DNA from: Rubrivivax sp.
GTDB lineage: Bacteria > Pseudomonadota > Gammaproteobacteria > Burkholderiales > Burkholderiaceae
NCBI GenBank assembly: GCA_016790225.1
Contig: JAEUOZ010000054.1
Location: forward strand, 1-64,000
Direction of reading: 5' to 3'
Length of the DNA stretch: 64,000 nucleotides
The notes below the pieces were generated by a model, which was given only the letters and a program-made list of their open reading frames with translations, ran no database searches and was not told where the DNA came from. The position numbers and the translations under genes were made by a program. Positions 1 through 64,000 of the stretch are shown one piece after another; the first letter of the stretch is position 1; every line of letters begins with the position of its first letter.

Positions 1-113
1 ACGCCCACGGCGAGGGCGGCAAGCAGCAGGCAACGGTTGGAGATGCTCTTCGAACCGGGCAGGCGCACGGTGCCCGCGGCCAGGTCCAGGGGCGGCAGGT
101 CCAGGTATTCCAT
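1..113 (-). CDS. aroA: 3-phosphoshikimate 1-carboxyvinyltransferase (EPSP synthase), N-terminal fragment
   Basis: Only the first 37 codons lie in the window; the gene runs off the left edge. The ATG is at 113. The translated start contains [18 protein letters not shown], the signature at the beginning of EPSP synthases, whose lysine and serine contact shikimate-3-phosphate and phosphoenolpyruvate. The enzyme makes EPSP on the way to chorismate. It begins 2 nt after the tyrA stop, so it is the distal gene of the same minus-strand aromatic operon. The identification rests on this short but very characteristic motif. Confidence 0.85.
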
Positions 114-115
114 GG

Positions 116-994
116 TCACTCCCCGGGCGGCGGACTCAGGGAATCCAGCCAGGCATCCCGCCGGGCCCGGGCGGTGGCGAACATGGCCTCCAGCCCGGGG
201 CCGTCGGCGGAGGCGAGCAGCACGCGGGTCTCCAGCAGCTCGGCCATGTAGGCGTCCAGTTCGCGCAGCAGGGCCTGCCGGTTGGCGAGGCAGATGTCTC
301 GCCACATCTCCGGATGGCTGCTGGCGATGCGCGTGAAGTCCCGGAAACCGCCGGCGGCGAAACCGAAGAGCTGGTCGGAATTCGCCCGCCCGGCCAGGTC
401 GTGGACCAGGGCGTAGGCCAGCAGGTGCGGCAGATGGCTCACGGCCGCAAAGACGCCGTCATGCTCGCCCGGGGCCAGTTCGGAGACACGGGCGCCGCAA
501 GTCTCCCACGCGGCGCGGACCCGGGTGACCGCCCCGGCCGTATTCTCGGGCAGCGGGGTCAGGACGACCCGCTTGCCCCGGTAGAGGTCGGCCTGGGCCG
601 CGGCCACGCCGCTCTTCTCGGCGCCGGCGATGGGATGCCCGGGCACGAACTGGCCGATCCGGTCGCCGAAGGCGGCGCGGGCTGCCGCTGCCACGTCGGC
701 CTTGGTGGAACCGCCATCGGTAACCAGGGTGTCCGGTCCCAGGTGCGGCACCAGGGCCGCCATGACCGGCGCCATCTGGCCCACGGGCATGCCCAGCAGC
801 ACCAGGTCGGCCCCGGCCAGCGCATCCGCCCAGTCGCCGGCGATCCGGTCGATGACGCCCAGGCGCAGGGCCTCCTCCAGCGGCGCCCGGGTGCGCCCGA
901 GACCCACCACCTCCCCGACGGCGCCGGCCGCCTTCAGGGCCAGCGCGAAGGACCCGCCGATCAGCCCGACGCCGCAGATGACGATCTTGTTCAC
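116..994 (-). CDS. tyrA: Prephenate dehydrogenase
   Basis: A 292-residue protein of the TyrA family, which converts prephenate to 4-hydroxyphenylpyruvate with NAD in tyrosine synthesis. The N-terminus has the Rossmann motif GVGLIGGS at about residues 8-15. Further in are VTDGGSTK and [11 protein letters not shown], the usual prephenate-binding segments, and [10 protein letters not shown], a conserved helical-domain motif. It reads from a GTG at 994. The only purine-rich stretch upstream (AAAGG) comes from the end of the inverted-repeat element in the hisC-tyrA gap. There is no chorismate mutase domain; that activity is fused to PheA here. It lies between hisC and aroA in one operon. Confidence 0.95.
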
Positions 995-1003
995 GTTGAA
1001 AAA

Positions 1004-1170
1004 CCTTTCACCGCGGAGGACACGGAGGACTCAGAGAAAATCGTTTTCGTTTTCTCGACCCGGAAATGCAAGCACGATTCAATCGCGCACGGCCCCGGTT
1101 GGAAATGGCAATTCTCGAATGGTTTGCATTTCTCTGCGTCCTCTGCGTCCTCTGTGTTTCGCGCCTTTCA
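1004..1170. repeat. Imperfect inverted-repeat element in the hisC-tyrA gap
   Basis: The left arm (about 1004-1041) carries GAGGACACGGAGGACTCAG. The right arm (about 1128-1170) is its imperfect reverse complement, built from repeated CTGCGTCCT units. Inner segments AAATGCAAGC and GGTTTGCATTT extend the pairing, so almost the whole gap could fold as one long hairpin in the operon transcript. The right end coincides with the hisC stop codon and the left end supplies the purines ahead of tyrA. Such GAGGAC-type palindromes occur dispersed in many proteobacterial genomes; copy number here cannot be assessed. Confidence 0.7.
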
Positions 1171-2256
1171 AAGCGTTTTTTCGAGTGCCGCCAGGAAACG
1201 CTCGTTCTCCTCGGGCAGGCCGATGGTGACGCGCAGGTGGTTGGGCAGGCCGTAGCCGCCGATGGGGCGGACGATGACGCCCTGCTTGAGGAGCTTCTGG
1301 TTCACGGCCGCCCCGTCCGCGACGGCGAAGGTCACGAAGTTGCCGTGGGAGGGAATGTGCTCCAGGCCCAGGCGCTTCAGGCCGGCCACGATCTGCTCCA
1401 TGCCCCGCCGGTTGAGCTCGAAGCTCTCCGCCAGGAAGGCATGGTCGTCCAGGGCCGCGACGGCAGCGGCCAGGGCCAGGTTGTTCACGTTGAAGGGCTG
1501 GCGGATCCGGTTCATCAGATCCGCCACTTCGGGAGAGGCGACCCCGTAGCCCACGCGCAGGCCGGCGAGGCCATACACCTTCGAGAAAGTGCGCGTGACG
1601 ATCAGGTTGGGGAATTCGCGGATCCACGGGAGCGTATCCACCCGGTCCGCCGGCGGCAGGTATTCGTTGTAGGCCTCGTCCAGCACCACGGCCACATGGA
1701 CGGGCACCGATGCGATGAAGGCCTTGACGTCCGCATAGGGCAGGAAGGTCCCGGTCGGATTGTTCGGGTTGGCGATCCAGACCACCCGGGTGTCCTCGCG
1801 GATCAGGTCGCCCATGGCGGCCAGGTCGTGGCCGTAGTGCCGGGCCGGGGCCACCAGGCATTCGGCGCCGGCCGTCATCGTGGCCAGAGGATAGACCGCG
1901 AAGGCATGCCGCGAAAACACCGCCGAACGGCCGGGGGCCAGGAAGACCCGGGCCGCGATGTCCAGCACGTCGTTGGAGCCGTTGCCGAGGACGATCTGCT
2001 CCATGGGCAGCCCCAGGCGGTCGGCCAGTGCCTTCGCCAACTCGAACTGGTCCGGATAGCGCTCGATGCCCGCGATGGCCGCCTCGACCGCCGCCCGCGC
2101 CTTCGGGCTCATGCCGAGGGGATTCTCGTTGGAGGCCAGCTTGACGATGCGCTCCACCGGAATGCCCATCTGGCGGGCCAATTCCGTGATCGGCTTGCCG
2201 GGGATGTAGGGCGAAATGGCGCGGACATACTCCGGCGCGGATTGGGCGATGCTCAT
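1168..2256 (-). CDS. hisC: Histidinol-phosphate aminotransferase
   Basis: A 362-residue fold-type I PLP aminotransferase. It has KLASNENPLG near the N-terminus, ANPNNPTGT, the DEAYNEY aspartate/tyrosine segment, the Schiff-base lysine motif TFSKVYGLAGLRVGY, and a late arginine (HLRVTIGL) that binds the substrate phosphate or carboxylate. The start at 2256 is chosen because AAGGAG lies 8 nt upstream and the protein then begins at the usual family length; the frame stays open further upstream but without homology. Sitting between pheA and tyrA it may also transaminate aromatic keto acids, as HisC-family enzymes in this position often do. Confidence 0.93.
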   Translation of the reverse strand: MSIAQSAPEYVRAISPYIPGKPITELARQMGIPVERIVKLASNENPLGMSPKARAAVEAAIAGIERYPDQFELAKALADRLGLPMEQIVLGNGSNDVLDIAARVFLAPGRSAVFSRHAFAVYPLATMTAGAECLVAPARHYGHDLAAMGDLIREDTRVVWIANPNNPTGTFLPYADVKAFIASVPVHVAVVLDEAYNEYLPPADRVDTLPWIREFPNLIVTRTFSKVYGLAGLRVGYGVASPEVADLMNRIRQPFNVNNLALAAAVAALDDHAFLAESFELNRRGMEQIVAGLKRLGLEHIPSHGNFVTFAVADGAAVNQKLLKQGVIVRPIGGYGLPNHLRVTIGLPEENERFLAALEKTL

Positions 2257-2470
2257 GCAAATGCTCCTTCGTTCGAACAGGACCCGCGGCGAACCGCGCA
2301 TCCACGTGACAGGGACAACCGCCAAACCAGGCGCCTCCTCAACGCTCCCCCGACCCAGTCCGGGTGCCGGGCCGCCCCAAGCCCGGACGGCACGCGGCGG
2401 AGCCGCAATCCGCCCGTGCCACCGATCAACGCTCCCCGTAACTGCCGAGCGCAGCGAGCAGTCGAGTTCC

Positions 2471-2572
2471 CCCGCCCCGGGGCGGGGGCTAGGGGGTGGG
2501 GGGCCAGATTGCCCCGAAGGGATCGGCTTGCCGATCCCCGCCCCGGGGCGGGGGCTAGGGGGTGGGGGGCCA
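2471..2572. repeat. Two identical 36-bp GC-rich direct repeats between pheA and hisC
   Basis: Copies at 2471-2506 and 2537-2572 are identical over 36 bp. Each opens with the palindrome CCCGCCCCGGGGCGGG and continues into GGGGGCTAGGGGGTGG. The spacer contains the small inverted repeat GATCGGCTTGCCGATC. The second copy ends directly before the pheA stop codon. The rest of the gap (2257-2470) holds no convincing gene. Confidence 0.75.
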
Positions 2573-2573
2573 T

Positions 2574-3656
2574 CTACCGGTCGGCACGGGGATAGGAGCC
2601 GAGCTCCTTCACCCAACCCGCGCGGCCGCGCAGTTCCTCCAGGGCGGCCGCCACCTCCGGCTCCTCCCGGTGGCCTTCGACGTCGATGAAGAATACATAC
2701 TCCCAGCGGCTGCCGCCGAAGCCCCGGGCCGGCCGGGATTCGAAGCGGCTCATGGAGACCTTATGGGCCGACAGGGGCACCAGCAGGTCGTGGACGGCGC
2801 CGGGCTTGTTCTGGGCCGAGCAGACGAAGGAGGTCTTGTCCCGGCCGGAGGGCCCGGCGTCATGGCCGGCCAGGACCAGGAAACGGGTCGTGTTGTTCGG
2901 GTCGTCCTCGATGCTGGCGGCCAGGATGTGGAGCCCGTAGAGCTGGGCCGCGGCCTCGCCCGCGATGGCGCAGGATTCCGGGTCCTCGGCCGCCATGCGG
3001 GCGGCCTCGGCGTTGCTGGCCACGGGCACCCGCGGCAGGGTCGCCAGGTTCCGGTTCAGCCACTCGTGGCACTGGGCGAGGGACTGGGCATGGGAATAGA
3101 GCCGCTTGACCTGCCGCACGTCCCCGGCCTTGGACAGCAGGTTCTGCTGGATGCGCAGGTTCACTTCGCCGCAGACCTTCAGCGGCGAGGTGAGCATCAG
3201 GTCCAGGGTGCGTCCGACGGCCCCCTCGGTGGAGTTCTCCACCGGCACCACGGCGTAGTCGGCATTGCCCGACTCGACGGCCCGGAAGACGTCGTCGATG
3301 GCGCCGCAGGCGGTCAACGTCGGTCCGGAACCGAAGTGCTTCTTGGCCGCGGTTTCCGAGAAGGTCCCGGCGGGCCCCAGGTAGGCCACGCGCAGCGGCT
3401 GCTCCAGGGCCAGGCAGGCCGACATGATCTCGCGGAAGATCTGGCGCACCGCGCCCTCGGGCAGCGGTCCGGGATTGTCCCCGGCGAGGCGGCGCAGGAC
3501 CTGGGCCTCCCGCTCCGGCCGGTAGATGTTGCCCTTCTTGATCTCTCCGATCCGGTGGGCGAGCCGGGCGCGTTCGCTGACCAGGCGCAGGACCTGGTCG
3601 TCGATGCGGTCGATGCCCTCCCGGAGCCGCCCCAGTTCTTCCTTCTCGTCAGCCAT
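2574..3656 (-). CDS. pheA: Bifunctional chorismate mutase / prephenate dehydratase (P-protein)
   Basis: A 360-residue fusion. Residues 1-90 are an AroQ-type chorismate mutase (LREGIDRIDDQVLRLVSER, then KKGNIYRPERE). Residues 93-270 are prephenate dehydratase, with YLGPAGTFSE, VPVENSTEGAV and the conserved DDPNNTTRFLVL carrying the catalytic threonine. Residues 275-355 form the ACT domain that senses phenylalanine (NKPGAVHDLL, SRFESRPA). It makes phenylpyruvate from chorismate. The coding start at 3656 lies only about 15 nt after the end of a structured repeat element, so that element is in the leader between serA and pheA. The order serA-pheA-hisC-tyrA-aroA is the usual betaproteobacterial one. 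Confidence 0.95.
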   Translation of the reverse strand: MADEKEELGRLREGIDRIDDQVLRLVSERARLAHRIGEIKKGNIYRPEREAQVLRRLAGDNPGPLPEGAVRQIFREIMSACLALEQPLRVAYLGPAGTFSETAAKKHFGSGPTLTACGAIDDVFRAVESGNADYAVVPVENSTEGAVGRTLDLMLTSPLKVCGEVNLRIQQNLLSKAGDVRQVKRLYSHAQSLAQCHEWLNRNLATLPRVPVASNAEAARMAAEDPESCAIAGEAAAQLYGLHILAASIEDDPNNTTRFLVLAGHDAGPSGRDKTSFVCSAQNKPGAVHDLLVPLSAHKVSMSRFESRPARGFGGSRWEYVFFIDVEGHREEPEVAAALEELRGRAGWVKELGSYPRADR

Positions 3657-3671
3657 CCAACCCCCGTACTA

Positions 3672-3942
3672 AGAACCCCTGACAGAATGAAACACGCCTG
3701 CGCCGGGGCATGGCCGGGAGGCAGCGCAAGGCGCGGCGGCCCAGCGATGCTCGACGCCTCGCCAGCCGTCGCAACGCCGCGATGCGCCCGGCCAGGCCCC
3801 GGCCCTCCGGGTTGGCCCCACAATGCGGCGCTCGCTTTGTCGCACGGCTCGGCAAGGGATCGACCCTTGCCGTCGCCGCGCTTCGCGCGATCATCCGCAT
3901 TCTGGGGCCAACGTAGGCGTGTTTCATTCTGTCAGGGGTTCT
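3672..3942. mobile_element. MITE-like 271-bp element with perfect 28-bp terminal inverted repeats
   Basis: The terminal repeats 3672-3699 and 3915-3942 are perfect inverted copies, beginning AGAACCCCTGACAGAATGAA. Inside are two further inverted-repeat pairs, each matching at 16 of 17 positions: 3702-3718 with 3787-3803, and 3812-3828 with 3895-3911. The second arm contains a perfect 8-bp hairpin (3851-3858/3864-3871). The element could therefore fold as a three-way junction. It encodes no transposase and no target-site duplication is evident. It accounts for the non-coding gap between serA and pheA. Confidence 0.75.
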
Positions 3943-3997
3943 AAAACGCGGGCGACGTGCCGGGGATGGCCCCCGGGGCACGCCGCCCTTGCCGGTG

Positions 3998-5182
3998 TCA
4001 GCCTTCGACCGGCAGGTAACGGACGTGCAGCACGCCTTCGATCTTCGCGATCGCGTCGATCAGCTTCTTCGGCACCTTGCTGTCCACGTCCACCAGCGTG
4101 TAGGCCACGTCGCCCTTGGACTTGTTCATCATGTTGTGGATGTTGAGCTTGGCATCGGCCATGGCGGTCGATATCTGGCCCACCATGTTGGGGACGTTGG
4201 CGTTGGCGATGGCGATCCGGAAGCCCGATTCCCGCGGCATGACCACGTTGGGGAAGTTCACCGCATTCTGGATGTTCCCGTCCTGGAGGAAATCGCGCAC
4301 CTGGTCGGCCACCATGGCGGCGCAGTTCTCCTCGGCCTCGGCCGTGGACGCGCCCAGGTGCGGCAGCGCGATGACCTTCGGGTGGTTGTTGACGTGGGCG
4401 CTGGGGAAGTCGCAGACGTAGGTCGAAAGCTTCTTGGCATCCAGGGCGGCCAGCACTGCGGCCTCCTCGACGACGCCCTCGCGGGCGAAGTTGAGCAGCA
4501 CGGCGCCGTGCTTCATGGTCTCCAGGGACTTGCCGTTGATCATCTTGCGCGTCGCGTCGACCAGGGGCACGTGCAGGGTCAGGAAGTCGGCATGCTTGAG
4601 GACGTCGTTGAGGCCATTGGCCTTCTTCACCTGGGACGGCAGGCTCCAGGCGGCGTCCACGGTGATCTCCGGATCGTAGCCGATCACATGCATGCCAAGC
4701 TTGATGGCGGCGTCGGCCACCAGGCAGCCGATCTTGCCCAGGCCGATGACGCCCAGCGTGTGGCCGGCCAGCTCGTAGCCGGCATAGGTCTTCTTGCCGC
4801 CTTCGACCTTCTTCTCCATCTCGGCGTCGGCCGGATCGAGGCCGGACACGAACTTCATGGCGCCGCCGATGTTGCGGGCGGCCATCAGCATGCCGGCCAG
4901 GACGAGTTCCTTGACCGCATTGGCATTGGCGCCGGGGGCATTGAACACGGGCACGCCGCGGGCCGACATGGCCTTGACCGGGATGTTGTTGGTGCCCGAG
5001 CCGGCACGGCCGATGGCCAGCACGCTCTTCGGGATGTCCATGCTGTGCATGTCGGCCGAACGGACCAGGATGGCGTCGGGCTTGGCGATCTCCTTGCCGG
5101 TGACGTAGCGCTCGGCGGGCAGGCGCTTCAGGCCCGTGGCGGAAATGGCATTGAGGATGAGGATCTGGAATTGGTCAGCCAT
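3998..5182 (-). CDS. serA: D-3-phosphoglycerate dehydrogenase
   Basis: A 394-residue D-2-hydroxyacid dehydrogenase catalysing the first step of serine synthesis. It contains the Rossmann motif GVIGLGKIG near residue 145, the NAD-binding and catalytic segments LLNFAREGVV and LPHLGASTAEAEENCA (catalytic histidine), and a C-terminal ACT domain from about residue 320 (VPNMVGQISTAMADAKLNI). The length matches the short SerA class with a single ACT domain. It is 7 nt downstream of serC, so the two serine-pathway steps are co-transcribed. Confidence 0.95.
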   Translation of the reverse strand: MADQFQILILNAISATGLKRLPAERYVTGKEIAKPDAILVRSADMHSMDIPKSVLAIGRAGSGTNNIPVKAMSARGVPVFNAPGANANAVKELVLAGMLMAARNIGGAMKFVSGLDPADAEMEKKVEGGKKTYAGYELAGHTLGVIGLGKIGCLVADAAIKLGMHVIGYDPEITVDAAWSLPSQVKKANGLNDVLKHADFLTLHVPLVDATRKMINGKSLETMKHGAVLLNFAREGVVEEAAVLAALDAKKLSTYVCDFPSAHVNNHPKVIALPHLGASTAEAEENCAAMVADQVRDFLQDGNIQNAVNFPNVVMPRESGFRIAIANANVPNMVGQISTAMADAKLNIHNMMNKSKGDVAYTLVDVDSKVPKKLIDAIAKIEGVLHVRYLPVEG

Positions 5183-5189
5183 GATGTGA

Positions 5190-6272
5190 TCAGCCCTTGG
5201 AAGCCGCGAATTCCTTCATGTACTCCACCAGCGCCCTGACGCCCTCGATGGGCATGGCGTTGTAGATGGAGGCCCGCATGCCGCCGACCGAGCGGTGGCC
5301 CTTCAGCTGGACCATGCCGCGGGCCTTGGCGCCCTTGAGGAACTCGTCGTCGAGGGCCGCGTCCTTCAGCGTGAAGGGCACGTTCATCCGCGAGCGGTCG
5401 GCCTTGGCGACCGGGTTGCGGTAGAAGTCGGTGGAATCCAGGTAGTCGTAGAGGATCCCGGCCTTCTCGACGTTGCGCGCTTCCGCGGCGGCCAGGCCGC
5501 CGTTCCGCTTGAGGAGCTGGAAAACCAGCCCGGCGATGTAGATCGCATAGGTGGGCGGCGTGTTGTACATCGAATCCGCCTCGGCGTGGATCTTGTAGTC
5601 CAGCATGGTGGGCGGCGTCGGCTGCGCCTTGCCGATCAGGTCGTCGCGGACGATGACGATGGTGAGCCCGGCGGGCCCGATGTTCTTCTGGGCGCCGGCA
5701 TAGATCAGGCCGTACCTGGACACATCCACCGGCTTGGACAGGATGTTGGACGACATGTCGCAGACGAGGGGCACGTCGCCGGTGTCGGGCGTCCAGTGGA
5801 ACTCCACCCCGCCGATCGTCTCGTTGGCGGTGTAATGGACGTAGGCGGCGTCCTTGTCCAGCTTCCAGTCGGCCTGGGCCGGGGCGTACGTGAAGCTCTT
5901 GTCCTCGGCGCTGGCGGCGACATTCACGTGACAGAAGGTCTTCGCTTCCTTGATGGCCTTCTTCGCCCACTCGCCGGTGTGCACGTAGTCGGCGCCGGCC
6001 TTGCCGCGCAGCAGATTGATGGGGATCATCTCGAACTGCAGCGTGGCCCCGCCCTGCAGGAACAGCACCTTGTAGTTGGCCGGGATGCCCATCAGTTCGC
6101 GCAGGTCGGCCTCGGCGGCCTCGGCGATGCCGATGAATTCCTTGCCCCGGTGGCTCATCTCCATGACGGACTGGCCGGAACCGTGCCAGTCGAGCATCTC
6201 CTCGGCGGCCTGCTTCAGGACTTCTTCGGGCAGCGCCGCGGGACCGGCGCTGAAATTGAACACTCGGGCCAT
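5190..6272 (-). CDS. serC: Phosphoserine aminotransferase
   Basis: A 360-residue PLP enzyme converting 3-phosphohydroxypyruvate to phosphoserine; it also acts in pyridoxal-phosphate synthesis in many bacteria. The N-terminus [15 protein letters not shown] is diagnostic. [11 protein letters not shown], the PLP-lysine region [12 protein letters not shown] and the C-terminal [14 protein letters not shown] are all present. The ATG at 6272 is chosen over an in-frame upstream start because it gives the family N-terminus. The preceding GAGGAG lies inside the end of gyrA, whose stop codon is only 4 nt away, indicating translational coupling. Confidence 0.96.
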
Positions 6273-6276
6273 ACGA

Positions 6277-8820
6277 TTACTCCTCTTCGTCGGTTTCGAT
6301 GACTTTTTCGATGCCGGCCAGTCGGGTGCCGTCATCGAGGGAAATCAGGGTCACGCCCTGGGCGGAACGCCCGGTCTCGCGGACCTGCTGGACCTTGGTG
6401 CGGATCATGACGCCACCGGTGGAGATCAGCATCACCTCGTCCTCGGGCTGCACCAGGACGGCCCCCACCACCTTGCCATTGCGCTCCGAGGTGGCGATGG
6501 CGATCATCCCCTTGGTGCCGCGGCCGTGCTTCGTGTACTCGGCGATGGGTGTGCGCTTGCCGAAGCCGTTCTCGGTGGCCGTCAGCACGTTGAACTCCTC
6601 GCCCTGGGCGACCAGCATGCAGATCACGCTCTGCTCGTCCTCGAGCATCATGCCGCGCACGCCGCGGGCCGTGCGGCCCATGGGGCGCACGTCACCCTCC
6701 TCGAAGCGCACGGCCTTGCCGGCGTCGGAGAAGAGCATCACGTCGCAGGCGCCGTCGGTGATGGAAACGCCGATCAGGTAGTCGCCCTCGTCCAGGGCGA
6801 CGGCGATGATGCCGGCCTTGCGCGGGTTGGAGAACTCGGTCAGCGGGGTCTTCTTCACCGTGCCCATGGCGGTGGCCATGAACACGAAATGGTTCTCGTC
6901 GAACTCCTTGACCGGCAGCACGGCGGTGATCTTCTCGTTCTCCTCCAGCGGGAAGAGATTCACGATGGGCTTGCCGCGGGAGCCGCGGGTGCCCTCGGGC
7001 ACTTCGTAGACCTTCAGCCAATAGACCCGGCCGCGGCTAGAGAAGCACAGGATGTAGTCGTGGGTGTTGGCGATGAACAGCCGGTCCACGAAATCGTCTT
7101 CCTTGATGTCGGCCGCCTTCTTGCCGCGGCCGCCCCGCTTCTGGGTCCGGTAGTCGTCCAGGGGCTGGCGCTTGACGTAGCCGGTGTGGGACAGGGTGAC
7201 GACCATGTCCTCGCGGGCGATCAGGTCCTCCAGGTTGATGTCCGCCGTCTGCAGGACGATCTCGGAGCGCCGCTTGTCGCCGAACTGGGTCTTGATGGCG
7301 GCCAGCTCGTCGCCGATGATGCGGGTGATGCGTTCCGGCCGTGCCAGGATGTCCAGCAGGTCGGCGATCTGCTCCATGACTTCCTTGTACTCGGCGACGA
7401 TCTTGTCCTGCTCGAGTCCGGTGAGTCGCTGCAGGCGCAGTTCCAGGATGGCCTGGGCCTGGGCGTCGGAAAGCAGGTAGCCGCGCCGGGACAGCCCGAA
7501 CTCGGGGGCCAGCCCCTCGGGGCGCGAGGCCTCGGCGGATGCCCGCGCCAGCATCTCCTCGACAAGCGTCGAGCGCCAGGTGCGGGCCATCATCTCCCGC
7601 TTCGCGTCGGCCGGCGTGGGGGCCGCCTTGATCAGGGCGATGATCTCGTCCACGTTCGACAGGGCCACGGCGAGGCCTTCCAGCAGATGCCCACGCTCCC
7701 GGGCCTTGCGCAGCTCGAACACCGTGCGCCGGGTCACCACCTCGCGGCGGTGGGACAGGAAGCATTCCAGCATCTGCTTCAGGTTCAGAAGCTGGGGGCG
7801 GCCGTCCACCAGGGCCACCATGTTCATGCCGAAGGTGTCCTGGAGCTGGGTCTGCTTGTAGAGGTTGTTCAGCACCACCTCGGGCACTTCGCCGCGCTTG
7901 AGCTCGATGACCACGCGCATCCCGGACTTGTCGCTCTCGTCCTGGATGTGGCTGATGCCCTCGATCTTCTTCTCGTGCACGAGCTCGGCGATGCGCTCGA
8001 GCAGCGTCTTCTTGTTGACCTGGTAGGGGATCTCGTCGACGATGATCGATTGCCGCGCGCCCTTGTCGATGTCCTCGAAGTGGCACTTGGCGCGCATGAT
8101 CACCTTGCCGCGCCCGGTGCGATAACCCTCGCGCACCCCGTTCAGGCCATAGATGATGCCGGCGGTGGGAAAGTCGGGTGCCGGGATGATCTCCATCAGC
8201 TCCTCGATGCTGGCCTCGGGCGCCTTCAGCAGGTGCAGGCAGGCATCGACCACCTCGTTGAGGTTGTGCGGCGGGATGTTCGTGGCCATGCCCACGGCAA
8301 TGCCTGCCGAACCGTTGACCAGCAGGTTGGGCAGGCGGGTCGGCAGGACCAGCGGCTCCTTCTCGCTGCCGTCGTAGTTGGGCCCGAAATCGACCGTCTC
8401 CTTGTCGATGTCGGCCAGCATCTCGTGCGCGATCTTGGCCAGGCGGATCTCGGTGTAGCGCATGGCCGCGGCGTTGTCGCCGTCCACGCTGCCGAAGTTG
8501 CCCTGGCCATCCACCAGCATGTGGCGCAGCGAAAAGTCCTGCGCCATGCGCACGATCGTGTCGTAGACCGCCGTGTCGCCATGAGGGTGGTACTTGCCGA
8601 TCACATCGCCGACGATGCGCGCACTTTTCTTGTAGGGGCGGTTCCAGTCGTTGTTGAGCTCGTGCATCGCGAACAGCACGCGACGGTGGACCGGCTTCAG
8701 GCCGTCACGCGCGTCGGGCAGGGCCCGGCCCACGATGACGCTCATCGCATAGTCGAGATACGAGCGCCGCATCTCCTCTTCGAGGCTGATGGGCAGCGTT
8801 TCTTTCGCGAACTGGGACAT
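6277..8820 (-). CDS. gyrA: DNA gyrase subunit A
   Basis: An 847-residue type II topoisomerase subunit that breaks and rejoins DNA during negative supercoiling. The breakage-reunion domain contains [17 protein letters not shown] and the active-site tyrosine in [10 protein letters not shown]. The C-terminal wrapping domain carries the GyrA box QKRGGRGK, which separates gyrase from ParC. At the position of E. coli Ser83 there is threonine, and the equivalent of Asp87 is retained. The start at 8820 ([16 protein letters not shown]) gives the standard N-terminus. It is the first gene of the minus-strand block and is divergent from the ompA-like gene. Confidence 0.97.
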
Positions 8821-9092
8821 GCACCGTGGCCGCGCGGTGGGGCGGCAAGAAGCGCCCGAATGGGCTGGCAGCCCGAGCGACAAGGGATTCTATGCGGCGC
8901 TCCGATGTCGCTATGGCGCAACATGGCCAATAGGCAAAAGCTGGCAGATCGCCAAAATGGGGCCCAGACGAAGCGCTATGGCACAATGAATTCGTCAACG
9001 GTATCTACTCGCGCCAGCGGGTATTTGCCCGAACATCTCGCCCCGTTTTGGACGTCACGCAGGCAACTGCGGCTTTCCTCGAGAGGAGAATC
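8821..9092. promoter_or_regulatory. Divergent intergenic region between gyrA and the ompA-like gene
   Basis: This 272-bp gap must contain the promoters of both the leftward gyrA block and the rightward ompA-like gene. It is locally more AT-rich around 8925-9000. No textbook -35/-10 pair could be assigned with confidence. A good ribosome-binding site, GAGAGGAG at 9081-9088, precedes the ATG at 9093. No gene is seen in it. Confidence 0.5.
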
Positions 9093-9794
9093 ATGAAGAA
9101 ACTCAACAAGGTGGCAGCGCTGTTTGCAACAGCAGCGCTGGCCGCCCCGATGGTCGCGTCTGCGCAGGCGCAGGCTCCGGCCAGGACCGTCGACAACTGG
9201 CGTGCGACGGATGGCACCGTCTGGCGCAACGGCACGAATGAGCTCTGCTGGCGCGATGCCACCTGGACCCCGGCCACGGCCGCTCCTCGTTGCGATGGCG
9301 CTCCGCCGCCCCCGCCGCCGCCCCCGCCCCCGCCGCCTCCTCCCCCGCCGCCCCCGCCGCCCCCGCCTCCGCGCGCGGCCCCCCCGGCTCCTCCGCCCCC
9401 GCGTCCGGCTCCGCCGCCGCCGCCCGCTCCGGTGAGCGAGAAGGTCACGTTCGCCGCTGACGCATTCTTCGATTCGGGCCGGTCCGTGCTGAAGCCTGAG
9501 GCTCAAGCCAAGCTGAACGATCTGGTCGACAAGACCAAGGGCGTCAACCTCGAGGTCATCATCGCCGTCGGTCACACCGATTCGGACGGCAGCGACGCCT
9601 CGAACCAGAAGCTGTCGATCGCTCGCGCCGAGTCGGTCAAGGCCTATCTGGTCAGCAAGGGCATCGAGAAGAACCGTGTCTACACGGAAGGCAAGGGCGA
9701 GAAGTCGCCTGTGGCCGACAACAAGACCAAGGAAGGCAAGGCGAAGAACCGCCGCGTCGAGGTCGAGGTCGTCGGTACCCGCACCCGTCGCTGA
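9093..9794 (+). CDS. OmpA-family peptidoglycan-binding protein with long polyproline linker
   Basis: A 233-residue exported protein. Residues 1-25 are a signal peptide (KKLNKVAALFATAALAAPM). A short region with two cysteines (about residues 28-69) follows, then a linker with 23 consecutive prolines (codons 9303-9371) and further Pro/Ala. Residues 118-230 are an OmpA C-terminal domain: FDSGRSVLKPEA, GHTDSDGSDASNQKLSIARA with the aspartate and arginine that bind diaminopimelate, and a final KNRRVEVEV. There is no beta-barrel, so it probably tethers the outer membrane or periplasm to peptidoglycan rather than forming a pore. It sits upstream of ubiG as in Burkholderiales and is followed by a strong terminator. 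Confidence 0.9.
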   Translation: MKKLNKVAALFATAALAAPMVASAQAQAPARTVDNWRATDGTVWRNGTNELCWRDATWTPATAAPRCDGAPPPPPPPPPPPPPPPPPPPPPPPRAAPPAPPPPRPAPPPPPAPVSEKVTFAADAFFDSGRSVLKPEAQAKLNDLVDKTKGVNLEVIIAVGHTDSDGSDASNQKLSIARAESVKAYLVSKGIEKNRVYTEGKGEKSPVADNKTKEGKAKNRRVEVEVVGTRTRR

Positions 9795-9868
9795 ACGGTC
9801 GATGGGGCCGCAGTCCCCTCGGGGCCTGCTGCTCCCATCGGTGGGAGCCCACGGGTCCCGCCAAGAAC

Positions 9869-9897
9869 AAACCCCGCCGCGGCGGGGTTTTTCGTTT
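9869..9897 (+). terminator. Rho-independent terminator after the ompA-like gene
   Basis: ACCCCGCC and GGCGGGGT form an 8-bp stem around a GC loop (9871-9888), followed by TTTTCGTTT. It lies 75 nt after the stop codon and separates this gene from ubiG. The rest of the gap to 9998 shows no gene. Confidence 0.85.
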
Positions 9898-9998
9898 CTG
9901 GGCAGGCTCACTGTTCGCCACCGAACCGACCCGTCAGGCCATTCGCTGCTGCGAGCGATCCCGCCATCAGCCTTGCCGCCTCGCCCCAGGATGCCTTC

Positions 9999-10703
9999 AT
10001 GAGCACGAACGTCGATACCCAGGAACTGGCCAAGTTCAGCGCGCTGGCACACCGGTGGTGGGACCGCGAGAGCGAGTTCCGCCCGCTGCACGAGATCAAT
10101 CCGCTGCGGCTGGAGTGGATCGATAGCCTCGCAGCCTTGGCCGGCAAGCGGGTGCTGGACGTGGGCTGTGGCGGCGGCATCCTGGCGGAGGCCATGGCTG
10201 CCCGTGCAAGCAGCGTGTTAGGCATCGACCTTGCCACGAAGCCGCTGGGTGTGGCGCGTCTGCATGCGCTGGAGACGGGCGTACCGAATGTCGACTATCG
10301 CGAAGTGGCGGTCGAAGCCCTGGCGGCGGAGCAACCGGGCAGCTTCGAAGTCGTCACCTGCATGGAGATGTTAGAGCACGTGCCGGACCCTGCCTCCGTG
10401 GTCCAGGCCTGCAGCCGGCTGGTCAAGCCGGGCGGCTGGGTGTTTTTCTCCACGCTCAACCGCAACCCCAAGTCCTACCTGTTTGCGATCATCGGCGCGG
10501 AGTATGTTTTGAAGCTGCTGCCGCGCGGCACGCACGACCATGCTCGATTCATCAAGCCCAGTGAGTTGGCGCGTTGGTGCCGTGATGCTGTATTGGATTG
10601 GCAGGCCACCAAGGGTATGGAATACAACCCGCTCAAGCGGCGCTACTCCTTGAGCGAGGACACGAGCGTCAACTACCTCGTGGCCTGCCGGCGCGCGACC
10701 TGA
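9999..10703 (+). CDS. ubiG: Ubiquinone biosynthesis O-methyltransferase
   Basis: A 234-residue SAM-dependent methyltransferase performing both O-methylations in ubiquinone synthesis. The family N-terminus [20 protein letters not shown] is followed by INPLRLEWI, the SAM-binding motif [13 protein letters not shown] at about residue 51, [11 protein letters not shown] and [13 protein letters not shown]. All are diagnostic of UbiG rather than other class I methyltransferases. The stop overlaps the gph start in a TGATG arrangement, indicating coupled translation. Confidence 0.96.
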
Positions 10704-11368
10704 TGCAGGCACCCGTGCGCCTGGTGCTCTTCGATCTGGACGGCACCCTGATCGACAGCGCCCCGGATCTGGCAGGTGCTGCCAATGAGTTGCGCGCCAG
10801 CCATGGGCTCGGCCCGCTGCCATATGCCGAGCTTCGGCCGATGGTGGGCTCTGGCGCGCGCGGCATGGTGCGGCAGGCTTTCGACATCGGGCCCGGCGAA
10901 GCACGGTACGAGGCCCTGCGCGTGTCGTTCCTGGATGCCTACGAAGCGCGGATGCTTCGGTTGACCCGCATCTTTGACGAGATGCAGCCGGTCCTTCTCG
11001 CGCTGGAGGCGCGCGGCATGCGCTGGGGCGTCGTCACCAACAAGGCACAGCGCTTTGCGGCGCCGATCACGCAGGCGCTGGGCATCGCACAGCGTGCTGC
11101 GGTCGTGATTGCGGGGGACAGCACGCCGTACACCAAGCCGCACCCGGAGCCGCTGCACGAAGCGGCACGCCGCGCCGGCTGTGCATCGGCCGATGCCGTC
11201 TACGTCGGTGACGACCCCAGGGACATCCAGGCCGGCCGTGCGGCGGGCATGCGCACGGCTGCTGCGGCCTGGGGCTACCTGGGCCTGGGCGAGCCGGTCG
11301 AAGCCTGGGGTGCCGATATCGTGCTGCCGCAGCCCGCCCGGCTCTTGAACTGGCTGCAACTGGCCTAA
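10703..11368 (+). CDS. gph: Phosphoglycolate phosphatase, HAD superfamily
   Basis: A 221-residue HAD hydrolase removing phosphate from 2-phosphoglycolate. Motif I is DLDGTLIDS with the nucleophilic aspartate, motif II is VVTNK, motif III is KPHPEP and motif IV is GDDPRDIQAGRAAGM. The ATG at 10703 shares one base with the ubiG stop; longer upstream frames overlap ubiG and are not used. The ubiG-gph pair is conserved in betaproteobacteria, sometimes annotated as MupP/Gph-like, so the exact substrate may be another small phosphomonoester. Confidence 0.88.
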   Translation: MQAPVRLVLFDLDGTLIDSAPDLAGAANELRASHGLGPLPYAELRPMVGSGARGMVRQAFDIGPGEARYEALRVSFLDAYEARMLRLTRIFDEMQPVLLALEARGMRWGVVTNKAQRFAAPITQALGIAQRAAVVIAGDSTPYTKPHPEPLHEAARRAGCASADAVYVGDDPRDIQAGRAAGMRTAAAAWGYLGLGEPVEAWGADIVLPQPARLLNWLQLA

Positions 11369-11381
11369 ACTCCAGGGCTTG

Positions 11382-11755
11382 GGGGCCGACCTGGCTTCGA
11401 CGTGGGTGCGGAGTCGGATCAGGGCATGCCGAGCGCCAGAACAGCTCGTAAATCCAGCTGGAAACAAGTAACTGCGAACGACGAACGTTTCGCCCTCGCC
11501 GCTTAACACCGGTGAGCCTCTCAACGGTTGGCCGATGGGCCGGGCTGAAGGTCGCAAGACCCTGAGCTGAGAGGTCAGTCACATTGGCTGGCGCCTGACC
11601 GGGTCACTCGGTCAGGAGCGAGATTCAGTGACTGGCGGACCGGATAGCGTGCTGCTGCGCGATCCGGGCCGTGAGATCCAAATCAGACAGCTACGCATGT
11701 AGAACTGGTCGGCAATGGCTTGCGGACGGGGGTTCGATTCCCCCCGGCTCCACCA
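11382..11755 (+). ncRNA. ssrA: Transfer-messenger RNA (tmRNA)
   Basis: The 5' end GGGGCCGACCTGGCTTCGAC and the 3' end GGTTCGATTCCCCCCGGCTC followed by CACCA form the tRNA-like domain. GGGGCCG at 11382-11388 pairs with CGGCTCC at 11745-11751, and CCA is encoded. The tag reading frame at 11474-11506 reads GCG AAC GAC GAA CGT TTC GCC CTC GCC GCT TAA, giving ANDERFALAA. This is a typical betaproteobacterial degradation tag. It rescues stalled ribosomes with SmpB. Confidence 0.97.
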
Positions 11756-11762
11756 GTACGAC

Positions 11763-11794
11763 GGGCCCAGAGACCTCTCTGGGCCCTTCTCTTT
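11763..11794 (+). terminator. Rho-independent terminator after ssrA
   Basis: GGGCCCAGAG and its complement CTCTGGGCCC (11763-11786, short loop) are followed by TTCTCTTT. It starts 8 nt after the encoded CCA of the tmRNA. The following stretch to 12039 shows no convincing gene. Confidence 0.85.
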
Positions 11795-12039
11795 GGGCTG
11801 GTCTCCAAGGGAAGCGGCGGCTGGCCTGTTGACCACGGTGCGCCTGACGAGGCCCCGGAAGGCCAGCCAGGGGACCGTGTCTCGCTCCGTGCTCTGCCAG
11901 CCTGTTGACCAACACCAGGCGAGGCCGAGGAATCATGCGGGTTTCAGTGCGGCGAGTGCAGGTCGCAGACGGGTCGGCAGCCCGCACTCCACAGGCCCTT
12001 TCCCGGCCGGAACCTGGTCCGTTCCGGTACCCTGCATCC

Positions 12040-12387
12040 ATGTACACCGCCACGTTCACCTTCTCCAGGCGCCAGTTCGACGACGCGTTCCACGCGCTGG
12101 ATCAGGTGATCGCGGCGACTGCGAAGTCGCTTCCCGGGTACCTGGGCGAGGAGAGCTGGGAGAACGCCGCTTCAGGGCTGATCTCCAACGTCTACTACTG
12201 GGAGTCGATGGAGGCGCTGCGTGCATTGATCGAACACCCAGCCCACCAAGCCGCCAAGCGCGAGCAGTCCAGGTGGCTGGCGGGGTATCAGGTCGTGATT
12301 GCCCAGGTCGTTGGCAGCTACGGGGATGGCAAGATTGACCATCCGCTGGCGCAAGCCGGCTCCAAGAACCATCAACCCGGGGACTGA
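12040..12387 (+). CDS. Small ABM-fold (antibiotic biosynthesis monooxygenase-like) protein
   Basis: A 115-residue protein starting at the ATG at 12040 (MYTATFTFSRRQFDDAFHAL). The pattern of a beta strand ending in TFTF, a helix, PGYLGEESWE, NVYYWESMEALRAL and HPAHQAAKREQSRWLAGYQV is that of dimeric alpha+beta barrel ABM-domain proteins. In this family ESWE and the YYW-type strand line the active site, and the helix with HPxHQ follows. Function is unknown; ABM proteins include quinone monooxygenases and haem-degrading enzymes. It is followed 23 nt later by a LysE-type exporter, which may be co-transcribed. Confidence 0.7.
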   Translation: MYTATFTFSRRQFDDAFHALDQVIAATAKSLPGYLGEESWENAASGLISNVYYWESMEALRALIEHPAHQAAKREQSRWLAGYQVVIAQVVGSYGDGKIDHPLAQAGSKNHQPGD

Positions 12388-12410
12388 CTTCCAGACCCAG
12401 GACGAGCGCC

Positions 12411-13028
12411 ATGTCACTCATCGCCTTCTTCATCGCGGCCACGGTACTGGCCATCACGCCCGGCCCAGGCATTGCCTACGTCGTGGCCCGCACGGTGGCA
12501 GGAGGGCGAGCCGAGGGCCTGGCCTCATGCATCGGCACGGGCCTCGGCGGCATGCTGCACGTGTTGGCAGCGGCCGTCGGACTTTCGATCCTGGTGGCGC
12601 AATCGGCGATCGCCTTCACCCTGTTGAAGTACCTGGGTGCTGCGTACCTCGTCTACCTGGGCGTGCGGATGCTGATGCGCGCTCAGGCCGATGACGCCCT
12701 GCAGCCGGTGTCAGCCCAGGGCGCGCGCCGTGCGCTGGTCGAGGGCATCGTCGTGGAGGCGCTGAATGTGAAGACGGCACTCTTCTTCCTGGCCTTCCTG
12801 CCGCAGTTCGTGGTCCCGACCGAGCCGCTGGTGCCGCAACTGGTGCTGCTGGGCAGCATCTGTGTGGCACTGAACACGCTGGTGGACCTGATCGCCGTGT
12901 TGGCGGCTCACCGGCTGCTGGATTCCGGTGCCGCCCGGGCTGCGCGAGCCCGGTTGATGACGCGGGTGTCGGGGGTCACCATGATCGGGCTGGGTGTCTT
13001 CCTCGCGACGGCAAGACGGCAAACCTGA
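12411..13028 (+). CDS. LysE/RhtB family amino-acid exporter
   Basis: A 205-residue inner-membrane protein with about five or six hydrophobic segments. The N-terminal motif ITPGPGIAYVVART corresponds to the TPGP signature of LysE/RhtB exporters, and LLKYLGAAYLVYLGVRML is the conserved second signature. EALNVKTALFFLAFLPQFV in the middle is also family-typical. Such proteins export amino acids or their analogues; the substrate cannot be predicted. It ends the short plus-strand run that begins after ssrA. Confidence 0.88.
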   Translation: MSLIAFFIAATVLAITPGPGIAYVVARTVAGGRAEGLASCIGTGLGGMLHVLAAAVGLSILVAQSAIAFTLLKYLGAAYLVYLGVRMLMRAQADDALQPVSAQGARRALVEGIVVEALNVKTALFFLAFLPQFVVPTEPLVPQLVLLGSICVALNTLVDLIAVLAAHRLLDSGAARAARARLMTRVSGVTMIGLGVFLATARRQT

Positions 13029-13375
13029 GTGGGGTGCGCGAGCCGCAGAACTGCTCAAGCTGCATGCCCCAAGCCTCCGGAAACCACCCCAACAGCGCCG
13101 ACAGCCCGAGCGGCAGGCGCCCGTCACGCAGCGCAGCCTCGATCATGGGCGGCCTCCACCTCTACGATCGTGGCAGCAGGTCTGCGCCAACGCCGTCAAC
13201 CACGGGCAGCCATGCCACCACATCCCAAGGGTCCGCATGGGGCCAACCCGGCAAGACGGCGCCAAGTCCACCCAGGACTGGGCGCCAGCTGATGGCGTCG
13301 ATCGACAATCCGATTCGCCGTTTCGAGCGCTCCGCCCTCGGTGCTTGCCTCGAAGCGGGACCGCGGCGCCAGCCC
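13029..13375. other. Gene-free gap between convergent lysE-type gene and rfbC
   Basis: This 347-bp stretch separates two genes that end toward each other. Several open frames cross it, but none has an internal start with a ribosome-binding site or a recognisable motif. No hairpin with a T-run was found. It may be degraded coding sequence, but nothing identifiable remains. Confidence 0.4.
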
Positions 13376-13906
13376 TCAGGCGAAGTCAGGCCAGTTCAGG
13401 TCCTTCTCGGAGACCGTGACGCCCTCCGTGATCGGCCACTGGATGCCGATACCCGGGTCGTTCCAGCGCAGGCCTTTTTCGGCGCCGGGCGCGTAGAAGG
13501 CCGAGACGAAATAGATCACCTCGCTGTCGTCCGCCAGCGTCTGGTAGGCATGCGCAAAGCCTTGCGGCACGAGCAGGGCGCGCCGGTTCTCGGCGCTCAG
13601 CTCGGTGCCGAACCAGCGCCCGCGCGTGGGCGAATCGGCGCGCAGATCGACGATGACGTCGAAGACGGCGCCGCGCACGCAGCGGATGAACTTGGCCTCT
13701 TCGTGCGGCGCCATCTGGTAGTGCAGGCCCCGCACGGTGCCGCGCCGGCGCGAACCCGACATGTTGGCCTGCACCGGCTGAAAATCGACGCCCACGGCGG
13801 CAAACTCGTTGCGGCACCAGGCCCGCGCAAAGTAGCCGCGCTCGTCTTCCAGGCGCTTCAGATCGGCGATGAATGCGCCCTTGAGCGGGGTTTCGGTGAG
13901 GATCAC
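13376..13906 (-). CDS. rfbC: dTDP-4-dehydrorhamnose 3,5-epimerase family protein
   Basis: A 176-residue cupin epimerase of the RmlC/RfbC family. The N-terminus MILTETPLKGAFIADLKRL, then ERGYFARAW, the catalytic histidine in TVRGLHYQ, the base-assisting aspartate segment VIVDLRADSPT, and the C-terminal SEKDLNWP are all present. RmlC epimerises C3 and C5 of dTDP-4-keto-6-deoxyglucose. Because no rmlABD genes accompany it and the operon contains a cytidylyltransferase, it may act on another 4-keto sugar nucleotide. It is the last gene of the minus-strand sugar operon, 36 nt after ugd. Confidence 0.85.
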   Translation of the reverse strand: MILTETPLKGAFIADLKRLEDERGYFARAWCRNEFAAVGVDFQPVQANMSGSRRRGTVRGLHYQMAPHEEAKFIRCVRGAVFDVIVDLRADSPTRGRWFGTELSAENRRALLVPQGFAHAYQTLADDSEVIYFVSAFYAPGAEKGLRWNDPGIGIQWPITEGVTVSEKDLNWPDFA

Positions 13907-13942
13907 GTTCAGGCTCTCCGGAGTGATCGTGCTGGCGGAGCC

Positions 13943-15289
13943 TCAGGCGGTCTGCAGACCGATGCCGTCGTAGCGATCGAAGGCGTCCTTGTCCAGCATG
14001 CGGCGTCCGTCGATCATGAGCGGGGCTTGCCCCATCTTCTTCAGCAGTTCGCCCACGCCCTTGAACTCCGGCCAGCGCGTCAGCAGCACCACCGCATCGA
14101 CGTCCTTGACCGTGTCTTCCAGGCTGTCGGTGTAGGTGATGTGATCCGTGCCGAACAGGTGCATGGCTTCGGTCTTGGCCACGGGATCGTAGGCCTTCAT
14201 CCGGGCACCGCGCTTCTGCAGCTCGCGCACGATGGGAATCGAGGGCGATTCGCGCATGTCGTCCGTGCCCGGCTTGAAGGCCAGGCCCAGGATGCCGATG
14301 CGGCTCTTGCCGACGTCGGCCAGACGCTTGTCCAGGATATCCAGGATCTGCTGCGGCTGGCGTTCGTTGATGGCGATCACCGCGTCCAGCAGCTGCATCG
14401 GCTGACCCCGGTCCTGGCCATGCACGATCAGCGCCTTCACGTCCTTGGGGAAGCAGCTGCCGCCGAAGCCGCAGCCGGCTTCGAGGTAGGTGGTGAACAC
14501 CGGCACGATGCGCCGACCGTCATCCAGGATGGGCGTCAGCCGCTTGTCCAGGTGCACACCCTTCATCACGTCGACGACGTCGATGCCGCCCAGCGCCGCG
14601 CAGAGGTTGCCGATCTCGTTGGAGAACGAGATCATCGTCGCCAGCAGCGAGTTGGAGGTGTACTTGATCATCTCCGCCGTCTTGGCCGAGGTCTTGACCT
14701 TGTCGACGTGCGGGAAGACCTCGTACAGCATGGCCATCACATCCTGCGTGCGGGCATCGATGCCGCCCAGCACGATGCGATCGGGGAACATGAAGTCGTC
14801 CACCGCCTCGCCCTCGCGCAGGAACTCCGGGTTCATGCCCACGCCAAAATCGCGCCCGGCCTTCTTGCCCGAGGCCTGCTCCAGGATCGGAAGCACCACG
14901 TCATCCGTGGTGCCTGGCACCACCGTGCTCTTGACGACCACGACGTGGTAGCTGTCCTTGTCCTTGAGGGCCTCGCCGATCTCGCGCGCCACTTCGCGGA
15001 TGTACTTCAGATCGATCGCGCTGCCGTCGAAGGGCGTGCCCACGGCGATCAGCGAGAGGTCGGATTCCAGCACCGCCTCGCGCAGCCGCGTCGTCGCATG
15101 AAGTCGAACGCCAGCGTTCTTCTTCAGCAGCAGCTCCAGGCCCTTCTCGTAGATGGGCGGGATGGCCTTGTTGATCTTGTCGACCTTGGAAGGATCGATG
15201 TCGACGCAGGTGACCTGGTGGCCGGTCTCGGCCAGGCAGACCCCGGAAACCAGACCGACGTAGCCGGTCCCAATGACTGAAACTCGCAT
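13943..15289 (-). CDS. ugd: UDP-glucose 6-dehydrogenase
   Basis: A 448-residue UDP-glucose/GDP-mannose dehydrogenase family enzyme that oxidises UDP-glucose to UDP-glucuronate with two NAD. GTGYVGLVSGVCLAETGH is the N-terminal nucleotide-binding motif. The catalytic cysteine is in GCGFGGSCFPKD, and AFKPGTDDMRESPS lies in the C-terminal domain. The ATG at 15289 overlaps the stop of the upstream SDR gene in TGATG. UDP-glucuronate can feed the UXS-like neighbour or be used directly in the capsule or exopolysaccharide. GDP-mannose dehydrogenase is less likely given the length and context. Confidence 0.93.
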   Translation of the reverse strand: MRVSVIGTGYVGLVSGVCLAETGHQVTCVDIDPSKVDKINKAIPPIYEKGLELLLKKNAGVRLHATTRLREAVLESDLSLIAVGTPFDGSAIDLKYIREVAREIGEALKDKDSYHVVVVKSTVVPGTTDDVVLPILEQASGKKAGRDFGVGMNPEFLREGEAVDDFMFPDRIVLGGIDARTQDVMAMLYEVFPHVDKVKTSAKTAEMIKYTSNSLLATMISFSNEIGNLCAALGGIDVVDVMKGVHLDKRLTPILDDGRRIVPVFTTYLEAGCGFGGSCFPKDVKALIVHGQDRGQPMQLLDAVIAINERQPQQILDILDKRLADVGKSRIGILGLAFKPGTDDMRESPSIPIVRELQKRGARMKAYDPVAKTEAMHLFGTDHITYTDSLEDTVKDVDAVVLLTRWPEFKGVGELLKKMGQAPLMIDGRRMLDKDAFDRYDGIGLQTA

Positions 15290-16401
15290 CACGCATCCAC
15301 CGCTTGTTGATTGTCCCGGTACCAGAGCATCGTCCGCTTCATGCCCTCGGCCAGCTGGATCGACGGGTTGTAGCCCAGCTCGGTGCGCGCCTTCGTGATG
15401 ATGGGGCAACGGCGGTTGGGGTTGTCGACCAGGTAGTCCTTGTCTGCACTCTGCTGCGTGACGACCTGGCCCTGGTAGCCGAAGAGCTCGCGCGAGAGCG
15501 CGGTGACGTGGTCGGCGACGTGCTTCATCGACACCTCGGGGCCTTCGACGCCGATGTTGTAGGCCTCGCCCGGGCGGCCGCGAACCAGGATCTTGTAGTA
15601 GCCCACGATGGCATCGGCGATGTAGCAGAAGGTGCGCGTGGGTGAACCGTCAGACAGCATCACGATGTCTTCGCCGGCAAAGACATTGCGCGCAAAGTCG
15701 GGCAGCACGCGGCGGTCGGTGATCTTCAGGCCGGGGCCGTAGTTGTTGAAGGGCCGCGCCATCTTCACGGGCACGGCGTGCTGCGCGGCGAAGTTGACGC
15801 ACAGCGTCTCGCCGTAGCGCTTGGATTCGTCGTAGCAGGCACGCGGGCCGGTGCAGCTGACATTGCCGCGGTAGGTCTCGGGCGTGGGAATGTTCTCCGG
15901 CGTGGGGTCGCCGTAGATCTCGCTGGTGGAGTAGAACAGCATGCCTTCGACCGGCGTGCCGCGGCTCTTCTGGTTCAGGCAGTACTCCAGCAGCAGGCGC
16001 AGGCCATTGACGTTGGCGTCCATGGTCTCGATCGGGTACTTGCGATAGAAGGTCGGCGAGGCGATCGAGGCCGCGTGGATGATGAACTGGAAGTCGCCCG
16101 CGTCTTCGGGCATCGGATGCACGACATCGTGCTTGCGCAGTGTCAGGTTCGGGTTGCCCGCCAGATCGGTCAGCCAGGTGGGCACGCCGCGGATGTAGTT
16201 GTCGAAGACCGTCAGGCGGATCGGTGCGAGCGTGGGGTTGCGCTCGTTCCAGCGCAGCACCGCCTGCACCAGGTAGTAGCCCAGAAAGCCGCCCCCGCCG
16301 ATGATCAGCAGGTTCTTGCCCGAGAGCACGGGCAGTTCTTCGGCCAGGTTCTGGCAGATGTAGTCCAGGTCGGTGGATACGACGTCGCTTGCGTTGTTCA
16401 T
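15289..16401 (-). CDS. NAD-dependent SDR epimerase/dehydratase, UDP-glucuronate decarboxylase-like
   Basis: A 370-residue extended short-chain dehydrogenase. After an N-terminal extension of about 30 residues comes the nucleotide motif GGGGFLGYYL. STSEIYGDP and the catalytic CYDESKRYGE (Tyr-x-x-x-Lys) are very close to those of UDP-xylose synthases (UXS), as is ARPFNNYGPG. With ugd immediately downstream, a route UDP-glucose to UDP-glucuronate to UDP-xylose (or a 4-keto pentose) is plausible. The start at 16401 is the first ATG after the rfbF stop. A CDP-sugar dehydratase or epimerase role with RfbF is the main alternative. Confidence 0.85.
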   Translation of the reverse strand: MNNASDVVSTDLDYICQNLAEELPVLSGKNLLIIGGGGFLGYYLVQAVLRWNERNPTLAPIRLTVFDNYIRGVPTWLTDLAGNPNLTLRKHDVVHPMPEDAGDFQFIIHAASIASPTFYRKYPIETMDANVNGLRLLLEYCLNQKSRGTPVEGMLFYSTSEIYGDPTPENIPTPETYRGNVSCTGPRACYDESKRYGETLCVNFAAQHAVPVKMARPFNNYGPGLKITDRRVLPDFARNVFAGEDIVMLSDGSPTRTFCYIADAIVGYYKILVRGRPGEAYNIGVEGPEVSMKHVADHVTALSRELFGYQGQVVTQQSADKDYLVDNPNRRCPIITKARTELGYNPSIQLAEGMKRTMLWYRDNQQAVDA

Positions 16402-16453
16402 GAGGCTTTCGAAGAGAGATGAAAACTTGTGCAGGTCGGGCGCGCGGCGGGCT

Positions 16454-17233
16454 TCAGGATTCCCAGACCTTCCAGGGCGCCTTGCCGGATTGCCACAGCT
16501 CTTCAAGCACCTGCTTGTCGCGCAGCGAATCCATCGGCTGCCAGAAGCCGTGGTGGCGGAAGGCGGCGAGCTGGCCGCTTTCGGCCAGGCGCTCCAGCGG
16601 TTCCTTTTCCCAGGAGGTGCCGTCGCCATCGATGGTGTCGATGGCCTTGGGGTTGACGACGAAGAAGCCGCCGTTGACCCACGCGCCCTCGCGATCCTGC
16701 TTTTCCTTGAACGAGCCCACCTTGTGCACATCGTTGTGCAGGGCCAGCGCGCCGAAACGGCCCGGCGGCTTGACGGCGGTCAGCGTGACCAGCACCTGCT
16801 GCTCGCGGTGAAAGCGCAGCAGCGCACTGATGTCCACATCGCCCACGCCATCGCCGTAGGTGAAGCAGAAGTCCTCGTCACCCAGGTACTCGCGCACGCG
16901 CTTGAGACGCCCGCCGGTCATGGTGGATTCGCCGGTGTCCACCAGCGTCACCTTCCAGGGCTCGGCGCGGCGCGCGGTGAACTGGGTGGTGTTGTTGCGA
17001 AAGTCGATGCTGATGTCCGAGGTGTGCAGCGCGTAGTTGGCGAAGTATTCCTTGATGACGTAGCCCTTGTAGCCGCAGCAGACGATGACCTCGTCCACGC
17101 CATGTGCGAGGTAGGTCTTCATGATGTGCCACAGGATCGGGCGGCCGCCGATTTCCACCATCGGCTTGGGGCGCACGCCGGTTTCTTCGGCCAGTCGGGT
17201 CCCCAGACCCCCGGCGAGCAACACAACCTTCAT
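16454..17233 (-). CDS. rfbF: Glucose-1-phosphate cytidylyltransferase
   Basis: A 259-residue nucleotidyltransferase making CDP-glucose from CTP and glucose-1-phosphate. LLAGGLGTRLAEET with KPMVEIGGRPILWHIMK is the family signature, followed by CCGYKGYVIKEYF, FTYGDGVGDVDI and the late FWQPMDSLRDK. All are typical of RfbF/DdhA. The ATG at 17233 has GGAGAAG upstream. It is the first gene of the four-gene minus-strand operon. The usual partner RfbG (CDP-glucose 4,6-dehydratase) is absent from the window. Confidence 0.92.
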   Translation of the reverse strand: MKVVLLAGGLGTRLAEETGVRPKPMVEIGGRPILWHIMKTYLAHGVDEVIVCCGYKGYVIKEYFANYALHTSDISIDFRNNTTQFTARRAEPWKVTLVDTGESTMTGGRLKRVREYLGDEDFCFTYGDGVGDVDISALLRFHREQQVLVTLTAVKPPGRFGALALHNDVHKVGSFKEKQDREGAWVNGGFFVVNPKAIDTIDGDGTSWEKEPLERLAESGQLAAFRHHGFWQPMDSLRDKQVLEELWQSGKAPWKVWES

Positions 17234-17529
17234 CGAGTGGCTTCTCCATCAAGCAGCCGGCCGCGGAACGGGCCGGCGATCTTCGCAAGGGGGTCTGTCT
17301 GCGTGTGCGGGGCAAGGGCCGAAGCCTGCGCGCCCAGAGATCCGGACCCGGTACTGGCGGCCGAGGGGCACGGTCTGCGGCCCTGGCAGTCAAGATGCGG
17401 GCATTCTAGGAAGCAGGCCCGGCCAACCGCCCCCCAACGACCATGGATCGACTCCCGAGATTAGGGGTTGACCCGTAATGCAGGAAACGGCGCGAGGGAA
17501 TCGCCCCGTGTGGGGATGTCGGTCCTGCC
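17234..17529. other. Intergenic region upstream of rfbF
   Basis: A 296-bp gap that must hold the promoter of the minus-strand sugar operon and the end of the DUF364 transcript. A small hairpin with CCCC and GGGG arms (about 17504-17517) lies just beyond the DUF364 stop but has no T-run. No gene is seen. Confidence 0.4.
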
Positions 17530-18366
17530 TCAGCGCAGGCGTGCCAGCAGGGCATCAAATCCCGGGTAGTCGCCACGCTGCATCGAGACCTTCTGGCTCA
17601 AGCCCGGCCGCTGCTCGCCGGCGCTGAGCGCGGCCAGGAAGCGGGGGCCATCGGTCACCCAGCTGCCGCCCATCAGCGTGACGCCGCGCTGGAACAAGGC
17701 GTCGGGCAGGCAGCTGGCGGTCGGGCCGATCAGCGCAATCGAGCTCGCGCCCGCGCAGGGTTCGAGCATGCGGTCCAGTGAGTCGTTCATCAGCAGCGTT
17801 CCGGTGGCCAGGACCTTGTTGCACGCGCGCAGCGCCTGCGCATCCAGGGTCACCCGCCAGCGGCCGTGCTCGGCCACCAGCTCGGGCTTCAGCTCCACCA
17901 CGGTGAGCTGCGCGCCGCTGTCCAGCACGCGCTGCAGCAAGGGCGTGAACAGGCCGATCATGCCGATGTGGTCTTCAGGGCGGGCATCCAGGGCGCCCAT
18001 CGAGTCGGCGCTCCTGGCCGGCGCCCAGCCCGCGCGGTCGAAGCACCATCGGCTCAGCGCGTTGACGGCAGCCAGGCCGATGGCCTTGCGTGCGCCTTCG
18101 GGCTCCAGCCACTGCTGCGCGATCTCCAGCGGCGGCCGGCCAGCCAGGCCGAAGTGACGGTCGGCCTGCCGCAGCTGCGCCAGCGTGTCGTCCAGCAGCA
18201 CGTAGCTCAGGCCCACCGTGCCGTCGGCCAGCTCCAGCGCGCAGAACTCCCCGCGCGTCGCGCCGGGCGCCGGGTCCGGCGGCAGGTGCAGCGCCTTCAC
18301 GCAGGGCAGCGCGGCCAGGGTTTCCAGCCGCTGCAGTCGCGACAGCGTCTCCTCAGCCACGCCCAT
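17530..18366 (-). CDS. DUF364 (putative heavy-metal chelation domain) protein
   Basis: A 278-residue cytoplasmic protein resembling DUF4213/DUF364 proteins. It has an N-terminal domain to about residue 95, then AIGLAAVNALSRW, HIGMIGLFTPLL, NKVLATGTLLMNDSLDRML and IALIGPTASCLPDALFQRGVTLMGG in family order. The known structure of the family suggested a metal-chelating site, but no biochemical role is established. AAGGAGGA lies 4 nt before the ATG at 18366. The start overlaps the VWA gene by 14 nt, so it is the third gene of the ravA/viaA-like operon beside a tungsten oxidoreductase. A role in metal handling is an inference. Confidence 0.75.
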   Translation of the reverse strand: MGVAEETLSRLQRLETLAALPCVKALHLPPDPAPGATRGEFCALELADGTVGLSYVLLDDTLAQLRQADRHFGLAGRPPLEIAQQWLEPEGARKAIGLAAVNALSRWCFDRAGWAPARSADSMGALDARPEDHIGMIGLFTPLLQRVLDSGAQLTVVELKPELVAEHGRWRVTLDAQALRACNKVLATGTLLMNDSLDRMLEPCAGASSIALIGPTASCLPDALFQRGVTLMGGSWVTDGPRFLAALSAGEQRPGLSQKVSMQRGDYPGFDALLARLR

Positions 18367-19921
18367 GCGATCCTCCTTCGGGCAGCTGGGGCCTCGCATC
18401 CGGGGCGCCGCTGCCACCGCGGTGCCGGGCCGCACGCGGCGAGAGCGCGTTGGGGAAGTACAGCGCCGTCAGGCTCATGCTGTGCACGGGCGAGAAGGTG
18501 CGCGTATCCACACCGTACTCTCCCATCGCAAAGCGGCGCCACTCGCGTTCCCAGTGGATGTGATCGCAGACTTCCAGCAGGCCCATGGTCTCGCGGTCGC
18601 CGACCAGCACGCCCTGCACGCGAAGGCCCAGGCTGGCACGCGCCTCGTCCAGCCGCTCCAGCGTGTGCGGCACGCAGCCGAACTCGCCGTCGCTGACGAT
18701 CAGCAGATCGGCGCTGCGCCAGGCGGCGGTGTGCACGGCCTCGATCGCCTGCTCGATCGGCGTCTGGATATCGGTGCCGCCGTCGAAGGACTGGGCCATC
18801 AGCTCGAGCAGCGTGCGCAGCCCCTCGGCGCCCCGGTGCAGATCCTGCTGGATCAGCTCGCCCGGGCCGCCGAAGGCGATCAGCCGGCAGGCGCGCCCGG
18901 CCTGGTGGGCACTGCGCAGCGCCGCGATGACGACCGCCTTGGCGATCTTCTCCGGCGCGCCGCGCATCGATCCGGAGGTGTCCAGGCAGACGATCAGCGG
19001 CCCCTGCTCCAGGCGCTGGGGCTCGTCGTCCTGCCTATCGGCCTGCGCGGCTGCCGCTGGATCGATGCGCCAGTCGTTCAGCACCGCCTCGGTCTGCCAG
19101 GACAGCAGCCGGCCTTCGGCATGGCGCGCACGCCAGAGTTTCTTCAGCACCGGATGGCGCAGCATCACCGCTTCGCTGCTGAGCATGCGTTCCGGCTGCG
19201 CCGACCAGCGCACGCCAGTGATCTCGCCGGGCGCATCCGGCAGACGGGTCTGCACCAGGCGCAGCGGCGAGCGGCGCGGGCGGTCGGCCTGCGGCCTGTG
19301 CGTCCGCGCCGGCAGGGCCGTGGTGCTGCGCTCCGCGCGGCCCAGGCGGCGGATCAGCTCCGCCAGCGCCGGCAGCAGCGCCAGACGATCCGCTGCTTGC
19401 TGGGCCTCGCTCCAGCCGCGCGAGCGCAGCTGGCCTTGCAGGTTGTCCCAGGAAAGATCCCGGAAATCGCCCAGGCCCAGCAGCAGGCTCAGGTCCTGAT
19501 CCAGCCCCTGCGTCTGGATCTGCCAGGCCTCGCGGAATTCGCGTGTGACGGTGTCGATGGCCTGCGAGCGAGACTGTCTCGGCTGCAGATCGATCAAGCG
19601 ATCCAGGTGCCACAAGAGCGTGCGCAGCAGCTGCTCGGCCAGCGCCGGCGCCTGCCGACACAGGGCCGGCAACTGCAGCGTGGCGACCACTTCCCGCAGC
19701 GGGCCGCTGGCATCCGGCACGCCGAAATCCGCGCTGGCCGCCGGCAGCTGTGCCTGGTCCAGCGCCCGCAGCCACAGGCCTGCATCGCGCAGGCGCTCGG
19801 CGGCGGTGCCGGCCGCGGTGATCACGCCGGGCAACCAGGTGCCGCGCGGCAGGGCTTCCAGCCGGTCATAGGGTGCGTCCAGCGCGCCCGCGCAGGGGCC
19901 TTGGCGGTCGCCGAGCGTCAA
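18353..19921 (-). CDS. VWA-domain protein, ViaA-like partner of the MoxR ATPase
   Basis: A protein of about 522 residues with an all-alpha N-terminal region and a C-terminal von Willebrand A domain. The MIDAS motif is LDTSGSMRG, followed by IAFGGPGELIQ, SFDGGTDIQTPI (threonine ligand) and LIVSDGEFG. This order matches ViaA/CoxE-type proteins that partner RavA-like AAA+ ATPases. The start is placed at a TTG at 19921, which overlaps the ATPase stop. The frame is open further upstream inside that gene, so the start is the least certain point. RavA-ViaA systems in enterobacteria have been linked to respiratory and Fe-S enzymes; here the neighbour is an aldehyde oxidoreductase. Confidence 0.8.
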   Translation of the reverse strand: MTLGDRQGPCAGALDAPYDRLEALPRGTWLPGVITAAGTAAERLRDAGLWLRALDQAQLPAASADFGVPDASGPLREVVATLQLPALCRQAPALAEQLLRTLLWHLDRLIDLQPRQSRSQAIDTVTREFREAWQIQTQGLDQDLSLLLGLGDFRDLSWDNLQGQLRSRGWSEAQQAADRLALLPALAELIRRLGRAERSTTALPARTHRPQADRPRRSPLRLVQTRLPDAPGEITGVRWSAQPERMLSSEAVMLRHPVLKKLWRARHAEGRLLSWQTEAVLNDWRIDPAAAAQADRQDDEPQRLEQGPLIVCLDTSGSMRGAPEKIAKAVVIAALRSAHQAGRACRLIAFGGPGELIQQDLHRGAEGLRTLLELMAQSFDGGTDIQTPIEQAIEAVHTAAWRSADLLIVSDGEFGCVPHTLERLDEARASLGLRVQGVLVGDRETMGLLEVCDHIHWEREWRRFAMGEYGVDTRTFSPVHSMSLTALYFPNALSPRAARHRGGSGAPDARPQLPEGGSHGRG

Positions 19922-21324
19922 GCCACCGCCTCCGACCACTGCACCGGCTGCGGGCGGTCTTCGTTCGAAGAGGCCTCCTGCGGCAAGGACGCAAACGCGG
20001 CACGCAGCTGCTGCAGGCGCCCAGCGAGCGCATCCAGCACGTCCAGCGTCTGGCGGTAGGCCTCCAGCCAGGCCCTGCTGAATTCGGGCGGCAGCCACAG
20101 GCGGCCGGCCAGGCGAGCGGCAAGCTCATCGTGGCGGCGGACGTTGTCTGCCCGTTGCAGCGCCACATGCGTCAGCAGCTCATCCAGCTGTGCCAGGCGC
20201 GCGGCGATGTGCACCGGGCTGTAGTGACGGCGCAGCCGATCCTCCAGCCGCGCCGACACCACGCGCAGCAGCCCTTCGCCCGCCTCGCTGCGACCGGCGC
20301 CCGAGATGGCGCGCGCCAGGGCCATCTTGCCGGCGCTGTCGTCGCCGTCCTCGGCGCCGGCCGTGCTCTCGATCTCGAACTGCTTTTCGAAGGCTTCGAC
20401 CGCGCGCGTGAGCCAGGGCGCCAGCTGCGGCACCGCCTGCAGGCAGTCCTCCCGGAACCAGCGGGCCAGCGGCTCCACCTCCTGCGGTGTGGGGCTGGCG
20501 ACAAAGGGCGCGGTCCACAGATCGATCAGGTCGGCCTGCGCGCGGCCTTCTGTCGCGGCGGCCATGCGCAGCAGGTCCATCCACTGGCGCCAGCGGCGAT
20601 CGGACAGGCGGATCTCGCGCGATGTCAACCACTGCCGCAGCGCGGCGCAGCCGGCCAGCAGATCGTCCGACAGGTCGACGGCAGCCGCCTCGTGCGCCCA
20701 GGCCTGCAGGTCTTGCGTGCGCAAGGAGGCCTCTGCAGGGGCGGGCGCATCGCCCAGGCGCAGCAGCTCGGCGAAAGCGGCGTCGCTGACGGGGCCGACC
20801 GGAATGCGCACCAGGAAGCGATCGTGAAAGGCCTGCAGCGCTTCGTCCGCCGGCACCTCGTTGCTGGCGGCGACGACACTGATCAGCGGCACGGCGCACC
20901 GGCCGCTGCCGTTGTCGAATTCACGCTCGTTCAGCAGCGTCAGCAGCGCATTCAGGATGGCCGAGTTGGCCTTGAAGACCTCGTCCAGGAAGGCGATTCC
21001 GGCCGTGGGCAGGAAGCCCTGGACCAGCCGCTCGTAGCGGTCGTCCTCCAGCGCCTTCAGCGACAGCGGGCCGAACAGCTCTTCGGGCGTGGAAAAGCGC
21101 GTCAGCAAGCGTTCAAAATAAGCGGCCCCGGCAAAGCAGCGGTGCAGGCGCCGCGCGAGCTCGCTCTTGGCCGTGCCGGGCGGGCCGATGAGCAGCGCGT
21201 GCTGGCCGGCCAGCGCCGTGAGCAGCACCAGACGCGCCTGCACGCCGCGCTCCAGCAGGCCTTGGTGCAGGCTGTCCAGGGCCTGCTGCAGGCCCGCGCG
21301 GGACGTGAAGGAATCGACAGTCAT
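19918..21324 (-). CDS. MoxR-family AAA+ ATPase, RavA-like
   Basis: A 468-residue ATPase. Walker A is GPPGTAKSELARRL at about residue 47, Walker B is IAFLDEVFKAN, and AASNEVPADEALQAFHDRF contains sensor 1 and the arginine finger region. FSTPEELFGPLSLKALE is typical of the RavA subgroup. The C-terminal part, about residues 270-468, is long and helical as in RavA and may contact the client or ViaA. It leads a three-gene minus-strand operon and is divergent from the aldehyde oxidoreductase operon. Chaperone-like maturation of that enzyme is plausible but not shown by sequence. Confidence 0.85.
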   Translation of the reverse strand: MTVDSFTSRAGLQQALDSLHQGLLERGVQARLVLLTALAGQHALLIGPPGTAKSELARRLHRCFAGAAYFERLLTRFSTPEELFGPLSLKALEDDRYERLVQGFLPTAGIAFLDEVFKANSAILNALLTLLNEREFDNGSGRCAVPLISVVAASNEVPADEALQAFHDRFLVRIPVGPVSDAAFAELLRLGDAPAPAEASLRTQDLQAWAHEAAAVDLSDDLLAGCAALRQWLTSREIRLSDRRWRQWMDLLRMAAATEGRAQADLIDLWTAPFVASPTPQEVEPLARWFREDCLQAVPQLAPWLTRAVEAFEKQFEIESTAGAEDGDDSAGKMALARAISGAGRSEAGEGLLRVVSARLEDRLRRHYSPVHIAARLAQLDELLTHVALQRADNVRRHDELAARLAGRLWLPPEFSRAWLEAYRQTLDVLDALAGRLQQLRAAFASLPQEASSNEDRPQPVQWSEAVA

Positions 21325-21694
21325 GACGGATGTGTGGCCGAAGAGTCGAGGGGCGTGCAGCGCGCGGACGGCGCGCCGCGCCGGATGCGACTCTAGAGCA
21401 TCGGCGCTGGCTGACTGTGGGTGCGGCGGAACGCAAGGGGGCCTGACCTGGACGTCCTGCAGGCGTCACGATGGCCGGCGGTCCAGCCATTGGCCCAGCG
21501 GGCGGGTTGGTCTTGAGCCGGGCCTGTGCCAAGTTGGCGCAGGCTCTTTCCTGAAGCCGCGCGGCCATCGGGACAACCCTAGGTAGAGCCCAGCATAAGT
21601 CCGCACGATGATGCATGCTGGATCAGGGGGCTGATGCTCGGCTCCTGTCCGTTCTGGATCCGTCACCCCCACCAGAAAACTGCGAAAGGCCGCC
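21325..21694. promoter_or_regulatory. Divergent control region between the ravA-like and aor operons
   Basis: This 370-bp gap must carry both promoters. It contains the imperfect palindrome TGTGCCAAGTTGGCGCA at 21525-21541, symmetric at 7 of 8 arm positions, which could be an operator. GAAAGG precedes the ATG at 21695. No sigma-54 -24/-12 pair with correct GG/GC spacing was found, and no gene is recognisable. Confidence 0.45.
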
Positions 21695-22168
21695 ATGCAG
21701 AAGACGCTCCACATCAACCCGGACAAGTGCACCGGCTGTCTCCAATGCGAGATGGCCTGCTCATTCGAGAACTACGGCACCTTCGCCACGGCGCGCTCGC
21801 GCATCAAGGTGTTCGATTTCCACGCCACCGGACGCAAGGTGCCCTACACCTGCACGCAATGCGATGAGGCCTGGTGCCTGCACGCCTGCCCGGTGGAAGC
21901 GATCACGGTGGACAAGCTCACCGGCGCCAAGATCGTCAACGAGACCACCTGCGTCGGCTGCAAGGTCTGCACGATCAGCTGCCCCTTCGGCACCGTGAAC
22001 TACGTGCAGGAGACCGGCAAGGTGCAGAAGTGCGATCTGTGCGGCGGTGACCCCGCCTGCGCCACGGCCTGCCCCACCGGCGCCATCACCTACGTGGATG
22101 CCAACTGGACGGGCCTGGGCAAGATGCAGGCCTGGGCCGACAAGCTCGGCAACCAACCCGCAGCCTAA
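21695..22168 (+). CDS. aorA: Four-[4Fe-4S] ferredoxin subunit of aldehyde oxidoreductase (AorA-like)
   Basis: A 157-residue polyferredoxin with sixteen cysteines in four groups: CTGCLQCEMAC, CTQCDEAWCLHAC, CVGCKVCTISC and CDLCGGDPACATAC. This is enough for four [4Fe-4S] clusters. It resembles the HycB/DmsB-type electron-transfer subunits and the AorA protein of the denitrifier Aromatoleum, which carries electrons between the tungsten subunit and the FAD subunit. It is the first gene of the operon, 24 nt before aorB. The symbol is by analogy with that system. Confidence 0.85.
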   Translation: MQKTLHINPDKCTGCLQCEMACSFENYGTFATARSRIKVFDFHATGRKVPYTCTQCDEAWCLHACPVEAITVDKLTGAKIVNETTCVGCKVCTISCPFGTVNYVQETGKVQKCDLCGGDPACATACPTGAITYVDANWTGLGKMQAWADKLGNQPAA

Positions 22169-22192
22169 CTCACAGACTCAGGAGCACTTCAC

Positions 22193-24040
22193 ATGTCTTG
22201 GGCAGGAAAAATCCTTCGCGTCAACCTCAGCACCGGCACCGTCAGCTCGGAGCCGCTCAACATGGACTGGGCGCGTGCCTATCTCGGCTCACGCGGGCTG
22301 GCCAGCAAATACCTGGTCGAGGAGATCAGCCCCTCGGTCGATCCGCTGTCGGCCGACAACAAGATCATCTGGGCCACCGGGCCGCTCACCGGCACCATGG
22401 CCTCCACCGGCGGCCGCTACACGGTGGTCACCAAGGGCCCGCTCACGGGCGCCATCGCCTGCTCCAACTCCGGCGGCCACTGGGGTGCGGAGCTGAAGAT
22501 GGCCGGCTGGGACATGGTCATCTTCGAGGGCAAGTCACCCAAGCCCGTCTACCTGTCGGTTTCAGATGACGTGGCCGAGCTCAAGGACGCGTCGCACCTT
22601 TGGGGCAAGACCGTCTGGGAGACCGAAGAGATCATCAAGAAGAGCCACCAGGATCCGCTGACGCGCATTTCCAGCATCGGCCTGGCGGGCGAGAACCAGG
22701 TGCTGTTTGCCGCCGTGGTGAACGATCTGCACCGCGCCGCCGGCCGCTCGGGCGTGGGCGCGGTGATGGGCAGCAAGAACCTCAAGGCGATCGCCGTGCG
22801 CGGCACCAAGGGCGTGGGCAACATCGCCGACCCCAAGGAGTTCATGAAGGTCACCTTCGAGAAGAAGAAGATCCTGGCCGAGAACGGCGTCACCGGCCAG
22901 GGCCTGCCAACCTACGGCACCCAGGTGCTGATGAACGTGATCAACGAAGTGGGCGCGCTGCCCACCCGCAATCACCGCGACAGCCAGTTCGAAGGCGCCA
23001 AGGACATCTCGGCCGAAGCCATGGCCACGCCGCGCAAGACCGATGGCAAGAAGCCCCTGGTGACCAACCAGGCCTGCTTCGGCTGCACCATCGCCTGCGG
23101 CCGCATCCAGAAGATCGACCAGAACCACTTCACGGTGCAGAACAAGCCGCAGTACTGGGGCGCCAGCGGCGGCCTGGAGTACGAGGCGGCCTGGGCGCTG
23201 GGCGCGGCCAATGGCGTGAACGATCTGGAAGCGCTGCAGTACGCCAACGTGCTGTGCAACGAGCACGGCATGGATCCCATCAGCTTCGGCGCCACCGTCG
23301 GCGCCGTGATGGAGCTCTACGAGATGGGCGTGCTCACGAAGGAGCAGCTGGGCACGGATGCGCCGTTCGGCAGCGCGCAGGCGCTGGCGCACTTTGCCGA
23401 GATCACGGCCAAGGGTGAGGGCTTCGGCAAGGAGATCGGCCAGGGCTCGGCGCGCCTGTGCGCCAAGTATGGCCACCCGGAACTGAGCATGACCGTCAAG
23501 AGCCAGGAGTTCCCGGCCTACGACGCGCGCGGCATCCAGGGCATGGGCCTGACCTACGCCACCAGCAACCGCGGCGCCTGCCACCTGCGCAGCTACACCG
23601 TGGCTTCCGAAGTGCTGGGCATCCCGGTGAAGACCGATCCGCTGGTGGCCGACGGCAAGCCGGAACTGGTGATCGCCTTCCAGGATGCGACCGCGGCCTT
23701 CGATTCCGCCGGCATCTGCATCTTCACCAGCTTTGCCTGGGGCCTGGCCGACGTCGCGCCGCAGGTGGCGGCCGCCTGCGGGCCGGAGTTCACGCTGGAG
23801 AACATGGCCAAGATCGGCGAGCGGATCTGGAACATGGAGCGCGACTTCAACAACAAGGCCGGCTTCACCGCCAAGGACGACACGCTGCCTCCGCGCCTGC
23901 TGAACGAAGCGGCCAAGACCGGCCCCGCCAAGGGCCTGACCAGCAAGCTGCCCGAGATGCTGCCCAAGTACTACGCCGCGCGCGGCTGGGACGAAGGTGG
24001 CAACCTCAAGGCCGATACGCGCGAGCGTCTGGGCCTCTGA
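22193..24040 (+). CDS. aorB: Tungsten-type aldehyde:ferredoxin oxidoreductase catalytic subunit
   Basis: A 615-residue AOR-family protein. It starts WAGKILRVNLSTGTV, then GGRYTVVTKGPLTGAIACSNSGG (N-terminal domain binding the bis-pterin cofactor) and HRAAGRSGVGAVMGSKNLKA. The cluster-binding cysteines are in CFGCTIAC and a later cysteine in SAGICIF. EFPAYDARGIQGMGLTYATSNRGAC follows the family pattern. The reaction is reversible oxidation of aldehydes to acids, using tungsten or molybdenum coordinated by two pterins plus one [4Fe-4S] cluster. CAGGAG precedes the ATG. The related BamB subunit of benzoyl-CoA reductase is an alternative, but the FAD and ferredoxin partners fit AorABC better. Confidence 0.9.
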   Translation: MSWAGKILRVNLSTGTVSSEPLNMDWARAYLGSRGLASKYLVEEISPSVDPLSADNKIIWATGPLTGTMASTGGRYTVVTKGPLTGAIACSNSGGHWGAELKMAGWDMVIFEGKSPKPVYLSVSDDVAELKDASHLWGKTVWETEEIIKKSHQDPLTRISSIGLAGENQVLFAAVVNDLHRAAGRSGVGAVMGSKNLKAIAVRGTKGVGNIADPKEFMKVTFEKKKILAENGVTGQGLPTYGTQVLMNVINEVGALPTRNHRDSQFEGAKDISAEAMATPRKTDGKKPLVTNQACFGCTIACGRIQKIDQNHFTVQNKPQYWGASGGLEYEAAWALGAANGVNDLEALQYANVLCNEHGMDPISFGATVGAVMELYEMGVLTKEQLGTDAPFGSAQALAHFAEITAKGEGFGKEIGQGSARLCAKYGHPELSMTVKSQEFPAYDARGIQGMGLTYATSNRGACHLRSYTVASEVLGIPVKTDPLVADGKPELVIAFQDATAAFDSAGICIFTSFAWGLADVAPQVAAACGPEFTLENMAKIGERIWNMERDFNNKAGFTAKDDTLPPRLLNEAAKTGPAKGLTSKLPEMLPKYYAARGWDEGGNLKADTRERLGL

Positions 24041-24139
24041 CGCTGCAGTTGAGCGAACCGGGCGCGGGCCGACGCCGCGCCCCCTGACCAGACGGACAGC
24101 GCCTTGATGGCGCTGTCCTTTCTTCGAGGAGGCACCTTC

Positions 24140-25480
24140 GTGCAACACGTGATCCTGGGAGCCGGCCCTGCCGGCGTGATCGCCGCCGAGACCATCCGCA
24201 AGTACGCGCCCGACGACAGCATCATCCTGGTGGGTGACGAGCGCGAGGAGCCCTACTCGCGCATGGCCATTCCCTACCTGCTGATCGGCAACATCAAGGA
24301 GCAGGGCACCTACCTGCGCCACGGCGCCGATCACTACGCGAAGCTGCGCATCGAGGTGCGCCGGGCGCAGGCCCGGCAGGTGGATGTCACTCGCCGCTGC
24401 GTGGTGCTGCATGACGGTACCGCGCTGCCCTTCGACCGTCTGCTGATCGCCACCGGCTCCTCGCCCGCGAGCCCGCCGATCCCGGGCATCGATTCGCCCA
24501 ACGTGCATGCCTGCTGGACGCTGGCAGATGCACGCAACATCATGCAGAAGGCCACCCAGGGTGCGCGCGTGCTGCAGATGGGCGCGGGCTTCATCGGCTG
24601 CATCATCATGGAATCGCTGGCCGCGCGCGGGGTGGAACTGACGGTCGTGGAGATGGGCGACCGCATGGTGCCGCGCATGATGGGGCCCACGGCGGGCACG
24701 ATGATCCGCGACTGGTGCGAATCCAAGGGCGTGCGCGTGTTCACCGGCGCGCGCGTCGAGTCCATCGAACCGGCCAACCCGCCAGCCAGCGGCGGCCTGC
24801 TGGCCAAGGTGGCGGCAGCGGTGGGCCTGGGCGGCGACGACAAGCCCGCCGGCCCGCTGAAGGTGCGCCTGTCCACCGGGCAGACGCTGGAGACCGATCT
24901 GGTGATCAGCGCCACCGGTGTGCGGCCCAACATCGGTTTCCTGGAGAACTCCGAGATCAGGTGCCTGGTGGGTGTGCTGACCGACGAGCACATGCAGACC
25001 ACCGTGCCCGGCATCTATGCCGCGGGTGACTGTGCTGAAGCGTTTGACAAGGTCAGCGGCAAGACCATCGTCAGCGCCATCCAGCCCAACGCAGCGGACC
25101 AGGCCGTCGTGGCCGCACAGAACATGGTCGGGCGCAAGGCCGAGCTGCGCGGCGTCACGCAGATCAACGTGCTGGACACGCTGGGGCTGATCTCGTCGAG
25201 CTTCGGCAACTGGCAGGGCGTGCCGGGCGGCGAGCATGTGGAGCTCACCGATGCCGCATCCGGCCGTCACCTGAGCCTGCAGTTCTTCGGCGATGTCATG
25301 GTGGGTTGCAACAGCGTGGGCTGGACCGAGCACGTGGGCGTGATGCGCGGCCTCGTCGAAGGGCAGGTGAAGCTGGGGCCCTGGAAGGACAAGCTGATGA
25401 AGGATCCGACGCTGCTGATGGAAGCCTACCTCGCCGCGGCCCAGGGTCAGGGCGAACGCGGCCACGTGGCTGCGCGCTGA
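24140..25480 (+). CDS. aorC: FAD-dependent NAD(P)H oxidoreductase subunit (AorC-like)
   Basis: A 446-residue two-dinucleotide-binding flavoprotein. It has the FAD motif ILGAGPAGVIAAETI at the N-terminus, LLIATGSSPASPP, a second Rossmann motif (MGAGFIGCIIMESLA) for NAD(P)H, and VPGIYAAGDCAEAFD for the FAD ribityl contact. The GTG at 24140 is preferred because GAGGAGG lies 6-8 nt upstream; an in-frame ATG at 24104 has none. It is 99 nt after aorB. It likely passes electrons between AorA clusters and NAD, as in the Aromatoleum enzyme. Confidence 0.87.
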   Translation: MQHVILGAGPAGVIAAETIRKYAPDDSIILVGDEREEPYSRMAIPYLLIGNIKEQGTYLRHGADHYAKLRIEVRRAQARQVDVTRRCVVLHDGTALPFDRLLIATGSSPASPPIPGIDSPNVHACWTLADARNIMQKATQGARVLQMGAGFIGCIIMESLAARGVELTVVEMGDRMVPRMMGPTAGTMIRDWCESKGVRVFTGARVESIEPANPPASGGLLAKVAAAVGLGGDDKPAGPLKVRLSTGQTLETDLVISATGVRPNIGFLENSEIRCLVGVLTDEHMQTTVPGIYAAGDCAEAFDKVSGKTIVSAIQPNAADQAVVAAQNMVGRKAELRGVTQINVLDTLGLISSSFGNWQGVPGGEHVELTDAASGRHLSLQFFGDVMVGCNSVGWTEHVGVMRGLVEGQVKLGPWKDKLMKDPTLLMEAYLAAAQGQGERGHVAAR

Positions 25481-25499
25481 GCGGGCCGGGCGTCGCCGC

Positions 25500-25754
25500 A
25501 TGAAGATCGAGTTCAAGCTCTACGCAAGCCTCGGCGACTACCTGCCGGCGGCGGTGCGTCACGAGAACCGCATGCCCCTGGAGGTGCGCGAGAACGCCCC
25601 CATCAGCGAGATCATCGAACCCTTCGGCCTGCCGCAGAAGATGGTCCACCTGGTGCTGGTCAACGGCGTCTACGTGCCCCCGGAGCAGCGCATGACGCAC
25701 CAGCTCAAGGAAGGCGACGTCCTGGCCATCTGGCCCCCCATCGCGGGTGGGTGA
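25500..25754 (+). CDS. MoaD/ThiS-family small sulfur-carrier protein
   Basis: An 84-residue beta-grasp protein ending in PIAGG, the C-terminal di-glycine that is adenylated and thiocarboxylated in MoaD/ThiS proteins. KIEFKLYASLGDYLP, VHLVLVNGVYVPPEQR and LKEGDVLAIWPP follow the ubiquitin-like strands. Dedicated MoaD-like genes are common in AOR operons, where they are thought to serve synthesis of the tungstopterin cofactor. It starts 19 nt after aorC and ends the operon, followed directly by a double-hairpin repeat pair. Confidence 0.88.
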   Translation: MKIEFKLYASLGDYLPAAVRHENRMPLEVRENAPISEIIEPFGLPQKMVHLVLVNGVYVPPEQRMTHQLKEGDVLAIWPPIAGG

Positions 25755-25905
25755 GCAAGGACACAGGACAGGCCCTTGAGGCCTGTCCTGTGCCTTGCGA
25801 ACCGGTCTGGCCTGCAGGCCAGATCGTGGACTGAGCGGGGACACGAGACAGGCCCTTGAGGCCTGTCTCGTGCCCCGCGAACCGGCAGGGCCTGCAAGCC
25901 CTGCC
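25755..25905. repeat. Two tandem 80-bp double-hairpin repeats between convergent genes
   Basis: Copy A (25755-25823) and copy B (25835-25905) are 80 bp apart. Each has a long hairpin whose invariant core is ACAGGCCCTTGAGGCCTGT and a second hairpin (TCTGGCCTGCAGGCCAGA in A, GGCAGGGCCTGCAAGCCCTG in B). Arm bases differ between copies but remain paired (GCAAGG/CCTTGC in A; GCGGGG/CCCCGC in B). They lie between the stop codons of the MoaD-like gene (plus) and the ankyrin gene (minus), so a bidirectional terminator role is likely although there is no T-run. Confidence 0.85.
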
Positions 25906-25966
25906 GTGGAGAGATGTTCGCCTGCGGAACGTCAGCCCTCTGCGCCGCAGATCCCGCAACCCCGCC

Positions 25967-26863
25967 TCACCGCCCCCACCACCCCCGCCGCGGCGTCACC
26001 GCCTCCAGGCGCTTCATCGTGGCCTCGTGGGACTGGGCGCTCCAGCGCGAGGCGGCGTACTGCGCCTTGGCGAGGTCGTAGGCCGTGGCTCCCGCGGCCA
26101 CCGGGATCCCGGCGCCGAAGGCCCGACTCACGGAGGCAGAACGCCAGCGGCTTTCCCGCAGGGTGCGGATGGAAGGATCTGCGCCGGCTGCGAGCAGGGC
26201 GTCCACCCGCGCCAGGTTGTCGGCCAGGGCCGCCATGTGCAGGGGGGTCATGCCGGCATCGTTCGTGACATTCACGCCCACGCCCAGCAGTGCCGGGTGC
26301 CAGCTGCGGTGCAGCGGCACATTGCCCTGCGCGTCGCGCGCGGCAGGGTCCAGCCCGGCGGCGATGAGCAAGGGCACGGTGGCCGGCCCGGCGCCGTGCA
26401 GCAGGGTCTCGCCATCGGGGCCGCGCCAGCGGACATCGGCCCCGCGCGCGAGCAGCAGCTCCACGCAGGGCGCGCAGTGAAAGCGCACCGCCATGCCCAG
26501 GGGCGTGACCGGATCGTTGGCGTCCCGCGTCGCGGCATTCGGCGACAGGCCGGCATACAGCAAACGTTTGACGTAAGCCGCTGCCTGCGGCCCGCCGACA
26601 TGGGGCGCCAGGTGAAGCAGGGTGGAGCCCCAGTCGCTTTCCGGCCAGCGGCCTTCGCTTCGGCAGCTGGCCATCAGTGCCTGGAACTCGACCTCCTTCC
26701 CCTGGGCCATCGCGTCCCGGAAGGCGTAGTAGTCGCAGGCTGGTGCGGCACCGGCGGTCGCGAGCGGAGGGCTCAGAAACAGGCTCAGAAACAGACTCAG
26801 ACCCAGGCTCAAGACAGGGCTCAAGACCAGGCTCACAGACAAGCGGGTGGCGAGCACGTGCAT
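25967..26863 (-). CDS. Secreted ankyrin-repeat protein
   Basis: A 298-residue protein with a strongly hydrophobic leader (residues 1-38) and then about four ankyrin repeats: TLLHLAPHVGG, TPLGMAVRFHCAPCVELLL, ETLLHGAGPATVPLL and TPLHMAALADNLARVDALL, each with a following LLAAGAD-type turn. It should be periplasmic or exported. Ankyrin proteins bind other proteins; in the periplasm some act with catalases or in toxin immunity, but no partner is evident. The leader is encoded by six near-identical 12-bp units. It converges with the MoaD-like gene across hairpin repeats. Confidence 0.8.
   Translation of the reverse strand: MHVLATRLSVSLVLSPVLSLGLSLFLSLFLSPPLATAGAAPACDYYAFRDAMAQGKEVEFQALMASCRSEGRWPESDWGSTLLHLAPHVGGPQAAAYVKRLLYAGLSPNAATRDANDPVTPLGMAVRFHCAPCVELLLARGADVRWRGPDGETLLHGAGPATVPLLIAAGLDPAARDAQGNVPLHRSWHPALLGVGVNVTNDAGMTPLHMAALADNLARVDALLAAGADPSIRTLRESRWRSASVSRAFGAGIPVAAGATAYDLAKAQYAASRWSAQSHEATMKRLEAVTPRRGWWGR
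26770..26841. repeat. Six 12-bp tandem repeats inside the ankyrin signal peptide
   Basis: Units GGCTCAGAAACA, GGCTCAGAAACA, GACTCAGACCCA, GGCTCAAGACAG, GGCTCAAGACCA and GGCTCACAGACA run without gaps. On the coding (minus) strand they encode four-residue periods of the type LSLF or LSPV, forming most of the hydrophobic core of the leader. Loss or gain of units would change leader length without a frameshift. Confidence 0.85.
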
Positions 26864-27010
26864 GCGCCCAGGATAGCGCTGCGACCGGGAGTACAGTCAC
26901 CAGGCCTGTTCGGGCAAGACGCAGATGCTCGGGCCACCACTGTCCGGCGGTTCCGCCAACCGTGTGTCGCTTGCCCGCTGTGTGTCCGCCCTTCAACTGC
27001 CTCCAGCAGC

Positions 27011-28228
27011 ATGCCTCTCATCCGTTCGCTGGCCACGCTGGCGGCTGCCCTGATCACGATCGTCACCGGCCGAGCAGCGGCTGCGCCAGCCGACACCCTG
27101 CGTGTGAGCCACGGCCCGTTCCTGATCGTGGCGCAGGCTCGGCGTGTCTCTTCAGGGGCCTTCCCCAATACCAGCGGCAACCCGTTTGCCACGATGGAAG
27201 TGACGGCCTTCTCGCTGCGCTGGCGCGACCGGGAGGTCGTGGTTCCCGGGGTGGGCAAGCGCTTCTTCCGCGTGCTGCGCCTGAGCGATGCGCCGCGGCC
27301 TGCCGTGCTGGTGGCGACGTCCGATTTCCATCTGGTCAGCGAAGAGGGCGGTGAACTGCGCATCACACGCTTCGGTCAGCCCAGCACCGATCTTGCCCAG
27401 GCGCAATGGCTCGATGCACTCGGTGGGCAGCCCGGGCCGGTGATGATCTACGGCAGCGAGAAGATCAGCGATGAACGCGACACCCAGCTGACCGGCGGGC
27501 GCTGGCTGCGCCTGGCCACGCACACGGTGCTGGATGTCAGGACGCTGCGTGCCTATCCGGTGGAGCACTGGGTGCCCGCCCGCGCGGGGCAACCGGGATT
27601 CAATGCCGGCAACTCCGATGCTGGCGCGTTTTCGCCAGGCCAGACGCAGTTTGTCGCACCGGGTGAGGCCGATTCCGACGATGCCCAGGGCCGCCGGCCC
27701 GATGCGCTGGTGGTCACGGACATCCCCAGCGGCAAGAGCCAGGCGCTGGTGCTGGACCGCCGCCGCACGCCGTATGCCGACTTCAGCGACATCACGGGTG
27801 CCTGGGTGTCCCACTACTTCCGCTGGGAGCGGCCGGCCACGGGGCGCGAAGCGCTGGTGCCACGAACCGGCGTCAAGCCCTTGCCCTGGAAAGGCCGCCT
27901 GATCAGCTTTGGCGATCGCCAGGAGTACCGCGTGCCGCGCATCGATCCGGCGTTCGTGGGCGTGGTGCGACGGATCGCGATCGACAGCCTGGGCGCACGC
28001 GCGGTGCCCGACAGACCCGGCGCCCCAGCGGATGGCAACACGCTGACGGTGCCGGGTTGCGACCACCTGATCGCCCTCTCGGCGACGCCAGAACATGTCG
28101 GCGTCTACGCCCCCCAGCCCGCGCAGCCGCCTTGGGTGCGCTGCCAGGCCACGGTGCTGAAACTCGGCGCTCTGGTCGATGCCGAACTCGCCAGCGGCAG
28201 GCACGATCGCCTGATCCGCCTGGATTGA
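27011..28228 (+). CDS. Exported protein of unknown function
   Basis: A 405-residue protein not assigned to a family. Residues 1-24 form a signal peptide (PLIRSLATLAAALITIVTG, Ala-rich end). The body alternates predicted strands and charged turns, including ATMEVTAFSLRWRDREVVVPG, a region with YGSEKISDERDTQLTGGRW and DALVVTDIPSGKSQALVLD. This is reminiscent of beta-propeller or jelly-roll proteins but has no diagnostic motif. The ATG at 27011 is chosen because it begins the signal peptide; the frame is open far upstream antisense to the ankyrin gene. It is followed 18 nt later by a small unknown gene. Confidence 0.65.
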   Translation: MPLIRSLATLAAALITIVTGRAAAAPADTLRVSHGPFLIVAQARRVSSGAFPNTSGNPFATMEVTAFSLRWRDREVVVPGVGKRFFRVLRLSDAPRPAVLVATSDFHLVSEEGGELRITRFGQPSTDLAQAQWLDALGGQPGPVMIYGSEKISDERDTQLTGGRWLRLATHTVLDVRTLRAYPVEHWVPARAGQPGFNAGNSDAGAFSPGQTQFVAPGEADSDDAQGRRPDALVVTDIPSGKSQALVLDRRRTPYADFSDITGAWVSHYFRWERPATGREALVPRTGVKPLPWKGRLISFGDRQEYRVPRIDPAFVGVVRRIAIDSLGARAVPDRPGAPADGNTLTVPGCDHLIALSATPEHVGVYAPQPAQPPWVRCQATVLKLGALVDAELASGRHDRLIRLD

Positions 28229-28246
28229 TCCGCCCGGAGCGTCTGC

Positions 28247-28546
28247 ATGCAAGCCTTCTATCCCGCTGCCTTTGACCGCGAGGCCGGTTGCACCGAACGC
28301 GAGTGGCTGATGTGGCTGCCTGCAGCGCTGGGCGAGGTGCCCGTGCGCCAGAGTCCGGGCCGCGCCGAGGTCGATCTGGACGAGGGCCGCCTGGACCTGA
28401 GCTGGCAGGTCTGCTCCCCCCGCGTCATCGCCCTCGTGCGACTGCCCCGCCTGGCCGTCCAGTTCCGCTTCACCAACGTCCCCGACGCCCGCCGCCACGC
28501 CTTCATGAAACGCTTCGACCTCCACATGCAACGGGGAGGGGGCTGA
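28247..28546 (+). CDS. Small hypothetical protein (99 aa)
   Basis: A 99-residue cytoplasmic protein with no recognised domain. The pattern EREWLMWLPAALGE, then alternating strands (AEVDLDEGRLDLSWQV, IALVRLPRLAVQFRFTNV) and a basic C-terminal helix suggests a compact alpha/beta fold. It follows the exported protein at 18 nt on the same strand and ends just before a second pair of 80-bp hairpin repeats. Function unknown. Confidence 0.6.
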   Translation: MQAFYPAAFDREAGCTEREWLMWLPAALGEVPVRQSPGRAEVDLDEGRLDLSWQVCSPRVIALVRLPRLAVQFRFTNVPDARRHAFMKRFDLHMQRGGG

Positions 28547-28694
28547 GGCTGGACAGCAGACAGGCCCTTGAGGCCTGTCTGGTGCCTGCCGAAGCGCGAC
28601 GGCATGCTTGCCGTCGCGTGGACTGAGCAGGGACACGGGACAGGCCCTTGAGGCCTGTCCCGTGCCCTGCGAAGCGACGCGGCATGCTTGCCGC
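28547..28694. repeat. Second pair of 80-bp double-hairpin repeats between convergent genes
   Basis: Copies C (about 28547-28618) and D (28627-28694) have the same 80-bp spacing and core ACAGGCCCTTGAGGCCTGT as the pair at 25755. The second hairpin has changed completely but still pairs: GCGACGGCATGCTTGCCGTC in C, GCGGCATGCTTGCCGC in D. They sit between the stop of the 99-aa gene (plus) and the stop of the long PilB/GspE ATPase (minus), again at a convergent junction. Confidence 0.85.
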
Positions 28695-28703
28695 ATCCCT
28701 TCC

Positions 28704-31700
28704 TCAGTTCGTATTCCCCCGCACCTCGGCCAGCGTCGTCACGCCTTGCAGCACCTTCTCGATGCCGTCCTGGCGCAGCGTCTGCATGCCTTCGGACATG
28801 GCCATCTTCTGCAGGTCATCGACGCGCGCGCCGGTCTGGATCAGGCGGCGCACGTCCCGCGAGACCGGCATCAGCTCGTGCACGCCGGCGCGGCCGCGCA
28901 GGCCCGAGCCGCCGCACTTGTCGCAGCCAGTGCCGTGGAAGTGCTGGATGCGGCCTTCCTTGCCGAAGCGCTGACGCCAGCTGGCCAGCACATCTTCTTC
29001 ATGGGGCCGGCTCTCGCTCTGACCGAAGGGTGCCAGGTAGTAGCCCAGCAGTTCCTCGGTTTCGGCGGGCGTCGCATCGCGTGAGGTCTTGCAGTTGCCG
29101 CAGATGCGCCGCACCAGACGCTGGGCCAGCACGCCCAGCAGCGCGTCGGCAAAGTTGAACGGATCCATGCCCATGTCCAGCAGTCGCGTCACCGTCTCGG
29201 GCGCGCTGTTGGTGTGCAGGGTGCTCAGCACCAGGTGGCCGGTCAGCGAGGACTCCACCGCCACCGTGGCCGTCTCGTTGTCGCGGATTTCGCCCACCAT
29301 GATCACGTCCGGATCGGCGCGCAGGAAGGCGCGCAGGGCCTTCGCGAAGGTCCAGTCGATCTTCGGATTCACCTGCACCTGCCGCAGCCCGGGCTGCGTG
29401 ATTTCCACCGGGTCTTCGGCCGTCCAGATCTTGCGATCCGGCACGTTGATGTAGCCCAGCGCCGAGTGCAGGGTGGTCGTCTTGCCGGAGCCCGTCGGGC
29501 CGACGCACAGGAACATGCCGTAGGGGCGCTCGACGATCTCCTTGAGCAGCTTCAGCGTGCGCGGCGCCAGCCCGATGTCGTCGATGGGCATCGGCTTGGC
29601 CGAAGCCAGCAGGCGCATCACGGCGTCCTCCAGACCGTTGGCGGTCGGGATGGTCGCCACACGCAGCTCCAGCTTGCTGCCCGCATGGAACTTGCCGAAG
29701 GCGATCTTGCCGTCCTGCGGCTTGCGCTTCTCGGAGATGTCCAGATCGCACATGATCTTGATGCGTGCGAGCAGCGCCGAGCGGTAGGTGTGCGGCAGCT
29801 CCATGTAGGGCTTGAGCGCACCATCGCGCCGGAAGCGGATGCGCACCTTGTCGCGTCCGGGCTGGCTTTCGATGTGGATGTCCGAAACACCCTGGCCCTG
29901 CGCTTCCAGGATCATCTGGTTGATCAGGCGCACGAGCGAGTTGTCGGATTGCTCGATGCCGCTGTCAGTCTCGGCACCGCCGTCGTCGCCGCCTTGTTTT
30001 TCCAGTGAGGCCAGCAGTTCGTTGGCATCCGCGGCGTCGCCTTCGCCTTCGCCGGCTGCGGAACGGGCAGCCGAGACCTCGGCACCCATCTTCTGGTAGA
30101 CGGATTCCAGCAACGGGCCCAAGGCACCGTGGCCGGCCAGCGCGGGCGAGACCTTGCAGCCGGAGGCAAACTCCAGCTCGTCCAGCGCCTTCACGCGCGT
30201 GGGGTCTTCGATGGCCACGATCAGCCGTGTGCCGCGCAGCAGCAGCGGCAGCACCTGCAGGCGCGCCGCAACGACATAGGGCACCTTGGCCAGCGCGTCG
30301 GTTTCCGGGGCAAACTGGTTCAGGTCCACCACCGGGTAGCCCATCTTGCGCACCAGCGCCTGCTGCAGATCGTTGCGCCGGATCTGCCCGCTGCGCACCA
30401 GGATCTCGCCCAGCGGCACGCTGCGGTCGCTGCGCTGCTGTTCCAGCGCCTTGTCCAGTTGCAGCTGATCGATGTGGCCGAGTGCGATCAGGGCTTCGCC
30501 CATGCGCAGCATCGGCATGCGGGCCTGGCGCTCGATGGCGTCCAGCAGCTCCTGCGCGCCAGTGACTTGCTGGTTCAGCAGCCACTCGCCGGCGCCTTTT
30601 CGCGCGGGTGCCGCAGCCGCAGGCGCCTTCTCAGGCGCAGGCACGGGCGCGGTCGCAGGCGTCGCCACGGGCGCCTTCATGGGCGCAGCCACGGGCGTAT
30701 CCAGCGCGGCCGGCATGGTCAGCGGAGCCAGCATCGCCGGCGGCGCGTGCCTGGTCGGCGGTGCCTGCGGCGTCTGCAGCGTCTGCAGCGTCAGCGGGGC
30801 GGGCGCCGTGCGCGAGGCCTGCGGCATCCGTGGCGCCGTGCTCGCGGCGGGCGCGGGCGCTGTCAAGGGCGCGGGCGCTGTCAGCGGTGCAGGCTCGGTC
30901 AGGGGCGCCGGCATCGTGAGCGGTGCCAGGCCGGTGATCGGTGCCGGCGTGGCCCGCGCGGGTGCCTGCCGGGCCGGCGCAGGCTGCGTCGGCGGCAGGC
31001 TCGGCAGCTCGGCCAGGGTATCCAGGGTCGGCAGTCCCAGGGGCTCGCTGCCGGCGCCCACCGTCGGCACAAAGGCCTCGGGTTCCGGCACCAGCGAGAG
31101 CTCCAGCGGCTTGCGCGGTGTCGGCTGGCCTGTCTCGCCGCGCGCCGGTGGCGGGGCTTGATGCAGCGAGGGCAGGGACTCCAGCCCCGGCATCTTGATC
31201 TCGATAGACGGCGGCAGCGTTGCGGGCGCGGTTGCCTCTTTCAGGCTCAGGGGCGCTGGCTGCGTGAGGCCGGTCGCCGCCCAGGACTTCGCGGGCGTTG
31301 CAGTGTGAGCTGATGCCGAGACGGGCGCAGTGATCGTTGCAGAGGCGGGTGCTGAGGCACGTGCGGAGCCAGGCGCAGAGCCAGGCGCAGGAGCCTGCGC
31401 GGCGCGTGGCGGTGCAGCGGCCGCAGACGCAGGCGCAGACGCGGGCGCAGACGCAGACGGGCTGACTGCAACGCCGCCCACGTGGAGCGTCTCGAATGCC
31501 GAGCTGGGCACAAAGACCCGACGCGCCGCCCCTTCGCTGTCCTGGGGCTCGAACAGGAAGACCCCGAGGCGAACCTCCCGGTGGCCCACGGTGAGGCCAT
31601 GGTGATCCTGCCCGCTCTTCAGGCGCAGCTGGTAGCTCTGGATCTGCTCGCGGGCGACCACCGCCAGAGGCTTGAGCGGCGTGGTGAGCGTCAGGCGGCG

Positions 31701-31979
31701 AAACTGTGCAAAGCGCAGCGTCATCGGCGATCGCAGCCCGGGCGTGAGCACCTCGATCGAGCCCTGCTCGACATCGAAGACGACCAGCTGCACCCGCATG
31801 ATCCGGCCATTGAGGCCCTCGACCTCGCAGGCCTGGGCGCTTTCGCCCGCCGGCAGGGGCTGGAAGCTGCCCAGGGGCGGCAAAGGCCAGTGGATGGCAG
31901 CGGCAGCTTCGGGTGCCGAAGCGCCCGGCCCCGGCTTCTTCGGCAGCAGCGTCAGCGGTGGTGATGACAGATCGGACAT
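28704..31979 (-). CDS. Type II secretion/type IV pilus-like ATPase (PilB/GspE) with long Ala/Pro linker
   Basis: A 1091-residue protein, about twice the usual length. Residues about 45-160 form an unrecognised domain (LNGRIMRVQLVVFDVEQGSI, LRFAQFRRLTLTTPL). Residues about 172-460 are Ala/Pro-rich, with repeated PLTAPAPLTAP. About 461-640 is a MshEN-type N-terminal domain. About 690-1091 is the secretion ATPase: GPTGSGKTTTLHSALGY at about 826, VIMVGEIRDNETA, TLHTNSAPETVTRLLDMG, and a zinc site CGNC...CDKCGG. It powers pseudopilus or pilus assembly, or MshE-like c-di-GMP-regulated pili. No pilus, secretin or platform gene is adjacent, so its machine lies elsewhere. Confidence 0.88.
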   Translation of the reverse strand: MSDLSSPPLTLLPKKPGPGASAPEAAAAIHWPLPPLGSFQPLPAGESAQACEVEGLNGRIMRVQLVVFDVEQGSIEVLTPGLRSPMTLRFAQFRRLTLTTPLKPLAVVAREQIQSYQLRLKSGQDHHGLTVGHREVRLGVFLFEPQDSEGAARRVFVPSSAFETLHVGGVAVSPSASAPASAPASAAAAPPRAAQAPAPGSAPGSARASAPASATITAPVSASAHTATPAKSWAATGLTQPAPLSLKEATAPATLPPSIEIKMPGLESLPSLHQAPPPARGETGQPTPRKPLELSLVPEPEAFVPTVGAGSEPLGLPTLDTLAELPSLPPTQPAPARQAPARATPAPITGLAPLTMPAPLTEPAPLTAPAPLTAPAPAASTAPRMPQASRTAPAPLTLQTLQTPQAPPTRHAPPAMLAPLTMPAALDTPVAAPMKAPVATPATAPVPAPEKAPAAAAPARKGAGEWLLNQQVTGAQELLDAIERQARMPMLRMGEALIALGHIDQLQLDKALEQQRSDRSVPLGEILVRSGQIRRNDLQQALVRKMGYPVVDLNQFAPETDALAKVPYVVAARLQVLPLLLRGTRLIVAIEDPTRVKALDELEFASGCKVSPALAGHGALGPLLESVYQKMGAEVSAARSAAGEGEGDAADANELLASLEKQGGDDGGAETDSGIEQSDNSLVRLINQMILEAQGQGVSDIHIESQPGRDKVRIRFRRDGALKPYMELPHTYRSALLARIKIMCDLDISEKRKPQDGKIAFGKFHAGSKLELRVATIPTANGLEDAVMRLLASAKPMPIDDIGLAPRTLKLLKEIVERPYGMFLCVGPTGSGKTTTLHSALGYINVPDRKIWTAEDPVEITQPGLRQVQVNPKIDWTFAKALRAFLRADPDVIMVGEIRDNETATVAVESSLTGHLVLSTLHTNSAPETVTRLLDMGMDPFNFADALLGVLAQRLVRRICGNCKTSRDATPAETEELLGYYLAPFGQSESRPHEEDVLASWRQRFGKEGRIQHFHGTGCDKCGGSGLRGRAGVHELMPVSRDVRRLIQTGARVDDLQKMAMSEGMQTLRQDGIEKVLQGVTTLAEVRGNTN

Positions 31980-32326
31980 GGCTTGAAGGTTTCCCGAGGC
32001 GGTCGCGCAAAAGTTGGCTTTTTGTGGACCGCCCGCCCAGACAAGGCGACGGCTTCTGTGGCAGGGAATCGGCTGAACTGACCGGAATCTTTAGCTCAAT
32101 CCGGTCCATTGCCGTCGGCAGGCCCTTCGCCTGCCGAGGTTCTGCGCCGGCTGATCGGCTGTCGGCCATCGGCGCATACCGATCCGCAAGGGCGGGCGCT
32201 GCCACGCCCCTTGGCCTTGTGCTTCTGGGGGCAGCGAGGCTTCGTGGGCCTGGACCCGCGGGCGCTCACCGCGCTCACCGCGCTCCCGCGCGATGCGGCC
32301 CGAAGCGGCGGGGACGCCGGGGGCCC
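31980..32326. other. Intergenic region upstream of the long PilB/GspE ATPase
   Basis: A 347-bp gap between the start of the ATPase gene and the stop of dctM, both on the minus strand. It contains a short tandem GCGCTCACC repeat near 32270-32285 and no recognisable gene or clear terminator. The ATPase promoter should lie in the last 100 bp before 31979. Confidence 0.4.
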
Positions 32327-33628
32327 TCAGCCCTTCATCTGCGCCGGCAGCGCCGTCACGATGCCCGGAAAGACATAGATCAGCCCCACCGCCAGCATCA
32401 TCAGGAAGAAGAAGGGCAGGGTCACGCGGGCGATCCAGCCAATCTCCTTTTTCGTCATGCCTTGCAGCACGAAAAGGTTGAAGCCCACCGGTGGCGTGAT
32501 CTGTGCCATCTCCACGACCAGCACGATGAAGATGCCGAACCAGATCGGATCGATGCCGGCCTTTTGCACGGTCGGCATGATCACGCCCATGGTCAGCACG
32601 ACCATGGAAATGCCATCCAGGAAGCAACCCAGGATGATGAAGAAGACCATCAAGGCCAGCAGCAGCTGGAACTGGCTGAGCCCGAGCCCGGCGATCCACT
32701 CCGCCAGGTGGCGGGGCAGGCCGATATAGCCCATGCTGAGCGTGAGGAAGGCCGCCCCGGCGAGGATCAGCGCGATCATGCAGTACAGGCGCGTGCCGCC
32801 CAGCAGCGACTCCTTAAACGTCTGCCAGTTCAGCGAGCCTTGTGCGGCCGAGAGCACGAGCGCACCCAGCACACCGATGGCGGCGGCTTCCGTGGCGGTG
32901 GCGATGCCGCTGTAGATGCTGCCCAGCACGGCGGCAATCAGCCCTATCACCGGGATGAGATGCCGGGACTGGTGCAGCTTCTCGCGCAGACTCAGGCGTG
33001 CATCGGCGGGCGGCACCTGATCCGGATGGCGCAGCGCCCAGATCACCAGGTAGCCGGAGAACAACAGCGCCAGCATCAGGCCCGGCAGCACCCCTGCGAT
33101 GAAGAGTTGGGCAATCGAGACCTCGGCCGCCACGCCATAGACGATCATGATGATCGAGGGCGGAATCAGCAGGCCCAGCGTGCCGGCGCCGGCCAGCGAG
33201 CCGATGGCGATGCCGTCCGGGTAGCCGCGGCGCGCCAGCTCCGGCAGGCTCATCTTGCCGATCGTGGCGCAGGTGGCTGCGCTGGAGCCCGACACCGCCG
33301 CGAAGATGGCGCAGCCGGCCACATTGACATGCAGCAGCCGACCGGGCAGCGCCTGCATCCAGGGCGCCAGGCCGCGGAACATGTCCTGGCTCAGCCGGGT
33401 GCGAAAGAGGATCTCGCCCATCCACACGAACAGCGGCAGGGCGGTCAGCGTCCAGCTGCTGGCGCTGCCCCAGATGGTGACGGCCATCGCATCCCCGGCA
33501 GGGCGGCTGCTGAAAAGCTGCATGCCGATCCAGGCCACGCCCGCGAGGGTGAGGCCGATCCAGACCCCGCTGCCCAGGATGAGGAAGAGCGCGCCGACCA
33601 GCAGCAGCGTGACGCCCAGTTCACTCAT
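32327..33628 (-). CDS. dctM: TRAP transporter large permease (DctM), copy 1
   Basis: A 433-residue membrane protein with about 12 transmembrane segments. IFAAVSGSSAATCATIGKMS, GAGTLGLLIPPSIIMIVYGV, IYSGIATATEAAAIGVLGAL and EMAQITPPVGFNLFVLQGMT are the typical DctM signatures. It is the sodium-driven channel component that moves substrate delivered by DctP. Its start overlaps dctQ by 8 nt. The protein is clearly paralogous to the DctM encoded at 39362-40654. Confidence 0.93.
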   Translation of the reverse strand: MSELGVTLLLVGALFLILGSGVWIGLTLAGVAWIGMQLFSSRPAGDAMAVTIWGSASSWTLTALPLFVWMGEILFRTRLSQDMFRGLAPWMQALPGRLLHVNVAGCAIFAAVSGSSAATCATIGKMSLPELARRGYPDGIAIGSLAGAGTLGLLIPPSIIMIVYGVAAEVSIAQLFIAGVLPGLMLALLFSGYLVIWALRHPDQVPPADARLSLREKLHQSRHLIPVIGLIAAVLGSIYSGIATATEAAAIGVLGALVLSAAQGSLNWQTFKESLLGGTRLYCMIALILAGAAFLTLSMGYIGLPRHLAEWIAGLGLSQFQLLLALMVFFIILGCFLDGISMVVLTMGVIMPTVQKAGIDPIWFGIFIVLVVEMAQITPPVGFNLFVLQGMTKKEIGWIARVTLPFFFLMMLAVGLIYVFPGIVTALPAQMKG

Positions 33629-34130
33629 TGCGGGTGGCCTCGTCCGGGTTGTGTGCGGCGCGTTGTCCGCGCAGTTCGAGCACCAGCTCGTCGATGAAGG
33701 CGATGAAGAGGATCAGCGTGCCGGCCGCCATGGCCAGCTGCGGGATCCACAGCGGCGTGGCATCGTTGCCGGTGGACATGTCGTTGAACTGGCGGCTCTG
33801 CCAGGCCAGGCGGCCGGCGTAGAAGGCGAACAGGCCCGACAGCGCGCAGGCCGCGAGCAGCGCCCAGATCTCCATGCCCCGGCGCGGCGCACCGCGCAGC
33901 GCGCTCAGCAGCAGCGTCACGCGGATGTGTTCGCCGCGCTTGAGCGTGTGCGCCAGCGCCAGGAAGCCGCAGCCGGCCATCAGGTAGCCGGCATAGGCAT
34001 CCGTGCCCGGCACGTGAAAGTGCAGCTGGCGGCTGACGATGCCCAGCATCACCATGACCAGCAGACCCAGCATCATCAGCGCCGCCAGCCAGGCTGCGCC
34101 GTCGTACAGACCATCCAGCAGCTTGCGCAT
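33621..34130 (-). CDS. dctQ: TRAP transporter small permease (DctQ), copy 1
   Basis: A 169-residue membrane protein with four predicted helices. DAYAGYLMAGCGFLALAHTL, KRGEHIRVTLLLSAL and the late ATPLWIPQLAMAAGTLIL match DctQ proteins. It pairs with the overlapping DctM and lies downstream of the binding protein, from which it is separated by an 88-nt spacer with a perfect stem-loop. Confidence 0.9.
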   Translation of the reverse strand: MRKLLDGLYDGAAWLAALMMLGLLVMVMLGIVSRQLHFHVPGTDAYAGYLMAGCGFLALAHTLKRGEHIRVTLLLSALRGAPRRGMEIWALLAACALSGLFAFYAGRLAWQSRQFNDMSTGNDATPLWIPQLAMAAGTLILFIAFIDELVLELRGQRAAHNPDEATRNE

Positions 34131-34187
34131 GAGGTGAGTCGTCAGGTGTAAGGGCCGCGATCAGGCGCGGCTTGCGCGTGCGGGCCG

Positions 34188-34215
34188 CTGCGGCGCCCGG
34201 TGCGGGGCGCCGCAG
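34188..34215 (-). promoter_or_regulatory. Perfect 11-bp stem-loop between dctP and dctQ (copy 1)
   Basis: CTGCGGCGCCC at 34188-34198 pairs perfectly with GGGCGCCGCAG at 34205-34215 around a 6-nt loop. It begins just after the dctP stop. There is no T-run, so it may act as partial terminator or 3' mRNA stabiliser, raising binding protein over permease, as often seen after solute-binding protein genes. Copy 2 of the transporter lacks it. Confidence 0.6.
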
Positions 34216-34218
34216 GGC

Positions 34219-35193
34219 TCACTTGCGGTAGGCGTCCACCAGGGCCTTGCCCTCGGGGCCGGCCTTGTCCAGCCACTCCTTGAGCAGCGTCTCGCCCACC
34301 TTCTTCATGTCGGCGGTCAGCGCGGCCGGCGGGGGCAGGATCTGCATGCCACCGCCCTTGAGCTTGTCCAGGCTCTCCGTGTTGGCGCGCTTGCTGGCCG
34401 CCAGGCCCCGCGCCTCGGCATCGGCGGCGGCCTTCATCACCGCATCCTGCGTGGGCTTGTCCAGCTTGTCGAAGGCCGCCTTGTTGACGATCACGGCGTT
34501 CTTGGGCAGCCAGGCCTGCGTGTCGTACCAGAACTTCACGTGCTCGTGCAGCTTGGCATCCCAGCCCGTGGAGCCGCTGGACATCATGCTCTCGACCACA
34601 CCCGTGGCGAAGGCCTGGCTCACCTCGGCGGCCTGGATGGTGACCGGCTGCGCGCCCACCAGCTCGGCAATGCGGCTGGTGCCCGGGTTGTAGGCGCGCC
34701 ACTTGATACCCTTCAAATCAGCCGCGCTGGCCAGCGGCTTCTTGGAATAGATGCCCTGCGGCGGCCAGGGCACGGCATACAGCACCATCATGCCCTGCTC
34801 GCCGAGCTTCTTGTCCAGCATCGGCTTCTGGGCGCGCCACAGCTTGGCGGCCTCGTCGTAGCTGTCGGCCAGGAAGGGCAGGGCGTCGGCGCCGAACAGC
34901 TGCCACTCGTTCTGGTAGATGGACAGCAGGATCTCGCCGATCTGCGCCTGCCCGCCCTGCACCGCGCGCTTGATCTCGGGCGCCTTGAAGAGCGAGGCGT
35001 TGGCGTGCACGGTGATCTTGAGCTTGCCGCCGCTGGCCTTGTCGATGTCGTCGGCAAAGGCTTGCAGATTGACGGTGTGGAAGTTGGTGGCCGGGTACGC
35101 GGCGGGCAGGTCCCACTTGGTCTGGGCCTGGGCGGCAACCGAGCACAGCGTCAGGGAGGCGGCAGCCATCATCAGGCGGCGGGTCAGGTTCAT
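34219..35193 (-). CDS. dctP: TRAP transporter substrate-binding protein (DctP), copy 1
   Basis: A 324-residue periplasmic protein. Residues 1-23 are a signal peptide (LTRRLMMAAASLTLCSVAAQ). The family pattern continues with GGKLKITVHANASLF, EIKRAVQGGQAQIGEI, LPFLADSYDEA, DLKGIKWRAYNPGTSRIAEL (with the carboxylate-binding arginine) and AWLPKNAVIVNKAAFD. It captures a carboxylated substrate for the DctQM permease. The gene at 37825 encodes a protein of the same length with about half its residues the same by eye. Confidence 0.92.
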   Translation of the reverse strand: MNLTRRLMMAAASLTLCSVAAQAQTKWDLPAAYPATNFHTVNLQAFADDIDKASGGKLKITVHANASLFKAPEIKRAVQGGQAQIGEILLSIYQNEWQLFGADALPFLADSYDEAAKLWRAQKPMLDKKLGEQGMMVLYAVPWPPQGIYSKKPLASAADLKGIKWRAYNPGTSRIAELVGAQPVTIQAAEVSQAFATGVVESMMSSGSTGWDAKLHEHVKFWYDTQAWLPKNAVIVNKAAFDKLDKPTQDAVMKAAADAEARGLAASKRANTESLDKLKGGGMQILPPPAALTADMKKVGETLLKEWLDKAGPEGKALVDAYRK

Positions 35194-35293
35194 CGGGGGC
35201 TCCTCGTTGGGGGCAGCAAAGGTCCGCTAGCATAGGTTGTGCCTGATTGCCGTTCGAACCCGGGGCAACCCTGAAACGCAGCGCCTGCCGATC

Positions 35294-35989
35294 ATGCTGG
35301 GCCTCCTGATGCTGCAGACGCGCTTTCCGCGGCCACCGGGTGACATCGGACATCCCGCGACCTTCGGCTTCGAGGTGCGGCGGCGCGTCGTTCAGGGTGC
35401 TTCGCCCGCACGCGTCGTGCGTGCCGAGCCACCGGGAGCCAGCGCAGGTCCAGAAGAAGCCGCGTGGCTGCAGCCGTTCATCACCGCCGGCGAGGAGCTG
35501 GTGGCGCAAGGCGCCAGGGCGCTGGGCACCAGCTGCGGGTTTCTGGCAGGCTGGCAGCGCGAGCTGCAGGCGGCCTTGCCGGTGCCGGTATGGACTTCGG
35601 CCCTGCTCAAGCTGGCTGAATTGCGCGGCACGCGATGCGGTGTGATCACCATCGAGGCGGCTTCGCTGAGTGCCGCGCACTTCCTGGCCGTGGATGCCGA
35701 TCCGCAGACCCCGGTGGAGGGCATCACGCCGGGCTCCGCGCTGCACGCGACGCTGCTGCAGGATCTGCCCACGCTCGATGAGGACGATGCCTGCCGCCAG
35801 GTGGTGGCGGCGGGTCAGCGCCTGGTGGCGCGTCACCGCGATCTGCAGGCGCTGGTGCTGGAGTGCACCAACCTGCCGCCTTACGCCCGGGCGCTGCAGC
35901 AGGCCGTCGGCCTGCCGGTGCATGACATCGTCTCGCTGCTGAACGAGCGCATGGCCGGGCTCGATGGCGCAGCGGCGAGCGCGCGATGA
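35294..35989 (+). CDS. Aspartate/glutamate racemase family protein
   Basis: A 231-residue protein with the two-cysteine layout of the Asp/Glu/hydantoin racemase superfamily. The first cysteine is in ALGTSCGFLAGWQ, the second in LVLECTNLPPYA, and the N-terminus MLGLLMLQTRFPRPPGDIG is typical of a distinct subgroup. It should interconvert L and D forms of an acidic amino acid or related compound. The start at 35294 is chosen for family length; an earlier in-frame ATG at 35237 adds residues without homology. It overlaps the LysR gene by 4 nt (ATGA) and is divergent from dctP copy 1. Confidence 0.78.
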   Translation: MLGLLMLQTRFPRPPGDIGHPATFGFEVRRRVVQGASPARVVRAEPPGASAGPEEAAWLQPFITAGEELVAQGARALGTSCGFLAGWQRELQAALPVPVWTSALLKLAELRGTRCGVITIEAASLSAAHFLAVDADPQTPVEGITPGSALHATLLQDLPTLDEDDACRQVVAAGQRLVARHRDLQALVLECTNLPPYARALQQAVGLPVHDIVSLLNERMAGLDGAAASAR

Positions 35990-36897
35990 ACCTGCGCTTT
36001 GTCGAGGCCTTCTACTGGGCCGTCACGCTGAAGAGCGTGACGCGTGCGGCCGAGAAGCTGTTCATCACGCAATCGGCGCTGTCCAGCCGGATCGCGGCGC
36101 TGGAAGAAGAGCTGGGTGTGCTGCTGCTGGACAGGCGCGACAAGCAGTTTCGCCTCACGATCGCCGGCACACGCTTTCACCGGCATGCCGAACGCCTGCT
36201 CAGCCTGCAGAGCGAGATCCGGGCCGAGCTCGGCGGGCCGGGGGTCCAGCGCAGCGCGGCGCTGCGGCTGGGCGTGATCGAGTCGGTTCTGCACTCCTGG
36301 CTCGTCGACTGGGTGCAGGGCTTTCGCCAGCACCATGTGCAGCTGCAGCTGGATCTGACGGTGGAAACCACGCCGGTGCTGCTGGATCAGCTGCGCCGCG
36401 GCACGCTGGACCTGATCGTCGCCGCATTGCCGGTGGACGGCGAAGGCATGGGCAGCCGGGCGCTGGCGCCGATGCCGATGGTGCTGGTCGGGCCGCGCGC
36501 CGGCGTGCGCCCGCGGCGGCAGAGCCTGGCGCGGCTGGCACAGACGCAGGAGCTGCTGACCTTCCAGCGCGGCTCGCAGCCGCACGTGGCGCTGCTGGAG
36601 CAGTGCCGCAGCGAGGGCGTGGAGTCGCCGCGGGTGCACAACATCTCCTCGATCTCGGCCATGGTGGAGCTGGTGGCACAAGGCTTCGGGCTGGCCACGC
36701 TGCCCGAGGCCACGGTGGCGCGGCTGTCGGCGCAACGACCGCTGGCGCTGATCCGCACCGAGGCACCGCTGAGACCGCTACCCATCCACCTGAGCTGGCG
36801 CGAGGACCCGGGTGCACCGATCGTCGGCCAGGCCGTGGCCGCCATCCTGGCGCAGCCCCACGTCCTGCCCTCATCGAAAAAATCGATGAAGGCATAG
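35986..36897 (+). CDS. LysR-family transcriptional regulator
   Basis: A 303-residue regulator. Residues 1-60 form the winged helix-turn-helix (FVEAFYWAVTLKSVTRAAEK, LFITQSALSSRIAALEEELG, LLLDRRDKQFRLT). Residues 90-295 form the effector-binding domain (LRLGVIESVLHSWL, SISAMVELVAQGFGLATLPE). It is translationally coupled to the racemase and lies between the two TRAP operons, so it probably controls both in response to the transported or catabolised acid. The target site was not identified. Confidence 0.9.
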   Translation: MNLRFVEAFYWAVTLKSVTRAAEKLFITQSALSSRIAALEEELGVLLLDRRDKQFRLTIAGTRFHRHAERLLSLQSEIRAELGGPGVQRSAALRLGVIESVLHSWLVDWVQGFRQHHVQLQLDLTVETTPVLLDQLRRGTLDLIVAALPVDGEGMGSRALAPMPMVLVGPRAGVRPRRQSLARLAQTQELLTFQRGSQPHVALLEQCRSEGVESPRVHNISSISAMVELVAQGFGLATLPEATVARLSAQRPLALIRTEAPLRPLPIHLSWREDPGAPIVGQAVAAILAQPHVLPSSKKSMKA

Positions 36898-36948
36898 AAA
36901 AACTTCTCGTTTGCCAGCGGCGCGGGGCGGTTTTCACAATCGCCCTCC

Positions 36949-37764
36949 ATGAGTTCAGTGACCGACCCAAGCCGCCACCCGGCCCGGCACGCCAGCCCGG
37001 CCGAGTGGCGTGCCGCCTTCCGTGCAGGCCACGCGCCTGCGCATACCGTCGGCCTGGCCGAGCGCCATGTGCAGGGCAACGTCGTGATCCTGCCCCAGGC
37101 CTTTGCGGGCGACTTCCTGCGCTTCTGCCAGCGCAACCCCAAGCCCTGCCCGCTGCTGGCCGTGGGCGATGCCGGCAACCCGCTGCTGCCCACGCTGGGC
37201 GAGGATGTCGACCTGCGCAGCGACCTGCCGCGCTACCGCGTCTGGCGCGATGGCCAGGTGGTGGACGAACCCACCGACATCAGCGCACTCTGGCAAGCCG
37301 ACTGGGTGGGCTTCGTGCTGGGTTGCTCGTTCAGCTTCGAGCAGGCGCTGCTCGACGAAGGCGTGCCCTTGCGCCACGTCGAGCAGGGCCGCAACGTGGC
37401 GATGTTCCGCACCCGCGTGCAGACCGTGCCGGCCGGGCCGTTTCACGGGCCTCTCGTGGTGACCATGCGGCCCCTGAAGGCGGCCGATGCCATCCGCGCG
37501 GTGCAGATCACCTCGCGCTTCCCGGCCGTGCACGGTGCGCCGGTGCACATCGGGGATCCGGCGCTGATCGGCATCGAGGACCTGTCACGGCCTGACTACG
37601 GCGATGCGGTCGAGGTGCGCGCCGACGAATTGCCGGTCTTCTGGGCCTGCGGCGTCACGCCCCAGGCCGCCCTGTTGCAAGCACGCCTGCCGCTGGCCGT
37701 CACGCACGCGCCGGGCGCCATGTTGATCAGCGATCTGCTGAACCACCAGCTCGCGGCCTTCTGA
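36949..37764 (+). CDS. DUF1445 / D-glutamate cyclase-like hydro-lyase
   Basis: A 271-residue protein of the DUF1445 family. [53 protein letters not shown] and [14 protein letters not shown] are in family order, and [17 protein letters not shown] is the conserved C-terminal block. The mammalian homologue DGLUCY interconverts D-glutamate and 5-oxo-D-proline. With a racemase, TRAP transporters and 5-oxoprolinase around it, a D-glutamate/5-oxoproline route is the natural reading, but activity of bacterial members is poorly tested. Confidence 0.82.
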
Positions 37765-37824
37765 AGCCGCGCGCACCTCCCGAGCCCGACCCCTGTCTCG
37801 ACCACCCACCGCATGGAGAACCGC

Positions 37825-38799
37825 ATGAACCGTCGTCAACTGGCCGCCGCCACCTGCCTGGGCCTCGCCCTGGCCAGCCAGACCGCATGGTCACAGACCC
37901 GCTGGGACCTGCCTTCGGGCTACGGCGTCAACACCTTCCAGGTGCAGAACCTGCAGTGGTTCGCCGACGAGGTGGACAAGGCCACCGCCGGCAAGCTGAA
38001 GATCACGCTGCATCCGGGCGCGAGCCTGTTCAAGGCCAACGAGATCAAGCGGGCGGTGCAGACCGGCCAGACGCAGATCGGCGAGTTCATCCTCTCCGGC
38101 GCAGCCAACGAAAACGCACTCTTCGGCGTCGATTCCATTCCCTTCCTGGCCACCACCTACGAGCAGGCGCGCAAGCTGGATGGCGCCTCGCGCCCGGCGC
38201 TGGACAAGCTGCTGGCCTCGCAGGGCATGACGCTGCTCTACACCGTGCCCTGGCCCGGTCAGAGCCTGTACTCGAAGAAGCCGGTGTCTTCCCTGGCAGA
38301 CCTGAAGGGCACGAAGATGCGTGCCTACAACCCGGCCACCACACGCATTGCAGAGCTGGTGGGGGCCCAGGCCGTGACCATCCAGCTGGCGGAACTGCCG
38401 CAGGCCCTGGCCACCGGGGGCGTGGACAATTTCCTGACCAGCAGCGCCAGTGGCGTGGACAGCAAGCTCTACGAACAGGTGAAGTTCTTCTACGACGTCA
38501 ATGCCTGGCTGCCGCGCAATGCGGTGGTGGTGAACCAGAAGGCCTTCGAGGCGCTGGACCCCGCCACCCGGGCCGCGGTGCAGCGCGTGGCCGTGGCCGC
38601 CGGTGACCGCGGATGGAAGGTCAGCGACCAGAAGGACGACGAGTACCTGAAGGAACTGGGCGCGCGGGGCATGACGGTGGACCGCAGCAGCGCCAAGCTG
38701 AAGGCCGAACTCAAGGCCATCGGCGAACGCATGACGGGCGAATGGCTCCGGCAGGCCGGCGCCGAGGGGCAGGCCATCATCGACGCCTACCGCAAGTAA
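37825..38799 (+). CDS. dctP: TRAP transporter substrate-binding protein (DctP), copy 2
   Basis: A 324-residue periplasmic binding protein with signal peptide NRRQLAAATCLGLALASQTA. GKLKITLHPGASLF, EIKRAVQTGQTQIGEF, VPWPGQSLYSKKPVSS, KMRAYNPATTRIAEL and AWLPRNAVVVNQKAF parallel copy 1 position by position. The ATG at 37825 is preferred over one at 37813 because GGAG at 37815 then serves as ribosome-binding site. It begins the second transporter, 60 nt after the DUF1445 gene. Confidence 0.92.
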   Translation: MNRRQLAAATCLGLALASQTAWSQTRWDLPSGYGVNTFQVQNLQWFADEVDKATAGKLKITLHPGASLFKANEIKRAVQTGQTQIGEFILSGAANENALFGVDSIPFLATTYEQARKLDGASRPALDKLLASQGMTLLYTVPWPGQSLYSKKPVSSLADLKGTKMRAYNPATTRIAELVGAQAVTIQLAELPQALATGGVDNFLTSSASGVDSKLYEQVKFFYDVNAWLPRNAVVVNQKAFEALDPATRAAVQRVAVAAGDRGWKVSDQKDDEYLKELGARGMTVDRSSAKLKAELKAIGERMTGEWLRQAGAEGQAIIDAYRK

Positions 38800-38824
38800 G
38801 CCGCCGCCAGTGCCGGGTTTTGCC

Positions 38825-39346
38825 ATGCGTCTGCGTCAACTGATGGATGCGGTCTACCGCGGGCTGATGTTCCTCTCAGGCCTTTCGATGCTGACCGCCT
38901 TTCTGGCCGTGATGGCCGGCATCGCGGACCGGCAGATGGCCTGGGGTCTGCGGGGGCTGGATGCCTATGCAGGCTATGCGATCGCCGCTGCGCTGTTTCT
39001 CGCGCTGCCACAGACCTTGCAGCGCGGCGAGCACATCCGCGTGTCGCTGCTGGTGCAGCGCCTGCCGGCGGTCTGGCGTGGCGTGCTGGAGTGGTGGAGC
39101 CTGGGCGCGGCGCTTGCGCTGTCCGGGGCGCTGGCATTCTATGCGCTGAGGCTGGTGTGGGTGTCCTACACCACGCACGATGTCAGCCAGGGCAGCGATG
39201 CCACGCCGTTGTGGATACCGCAGATCGCGATGGCGCTGGGTTGCATCGGGCTCGCGCTGGCCTTTGCCGACGCGCTGGTCTCGCGCGCCGTGGGTGCCGC
39301 CTTCTTCCGCGAAGCGGCCCCGGGCGAAGCCGCCCGCGTCGAGTGA
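38825..39346 (+). CDS. dctQ: TRAP transporter small permease (DctQ), copy 2
   Basis: A 173-residue protein with four hydrophobic segments. LDAYAGYAIAAALFLALPQT, QRGEHIRVSLLVQRL and SDATPLWIPQIAMALG match the copy 1 small permease. The start at 38825 avoids a GTG at 38810 lacking a ribosome-binding site. It is 25 nt after dctP and 15 nt before dctM. Confidence 0.88.
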   Translation: MRLRQLMDAVYRGLMFLSGLSMLTAFLAVMAGIADRQMAWGLRGLDAYAGYAIAAALFLALPQTLQRGEHIRVSLLVQRLPAVWRGVLEWWSLGAALALSGALAFYALRLVWVSYTTHDVSQGSDATPLWIPQIAMALGCIGLALAFADALVSRAVGAAFFREAAPGEAARVE

Positions 39347-39361
39347 AACACAGGGTTTGAC

Positions 39362-40654
39362 ATGGACATCACCACCGCTGCCCTGCTCATCGGCCTGCTG
39401 CTGGCCGTGCTGGCCTCTGGTCTGTGGATCGGTCTGGCATTGCTGGGCGTGGCCGTGCTGGCCATGCAGTGGTTCACCACGCGCCAGGTCGGCGACAGCA
39501 TGGTCTTCACGATCTGGGGCAGCACCTCGAGCTGGACGCTGACGGCGCTGCCGCTCTTCCTGTGGATGGGCGAGATCCTGTTCCGTTCACGCCTGACCGC
39601 TGACCTCTTCAAGGGCCTGGCGCCCTGGCTCAACCGCATTCCGGGGCGCCTGCTGCATGCCAACGTGCTGGGCTGCGGCATCTTCGCCGCGGTGTCGGGC
39701 TCCAGTGCGGCCACCTGCGCCACCATCGGCAAGATCACGCTGCCGGAGTTGAAGCAGCGCGGCTATCCGGACGCCATCTCCATGGGCTCGCTGGCCGGTG
39801 CCGGCACCTTCGGGCTCTTGATCCCGCCTTCGATCATCATGATCGTCTACGCGGTGGCCACCGATGTCTCGATCGCCAAGCTCTTCGTGGCTGGCGTGGT
39901 GCCGGGTGTGCTGCTGATGACCCTCTTCAGCACTTACCTGATGTGGTGGGCCTGGCGCCACCCCGACCAGGTGCCGGCGGGCGAAGCGCAGATGCCCCTG
40001 GCGCAGAAGCTGGCGGCCGCCCGGCACCTGATCCCGGTGCTCACGCTGATCGCCCTGGTCATCGGTTCCATCTACAGCGGCATCGCCACGGCCACCGAAT
40101 CGGCGGCTTTGGGTGTCGCGGGTGCCCTGCTGCTCAGCGCGATCGAAGGCAGCCTCAACCGGAAGACCTTCATCGAAGGCCTCACGGCGGCCTGCCGCGT
40201 CTACTGCATGATCGGCCTGATCCTGGCCGGCGCGTCCTTCCTGACGCTGGCCATGGGCTTCATCGGCCTGCCGCGGGAGATTGCCGCGTTCATCGGCAGT
40301 CTGAACCTCACGCCCTTCCTGCTGCTGCTGTTGCTGATGGGCTTCTTCATCATCCTGGGCTGCTTCCTGGACGGCATCTCGATGGTGGTGCTGACCATGG
40401 CCGTGCTTCTGCCTACGGTGCAGGCGGCCGGCATCGACCTGATCTGGTTCGGCATCTTCATCGTGCTGGTCGTGGAGATGGCACAGATCACGCCTCCCGT
40501 GGGCTTCAACCTCTTCGTGCTGCAGGGTCTGACAGGGCGGGACCTGCCCTGGCTGGCCCGCGCGGCCTTGCCCTTCTTCGGGCTGCTGATCCTGGCCGTG
40601 GGCCTGATCTACCTGTTTCCCCAGACCGTGCTCTGGTTGCCCGGTCTGATGTAA
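39362..40654 (+). CDS. dctM: TRAP transporter large permease (DctM), copy 2
   Basis: A 430-residue permease with the same signatures as copy 1: FAAVSGSSAATCATIGKIT, GAGTFGLLIPPSIIMIVYAV, IYSGIATATESAALGV, FFIILGCFLDGISMVVLTM and EMAQITPPVGFNLFVLQGLT. It completes a DctPQM set encoded in the order P-Q-M and is followed 114 nt later by the 5-oxoprolinase gene. Confidence 0.93.
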   Translation: MDITTAALLIGLLLAVLASGLWIGLALLGVAVLAMQWFTTRQVGDSMVFTIWGSTSSWTLTALPLFLWMGEILFRSRLTADLFKGLAPWLNRIPGRLLHANVLGCGIFAAVSGSSAATCATIGKITLPELKQRGYPDAISMGSLAGAGTFGLLIPPSIIMIVYAVATDVSIAKLFVAGVVPGVLLMTLFSTYLMWWAWRHPDQVPAGEAQMPLAQKLAAARHLIPVLTLIALVIGSIYSGIATATESAALGVAGALLLSAIEGSLNRKTFIEGLTAACRVYCMIGLILAGASFLTLAMGFIGLPREIAAFIGSLNLTPFLLLLLLMGFFIILGCFLDGISMVVLTMAVLLPTVQAAGIDLIWFGIFIVLVVEMAQITPPVGFNLFVLQGLTGRDLPWLARAALPFFGLLILAVGLIYLFPQTVLWLPGLM

Positions 40655-40768
40655 ACCCGAAGCTCCGACACCGCGGCGCGGCTGCGAACATCGCGGCTGG
40701 CCCGGCAGCGCCGTGGGCGAGCCCATGGCCGCCGACCGCCGGGCGCCGATCACCACAAGGACCTTGTC

Positions 40769-44593
<3,825 letters not shown>

Positions 44594-44745
44594 CGGCGCG
44601 GAGTCGCGCAGCGGCGTCATCTGTCTGACTGGCCGCTGCGGCCCGTGATGCAGTTCACGCGGCGCCGGGCCGCCCTTCAGCCCGGGCCCGATGTGGCCGA
44701 AGAGATCGAGGTCTTCCCTGCGGTCTCTTCCTGCATCGGGCTTCC

Positions 44746-45612
44746 ATGTCGCTGTTTCCCCTGCGTTCCACACGCCGCGCCCGCCGGCTGCGCGTCGACT
44801 CGCCCGGCCCGGTGCGGGCGGCACAGCCGCCCCGTGCCGCTGCCCGGCGCCTGGCACTTCAGGCCCTGCTGATCGGCCTGGCCTGGTTCTGTACCCAGGC
44901 CATGGGCCAGGAGTCGGTTCCGGCCGGCACCGCATCCGGCTGGGGTGTTCCGGCCGTGCAGGCGCCGGCCAGCGCCGCCACCGCAGCTGCAGCCACGGCG
45001 AGCCCCGAGCCCGCCGCGGAATACCGCATCTCGCGCGGGGACGAGCTGAACCTGCGCTTCTTCTACACGCCGGAACTGAATACCAGCGCCACCGTGCGCA
45101 GCGACGGCCGCATCTCGCTGCCGCTGCTGGGTGAGCTGCCGGTGGAAGGCCTCAGCGTCGCCGAGCTGTCGGCTCTGGTGGAGCGTCTGCTGACGCCCCA
45201 GGTGAAGCGCGCCCAGGTGGCCATCAACGTGCAGGGCAGCAACCACCTGCGTGTCTTCGTCGGGGGCGAGGTCGGCCGCCCGGGCATGCAGCCGCTGGTC
45301 GGGCCGCTGACGGCGCTGCAGGCAGTGATGGTGGCTGAAGGCTTCAAGGATACGGCGCAGCCCAGCCAGGCGCTGGTGCTGCGGCGCACGGCCCAAGGCG
45401 GGCGCCAGGTGATCGCGCTGGACCTGCAGGCCGTGATGTCGGGCGCGCAGACGCAGCGCGACGTGACCCTGCAGCCCTTTGATGTGGTGGTCGTGCCGCG
45501 CAGCGGCATCGCCGATGTCGGCCGCTGGGTGGATCTGTACATCCGCCGCACGCTGCCGGTCAGCTTCGGCTTGAACTATGCGATCGAAAACCGTCGGGGC
45601 GGCACACCATGA
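44746..45612 (+). CDS. Polysaccharide export outer-membrane protein (Wza-like)
   Basis: A 288-residue export protein. After a basic N-terminal stretch there is a hydrophobic segment (ALQALLIGLAWFCTQA, residues about 38-53), then an Ala-rich linker. Residues 90-185 form the polysaccharide-export domain (YRISRGDELNLRFFYTPELN, VRSDGRISLPLLGELPVEGL). An SLBB domain follows (VFVGGEVGRPGMQPLVGPLT). The C-terminus (VDLYIRRTLPVSFGLNYAI) is amphipathic, as in Wza pores. No lipobox is obvious. It overlaps the next gene by 4 nt and opens an eight-gene exopolysaccharide operon. The start is the least certain part. Confidence 0.87.
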   Translation: MSLFPLRSTRRARRLRVDSPGPVRAAQPPRAAARRLALQALLIGLAWFCTQAMGQESVPAGTASGWGVPAVQAPASAATAAAATASPEPAAEYRISRGDELNLRFFYTPELNTSATVRSDGRISLPLLGELPVEGLSVAELSALVERLLTPQVKRAQVAINVQGSNHLRVFVGGEVGRPGMQPLVGPLTALQAVMVAEGFKDTAQPSQALVLRRTAQGGRQVIALDLQAVMSGAQTQRDVTLQPFDVVVVPRSGIADVGRWVDLYIRRTLPVSFGLNYAIENRRGGTP

Positions 45613-47102
45613 AGCCGGGTCCGGACTGGCCTGAAGGCCTGCCGCTGCCGCTGGCGGAACCGCCGCCGCGCAGCACACCGCTGCGCGAGCTGCTGACGCA
45701 CGCCTTCCGCGACCGTCGGCGCATCGCGTTGACCTTCGCCGCGGGCATGCTGCTCACGGTGCTGGCGTCGATGGTGCCGTCGACCAAGTACACCTCCGAA
45801 GCGGCGCTGCTGCTGCGTCTGGGCCGCGAATACATCTACACGCCGGAAGTGGGCGACGCGCAGACCGGCGCGCCGATGGCCTACGACCGCGAGCAGACGC
45901 TGATGGCCGAGGCACGCATCCTCAGCAGCCGCGACCTCAAGGAAAAGGTCATCGACAAGCTGGGCCTGGGACGCATCTATCCCAACCTGGCCGATGGCGA
46001 CGCCGCTCCGCGCCGCGAGGCGGCCGTGCTGGCGTTCGAGCGTGCGCTGCAGGCCGATCTGCTGAAGGGTTCCAACCTGATGCAGGTGTCGTTCACGCAC
46101 CCCAACCCGCAGATCGCGGCCCAGGTGCTGTCCGAACTGATCGATGCCTACCTGGCCAAACGATCGGTGATCTTTGCCAGCGCCGGCCATGGCACGGCCG
46201 AGGCCGACTTCATCAAGCGCACCATCCAGTTGAATGCGGCCGAAGAGCGCATCGCCACGCTCAAGCGCGAACGCGGCATCCGCGCCTTCGGCGAGGAGCA
46301 GACGCTGCTGCTGGCGCAGCGCAATGCCCTGGAGCAGAAGCAGAGCGACACCACGCTGGCGCTGTCGCAATCATCCAGCCGCGCGCAGGCCCTGCGGGCC
46401 GCCGTGGCCAGCGCTTCAGGTGATGTGACGCTGTCCAGCGAGACCCAGCGCAGCGAGGCGATGGACAGCGGCCGGCGCACCTTGCTGGATCTGCGGCTGA
46501 AGGAGCGCGATCTCAGCTCGCGCTTTGCCGAGACCCACCCGAGCGTGGTCGATGTGCGGGCGGACATCGCCCGCACCGAAGACTTCCTGCGCGAGCTGGA
46601 AAGCCGGCCGGTGCGCACGCAGAAGACGGGCCGCAACCCCACGCGCGACGTGGCCGAGAGCGAACTGCTGCGCTCGCAGGCCGAGCAGAAGCAGGCCGCG
46701 GCCGGGGCGGCGGTGCTGTCGCGCCAGCGCGAGCAGCTTGACCAGCGCCTGGCCACCTTTGCCGACAGCGAGCGCGAGCTGCAGGCGCTGGAGCGCGAGC
46801 GCCGCCTGGCCGAATCCAACTACGAAGCGGCCGCCAAGCGCTGGCGCGACGAGCTGGCGCTGGAAGAGCTGGACCGCAAGCGCCGCTCCAACGTGAGCAT
46901 CGTGCAGCCGCCGCTGGTGCCGCTGAAGGGCACGTCCATCGCGCCGCTGATCCTGGTCGTCGGCACGGTGCTCAGCCTGGGCGCCGCGGCGCTGGTGGCC
47001 TTCCTCAGTGCGCTGTGGCGCGACACCTTCCTCTCGCCTGAACAGGTGGAACGCGAGCTGGGCATTCCCGTCCTCGCCAGCGTGCCGGAGCGCCAGCCAT
47101 GA
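45609..47102 (+). CDS. Chain-length determinant protein (Wzz/GumC family)
   Basis: A 497-residue polysaccharide co-polymerase. One transmembrane helix lies at about 34-54 (RIALTFAAGMLLTVLASMV) and another at about 440-466 (APLILVVGTVLSLGAAALVA). Between them is a large periplasmic coiled coil rich in Ala/Glu/Arg, including SSRDLKEKVIDKLGLGRIYP and LKERDLSSRFAETHPSVVDV, the latter a GumC-type signature. It lacks a fused kinase domain; a CpsD-like protein is encoded three genes downstream. It should set polymer length with the Wzy-type polymerase. Confidence 0.9.
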   Translation: MKPGPDWPEGLPLPLAEPPPRSTPLRELLTHAFRDRRRIALTFAAGMLLTVLASMVPSTKYTSEAALLLRLGREYIYTPEVGDAQTGAPMAYDREQTLMAEARILSSRDLKEKVIDKLGLGRIYPNLADGDAAPRREAAVLAFERALQADLLKGSNLMQVSFTHPNPQIAAQVLSELIDAYLAKRSVIFASAGHGTAEADFIKRTIQLNAAEERIATLKRERGIRAFGEEQTLLLAQRNALEQKQSDTTLALSQSSSRAQALRAAVASASGDVTLSSETQRSEAMDSGRRTLLDLRLKERDLSSRFAETHPSVVDVRADIARTEDFLRELESRPVRTQKTGRNPTRDVAESELLRSQAEQKQAAAGAAVLSRQREQLDQRLATFADSERELQALERERRLAESNYEAAAKRWRDELALEELDRKRRSNVSIVQPPLVPLKGTSIAPLILVVGTVLSLGAAALVAFLSALWRDTFLSPEQVERELGIPVLASVPERQP

Positions 47103-48271
47103 TCGACCGCCGACGTTGGCTGGGCCATGCGCTCGGCGCCCTGGCCACCGCGCCGATGGCCGCTTCCACGCAGGCCGTACCCCTGCGCCCCGGCGCCGTG
47201 CCCGGCTCCGCCTGGAGCGGGCCGCCGATGCTGCGGGGCCTTAACCTGTCGCACTGGTTCGAGTACGAGCGCGGACAGGGGCTCAGCCGCGACGAGCTGC
47301 GCCAGCTGCGCGCGCTCGGCTTCGATCATGTGCGGCTGCCGCTGGATCCCGTCGTCTGCGGCTGGCGCCCCGAGCGGGCCGCGCCGCTGCCGGTGATGGG
47401 CGAGCTGCGGCAGGCCATCGAGGATGCCCTGGTCGCGGGCCTGGATCTGGTGCTGGACCTGCATCTGGAGCCGGCCGACAAGGAGCGCATCGAGGCCTCG
47501 TCTGCGGCGCAGTCGGCTGTGGTGGAACTGTGGGGGCGCCTGGCGCACAACTTCGCCGCGATGCCCAGCGGGCGCCTGGCCTTCGAGCTGTTCAACGAGC
47601 CGCAGTTCTATGGCGCCGCCGCGCGCCATTGGCCCGGCTTCCAGGCCCGCATGCTCGAAGCCGTGCGCAGCCAGGCACCCCGCCACGGCGTGCTGGCCAG
47701 TGGTCACCAGGGCGCCAGCATCGAAGGCCTGCAGAAGCTCGCCCCGCTGGGCGACCCGGGCGTGGCCTACGTCTTCCACTACTACGCGCCCTACCTCTTC
47801 ACGCACCAGGGCGCCCACTGGATGGATACGCGCTGGAGCACGGCCGGCCTGCACCAGGGCGTGCGCTATCCGGCCGCGCTGCAGGCGGGCCTGACACCCC
47901 AGTTGAGCCAGGCGCATCCGCGTGCCGCGCAGGAGATGGCGCAGTACCTGGCGCAGGACTGGGGCCCGCAGCGCATCGCCGGCGAGCTGCGCCAGGCGGG
48001 CGACTGGGCGCGGCGCCATGGCGCCAAGCTGGTCTGCAACGAATTCGGCGTGTTGCGCGCCGCGGCCGATCCGGCCTCGCGTTACCGCTGGATCACCGAC
48101 GTGCGACAAGCCCTGGAGCAGGAGCGCATCGGCTGGACGCTGTGGGACTACACCGACATCTTCGGCATCACGCACGAATCCAATCAGCCTGACCGTCGCG
48201 GCGCGCGCCGCATCGAGCAGCCTGCGCTGCAGGCCCTGGGCCTGGCCGGCGCCACCAGCGCCCACCGCTGA
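47099..48271 (+). CDS. Glycoside hydrolase family 5 (cellulase-like) protein
   Basis: A 390-residue exported glycanase. The N-terminus has a double-arginine type leader (IDRRRWLGHALGALATAPMA). The (beta/alpha)8 barrel shows LRGLNLSHWFEYERGQG, FDHVRLPLD, DLVLDLHLEP, the acid/base glutamate in FELFNEPQFYG, HYYAPYLFTHQG and the nucleophile in VCNEFGVLR. Both catalytic glutamates are present. In exopolysaccharide operons such enzymes trim or release the polymer in the periplasm. Start and stop overlap neighbours by 4 nt or lie within 4 nt, so it is an integral operon member. Confidence 0.9.
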   Translation: MIDRRRWLGHALGALATAPMAASTQAVPLRPGAVPGSAWSGPPMLRGLNLSHWFEYERGQGLSRDELRQLRALGFDHVRLPLDPVVCGWRPERAAPLPVMGELRQAIEDALVAGLDLVLDLHLEPADKERIEASSAAQSAVVELWGRLAHNFAAMPSGRLAFELFNEPQFYGAAARHWPGFQARMLEAVRSQAPRHGVLASGHQGASIEGLQKLAPLGDPGVAYVFHYYAPYLFTHQGAHWMDTRWSTAGLHQGVRYPAALQAGLTPQLSQAHPRAAQEMAQYLAQDWGPQRIAGELRQAGDWARRHGAKLVCNEFGVLRAAADPASRYRWITDVRQALEQERIGWTLWDYTDIFGITHESNQPDRRGARRIEQPALQALGLAGATSAHR

Positions 48272-48275
48272 CACC

Positions 48276-49691
48276 ATGCTCGCGGTGCGCTATCCCGGGC
48301 TGGATCGGCTCGCCTGGCGCCTGCTGCTGGCCGGCCTGTGGCTGCACCTGCTGCTGTCGGCTCACGGGCTGCTGACGCTGGGCTATCCCTACGAAGCGCC
48401 GCTGCTCGGGCCGTTTCCGTTCAAGATCCACCCAGGCACCTACCTGGTGGCCCTGGCCTTGCTGACGGCCCTGGCCGCCCGCGGCCACCCCTTGCGTGCC
48501 GCCTGGGTGGCAGCGCGCGCCGAACCCCTGCTGGCGATCCATCTGGGCGTGATGGTCGGCTGTCTGGCGTGGGTGATCTGGCGCCACGGCACCTCCGGCG
48601 CTGCCTTCATCGTGGATACGCACTGGCTGCCGGCAATGATGGCGCTGGCCCTGTGGCACATGGACGACCGGCGCCGGGCCGTCCTGCTGCGTGTGCTGGC
48701 GGTCTTCATCGCCGCCAACGCCCTGATCGCGCTGGGCGAGAACGCGCTCGGCCAGCGGCTGGTGCCGCTGTACCTGCAGGGCCAGGCCAGCGGCTTTGCG
48801 GCGGAGGATCACTTCCGCTCTAGCGCGCTGATGGGGCATCCCCTGACGAGCGCCAAGGTCACGGCGATGCTGCTGCCACTGGCCTTGCTGCTGCCCATGC
48901 GCGCGACCTGGCGCTGGGTGCACGTGGCGCTGCTGCTGCTGTCGATGCTGGCCTTCGGCGGGCGCGCCGCGCTGGGCATCTCCGTCGTCGTCTATGGCAG
49001 CTGGGCGGTGATCAGCATGCTGGCGCGCCTGGTCCAGGGGCGCTACAGCTACCTGCAGCTGACCGGCGGCACGGTGCTGCTGCTGCTGGCCGTGAGCCTG
49101 CTGGCAGGCGTGGTGATCGTCACCGGCCTGGGCGAGCGCATCTTCGCCAGCCTCTATCTGGACAACAGCGCCAGCGTGCGCCTGCGGGTGTGGCAGGCCT
49201 ATGACTTCGTCAGCGCGGAGCAGTTGTGGTTCGGCATCTCGGCGCGAGAGATCGACGGCGTGGCCCTGCAACTGGGCCTGGACCCGGACTACGAGGCCAT
49301 CGAGAACGGCTGGATCTACCTGTCTCTGCAGTTTGGCCTGGTGGTGTTCGTCTTCTGGCTGATCGGATTCGGCTGCCTGGTCTTCTGGCTGATGCGCCAG
49401 GCGCCCGGTCTGGTCGCGGCTGGCGTCGTGGTCTACCTGATCACGGCCTCCACCAGCAACTCGTTCGCCTCCAAGACCATCACGCAGGGCCTGGTGGTGG
49501 CCTATGTGGTCGGCGCTGCCGCGCAGCGGCGGCAGGAGGGCCGCGCGCGGCTGCTGGCCGCGGCTCAAGCACAGGCCTGGAAAGGCCGAAGAGCAGGGAT
49601 GCCTGCCGCACCCGCGGTGCCGGCCTGGGGACGCGCCTTGACCTCGTCCCGAGCTGGTGTCAACGGGCTCGGCCAGGGCCGCACGGCCTGA
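48276..49691 (+). CDS. O-antigen ligase/polymerase-like membrane protein (Wzy-type)
   Basis: A 471-residue membrane protein with 10 or more predicted helices. It has a long loop before FGGRAALGISVVVYGSWAV and the region DNSASVRLRVWQAYDFVSAE, whose arginines resemble the Wzy_C polymerase/ligase loop. IENGWIYLSLQFGLVVFVFW also follows VpsF/EpsK-type proteins. It probably polymerises repeat units in the periplasm. The last 60 residues are soluble and low in complexity. The ATG at 48276 follows the GH5 stop by 4 nt. Confidence 0.82.
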   Translation: MLAVRYPGLDRLAWRLLLAGLWLHLLLSAHGLLTLGYPYEAPLLGPFPFKIHPGTYLVALALLTALAARGHPLRAAWVAARAEPLLAIHLGVMVGCLAWVIWRHGTSGAAFIVDTHWLPAMMALALWHMDDRRRAVLLRVLAVFIAANALIALGENALGQRLVPLYLQGQASGFAAEDHFRSSALMGHPLTSAKVTAMLLPLALLLPMRATWRWVHVALLLLSMLAFGGRAALGISVVVYGSWAVISMLARLVQGRYSYLQLTGGTVLLLLAVSLLAGVVIVTGLGERIFASLYLDNSASVRLRVWQAYDFVSAEQLWFGISAREIDGVALQLGLDPDYEAIENGWIYLSLQFGLVVFVFWLIGFGCLVFWLMRQAPGLVAAGVVVYLITASTSNSFASKTITQGLVVAYVVGAAAQRRQEGRARLLAAAQAQAWKGRRAGMPAAPAVPAWGRALTSSRAGVNGLGQGRTA

Positions 49692-49695
49692 CACC

Positions 49696-51720
49696 ATGAT
49701 CGACACCCGCATCCGCATCTTCTATCCCGCTGATCCTCTGGGCGTCGTGCCCGGTGGCGTGGACACCTTTCTGCGCGGCCTGATCAAGTGGGCGCCGGCG
49801 GATCTGCAGTTCAGCCTGGTGGGCATGAGCACCGATCCGCAGCAGCGCCCCGTGGGCCGCTGGACACGCTGCCGGCTGGGCGAGCGCGAATTCGAGATGC
49901 ATCCGGTGTGTGCCGTGCACGACGCCGGCACCCGCGGGCGCATCCCGCTGTCGGTGCGCTTCATGGCCGGCGTCAACCGCGATCGCCTGGCGCTGTCACA
50001 TGATTTCGATGGTTTTGATTTCCACCGCATCGAGCCGGCGCTGATGTGGTCTGCGGACCTGCGGCCCAAGAACCACTTCTTCCATCAGGATCCGCGCTTC
50101 GTGCGCGAGCAGGCCAGCGACAACCTCTGGCGCCACATGCCCGCGGTGTATGAGCGCCTGGAGCGGGCCGCGATGCAGGGCACCAGCAGTGCCTGGTGTG
50201 TGCGCGAATCCGGCGTGCAGGCGCTGCGAGAGCGTTACCCCGACATCGCCGAGCACGTGCGATTCATCTCCACCTGGGTGGACACCGAGGTCTTCCATCC
50301 GGTCACCGAGCAACGACGCCGGCAGCTGCGGGCCTCGCTGGCGGCAGCCCAGGGCTTGAGCCCGGACGACCGCTGGCTGATCAGCGTCGGGCGGCTCGAT
50401 ACGCAGAAGAATCCGCAACTGCTGCTGGAAGCCTTTGCCCGCGCACGCGCTGCCGGCCAGGCGCTGCGCTGGATCGTGGTGGGTGACGGCGTGCTGCGGC
50501 CTGAGCTGCAGCGCCGCATCGCCGAGGCCGGCTTGGGCGAAGTGGTGCACTTCCTGGGCCTGCAGCCCCCTGCGGCCGTGGCCGACTGGTTGCGCGCCAG
50601 CGACGTCTTCGGCCTGTCTTCAGCCTACGAAGGCATGCCGATGGCGCTGCTGGAAGCCCTGGGCTGCGGCCTGCCCGCCGTGGCCACCGATGTGGGCGAG
50701 GTCCGCCGCGTGATGCGCGAAGGCTCGACCGGGCGCCTGCTGCAGCAGCATGAGCCCGAAGCGCTGGCGGCCGCCCTGGCCGACGTGCTGCGCCAGCCTG
50801 AAGCCTGGCGTGCCGCGGCAGCGGCTTCGGTGGAAAGTTATCTGCCGCAGCGCGTGCTGCAGCCGGTCTACGAGAACTACCGCGAGCGCTGCGCGGCGGT
50901 GGCACGTCTGCGCGCGGGGGCGCTGAGGCCGGCCGAGCCGCAGCTGCCGCGCCATCGCCAGCCCGTGGTGGGCGTGCCCGTGGACGTGACCCCGCAGCCC
51001 TCGGCCATCGCACGGCTGCTGGATTGGAGCGTTCGGCGCGAGTCCCGCTATGTGTGCTTCGTCAACGTGCACTCCGCCGTGCAGGCGACCAACGACGTGC
51101 GGCACCGCTGGGCGCTGGCGGGCGCCGATCTGGTGGCGCCGGACGGCGCACCGATTGCCTGGACGCTGCGCGCCAAGGGCCACGCCGGCCAGCCGCGCAT
51201 CGACGGGCCGGGCACCATGTGGGCCCTGCTGGACGCAGCGCGTCGGCGCGGCGTGCGCGTGGGTCTGTACGGTGCACAGCAGCAGACGCTGGATGCGCTG
51301 CGGCAGCGGCTGGCGGCGGCCTTCCCGGGCTTGCAGGTGAGCTATGCGCACGCACCGCCCTTCCGGGAGCTGAGTGCGGCCGAAGACGAGGCCGTCTGCC
51401 GGGAGATCACGGCATCGGGCATCGGGCTGCTGTTCGTCAGCCTGGGCTGCCCGAAGCAGGAGTTCTGGATGGCCGCGCACCGCGGGCGCTTGCCTTGCGT
51501 GATGCTGGGCGTGGGTGCTGCCTTCGATTTCCACGCCGGGCTCATCAGCCGCGCACCGCCCTGGATGCGCGAAAACGGCCTGGAGTGGCTGCACCGGCTG
51601 GCTTCGCAGCCGGGCCGCCTGTGGCGCCGCTATGCCTACACCAATTCGCTGTTCGTGGCCAAGAGCCTGGCCGAGATGCTGCGCGCGCTGCTCGTTCGCA
51701 TCCGCATCGCCGAACGCTGA
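49696..51720 (+). CDS. Two-domain glycosyltransferase: GT4 fused to WecG/TagA/CpsF (GT26)
   Basis: A 674-residue fusion. Residues 1-405 are a GT-B GT4 enzyme (GVVPGGVDTFLRGLIKW, SVGRLDTQKNPQLLLEAF, SSAYEGMPMALLEALGCGLP with the EX7E-type motif). Residues about 425-674 are a GT26 enzyme: VCFVNVHSAVQATNDVRHRW, LVAPDGAPIAWTLRAKG, SLGCPKQEFWMAAHR (GCPKQE signature) and GVGAAFDFHAGLISRAPPWM. GT26 enzymes add the second sugar to a lipid-linked primer. Having both on one chain could channel an intermediate. The ATG at 49696 follows the wzy-type stop by 4 nt. Confidence 0.9.
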   Translation: MIDTRIRIFYPADPLGVVPGGVDTFLRGLIKWAPADLQFSLVGMSTDPQQRPVGRWTRCRLGEREFEMHPVCAVHDAGTRGRIPLSVRFMAGVNRDRLALSHDFDGFDFHRIEPALMWSADLRPKNHFFHQDPRFVREQASDNLWRHMPAVYERLERAAMQGTSSAWCVRESGVQALRERYPDIAEHVRFISTWVDTEVFHPVTEQRRRQLRASLAAAQGLSPDDRWLISVGRLDTQKNPQLLLEAFARARAAGQALRWIVVGDGVLRPELQRRIAEAGLGEVVHFLGLQPPAAVADWLRASDVFGLSSAYEGMPMALLEALGCGLPAVATDVGEVRRVMREGSTGRLLQQHEPEALAAALADVLRQPEAWRAAAAASVESYLPQRVLQPVYENYRERCAAVARLRAGALRPAEPQLPRHRQPVVGVPVDVTPQPSAIARLLDWSVRRESRYVCFVNVHSAVQATNDVRHRWALAGADLVAPDGAPIAWTLRAKGHAGQPRIDGPGTMWALLDAARRRGVRVGLYGAQQQTLDALRQRLAAAFPGLQVSYAHAPPFRELSAAEDEAVCREITASGIGLLFVSLGCPKQEFWMAAHRGRLPCVMLGVGAAFDFHAGLISRAPPWMRENGLEWLHRLASQPGRLWRRYAYTNSLFVAKSLAEMLRALLVRIRIAER

Positions 51721-51738
51721 GCAGCCTGGGAGTTCGAG

Positions 51739-52413
51739 ATGACGATGCCCCTGACGGTCAAGGCCGATGCACGATCCATCCAGGATCTGATGACGCGCAT
51801 CGATGCCCAGTTTCCTCCCGGTCGCGGAAGGCTCACCGGCTTCATCGCCAGCGGCGAAGACGAGGGCACCTCGACGCTGGCGCTGGCCTACGCGCAGGCC
51901 GTGTGCTCGCAGATGCGCAGGCGGGTGCTGCTGCTGGATGCGGGCTCCGAGCAGCCGGGTGGCCCGGTGGCCGGGCGTGCTTCGCTGGCCGGCATGCTGG
52001 CCTTCCTGTCTGGCGATCGGATGACCGCGTCCTCGCCGGGCGCGCGCCGCGCTGATGCCGTCGGCGCGCTGCGCGCTGATGCAGCCGGTGCGCTCCGCGC
52101 CGGTGCAGCCGGCGAGCCCGAGGACGAGCGCTCGGTTTGGGAACTGCTGCCGCGTACCGATCTCTGGTATGCGCTGCGCGAGCAGTATGACGAGGTGGTG
52201 ATCGACCTGCCGGCACCTTCGGTTTCGCGCGTCGGGCTGGCGGTGGCGCCGTACTGCGACGGCGTGGCGGTGGTCATCGAGGCCGAGCGCACGCGCTCGC
52301 CGGTGGCCGAGAGTCTGGTCGCGCACCTGCGGTCGGTGCGGGCGCGGGTGCTGGGCGCGGTGCTGAACAAGCGCCGCTTCCACCTGCCGGCCCCCGTCTA
52401 CCGGCTGCTCTGA
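51739..52413 (+). CDS. CpsD-like P-loop protein with degenerate Walker A motif
   Basis: A 224-residue protein in the place of a bacterial tyrosine kinase. The expected GEGKS/T nucleotide loop reads GEDEGTSTLALAYAQA, with threonine where the essential lysine should be. Walker A' is VLLLDAGSEQPGG and Walker B is EVVIDLPAPSVS. The usual C-terminal tyrosine cluster is missing (the protein ends APVYRLL). A 24-bp unit repeated three times (52051-52122) adds an Ala-rich loop (ADAVGALR, ADAAGALR). It probably cannot phosphorylate tyrosine and may instead be a structural partner of the Wzz-type protein. Confidence 0.75.
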   Translation: MTMPLTVKADARSIQDLMTRIDAQFPPGRGRLTGFIASGEDEGTSTLALAYAQAVCSQMRRRVLLLDAGSEQPGGPVAGRASLAGMLAFLSGDRMTASSPGARRADAVGALRADAAGALRAGAAGEPEDERSVWELLPRTDLWYALREQYDEVVIDLPAPSVSRVGLAVAPYCDGVAVVIEAERTRSPVAESLVAHLRSVRARVLGAVLNKRRFHLPAPVYRLL

Positions 52414-52424
52414 GGACGCGCTCC

Positions 52425-55061
52425 GTGGGTCAGGTCACGTCGCGGCGCGTGCCGCTGAGGTTGAGGATTCGCTGGGCGGCGGGTGCGCTGCCGCAGTGGG
52501 GCCTGAACTGGCTGCGCAAGCTGGCCACCGTGGAAGGTCTGACCGTCCAGCCCACGGCCGGCAGCCGGCCCATGCCGCTGGAGGCCGATGCGCCCGAGCT
52601 GGCCCAGGATGCGCTGGACGTCGACCTCTGGCCCGGTACCGTCAGCGATGCCCTGAACGACGGGCCGGCGCGCTGCGAGTGGGCGATCGTCGATCCCGAC
52701 GGCACGCCCATCCTGGAGGCGGCGCGTGGCCTGCACCGCGCCGCGGCTGGCGCCGGCTGGGAGCTGCTGCTGCTGGAGCGCGAAGGGCCGGGCACGGCCT
52801 GGTGTCTGCGCCGCCGCGCCCACGTGGCCTGCCCGCCCGGCATCGAGGCGGCTCATCAGGCGCTCGCCGATGCGGCCGTCCGGCTGGTGCGCCAGGGCGC
52901 GGCCGATCGATCGCTGGGTTTGCCGAGCGTGGCCGTCCCGCCGGGCTTTGCCGCCAGGCTGGGCAAGCCGGGCGCCCGCGCGCCCGCGCCGCACAAGTTC
53001 GCCAGCCTGACCGAACGCCTGAAGGCCTGGTGGGCGCGACAGCGCTCGCGTCTGGTCAGCGAATACTGGTGTATCGGCGTCATCGACGCACCCGTGCACG
53101 AGGTCCTCACGCGCGAGCGTCTGGAAGTGCGCTGGATCACGAAGCCCCAGGCGTCCGGCTACTGGGCCGATCCCTTCGGCGTGCCCGGGGATCCGGACAA
53201 GCTCGCCTGCGAATACTTCGACGAGCGCACGGGCAAGGGCTCGATCGAGCTGCTGACGCTGGAAGCCGATGGCGGCATCCGGTTCCGGGAACGGCTGGAT
53301 GTGGGCCAGCGCGAGCATGCCTCGTTTCCGGCCAGCTTCGAGATGGACGGCCGGCGCTTCGGGCTGGCCGAGACCGCGGCCTTGCGCAAGCTGACGCTGC
53401 ACGAGGTCGATGCGCAGGGCTACTGGTCACCGCTGGCAGACCTGCTGACCGACGTCGCCGCCGCGGACCCGGTCCTGTTTAAGGCTGAAGGTCGCTACTG
53501 GCTGGCCTACACCGACGTGGACCTCGGCGCCCTCGACAACCTCTGCCTGATGCATGCCGAGCAGCTGCAGGGGCCCTGGCAGCCGCACGCCAACAACCCG
53601 GTCAAGGTCGATGTGCGCGGCGCCCGCATGGCGGGGCGGCCGTTCGAACACGAAGGCCGTCTGTACCGCCCGGCGCAGGACTGTCTGTTGCGCTACGGCC
53701 ACGCCGTCGTGCTGCACCGCATCGAGCACCTCAGCCCCGAGCGCTTCGAGGAGACCGTGGTGCGGCGCCTGGAGCCCGATCCCAAGGCGCGGCTGGCCCA
53801 CGGTCTGCACACGCTCTCGGCCTGGGGTGAGCGGACGCTGGTTGATGCGAAGATCGAGCGCGTGAACGTCGTCACCTGGATGCGCAAGCTGCGCGATCGG
53901 CTGGGCCTGCCGCTGCGCGGCGGGTACGGTCGCGCGCCGCACGATGACCGCGTCTTCATCTATGTGCCGCACCTGCGCACCGGCGGCGGCGAGATCTCGA
54001 TGCTGCGCGTGGCCGAGGGCCTGTCCGAGCGTGGCCTGGATGTCGAGCTGGTCGTGCACGACGCGTCGACGCGCGAGCTGCCGCTGCCGCGCGGGCTGAC
54101 GCTGATCGACCTGCAGGCCAATGGCACGGCGCAAGCCATCCGGCGCCTGGCGCAGCGCATCCGCAAGCGCTCGCCGCGCTGGGTCATCAGCGCCTTCCCG
54201 CACACCAACATCGCCACCGTGACGGCCGTGAAGATGGCGCGCAACGGCGCCATGAGCGTGATCACCGAGCACGCGCCGCTGAGCCACCAGATCGAGCAGC
54301 AGGACAACTGGCGCTACCGCGCCTTGCCGCTGCTGGTGCGCGCGGCCTACCGCCGCGCCGATGCCATCGTGGCGGTCTCGCAGGGTGTGCGCGAAGACCT
54401 CAAGCCCATGGTCGGGCGCCGCGTGCGCATCCACTGCATCCACAACCCGGTGCTGCCCGACAACTTCGAGGAAGCCTCGGAACTGGAGCCCGAACACCCC
54501 TGGCTCAACGATCCCGGCCTGCAGGTCATCATGAGCCTGTGCCGGCTGAGCGAGGAAAAGGATCTGCCCACCTTGCTGCGCGCCTTCGCGCGCATCCGCC
54601 ACTCCCACCCCTGCGCCCGCCTGCTGATGGTCGGCGAAGGCCCGGAGCGCGAGCGCCTGCAGGCGCTGGTCGAGGAACTGCAGCTGCAGGGCCTGGTGGA
54701 GCTGCCGGGCCGCACCACCGAGCCCTTGTCCTGGCTGCGCAAGGCGGCGGTCTTCGTGCTGGCCTCGCGTTTTGAAGGCTACGGCAATGTGCTGGTGGAA
54801 GCCCTCGCCGTGGGCACGCCGGTGGTCAGCACGGACTGCCCTGTGGGCCCGCGCGAGATCCTGGACAACGGCCGCTTCGGCGATCTGGTGCCCGTGGCCG
54901 ACGATGTGGCGATGGGGCGCGCGATCGGCCGTGCCCTCACGGCCCGGGCCTTGCCCGAAGGTGCGAAGGCTGCCGCGCGCAAGCGCACCCAGGCCCGCGC
55001 CTGCGACGAATACCTGGCCCTGCTCAACCACCTGGACCTGAGCCGGGGTGACGTGTGCTGA
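52425..55061 (+). CDS. Multidomain glycosyltransferase with GH43-like propeller and C-terminal GT4
   Basis: An 878-residue protein. Residues 1-180 resemble the N-terminal region of formyltransferase-like sugar enzymes but are unassigned. Residues about 190-490 look like the five-bladed GH43-like domain of GIPC-transferase proteins (SEYWCIGVID, SGYWADPFGV, HASFPASFEMDGRRFG, YWLAYTDVDLGALDNLCLMH). Residues about 505-878 are a GT4 (TGGGEISMLRVAEGL, VSQGVREDLK, SRFEGYGNVLVEALAVGTPV). The start is a GTG at 52425, 12 nt after the cpsD-like gene, and the 3' end overlaps the flippase gene by 7 nt. It likely builds part of the repeat unit. Confidence 0.82.
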   Translation: MGQVTSRRVPLRLRIRWAAGALPQWGLNWLRKLATVEGLTVQPTAGSRPMPLEADAPELAQDALDVDLWPGTVSDALNDGPARCEWAIVDPDGTPILEAARGLHRAAAGAGWELLLLEREGPGTAWCLRRRAHVACPPGIEAAHQALADAAVRLVRQGAADRSLGLPSVAVPPGFAARLGKPGARAPAPHKFASLTERLKAWWARQRSRLVSEYWCIGVIDAPVHEVLTRERLEVRWITKPQASGYWADPFGVPGDPDKLACEYFDERTGKGSIELLTLEADGGIRFRERLDVGQREHASFPASFEMDGRRFGLAETAALRKLTLHEVDAQGYWSPLADLLTDVAAADPVLFKAEGRYWLAYTDVDLGALDNLCLMHAEQLQGPWQPHANNPVKVDVRGARMAGRPFEHEGRLYRPAQDCLLRYGHAVVLHRIEHLSPERFEETVVRRLEPDPKARLAHGLHTLSAWGERTLVDAKIERVNVVTWMRKLRDRLGLPLRGGYGRAPHDDRVFIYVPHLRTGGGEISMLRVAEGLSERGLDVELVVHDASTRELPLPRGLTLIDLQANGTAQAIRRLAQRIRKRSPRWVISAFPHTNIATVTAVKMARNGAMSVITEHAPLSHQIEQQDNWRYRALPLLVRAAYRRADAIVAVSQGVREDLKPMVGRRVRIHCIHNPVLPDNFEEASELEPEHPWLNDPGLQVIMSLCRLSEEKDLPTLLRAFARIRHSHPCARLLMVGEGPERERLQALVEELQLQGLVELPGRTTEPLSWLRKAAVFVLASRFEGYGNVLVEALAVGTPVVSTDCPVGPREILDNGRFGDLVPVADDVAMGRAIGRALTARALPEGAKAAARKRTQARACDEYLALLNHLDLSRGDVC

Positions 55062-56482
55062 TCCAGCACACGCTGCGCTACCTGCCGGCCCAGCTGCTGT
55101 CGCCGCTGGCGCAGCTGCTGTCGATGGTGCTGTGGACCCACTGGCTGGCCCCCGAGCAGATGGGCCTGTTCACGCTGGTCACGGTGACGCAGGAGATCGC
55201 GTACCTGCTGTGCCTCAGCTGGTACTCGGTCTATGCCCTGCGCTACTTGCCTGCCAGCGACGACGCCGATGGGATGCGGCGTTATCTCAGCACCGAGAAC
55301 GCGGTGGTCGCGGCCAGCACGGTGGCCGGTCTGGCCGTGGCGGTGGTCACGGCGCTCTCGCTGCAGGGCACGCAGGATCTGCTGCTCACCAGCTGCGCGA
55401 TCGGCGCCTACTTCGTCACGCGGGCAGCGAGTGCGCACTATGCGGAGCGTGCGCGGGCACAGTCCGCCTTCGCCGCCTACACCTGGCTGCAGACTGCCGG
55501 GCCGGTGGGCGGCCTGCTGCTGGGCTGGCTCGCGCTGCAGACGGTCCAGGCCGATGCCTGGACCCTGCTGCTGGCCTACGGCGCCGCGCAGGCCGTGGGC
55601 ATCGCGCTGGCCCTGCCCCTGATGGGCATGCAGTGGCGCGCGTGGCGCCCCGATCCGGGCCTGCTGCGGGCCGCGGCGAGCTTTGGTGCGCCGATGATCG
55701 CCCTGGGCGTGTTGGGCTGGATCGGCGAGAACTACATCCGCTACCTGGTGCAGTGGCGCGAGGGCGCGGCCGCGTTGGGCCTGATGATCGTGGGCTGGGC
55801 CTTGGGCCGACGCTGCGCGTCGGTGGCCAGCATGCTGGTCACCACGGCGGCCTTCCCGCTGGCTTCGCGCCTGCTCAATGAAGGACGGCGCGATGCCGCG
55901 CTGGTGCAACTGCGCGTCAATGCCGCGCTGCTGCTCGCGGTGCTGGTGCCGGTCACCCTGGGCGTCGAGATCCTCGGGCCGGCGCTGGTCGCGCTGTCGG
56001 TGGCCGAGCCCTACCAGCAGCTGACGGCCGAGTTGCTGGGCCTGTCGGTCTTTGCCGGGGCCCTGCGCAACCTCCACATGCACGTCACGGATCAGCTGAT
56101 GGTGCTGGAGCGGCGCTTCGGCATGGTGGCGCGCATCGATGTCATGGAGATCGTGGCCTGCAGCGCAGCGACGATGGTGGGTCTGTCGATCGCGGGGATC
56201 CAGGGCGCGGTGCTCGGGCAGGCGCTGGGCTCGGCGCTGACGCTGCTGCTCAGCGTGCACTGGGCGCGCACCCGCCTGGGTTTTGTCTGGCCCACGACCG
56301 AGACCTTGAAGGTGCTGGTGGCCGCTTCCTTGATGAGCCTGTGCCTGCTGGGCCTCAAGCTGCCCATGAACGCCCAGGGCCTGGCCATCGGCGTGCTGCT
56401 GGGCAGCGCAATCTACTCGGCAGCGATGGCCGCGCTGTTCTGGCCGGATCTTCGGCGATTCGTGGTCTCGGCCCGCGCCTGA
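55055..56482 (+). CDS. Polysaccharide flippase (Wzx/MATE-like)
   Basis: A 475-residue membrane protein with about 12 helices, starting at a GTG (55055) that overlaps the glycosyltransferase stop. LIQHTLRYLPAQLLSPLAQL at the N-terminus, LRAAASFGAPMIALGVLGWI in the middle and YQQLTAELLGLSVFAGALRN later follow the oligosaccharide flippase/PST family. It should move lipid-linked repeat units across the inner membrane for the Wzy-type polymerase. It is the last gene of the operon; a GC-rich 84-nt gap without a T-run follows. Confidence 0.85.
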   Translation: MLIQHTLRYLPAQLLSPLAQLLSMVLWTHWLAPEQMGLFTLVTVTQEIAYLLCLSWYSVYALRYLPASDDADGMRRYLSTENAVVAASTVAGLAVAVVTALSLQGTQDLLLTSCAIGAYFVTRAASAHYAERARAQSAFAAYTWLQTAGPVGGLLLGWLALQTVQADAWTLLLAYGAAQAVGIALALPLMGMQWRAWRPDPGLLRAAASFGAPMIALGVLGWIGENYIRYLVQWREGAAALGLMIVGWALGRRCASVASMLVTTAAFPLASRLLNEGRRDAALVQLRVNAALLLAVLVPVTLGVEILGPALVALSVAEPYQQLTAELLGLSVFAGALRNLHMHVTDQLMVLERRFGMVARIDVMEIVACSAATMVGLSIAGIQGAVLGQALGSALTLLLSVHWARTRLGFVWPTTETLKVLVAASLMSLCLLGLKLPMNAQGLAIGVLLGSAIYSAAMAALFWPDLRRFVVSARA

Positions 56483-56566
56483 GCGCCCGACCCCGCCGCG
56501 CGCCTGCGTCGCGGCCCGGCGCCGCGTGCAAGCGTCAGCGCAATTGCAGAGTTGGACATCGCGGGC

Positions 56567-57445
56567 TCAATTGTCGTCGCGTTCGCCGACGATCAGCCAG
56601 CGCCCGCCGATCTGTCGCAGCAGGAGCTGGCGGCGCGAGGTCTCGCGGAGCTGGTCGGCACGGTACGACTGTTCGAAGCTCGCCACCCAATCTTCGCCGC
56701 GCGGATCCAGCTCCAGCGATGTGATCTTCACCTCGATGATCCGGTGCGACCGGATGCGGGCGCGCTGCTGGGCGGCCCAGCTCTCGTAGCTCAGGCTGCG
56801 ATCGGCACTGATGAAGCCCGGCGCGTAGGCCGCCAGATAGGCCTTCACGTCACGACGGCTCCAGGCCTTGGCCCAGGCCTGGACAGCGGCCTCCAGCTGC
56901 GGCCGCGGATCCGGCCCGGTGCTGGCCGGTGGCGTGATCACCTCCGCGTTGGCCCAGGACCTTGCCGGCACGGCAGGGCGGCTCTGTGCCGCCAGTGTGC
57001 GGCCCGCGCGCGCCGCCGGGAACTCGCTGGCCATCGAATTCAGCTCGATGCGCCACTCGGCAACCGTGAGCGTCGCCCGGTCGCCGACGGTCAGCAGCAG
57101 ATCCAGCGTGCCGGCATCGGCCGGCAGACCTTCCAGCACCAGCACGGCCTTGCCCTGCGGCAGCTGGCGCGGCTGGATCTGCAGGCGCGCGAGGGCAGCG
57201 TGGTAGCGCAGCCCCGCGGCTTCGAAGGTTTCGCGGGGCGGAACGCGGGCCTGCAGCTCGGAGGCGATGATCGGATGGCGGTCGCTCAGCGCGATTTCGG
57301 CGCGCAGCGCCTGGCCGGGATCGCGGATCAGGCGCAGTGCGCCCACTTCGATGGCCCAGGCGGCTGGCGCAGCGATCACTGCCAGCAGCCCGGCCAGCAG
57401 GCAGATCAAGGCATTCGCAGGGGCAGGTCGCTTGGAACGGGGCAT
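56567..57445 (-). CDS. Exported protein: FimV-like N-terminal domain plus NTF2-like (Cds6-type) domain
   Basis: A 292-residue exported protein. Residues 1-31 are a signal peptide (NALICLLAGLLAVIAAPAAW). Residues 32-135 follow the FimV/TspA N-terminal pattern: IEVGALRLIRDPGQALRAEI, ELQARVPPRETFEAAGL and LVLEGLPADAGTLDLLLTV. Residues 180-292 form an NTF2-like domain (VQAWAKAWSRRDVKAYLAAY, QRARIRSHRIIEVKITSLEL) as in Cds6-type proteins beside L,D-transpeptidases. It could be a cell-wall-associated scaffold. It is on the opposite strand from both neighbours and starts 21 nt from pcp. Confidence 0.78.
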   Translation of the reverse strand: MPRSKRPAPANALICLLAGLLAVIAAPAAWAIEVGALRLIRDPGQALRAEIALSDRHPIIASELQARVPPRETFEAAGLRYHAALARLQIQPRQLPQGKAVLVLEGLPADAGTLDLLLTVGDRATLTVAEWRIELNSMASEFPAARAGRTLAAQSRPAVPARSWANAEVITPPASTGPDPRPQLEAAVQAWAKAWSRRDVKAYLAAYAPGFISADRSLSYESWAAQQRARIRSHRIIEVKITSLELDPRGEDWVASFEQSYRADQLRETSRRQLLLRQIGGRWLIVGERDDN

Positions 57446-57466
57446 GGGCAGACGACAATTTAAGCG

Positions 57467-58120
57467 ATGCGTCGCGACCTGATCCTCCTGACCGGCTTCG
57501 ACGCCTTCGGCGGCGAGCCACTAAATCCCTCCTGGCAGGTGGCGCAGGCGCTCGACGGCTGGAGCTGGCGCGACCACCGGGTCCGCGCGCTGCAGCTGCC
57601 CACGGTCTTTGGCCGCTCGCGCGCCGTGCTGGATGAAGCCCTGAGGGATCGGCGCCTGGCTCTGGTGCTGTGCCTGGGGCAGGCTGCCGGACGCGGCGAG
57701 CTTTCGCTGGAGCGCGTGGCGATCAATGTCGACGATGCGCGCATCGCGGACAACGCAGGCGCGGTGCCGGTGGATCAAGTCATCGTGCCCGGCGGCCCGG
57801 CGGCCTGCTTCAGCACCCTGCCCATCAAGGCCATGGCCGCTGCCGTGCAGGCCGCCGGCATCCCGGCCGGTATCTCGCAGACCGCGGGCACCTTCGTCTG
57901 CAACCACGTGTTCTACGCGCTGCAGCATCGGCTGCGCCGCCGGGCGGTGCGCAGCGGCTTCATGCACCTGCCGCTGCTGCCCGAGCAGGGCGATCGCTTT
58001 CCCGGGCTGCCGGTGATGCCGCTGGCGCAGCAGATCGAAGGCACGCGGGTTGCCCTGGCGGCGGCTGTGGATCAGGGCGGCAGGCAGGACCTGCGGCTGG
58101 GTGGCGGTGCGCTGTCCTGA
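57467..58120 (+). CDS. pcp: Pyroglutamyl-peptidase I
   Basis: A 217-residue C15 cysteine peptidase that removes N-terminal pyroglutamate from peptides. The N-terminus LLTGFDAFGGEPLNPSWQVA, the glutamate segment RGELSLERVAINVDDARIAD, the nucleophile in TAGTFVCNHVFYAL and the histidine in SGFMHLPLLPEQ give the full Glu-Cys-His triad. The product, 5-oxoproline, is the substrate of the 5-oxoprolinase encoded 13 kb away. Two small hairpins follow the stop codon. Confidence 0.94.
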   Translation: MRRDLILLTGFDAFGGEPLNPSWQVAQALDGWSWRDHRVRALQLPTVFGRSRAVLDEALRDRRLALVLCLGQAAGRGELSLERVAINVDDARIADNAGAVPVDQVIVPGGPAACFSTLPIKAMAAAVQAAGIPAGISQTAGTFVCNHVFYALQHRLRRRAVRSGFMHLPLLPEQGDRFPGLPVMPLAQQIEGTRVALAAAVDQGGRQDLRLGGGALS

Positions 58121-58129
58121 ATCGGCCTC

Positions 58130-58161
58130 GCCCCGTCCGGGGCGTTGCCCGGCGTGCCGGG
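58130..58161 (+). terminator. Paired GC hairpins after pcp (possible terminator)
   Basis: GCCCCGTCCGGGGC (58130-58143) and CCCGGCGTGCCGGG (58148-58161) are two perfect short hairpins just after the pcp stop. There is no T-run, so termination would be weak or Rho-assisted. Confidence 0.4.
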
Positions 58162-58208
58162 TCAGACCCGGCTTGGGCAGCCATTGGGCCGGAGTCAAGA
58201 TCCGACGG

Positions 58209-58976
58209 GTGTCCGGACGCTGGTTCCGCCTGTGGTTCGCACTCTGGGGATCACTGCCCTTGGGCGCCGCGACCCAGGCCGCAACGCAGCCTGCAGCGCC
58301 GCCCGCCGTGGTGCCTGCAGCGGTGCCGGCCCTGGTGCCCGCGCTGGACGATCGGGGCGCGTGGCGCCCGGCCCAGCTGCCGCAGCAGAAGCTCCCCGAG
58401 ACACAGTTCCGGCTGATGCCGGCGCCAGGTTCGCCGCCGGTGCTGCGCATCGAGTCCAAGGGCAGCTACGGCAACCTCGCCTGGCGCCTGCCGCCGGACA
58501 GCATGCCCGGGGCGAGCCTGGCCTGGCGCTGGCGTGTCGAGCAGCCGCTGGCGCGCGCCGATCTCTCGCGCCGCGAAGGTGACGATGCGGTGGTGAAGCT
58601 CTGCGCCTCGTTCGATCTGCCCTTGGAGCAGCTGCCGTTTGCCGAGCGACAGAAGCTCCGCCTGGCGCGCCTGATCAGCGGCGAGCCGCTGCCCGCCGCC
58701 ACCCTGTGCTACGTCTGGGACGCGCGTCTTGCGCCGGGCACCGTGTTGGCCAATGCCTATACGCGGCGGGTGCGCTGGTGGGTGCTGCGCGGACCTGAGT
58801 CGCCGCCGGGCGAGTGGCGAGCCGAGCGCCGCGATCTGCAGGCGGACTTCCTGCGAGCCTTTGGCGACGAGGCCACGCGCCTGCCGCCGCTGGTGGCGCT
58901 GATCATCGGCGCCGATGCCGACAACACCGGCGGCCAGGGTGTGGCCGAGCTGAGCGAGCTGCGCTGGGAGCGATAG
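58209..58976 (+). CDS. DUF3047 exported protein
   Basis: A 255-residue protein starting at a GTG (58209) with a hydrophobic leader (WFRLWFALWGSLPLGAATQA). The rest follows the DUF3047 family: LRIESKGSYGNLAWRLP, ASLAWRWRVEQPLARADLSR, GDDAVVKLCASFDLP, LCYVWDARLAPGTVLANAYT, RDLQADFLRAFGDEAT and the acidic IIGADADNTGGQGVAELSEL. The last segment is reminiscent of carbohydrate-binding jelly-rolls. Function is unknown. Its stop lies 23 nt from the tolA stop (convergent), and it occupies the place where tolB would be expected. Confidence 0.8.
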   Translation: MSGRWFRLWFALWGSLPLGAATQAATQPAAPPAVVPAAVPALVPALDDRGAWRPAQLPQQKLPETQFRLMPAPGSPPVLRIESKGSYGNLAWRLPPDSMPGASLAWRWRVEQPLARADLSRREGDDAVVKLCASFDLPLEQLPFAERQKLRLARLISGEPLPAATLCYVWDARLAPGTVLANAYTRRVRWWVLRGPESPPGEWRAERRDLQADFLRAFGDEATRLPPLVALIIGADADNTGGQGVAELSELRWER

Positions 58977-58999
58977 CCGGCAGCGGCAGCCGCAAAACC

Positions 59000-59874
59000 T
59001 CAGTCACGCGGCCGGAAGCTGATCGTCAGTCGGGGCGGCACGCGCCCATCGGTGTCGCGCGGCAGGGTGCCCGTGCGGTCGATCGCGCGCAGCACGGCCT
59101 CGTCCCACTCCGGGTGGCCGCTGCTCTTGACCAGGGAACGGCCGAGGATGGTGCCGCCCGGGCCGGTGCGCACCTCCACCTCGGCCGCCGGGTTGCCGGG
59201 CAGGGTCTCGGCGAAGACGATGTTGGGCTTGATCGCCGCGACGATACGCCCGGCGTAGCTGGCCGAGGGGGCCGTGCCGGTGCTGCCGGCTTGCGCTGTC
59301 GTCGAGGGGCCGGCACCGCCGAGCTGCCCCATCATGCGGGCCAGGTTTTCCTCGCGCTGGCGCTTTTCCCGCGCATCGGCCTCGGCCTTGGCGCGCCGCT
59401 CGGCTGCCTCGCGCGTCTTGGCTTCGCGCGCGGCTTTCTCGGCCTGCTCGGCTTTTTCGGCCTTCTGTGCCCTTTCCGCTTTCTCCGCCCGCTCGGCCTT
59501 CTCGCGGCGCTCGCGTTCTTCGGCCTGCCGCTTCTCGCGCTGCGCCTTCTCGGCGCGTTCGCGCTCTTCCTTGGCCGCGCGCGCCTTCTCCAGCGCGATA
59601 TCGGCTTCGCGCGGGACGGTGGGCGCGGGCCGCGGCGCCGGCTGTGGCCGCGCCGCAGGGGCCGGCGGGGCTGCTGGTGGCGGGCTGGCTGCCGGCACCG
59701 AGGCCCAGAGCTCGGCCGCAACCACGTCCACGGCGGGCGTGGACCACCGAAAGCCCCACACCAGCGCAGCCAGCAGACCCAGGTGCACCAGCACCGAAAG
59801 GGCGATGCCGGGCCAGCCGCCGCCGGGCGCGCGCGGCAGCAGCTCGTCGCGGCTGCCTGCGGCCAGTGCCGGCA

Positions 59875-59875
<1 letters not shown>
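59000..59875 (-). CDS. tolA: TolA, cell-envelope energy-coupling protein
   Basis: A 291-residue protein with one N-terminal transmembrane helix (IALSVLVHLGLLAALVW, including the SxxxH motif that meets TolQR). A Pro-rich stretch is followed by a long charged helix of Lys/Glu/Arg/Ala (about residues 92-175). The C-terminal domain from about 205 (YAGRIVAAIKPNIVFAETLP, SSGHPEWDEAVLRAI) fits TolA/TonB_C. It links the TolQR motor to the outer membrane during division. The ATG at 59875 shares one base with the tolR stop. No tolB or pal follows; the operon ends here. Confidence 0.92.
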
Positions 59876-60306
<431 letters not shown>

Positions 60307-60311
60307 GCTGC

Positions 60312-61040
60312 TCAGCGCCTCGTCGAAGGGTTGAGCGGCATGCTCGCGCTCGCCGGCGCGGCCGCCGAGGGTGGCGCGCCGGAGGCATTGCGCTGCAGGA
60401 TGTTGGTGAACTCCTCCAGGAAATTTTCCAGCTGCGTGGCGATGCGATCGATGTCGCGCGCAAAGCGGTTGTAGGCGATCACCGCTGGAATGGCGGCAAA
60501 GAGGCCGATCGCGGTGGCCACCAGCGCCTCGGCGATGCCGGGCGCCACGTTGGCCAGCGTCACCTGCTGCAGGTTGGACAGGCCCACAAACGCGTGCATG
60601 ATCCCCCACACGGTGCCGAACAGGCCGATGTACGGGCTGACGGAGGCCACGGTTCCGAGGAAGCTGAGGTGGCTCTCCACCACGTCCAGCTCGCGCTGCA
60701 GGCTCACGCGCATCGCGCGCCGCGCGCCATCCAGCTGCGAGGCCGTATCCAGCCGCTTTTCGCGCAGTTTCAGGAACTCGCGCATGCCGCTGGCAAAGAG
60801 GCGCTGCATCGGCGCAGCCGCATCATGCTGGGCGGCCTGGTGCAGCTCGCTGAGGCTGCGGCCCGACCAGAAATCGCGCTCGAAGGCTTCGTTCGTGGCA
60901 CGCACGCGGCGCAAGCCGAAGATCTTGGAGAAGATCACCGCCCAGCTGGCCAGCGACAGCAGCAGCAGGCCCGCCATGACAAGCTTGACGACCAGGCTCG
61001 CCTGCAGGACGAGCTGGAGAATGGACAGATCCTGGTTCAT
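60312..61040 (-). CDS. tolQ: TolQ, proton-channel component
   Basis: A 242-residue MotA/TolQ/ExbB family protein with three transmembrane helices: LVVKLVMAGLLLLSLASWAV, LSFLGTVASVSPYIGLFGTV and IAEALVATAIGLFAAIPAVI. TVWGIMHAF is a typical TolQ segment. The C-terminus extends with a Pro/Ala/Ser-rich tail of about 25 residues. It overlaps ybgC by 4 nt. Confidence 0.94.
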   Translation of the reverse strand: MNQDLSILQLVLQASLVVKLVMAGLLLLSLASWAVIFSKIFGLRRVRATNEAFERDFWSGRSLSELHQAAQHDAAAPMQRLFASGMREFLKLREKRLDTASQLDGARRAMRVSLQRELDVVESHLSFLGTVASVSPYIGLFGTVWGIMHAFVGLSNLQQVTLANVAPGIAEALVATAIGLFAAIPAVIAYNRFARDIDRIATQLENFLEEFTNILQRNASGAPPSAAAPASASMPLNPSTRR

Positions 61041-61474
61041 GCGCTGAGACGCTCCATCACGGTGGCGGGGATGCGCCGGGGCCGGAAGCTCGCGGCATCG
61101 ACACAGGCGATGCGGATCTCGCCCTCGGCAATGAGTTCCGCGCCGCGCCAGGCCTGCTGGAACATCAGCAGGCTGGCACGCCCACCGTCCTGCAGGGCCG
61201 CGGTGACGATGAGCTGATCATCCAGCCGCGAAGGCAGCAGATAGCGCACCCGCGTTTCGCTGACGACGAAGATCGCGCCGCTGGATTCGCGCAGCTGCTG
61301 CTGCTCGACACCGAGCGAGCGCAGCCACTCGGTACGCGCGCGTTCAAAGAACTTCAGGTAGTTGGCATAGAACACCACGCCACCGGCGTCGGTGTCTTCC
61401 CAGTAGACCCTGAGAGTCAGGCTGAAGGGGGCTGAGGACGGGACCTGCGGCAGCACGGGCATCGGTGCGCCCAT
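61037..61474 (-). CDS. ybgC: Tol-Pal-associated acyl-CoA thioesterase
   Basis: A hot-dog fold thioesterase of about 145 residues. YWEDTDAGGVVFYANYLKFF contains the catalytic aspartate, followed by ERARTEWLRSLG, RVRYLLPSRLDDQLIV and FQQAWRGAELIAEGEIRIAC. All are YbgC signatures. It hydrolyses short acyl-CoAs and associates with the Tol system in proteobacteria. The start is uncertain: an ATG at 61474 is used; a TTG at 61489 and a later ATG at 61462 are possible. Confidence 0.92.
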   Translation of the reverse strand: MGAPMPVLPQVPSSAPFSLTLRVYWEDTDAGGVVFYANYLKFFERARTEWLRSLGVEQQQLRESSGAIFVVSETRVRYLLPSRLDDQLIVTAALQDGGRASLLMFQQAWRGAELIAEGEIRIACVDAASFRPRRIPATVMERLSA

Positions 61475-61568
61475 GATACGGCGGGCCAACGCAGGCCCCG
61501 CTGTGGCGCCGGATCAGGCCTGGCGCGGCTGCGCCTTCTGGCCGGCGGCGATGCCGCTCAGGGGTCGT

Positions 61569-62777
61569 TCAGGTGCCGTTCGGTCGCGGCGCGATCGGCA
61601 GCGCTTCGGCCTCGCGCAGGCCCGCCGGCTGCTCCAGCCGGGCCTCTGGCGTGGCGCTGGAAGACGCCGCTGCGGCAGCCGGGTCGCGCGGAATCTGCGC
61701 CGCCACCAGCCCGACCAGCAGCAGGCTCATGGTTCCGCCGGACAGCGCCCAGCGCCAGCTCCAGCGACGTCGGCCAGGGGCGCCTGCGCCGGGGGCGCCG
61801 CCGCCGGGCTTGTCGATGCCCGGCTCGGACTCCACCAGGCGCCGCAGCGCAGCCGAGAGTGCCTGCGCGCTGGCCGGTCGCTGCTTCGGATCCACCTGAA
61901 GCGTGCCCATCACCAGGTCCACCAGCGAGGCGGGCAGATCGGGCCGCAGCTGGGCCAGCGATTCCACACGGCCCTGGCTCACGGCATCGCGCAGGTTCTC
62001 CAGGCTCTGGCCCGGAAAGGCCTTGCGTCCGGCCAGCAACTCGTAGAGCACGACGCCCAGCGAATAGACATCGGAGCGTTCATCGGCCGCGCTACCCGCC
62101 AGCTGTTCCGGCGCCAGGTAGTGCGGCGAGCCCAGCATCAGGCCGCCCAGATCGGGTATCGAGGTGCTGCTGGCGGCGCGCGCGATGCCGAAATCCAGCA
62201 CCTTCGGGCGGCCGCTGCGCGTGAGAAAGACATTGCCCGGCTTGATGTCACCGTGAATGACACCGCGGGCGTGTGCATGGGCCAGGGCATCGGCCACGCG
62301 GCGTGCGATGTGCAGCGCCTCAGCCGTGCTGGGGCGCCAGCCTTCGGCCAGTGCCTGGCGCAGGTCTCGCCCCTTGAGCAGTTCCATGCTCAGGTAGACG
62401 CCATGGGCCGACAGGCCGGCGTCGTAGACCGTGGCGATATGGCGGTGATTCAGGCTGCTGAGCTGGCGGGCTTCAGCCAGCAGCGCGCGGTCCAGCGCGA
62501 TGCGCGAGGCCATGTTGAGGCCGAATTGAAGCGTCTTGATGGCCACGCCGCGGGACAGCAGCGGATCCCAGGCTTCGAAGACGCTGCCCAGCCCGCCATC
62601 GCCGATCGGCGACTTGATCTGGTAGCGGCCGACATGGCTCACCAGCGCGCGATCGCGCAGGACATCGGAGTTGGCGGCGTCCTGCGGCGCGGGAGCGGCG
62701 GCCGAGGGCAGGCGGGCGGTATCGCTGCCGGCAGCTTCAGCCGGTGCGCTTCTTGATCGGGGCGTGTTGCTTTCCAC
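61569..62777 (-). CDS. Membrane-anchored Ser/Thr protein kinase (PknB-like)
   Basis: A protein of about 402 residues with a Hanks-type kinase domain near the N-terminus. The glycine loop is IGDGGLGSVFEAWDP, the ATP lysine is in GVAIKTL, the catalytic loop is VIHGDIKPGNVFL, DFGIA is the magnesium motif and HYLAPEQLAG is the activation segment. The catalytic loop has HGD instead of HRD. After the domain comes a Gly/Pro linker and one transmembrane helix (GGTMSLLLVGLVAAQI), with a short periplasmic tail. The start is set at a GTG at 62777; no good ribosome-binding site fixes it. Its position between an aminotransferase gene and ybgC-tolQRA gives no clear target. Confidence 0.87.
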   Translation of the reverse strand: MESNTPRSRSAPAEAAGSDTARLPSAAAPAPQDAANSDVLRDRALVSHVGRYQIKSPIGDGGLGSVFEAWDPLLSRGVAIKTLQFGLNMASRIALDRALLAEARQLSSLNHRHIATVYDAGLSAHGVYLSMELLKGRDLRQALAEGWRPSTAEALHIARRVADALAHAHARGVIHGDIKPGNVFLTRSGRPKVLDFGIARAASSTSIPDLGGLMLGSPHYLAPEQLAGSAADERSDVYSLGVVLYELLAGRKAFPGQSLENLRDAVSQGRVESLAQLRPDLPASLVDLVMGTLQVDPKQRPASAQALSAALRRLVESEPGIDKPGGGAPGAGAPGRRRWSWRWALSGGTMSLLLVGLVAAQIPRDPAAAAASSSATPEARLEQPAGLREAEALPIAPRPNGT

Positions 62778-62908
62778 AGGGAGGCAGCTTACGGTGCCGC
62801 CCTGCGCGGATAGACGCTGAAATGGGGGAGGCTGGCCCCTGCAGACATGGCCTGTTACGCAATGCCCCTTGAACGCGTTGCGCGCAGGTTGAAGTGCCTG
62901 CGTGCCCC

Positions 62909-64000
62909 TCAGCGCGACATCACGCCACGCAGCCGCGTGAAGGCTTCCTGCAGCTGCGGCATGGCGCTGGCGAAGGACAGGCGCAGGTGCGATGCCGCGG
63001 TCGCGGGGCCGAAATCCCGGCCGGGTGTCAAGGCCACCTGGGCCTGCTCCAGCCAGCGATGGCACAGGGCCCAGCTGTCGATGTCGTGCTGCCGGCAATC
63101 GGCCCAGGCATAGAAAGCGCCGTCAGGTTCCACCGGCACGGGCAGCTGCAGCTCGGCGAGCGATCGCAGGACAAAGGCCCTGCGCCGCTCGAATTCGCCG
63201 CGACGCTGCTCGCACAGGGCCAGGGATTCCGGCTCGAAGCAGGCCAGCGCCGCATGCTGAGCCAGGCTGCTGGCGCAGATGTAGAGGTTCTGGGCCAGAC
63301 GCTCGACAGGCTCCACCAGCTCCGGCGGCAGCACCAGCCAGCCCAGGCGCCAGCCGGTCATCGCGAAGTATTTGGAGAAGCTGTTGATGGAGATGACATC
63401 CTCGCCCAGCGCCAGCGCGCTGTGGCCGAAGCGGCTGTCGTAGCTCAGACCCAGGTAGATCTCGTCGACCAGGGTCACGCCGCCCCGCGCGCGCACGGCC
63501 TCGACGATGGCACGCATCTCCAACGGATGAATCGAGGTGCCGGTGGGATTGGACGGTGAGGCAAGCAGCACGCCGCGTGTGGCGGGGTTCCAGGCCTGCT
63601 GCAGCGACACGGCGTCGAGCTGGTAGCGCTGGGCCGGCCCGGCCGGCAGCAGCCGCGGTGTAGCCCCCACCGCGGCCACGAAGTGCCGGTTGCAGGGGTA
63701 GCTGGGATCGGGCATCAGCACCTCGTCGCCCGCTTCGAAAAGCGCCGTGCACACCAGCTGCAGCGCCGCCGATGCGCCTGCCGTGACGAGGATGCGTTGC
63801 GGATCGATTTCCAGCCCCCAGCGCTGCGCATACCAGGCGCTGATGCGAGCTCGCAGCGCCGGCAAGCCGGCCGCGTGCGTGTAGCCGGTGCGACCGCGCT
63901 CCAGACAGGCCTGCGCGGCAGCCACCACCGCGGGCACGGCCGTGAAATCGGGTTCGCCGATGTTCAGGTAGATCATCGGCCAGCCGCCCTGCGCCGGATC
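62909..64000 (-). CDS. Pyridoxal-phosphate aminotransferase (class I/II), 5' end outside window
   Basis: An aspartate-aminotransferase-fold enzyme, open to the right edge. YLNIGEPDFTAVPAVVAAAQ, GRTGYTHAAGLPALRARISA, MPDPSYPCNRHFV, SPSNPTGTSIHPLEM, DEIYLGLSY and the PLP-lysine motif INSFSKYFAMTGWRLGWLVL are all present. The late arginine is in HLRLSFASAMPQL. It is close to the aspartate/alanine-type class I aminotransferases often annotated as DapC-like or 2-oxoglutarate transaminases; the substrate cannot be told. Eight codons upstream of the ATG at 63976 remain open and homologues are longer there, so the true start lies beyond the window. Confidence 0.88.
   Translation of the reverse strand, partial: DPAQGGWPMIYLNIGEPDFTAVPAVVAAAQACLERGRTGYTHAAGLPALRARISAWYAQRWGLEIDPQRILVTAGASAALQLVCTALFEAGDEVLMPDPSYPCNRHFVAAVGATPRLLPAGPAQRYQLDAVSLQQAWNPATRGVLLASPSNPTGTSIHPLEMRAIVEAVRARGGVTLVDEIYLGLSYDSRFGHSALALGEDVISINSFSKYFAMTGWRLGWLVLPPELVEPVERLAQNLYICASSLAQHAALACFEPESLALCEQRRGEFERRRAFVLRSLAELQLPVPVEPDGAFYAWADCRQHDIDSWALCHRWLEQAQVALTPGRDFGPATAASHLRLSFASAMPQLQEAFTRLRGVMSR

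Follow-up and report, generated by a model that had tools for sequence, protein, structure and literature searches.

In the 64,000-nucleotide stretch of Rubrivivax sp. DNA analysed here (the window), three minus-strand genes, encoding a MoxR ATPase, a VWA protein and a DUF364 protein, lie divergently from an operon for a tungsten aldehyde oxidoreductase (AOR). The question raised by this locus is whether the left operon serves the enzyme encoded on the right and, if so, in what capacity. A preliminary description of this DNA had proposed that it may be a machine devoted to maturing the tungsten enzyme.

Layout of the locus

All seven genes lie where the preliminary description had placed them, and the minus-strand overlaps and the 370-bp gap that it reported are likewise borne out. 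The MoxR gene (19918..21324, minus strand) encodes, by its Pfam matches, a RavA-type AAA+ ATPase of 468 residues and overlaps the VWA gene (18353..19921, minus strand), which encodes a ViaA/CoxE-type protein of about 522 residues counted from a likely TTG start. The latter gene in turn overlaps that of the DUF364/DUF4213 protein (17530..18366, minus strand; about 278 residues). The listed VWA reading frame reaches 20098, a start that is probably too far upstream. Homologues mostly align only from around residue 66-76 of that frame, and the likely start is the TTG at 19921, which overlaps the MoxR stop codon (TTGA). Similarly, the DUF364 gene likely begins with the ATG at 18366, positioned behind AAGGAGGA, so that it shares 14 bases with the 3' end of the VWA gene.

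The divergently oriented MoxR and aorA genes are separated, start to start, by 370 bp (21325..21694); a scan for the sigma-54 consensus across 79 regions upstream of aorA, including that of the window, produced no promoter match and was uninformative. On the plus strand there follow aorA (21695..22168), encoding a 4Fe-4S ferredoxin subunit, aorB (22193..24040), encoding the catalytic subunit (AFOR), aorC (24104..25480), encoding the FAD/NAD subunit and possibly listed a few codons too long at its TTG start, and aorD (25500..25754), encoding a MoaD/ThiS-like carrier with a C-terminal GG. The corresponding Pfam matches are to 4Fe-4S domains, AFOR_N plus AFOR_C, Pyr_redox_2 and ThiS/Ub-Mut7C. The best PDB matches of AorA, AorB and AorC all fall in a single entry, 8C0Z (chains C, A and E, respectively), which we take to be the Aromatoleum enzyme, and all 615 residues of AorB are aligned with chain A (1047 bits). 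To judge from these matches, the right operon encodes an AorABC enzyme with a MoaD-like carrier, in agreement with the rightward tungsten-AOR operon aorABCD described earlier, the tungsten being predicted from the homology of the three subunits to 8C0Z.

A 99-residue protein encoded about 2.5 kb past aorD (28247..28546, plus strand) ends in GGG and has no Pfam match; its family is present in 74 of the 80 AOR loci closest to that of the window, and it is possibly the counterpart of aorE. As described in passages of PMC6365974, the AOR of Aromatoleum aromaticum EbN1 was purified as three subunits containing tungsten and no molybdenum, and its operon also carries aorD and aorE, proposed to encode maturation factors resembling MoaD. 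The order aorA-B-C followed by a MoaD-like aorD is thus shared with the window. Unlike in the window, no MoxR, VWA or DUF364 gene is named alongside in the passages of PMC6365974 and PMC12096430 on the EbN1 enzyme, the word 'ATPase' being absent from the former and 'MoxR' from the latter.

A relative of RavA and ViaA lacking a LARA match

The ATPase matches the Pfam families bpMoxR, AAA_5 and AAA_lid_8, the first being the best match. Its Walker A (GPPGTAKSE) and Walker B (FLDEV) motifs are intact, and GPPGTAKS and LDE are invariant in an alignment of 42 sequences. The VWA protein matches VWA_2 and VWA_CoxE (PF05762; 37.4 bits, cut-off 26.4), the latter being matched by all 23 of the aligned VWA sequences (E up to 0.01), and the MIDAS residues (D-x-S-G-S, T and D) are conserved. 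The adjacent pair of a MoxR ATPase and a MIDAS-bearing VWA protein therefore belongs to the broad class of MoxR-VWA pairs.

The labels 'RavA-like' and 'ViaA-like' given to these proteins in the preliminary description hold as statements of fold and kinship, but not as family assignments. The ATPase reaches 225.3 bits (residues 17-269) with the RavA equivalog NF010054, for which the cut-off is 681, and the VWA protein 132.1 bits with the ViaA equivalog NF008230, for which it is 500. No match to the LARA domain was found in the ATPase, the match to the RavA profile stopping at 326 (RavA 335). The predicted model of the ATPase has the RavA fold with RavA-like C-terminal helices; when compared with the RavA structure, the alignment spans both C-termini and covers 340 of 481 RavA residues, the uncovered part being presumably LARA, going by the domain limits of RavA. 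The ATPase is a LARA-less relative of RavA, not RavA itself. Apart from these features, the pair is set off from the RavA-ViaA of E. coli by its link to AOR and by the DUF364 protein that sometimes accompanies it.

Two further systems offer comparisons. NorQ-NorD is an AAA+/VWA pair that matures a metalloenzyme. The window has a pair of the same composition, and a Foldseek search with the VWA model, which returned VWA-domain matches and left the N-terminal helical part of the model unassigned, included a NorQD chain among the fold matches; however, similarity over the whole length is low (TM around 0.25) and the client is a different one. In the CoxD-CoxE-CoxF set of the Oligotropha CO dehydrogenase, as in the window, a MoxR ATPase and a VWA_CoxE-type protein are joined by a third protein of about 280 residues, and the set is tied to one enzyme of the molybdenum or tungsten class. 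CoxF has an XdhC Rossmann domain, while the DUF364 domain is Rossmann-like in a solved relative. The differences are that the third gene here is of PF04016/PF13938 and not of XdhC type, that the enzyme is an AOR, and that the window-type module is missing from many AOR genomes.

Co-occurrence of the pair with AOR

Occurrence was assessed across 200 genomes of a single family, that of G001. Matches were found to MoxR in 28 genomes, to the VWA protein in 27 and to AorB-type AOR in 59, of which 58 were kept (a 31% AOR paralogue in G112 was left out, while fragments in G013 and G171 were retained). One genome, G101, with a MoxR match of 42% over 304 query residues and no VWA match, was not scored as having the pair. 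Thirteen of the 27 VWA matches contain one or two stop codons; these are probably gene ends, since the nine that were fetched have open frames of at least 490 residues.

The MoxR-VWA pair is present in 26 of the 58 genomes with AOR vs 1 of the 142 without (Fisher, 1.6e-15). Put another way, 26 of 27 pair-bearing genomes carry AOR, the sole exception (G068) being a multi-contig assembly from which an AOR contig may be missing. That the pair is almost never kept without AOR among the sampled relatives suggests that it services AOR. The reverse does not apply: AOR occurs without the pair in 32 of its 58 genomes and so can evidently be kept without it. A role as a general AOR maturation factor is rejected on this count.

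More distant enzymes follow suit. In a sample of 299 genomes from the phylum, four (G468, G443, G305 and G256) carry AORs that share 66-74% identity with that of the window, compared to 77% for the most divergent of the full-length, single-copy AORs in the family sample, and in none of the four was there a MoxR match at E 1e-30. Full-length MoxR orthologs were found in the phylum sample only in G001, G096 and G119, all of which are also in the family sample; its other MoxR matches cover mainly the AAA domain, as does RavA. As stated, the proposal that the left operon is devoted to maturing the enzyme in general is supported neither by the 32 AOR genomes of the family that lack the pair nor by these four.

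Pair and AOR seldom lie close together in the family sample. Among the 26 genomes with both, pair and AOR lie within 10 kb only in G001. They are on one contig but separated by more than 100 kb in G022, G063, G065, G096, G119 and G138, with the pair and AOR at, respectively, 1.18 and 0.19 Mb in G063, 0.09 and 3.30 Mb in G096, and 1.51 and 3.08 Mb in G119. In the remaining 19 they are on different contigs. Since pair and AOR on the same contig can be so far apart, their co-occurrence is not due to linkage alone.

Correlated evolution and control trait

Plain GyrA identity to the window gave no resolution as a measure of kinship, so a GyrA tree was used. This single-gene tree holds 100 of the 200 family genomes plus the window: 22 genomes with a MoxR match (G101 again scored as lacking the pair), 26 with AOR only, these two groups being all those found among 150 listed GyrA rows, and 52 others taken in order of GyrA score. 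On it, the pair requires 14 changes and AOR 21. A model in which pair and AOR evolve dependently was preferred over independence (LRT 27.1, df 4, p 1.9e-5; LRT 27.7 with the window), the chi-square p being rough as two rates lie at their bounds. The fitted rate of pair loss reaches its upper bound when AOR is missing and its lower bound when AOR is present; the fitted rate of pair gain is 1.5 with AOR and 8.7 without, hence not higher in its presence. The dependence therefore comes from the pair being lost in lineages that lack AOR, not from extra gain in those that have it. These results support an evolutionary dependence of the pair on AOR.

They also bear on the alternative that pair and AOR simply descend together as an inherited neighbourhood of one lineage, with no functional link. 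The pair is indeed commoner in one clade of the GyrA tree, and an independent-pairs sign test on supported branches, which yielded nine pairs, mostly with 4-6 concordant and 0 or 1 against, was not significant (median p 0.06 either way round), although it pointed in the same direction and had too few pairs. Yet within that clade, around G198, G138 and G057, 14 genomes have both, 1 has AOR only, none the pair only and 25 neither, vs 7, 25, 1 and 28, respectively, in the rest of the tree including the window. The number of changes on the tree and the preference for the correlated model likewise speak against this alternative, and the distant chromosomal positions against pure hitch-hiking. The pair as a mere lineage marker is thus weakened by the correlated-evolution tests, the independent-pairs test not being significant by itself, and we regard common descent as quite an improbable explanation.

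A different concern is that AOR is a correlate of the pair and not its client, the pair serving some other enzyme or complex, such as a respiratory flavo-Fe-S enzyme, common among organisms with an AOR lifestyle. The reported clients of RavA-ViaA in E. coli are respiratory: passages of PMC3893208 link it to Fe-S enzymes, respiratory enzymes and Nuo, and passages of PMC7159879 to fumarate reductase. Lifestyle effects, moreover, do exist, as seen with RuBisCO, employed as the one control trait and scored in 72 genomes (match of at least 378 bits; 90 of the 200 pass the Pfam cut-off). Its evolution is correlated with that of AOR (LRT 18.2) and, more weakly, with that of the pair (LRT 12.0). However, AOR predicts the pair in both strata: among RuBisCO-positive genomes the pair is found in 19/39 with AOR vs 1/33 without, and among RuBisCO-negative genomes in 7/19 vs 0/109. 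Among genomes with AOR, RuBisCO and the pair are unlinked (p 0.42), and RuBisCO was set aside as an explanation of the pair. Nor do 20 pair regions away from AOR, which have few recurrent neighbours, contain any that would suggest an alternative metalloenzyme. A client other than AOR is, on this evidence, rather unlikely.

Least probable, and by our estimate very remote indeed, is that the pair belongs to a conflict or defence module, that is, to a MoxR-VWA system like those reported to work with beta-propeller or other partners. The ATPase has bpMoxR as its best Pfam match, and distantly related RavA/ViaA-like pairs, in G417 and G269, have either a CARF-RtcR regulator with a HEPN protein or a ResIII-type helicase as their neighbours. 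Against this, the identified neighbours include no gene for a propeller partner, and the pair is dependent on AOR. A defence system was rejected as a candidate, the window's three proteins having no match in PADLOC at E 0.001.

The DUF364 protein

The third protein of the left operon matches DUF364 (PF04016; 95.8 bits, cut-off 23) and DUF4213 (PF13938) and, by sequence, the structures 3npg and 3l5o. On the basis of structure and of gene contexts that include tungstate and molybdate genes, DUF364 has been proposed to produce a metal ligand resembling a flavin or pterin (passages of PMC2954201).

The three-gene module envisaged in the preliminary description was only partly recovered: MoxR and VWA occur together, with DUF364 a partial companion. 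It is present in 28 of the 200 family genomes, among them 17 of the 26 having both AOR and the pair, and adjoins the pair in just 3 of those 17 (G001, G057 and G173). This low adjacency, its occurrence in 11 of the 142 genomes without AOR and the existence of other DUF364 lineages elsewhere would all suit a tenant of the operon, one that arrived independently and has no role with AOR. Set against that are its complete absence from the 32 AOR-only genomes, a correlation in evolution that is stronger with the pair (LRT 34.9) than with AOR (14.2), and the clustering of all nine pair-adjacent copies within a single, moderately supported group (16 rows, support 84). We consider the tenant reading plausible, while giving it somewhat less than even credence.

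Proposed role

Taking the genomic evidence together, we lean slightly towards AOR as the client of the pair. With still finer balance, we favour viewing the left operon as a facultative, AOR-dependent accessory module of Burkholderiales that would carry out ATP-driven remodelling or (re)activation of AOR or its cofactor. The pair needs AOR while AOR has no need of the pair, so that a helper of yield, stability or recovery fits, and not an obligatory assembly factor.

In such a scheme, a ring of the LARA-less RavA-type MoxR protein, acting as an AAA+ motor, would be docked by its VWA partner onto AorABC or a late assembly intermediate. The ring would then spend ATP on remodelling AorABC so that the tungsten-bispterin or the Fe-S/flavin centres could be completed or restored. 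That the act would be completion or repair of the active site, and not plain assembly of the complex, we rate as somewhat less likely than not. Where present, the DUF364 protein would supply or process a small-molecule or metal ligand, a part of the scheme that we regard as doubtful. Oxygen exposure is a putative reason for keeping the pair.

A precedent for such an activity is available in passages of PMC4240915, according to which CO dehydrogenase, once folded, has its [CuSMoO2] site completed by CoxD, CoxE and CoxF, and mutants in coxE or coxF fail to grow on CO. The Cox helpers are thus obligatory in that precedent, whereas the pair here is evidently dispensable for keeping AOR. A more specific, CoxDEF-like version, which we offer as speculation and think unlikely in its entirety, would make MoxR-VWA-DUF364 a dedicated tungsten-enzyme activase: DUF364 would ready or hold the tungsten-pterin ligand and the motor would open AorB in order to load, reload or repair it, only in those lineages, perhaps aerobic, that have the need.

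Our survey of the open-access literature found no paper linking MoxR with tungsten/VWA, Burkholderiales or aldehyde oxidoreductase, and none on an AAA+ ATPase with the tungsten cofactor; the main text of a 2026 classification of tungsten oxidoreductases (PMC13328260) mentions neither MoxR, VWA nor DUF364. In passages of one paper retrieved for AOR together with RavA, the string 'RavA' merely opens an author name (Ravanat), and MoxR does not occur. The left operon represents a specific and testable candidate helper for placement of the tungsten bis-pterin in AOR and for upkeep of AOR in oxygen-exposed hosts. Should the proposal be true, the RavA-ViaA class would gain one more metalloenzyme as a defined client, and DUF364 a first role open to testing.

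Gene arrangements around AOR loci

The 80 closest AOR loci, from Burkholderiales wherever titles name the organism (Ideonella livida among them), illustrate how variable the setting of the pair is. Counts of MoxR, VWA, DUF364 and accessory genes were taken from tblastn and genome searches, simple gene calling having missed or mislabelled some. The preliminary description had turned to co-occurrence within 10 kb as a check, and the outcome is mixed. MoxR was absent from the fetched flanks of 65 of the 80 loci and, where both 10-kb flanks were complete, from 31 of 40 (present in 9 of 40). The 15 loci that do have it fall into three arrangements: the pair lies upstream on the opposite strand in seven (L009, L012, L029, L030, L038, L048 and L079), upstream on the same strand in three (L007, L039 and L040) and downstream on the opposite strand in five (L011, L013, L022, L025 and L049). 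A divergent gap of the window type, below 400 bp, is seen at L012 and L079 only. At L034, DUF364 is at the edge of the locus and the pair just past it (L229); match positions suggest that L001 and L003, which also have DUF364 at their edges, have the pair beyond as well.

The ATPase itself was present in 37 of 50 searched genomes of the closest AOR loci, these 50 being drawn from the 75 remaining AOR-locus genomes and consisting almost entirely of the most similar ones, and in all five further genomes, which were picked for having the pair near AOR.

Among other genes sought with tblastn in the 80 loci, TupA-like was found in 40, TupB-like in 38, MoeA in 13, DUF364 in 9 and the small GGG-ending protein in 74; the 15 loci with the pair near AOR have TupA-like in 9, TupB-like in 10 and MoeA in 4. 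The TupA and TupB labels are ours, Pfam assigning a PBP domain to the TupA-like protein and no domain to the TupB-like one. Where the pair is distant from AOR, its recurrent neighbours, named by eye, are a helicase, a histidine kinase, a TRAP transporter and a cytochrome b561-like protein.

A small protein encoded at AOR loci

A gene for a protein of 99-101 amino acids ending in GGG recurs at 74 of the 80 closest aorABC-type loci, as assessed by tblastn, and is often positioned directly 3' of aorD. The family, for which a Pfam search gave no match, is represented in the window at 28247-28546 (+), beyond aorD and separated from it by around 2.5 kb, and in AOR locus L001 at 13472-13777. It possibly corresponds to aorE.

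A sigma-54-activator-type gene is present at 16 of the same 80 loci; MoxR was found within the fetched flanks of none of these 16.

Genomic context

In the 200-genome family sample, RuBisCO is present, at a cut-off of 378 bits chosen by us, in 39 of 58 AOR genomes compared to 33 of 142 others. The two are correlated in this sample (LRT 18.2), hinting at a common lifestyle.

The window GyrA (6277-8883, -) is roughly equidistant (75-81%) from the 150 GyrA sequences listed among the matches in the 200 family genomes and has a long branch in the GyrA tree; the AorB proteins of the window and genome G001, in contrast, share 91% identity.

A separate DUF364 lineage, composed of five regions (L111, L113, L118, L105 and L116), adjoins genes which by eye are nicotinate phosphoribosyltransferase-like, nitroreductase-like and phasin-like, the set being incomplete at some loci.

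Distant RavA/ViaA-like pairs from the phylum sample (L221 of genome G417, 6597-11869; L222 of G269, 6768-13196) lie in a defence-like context, next either to genes for a HEPN (RiboL-PSP) protein and a CARF-RtcR-type sigma-54 regulator or to one for a ResIII-type helicase, together with genes judged by eye to be HsdM/HsdS-like.
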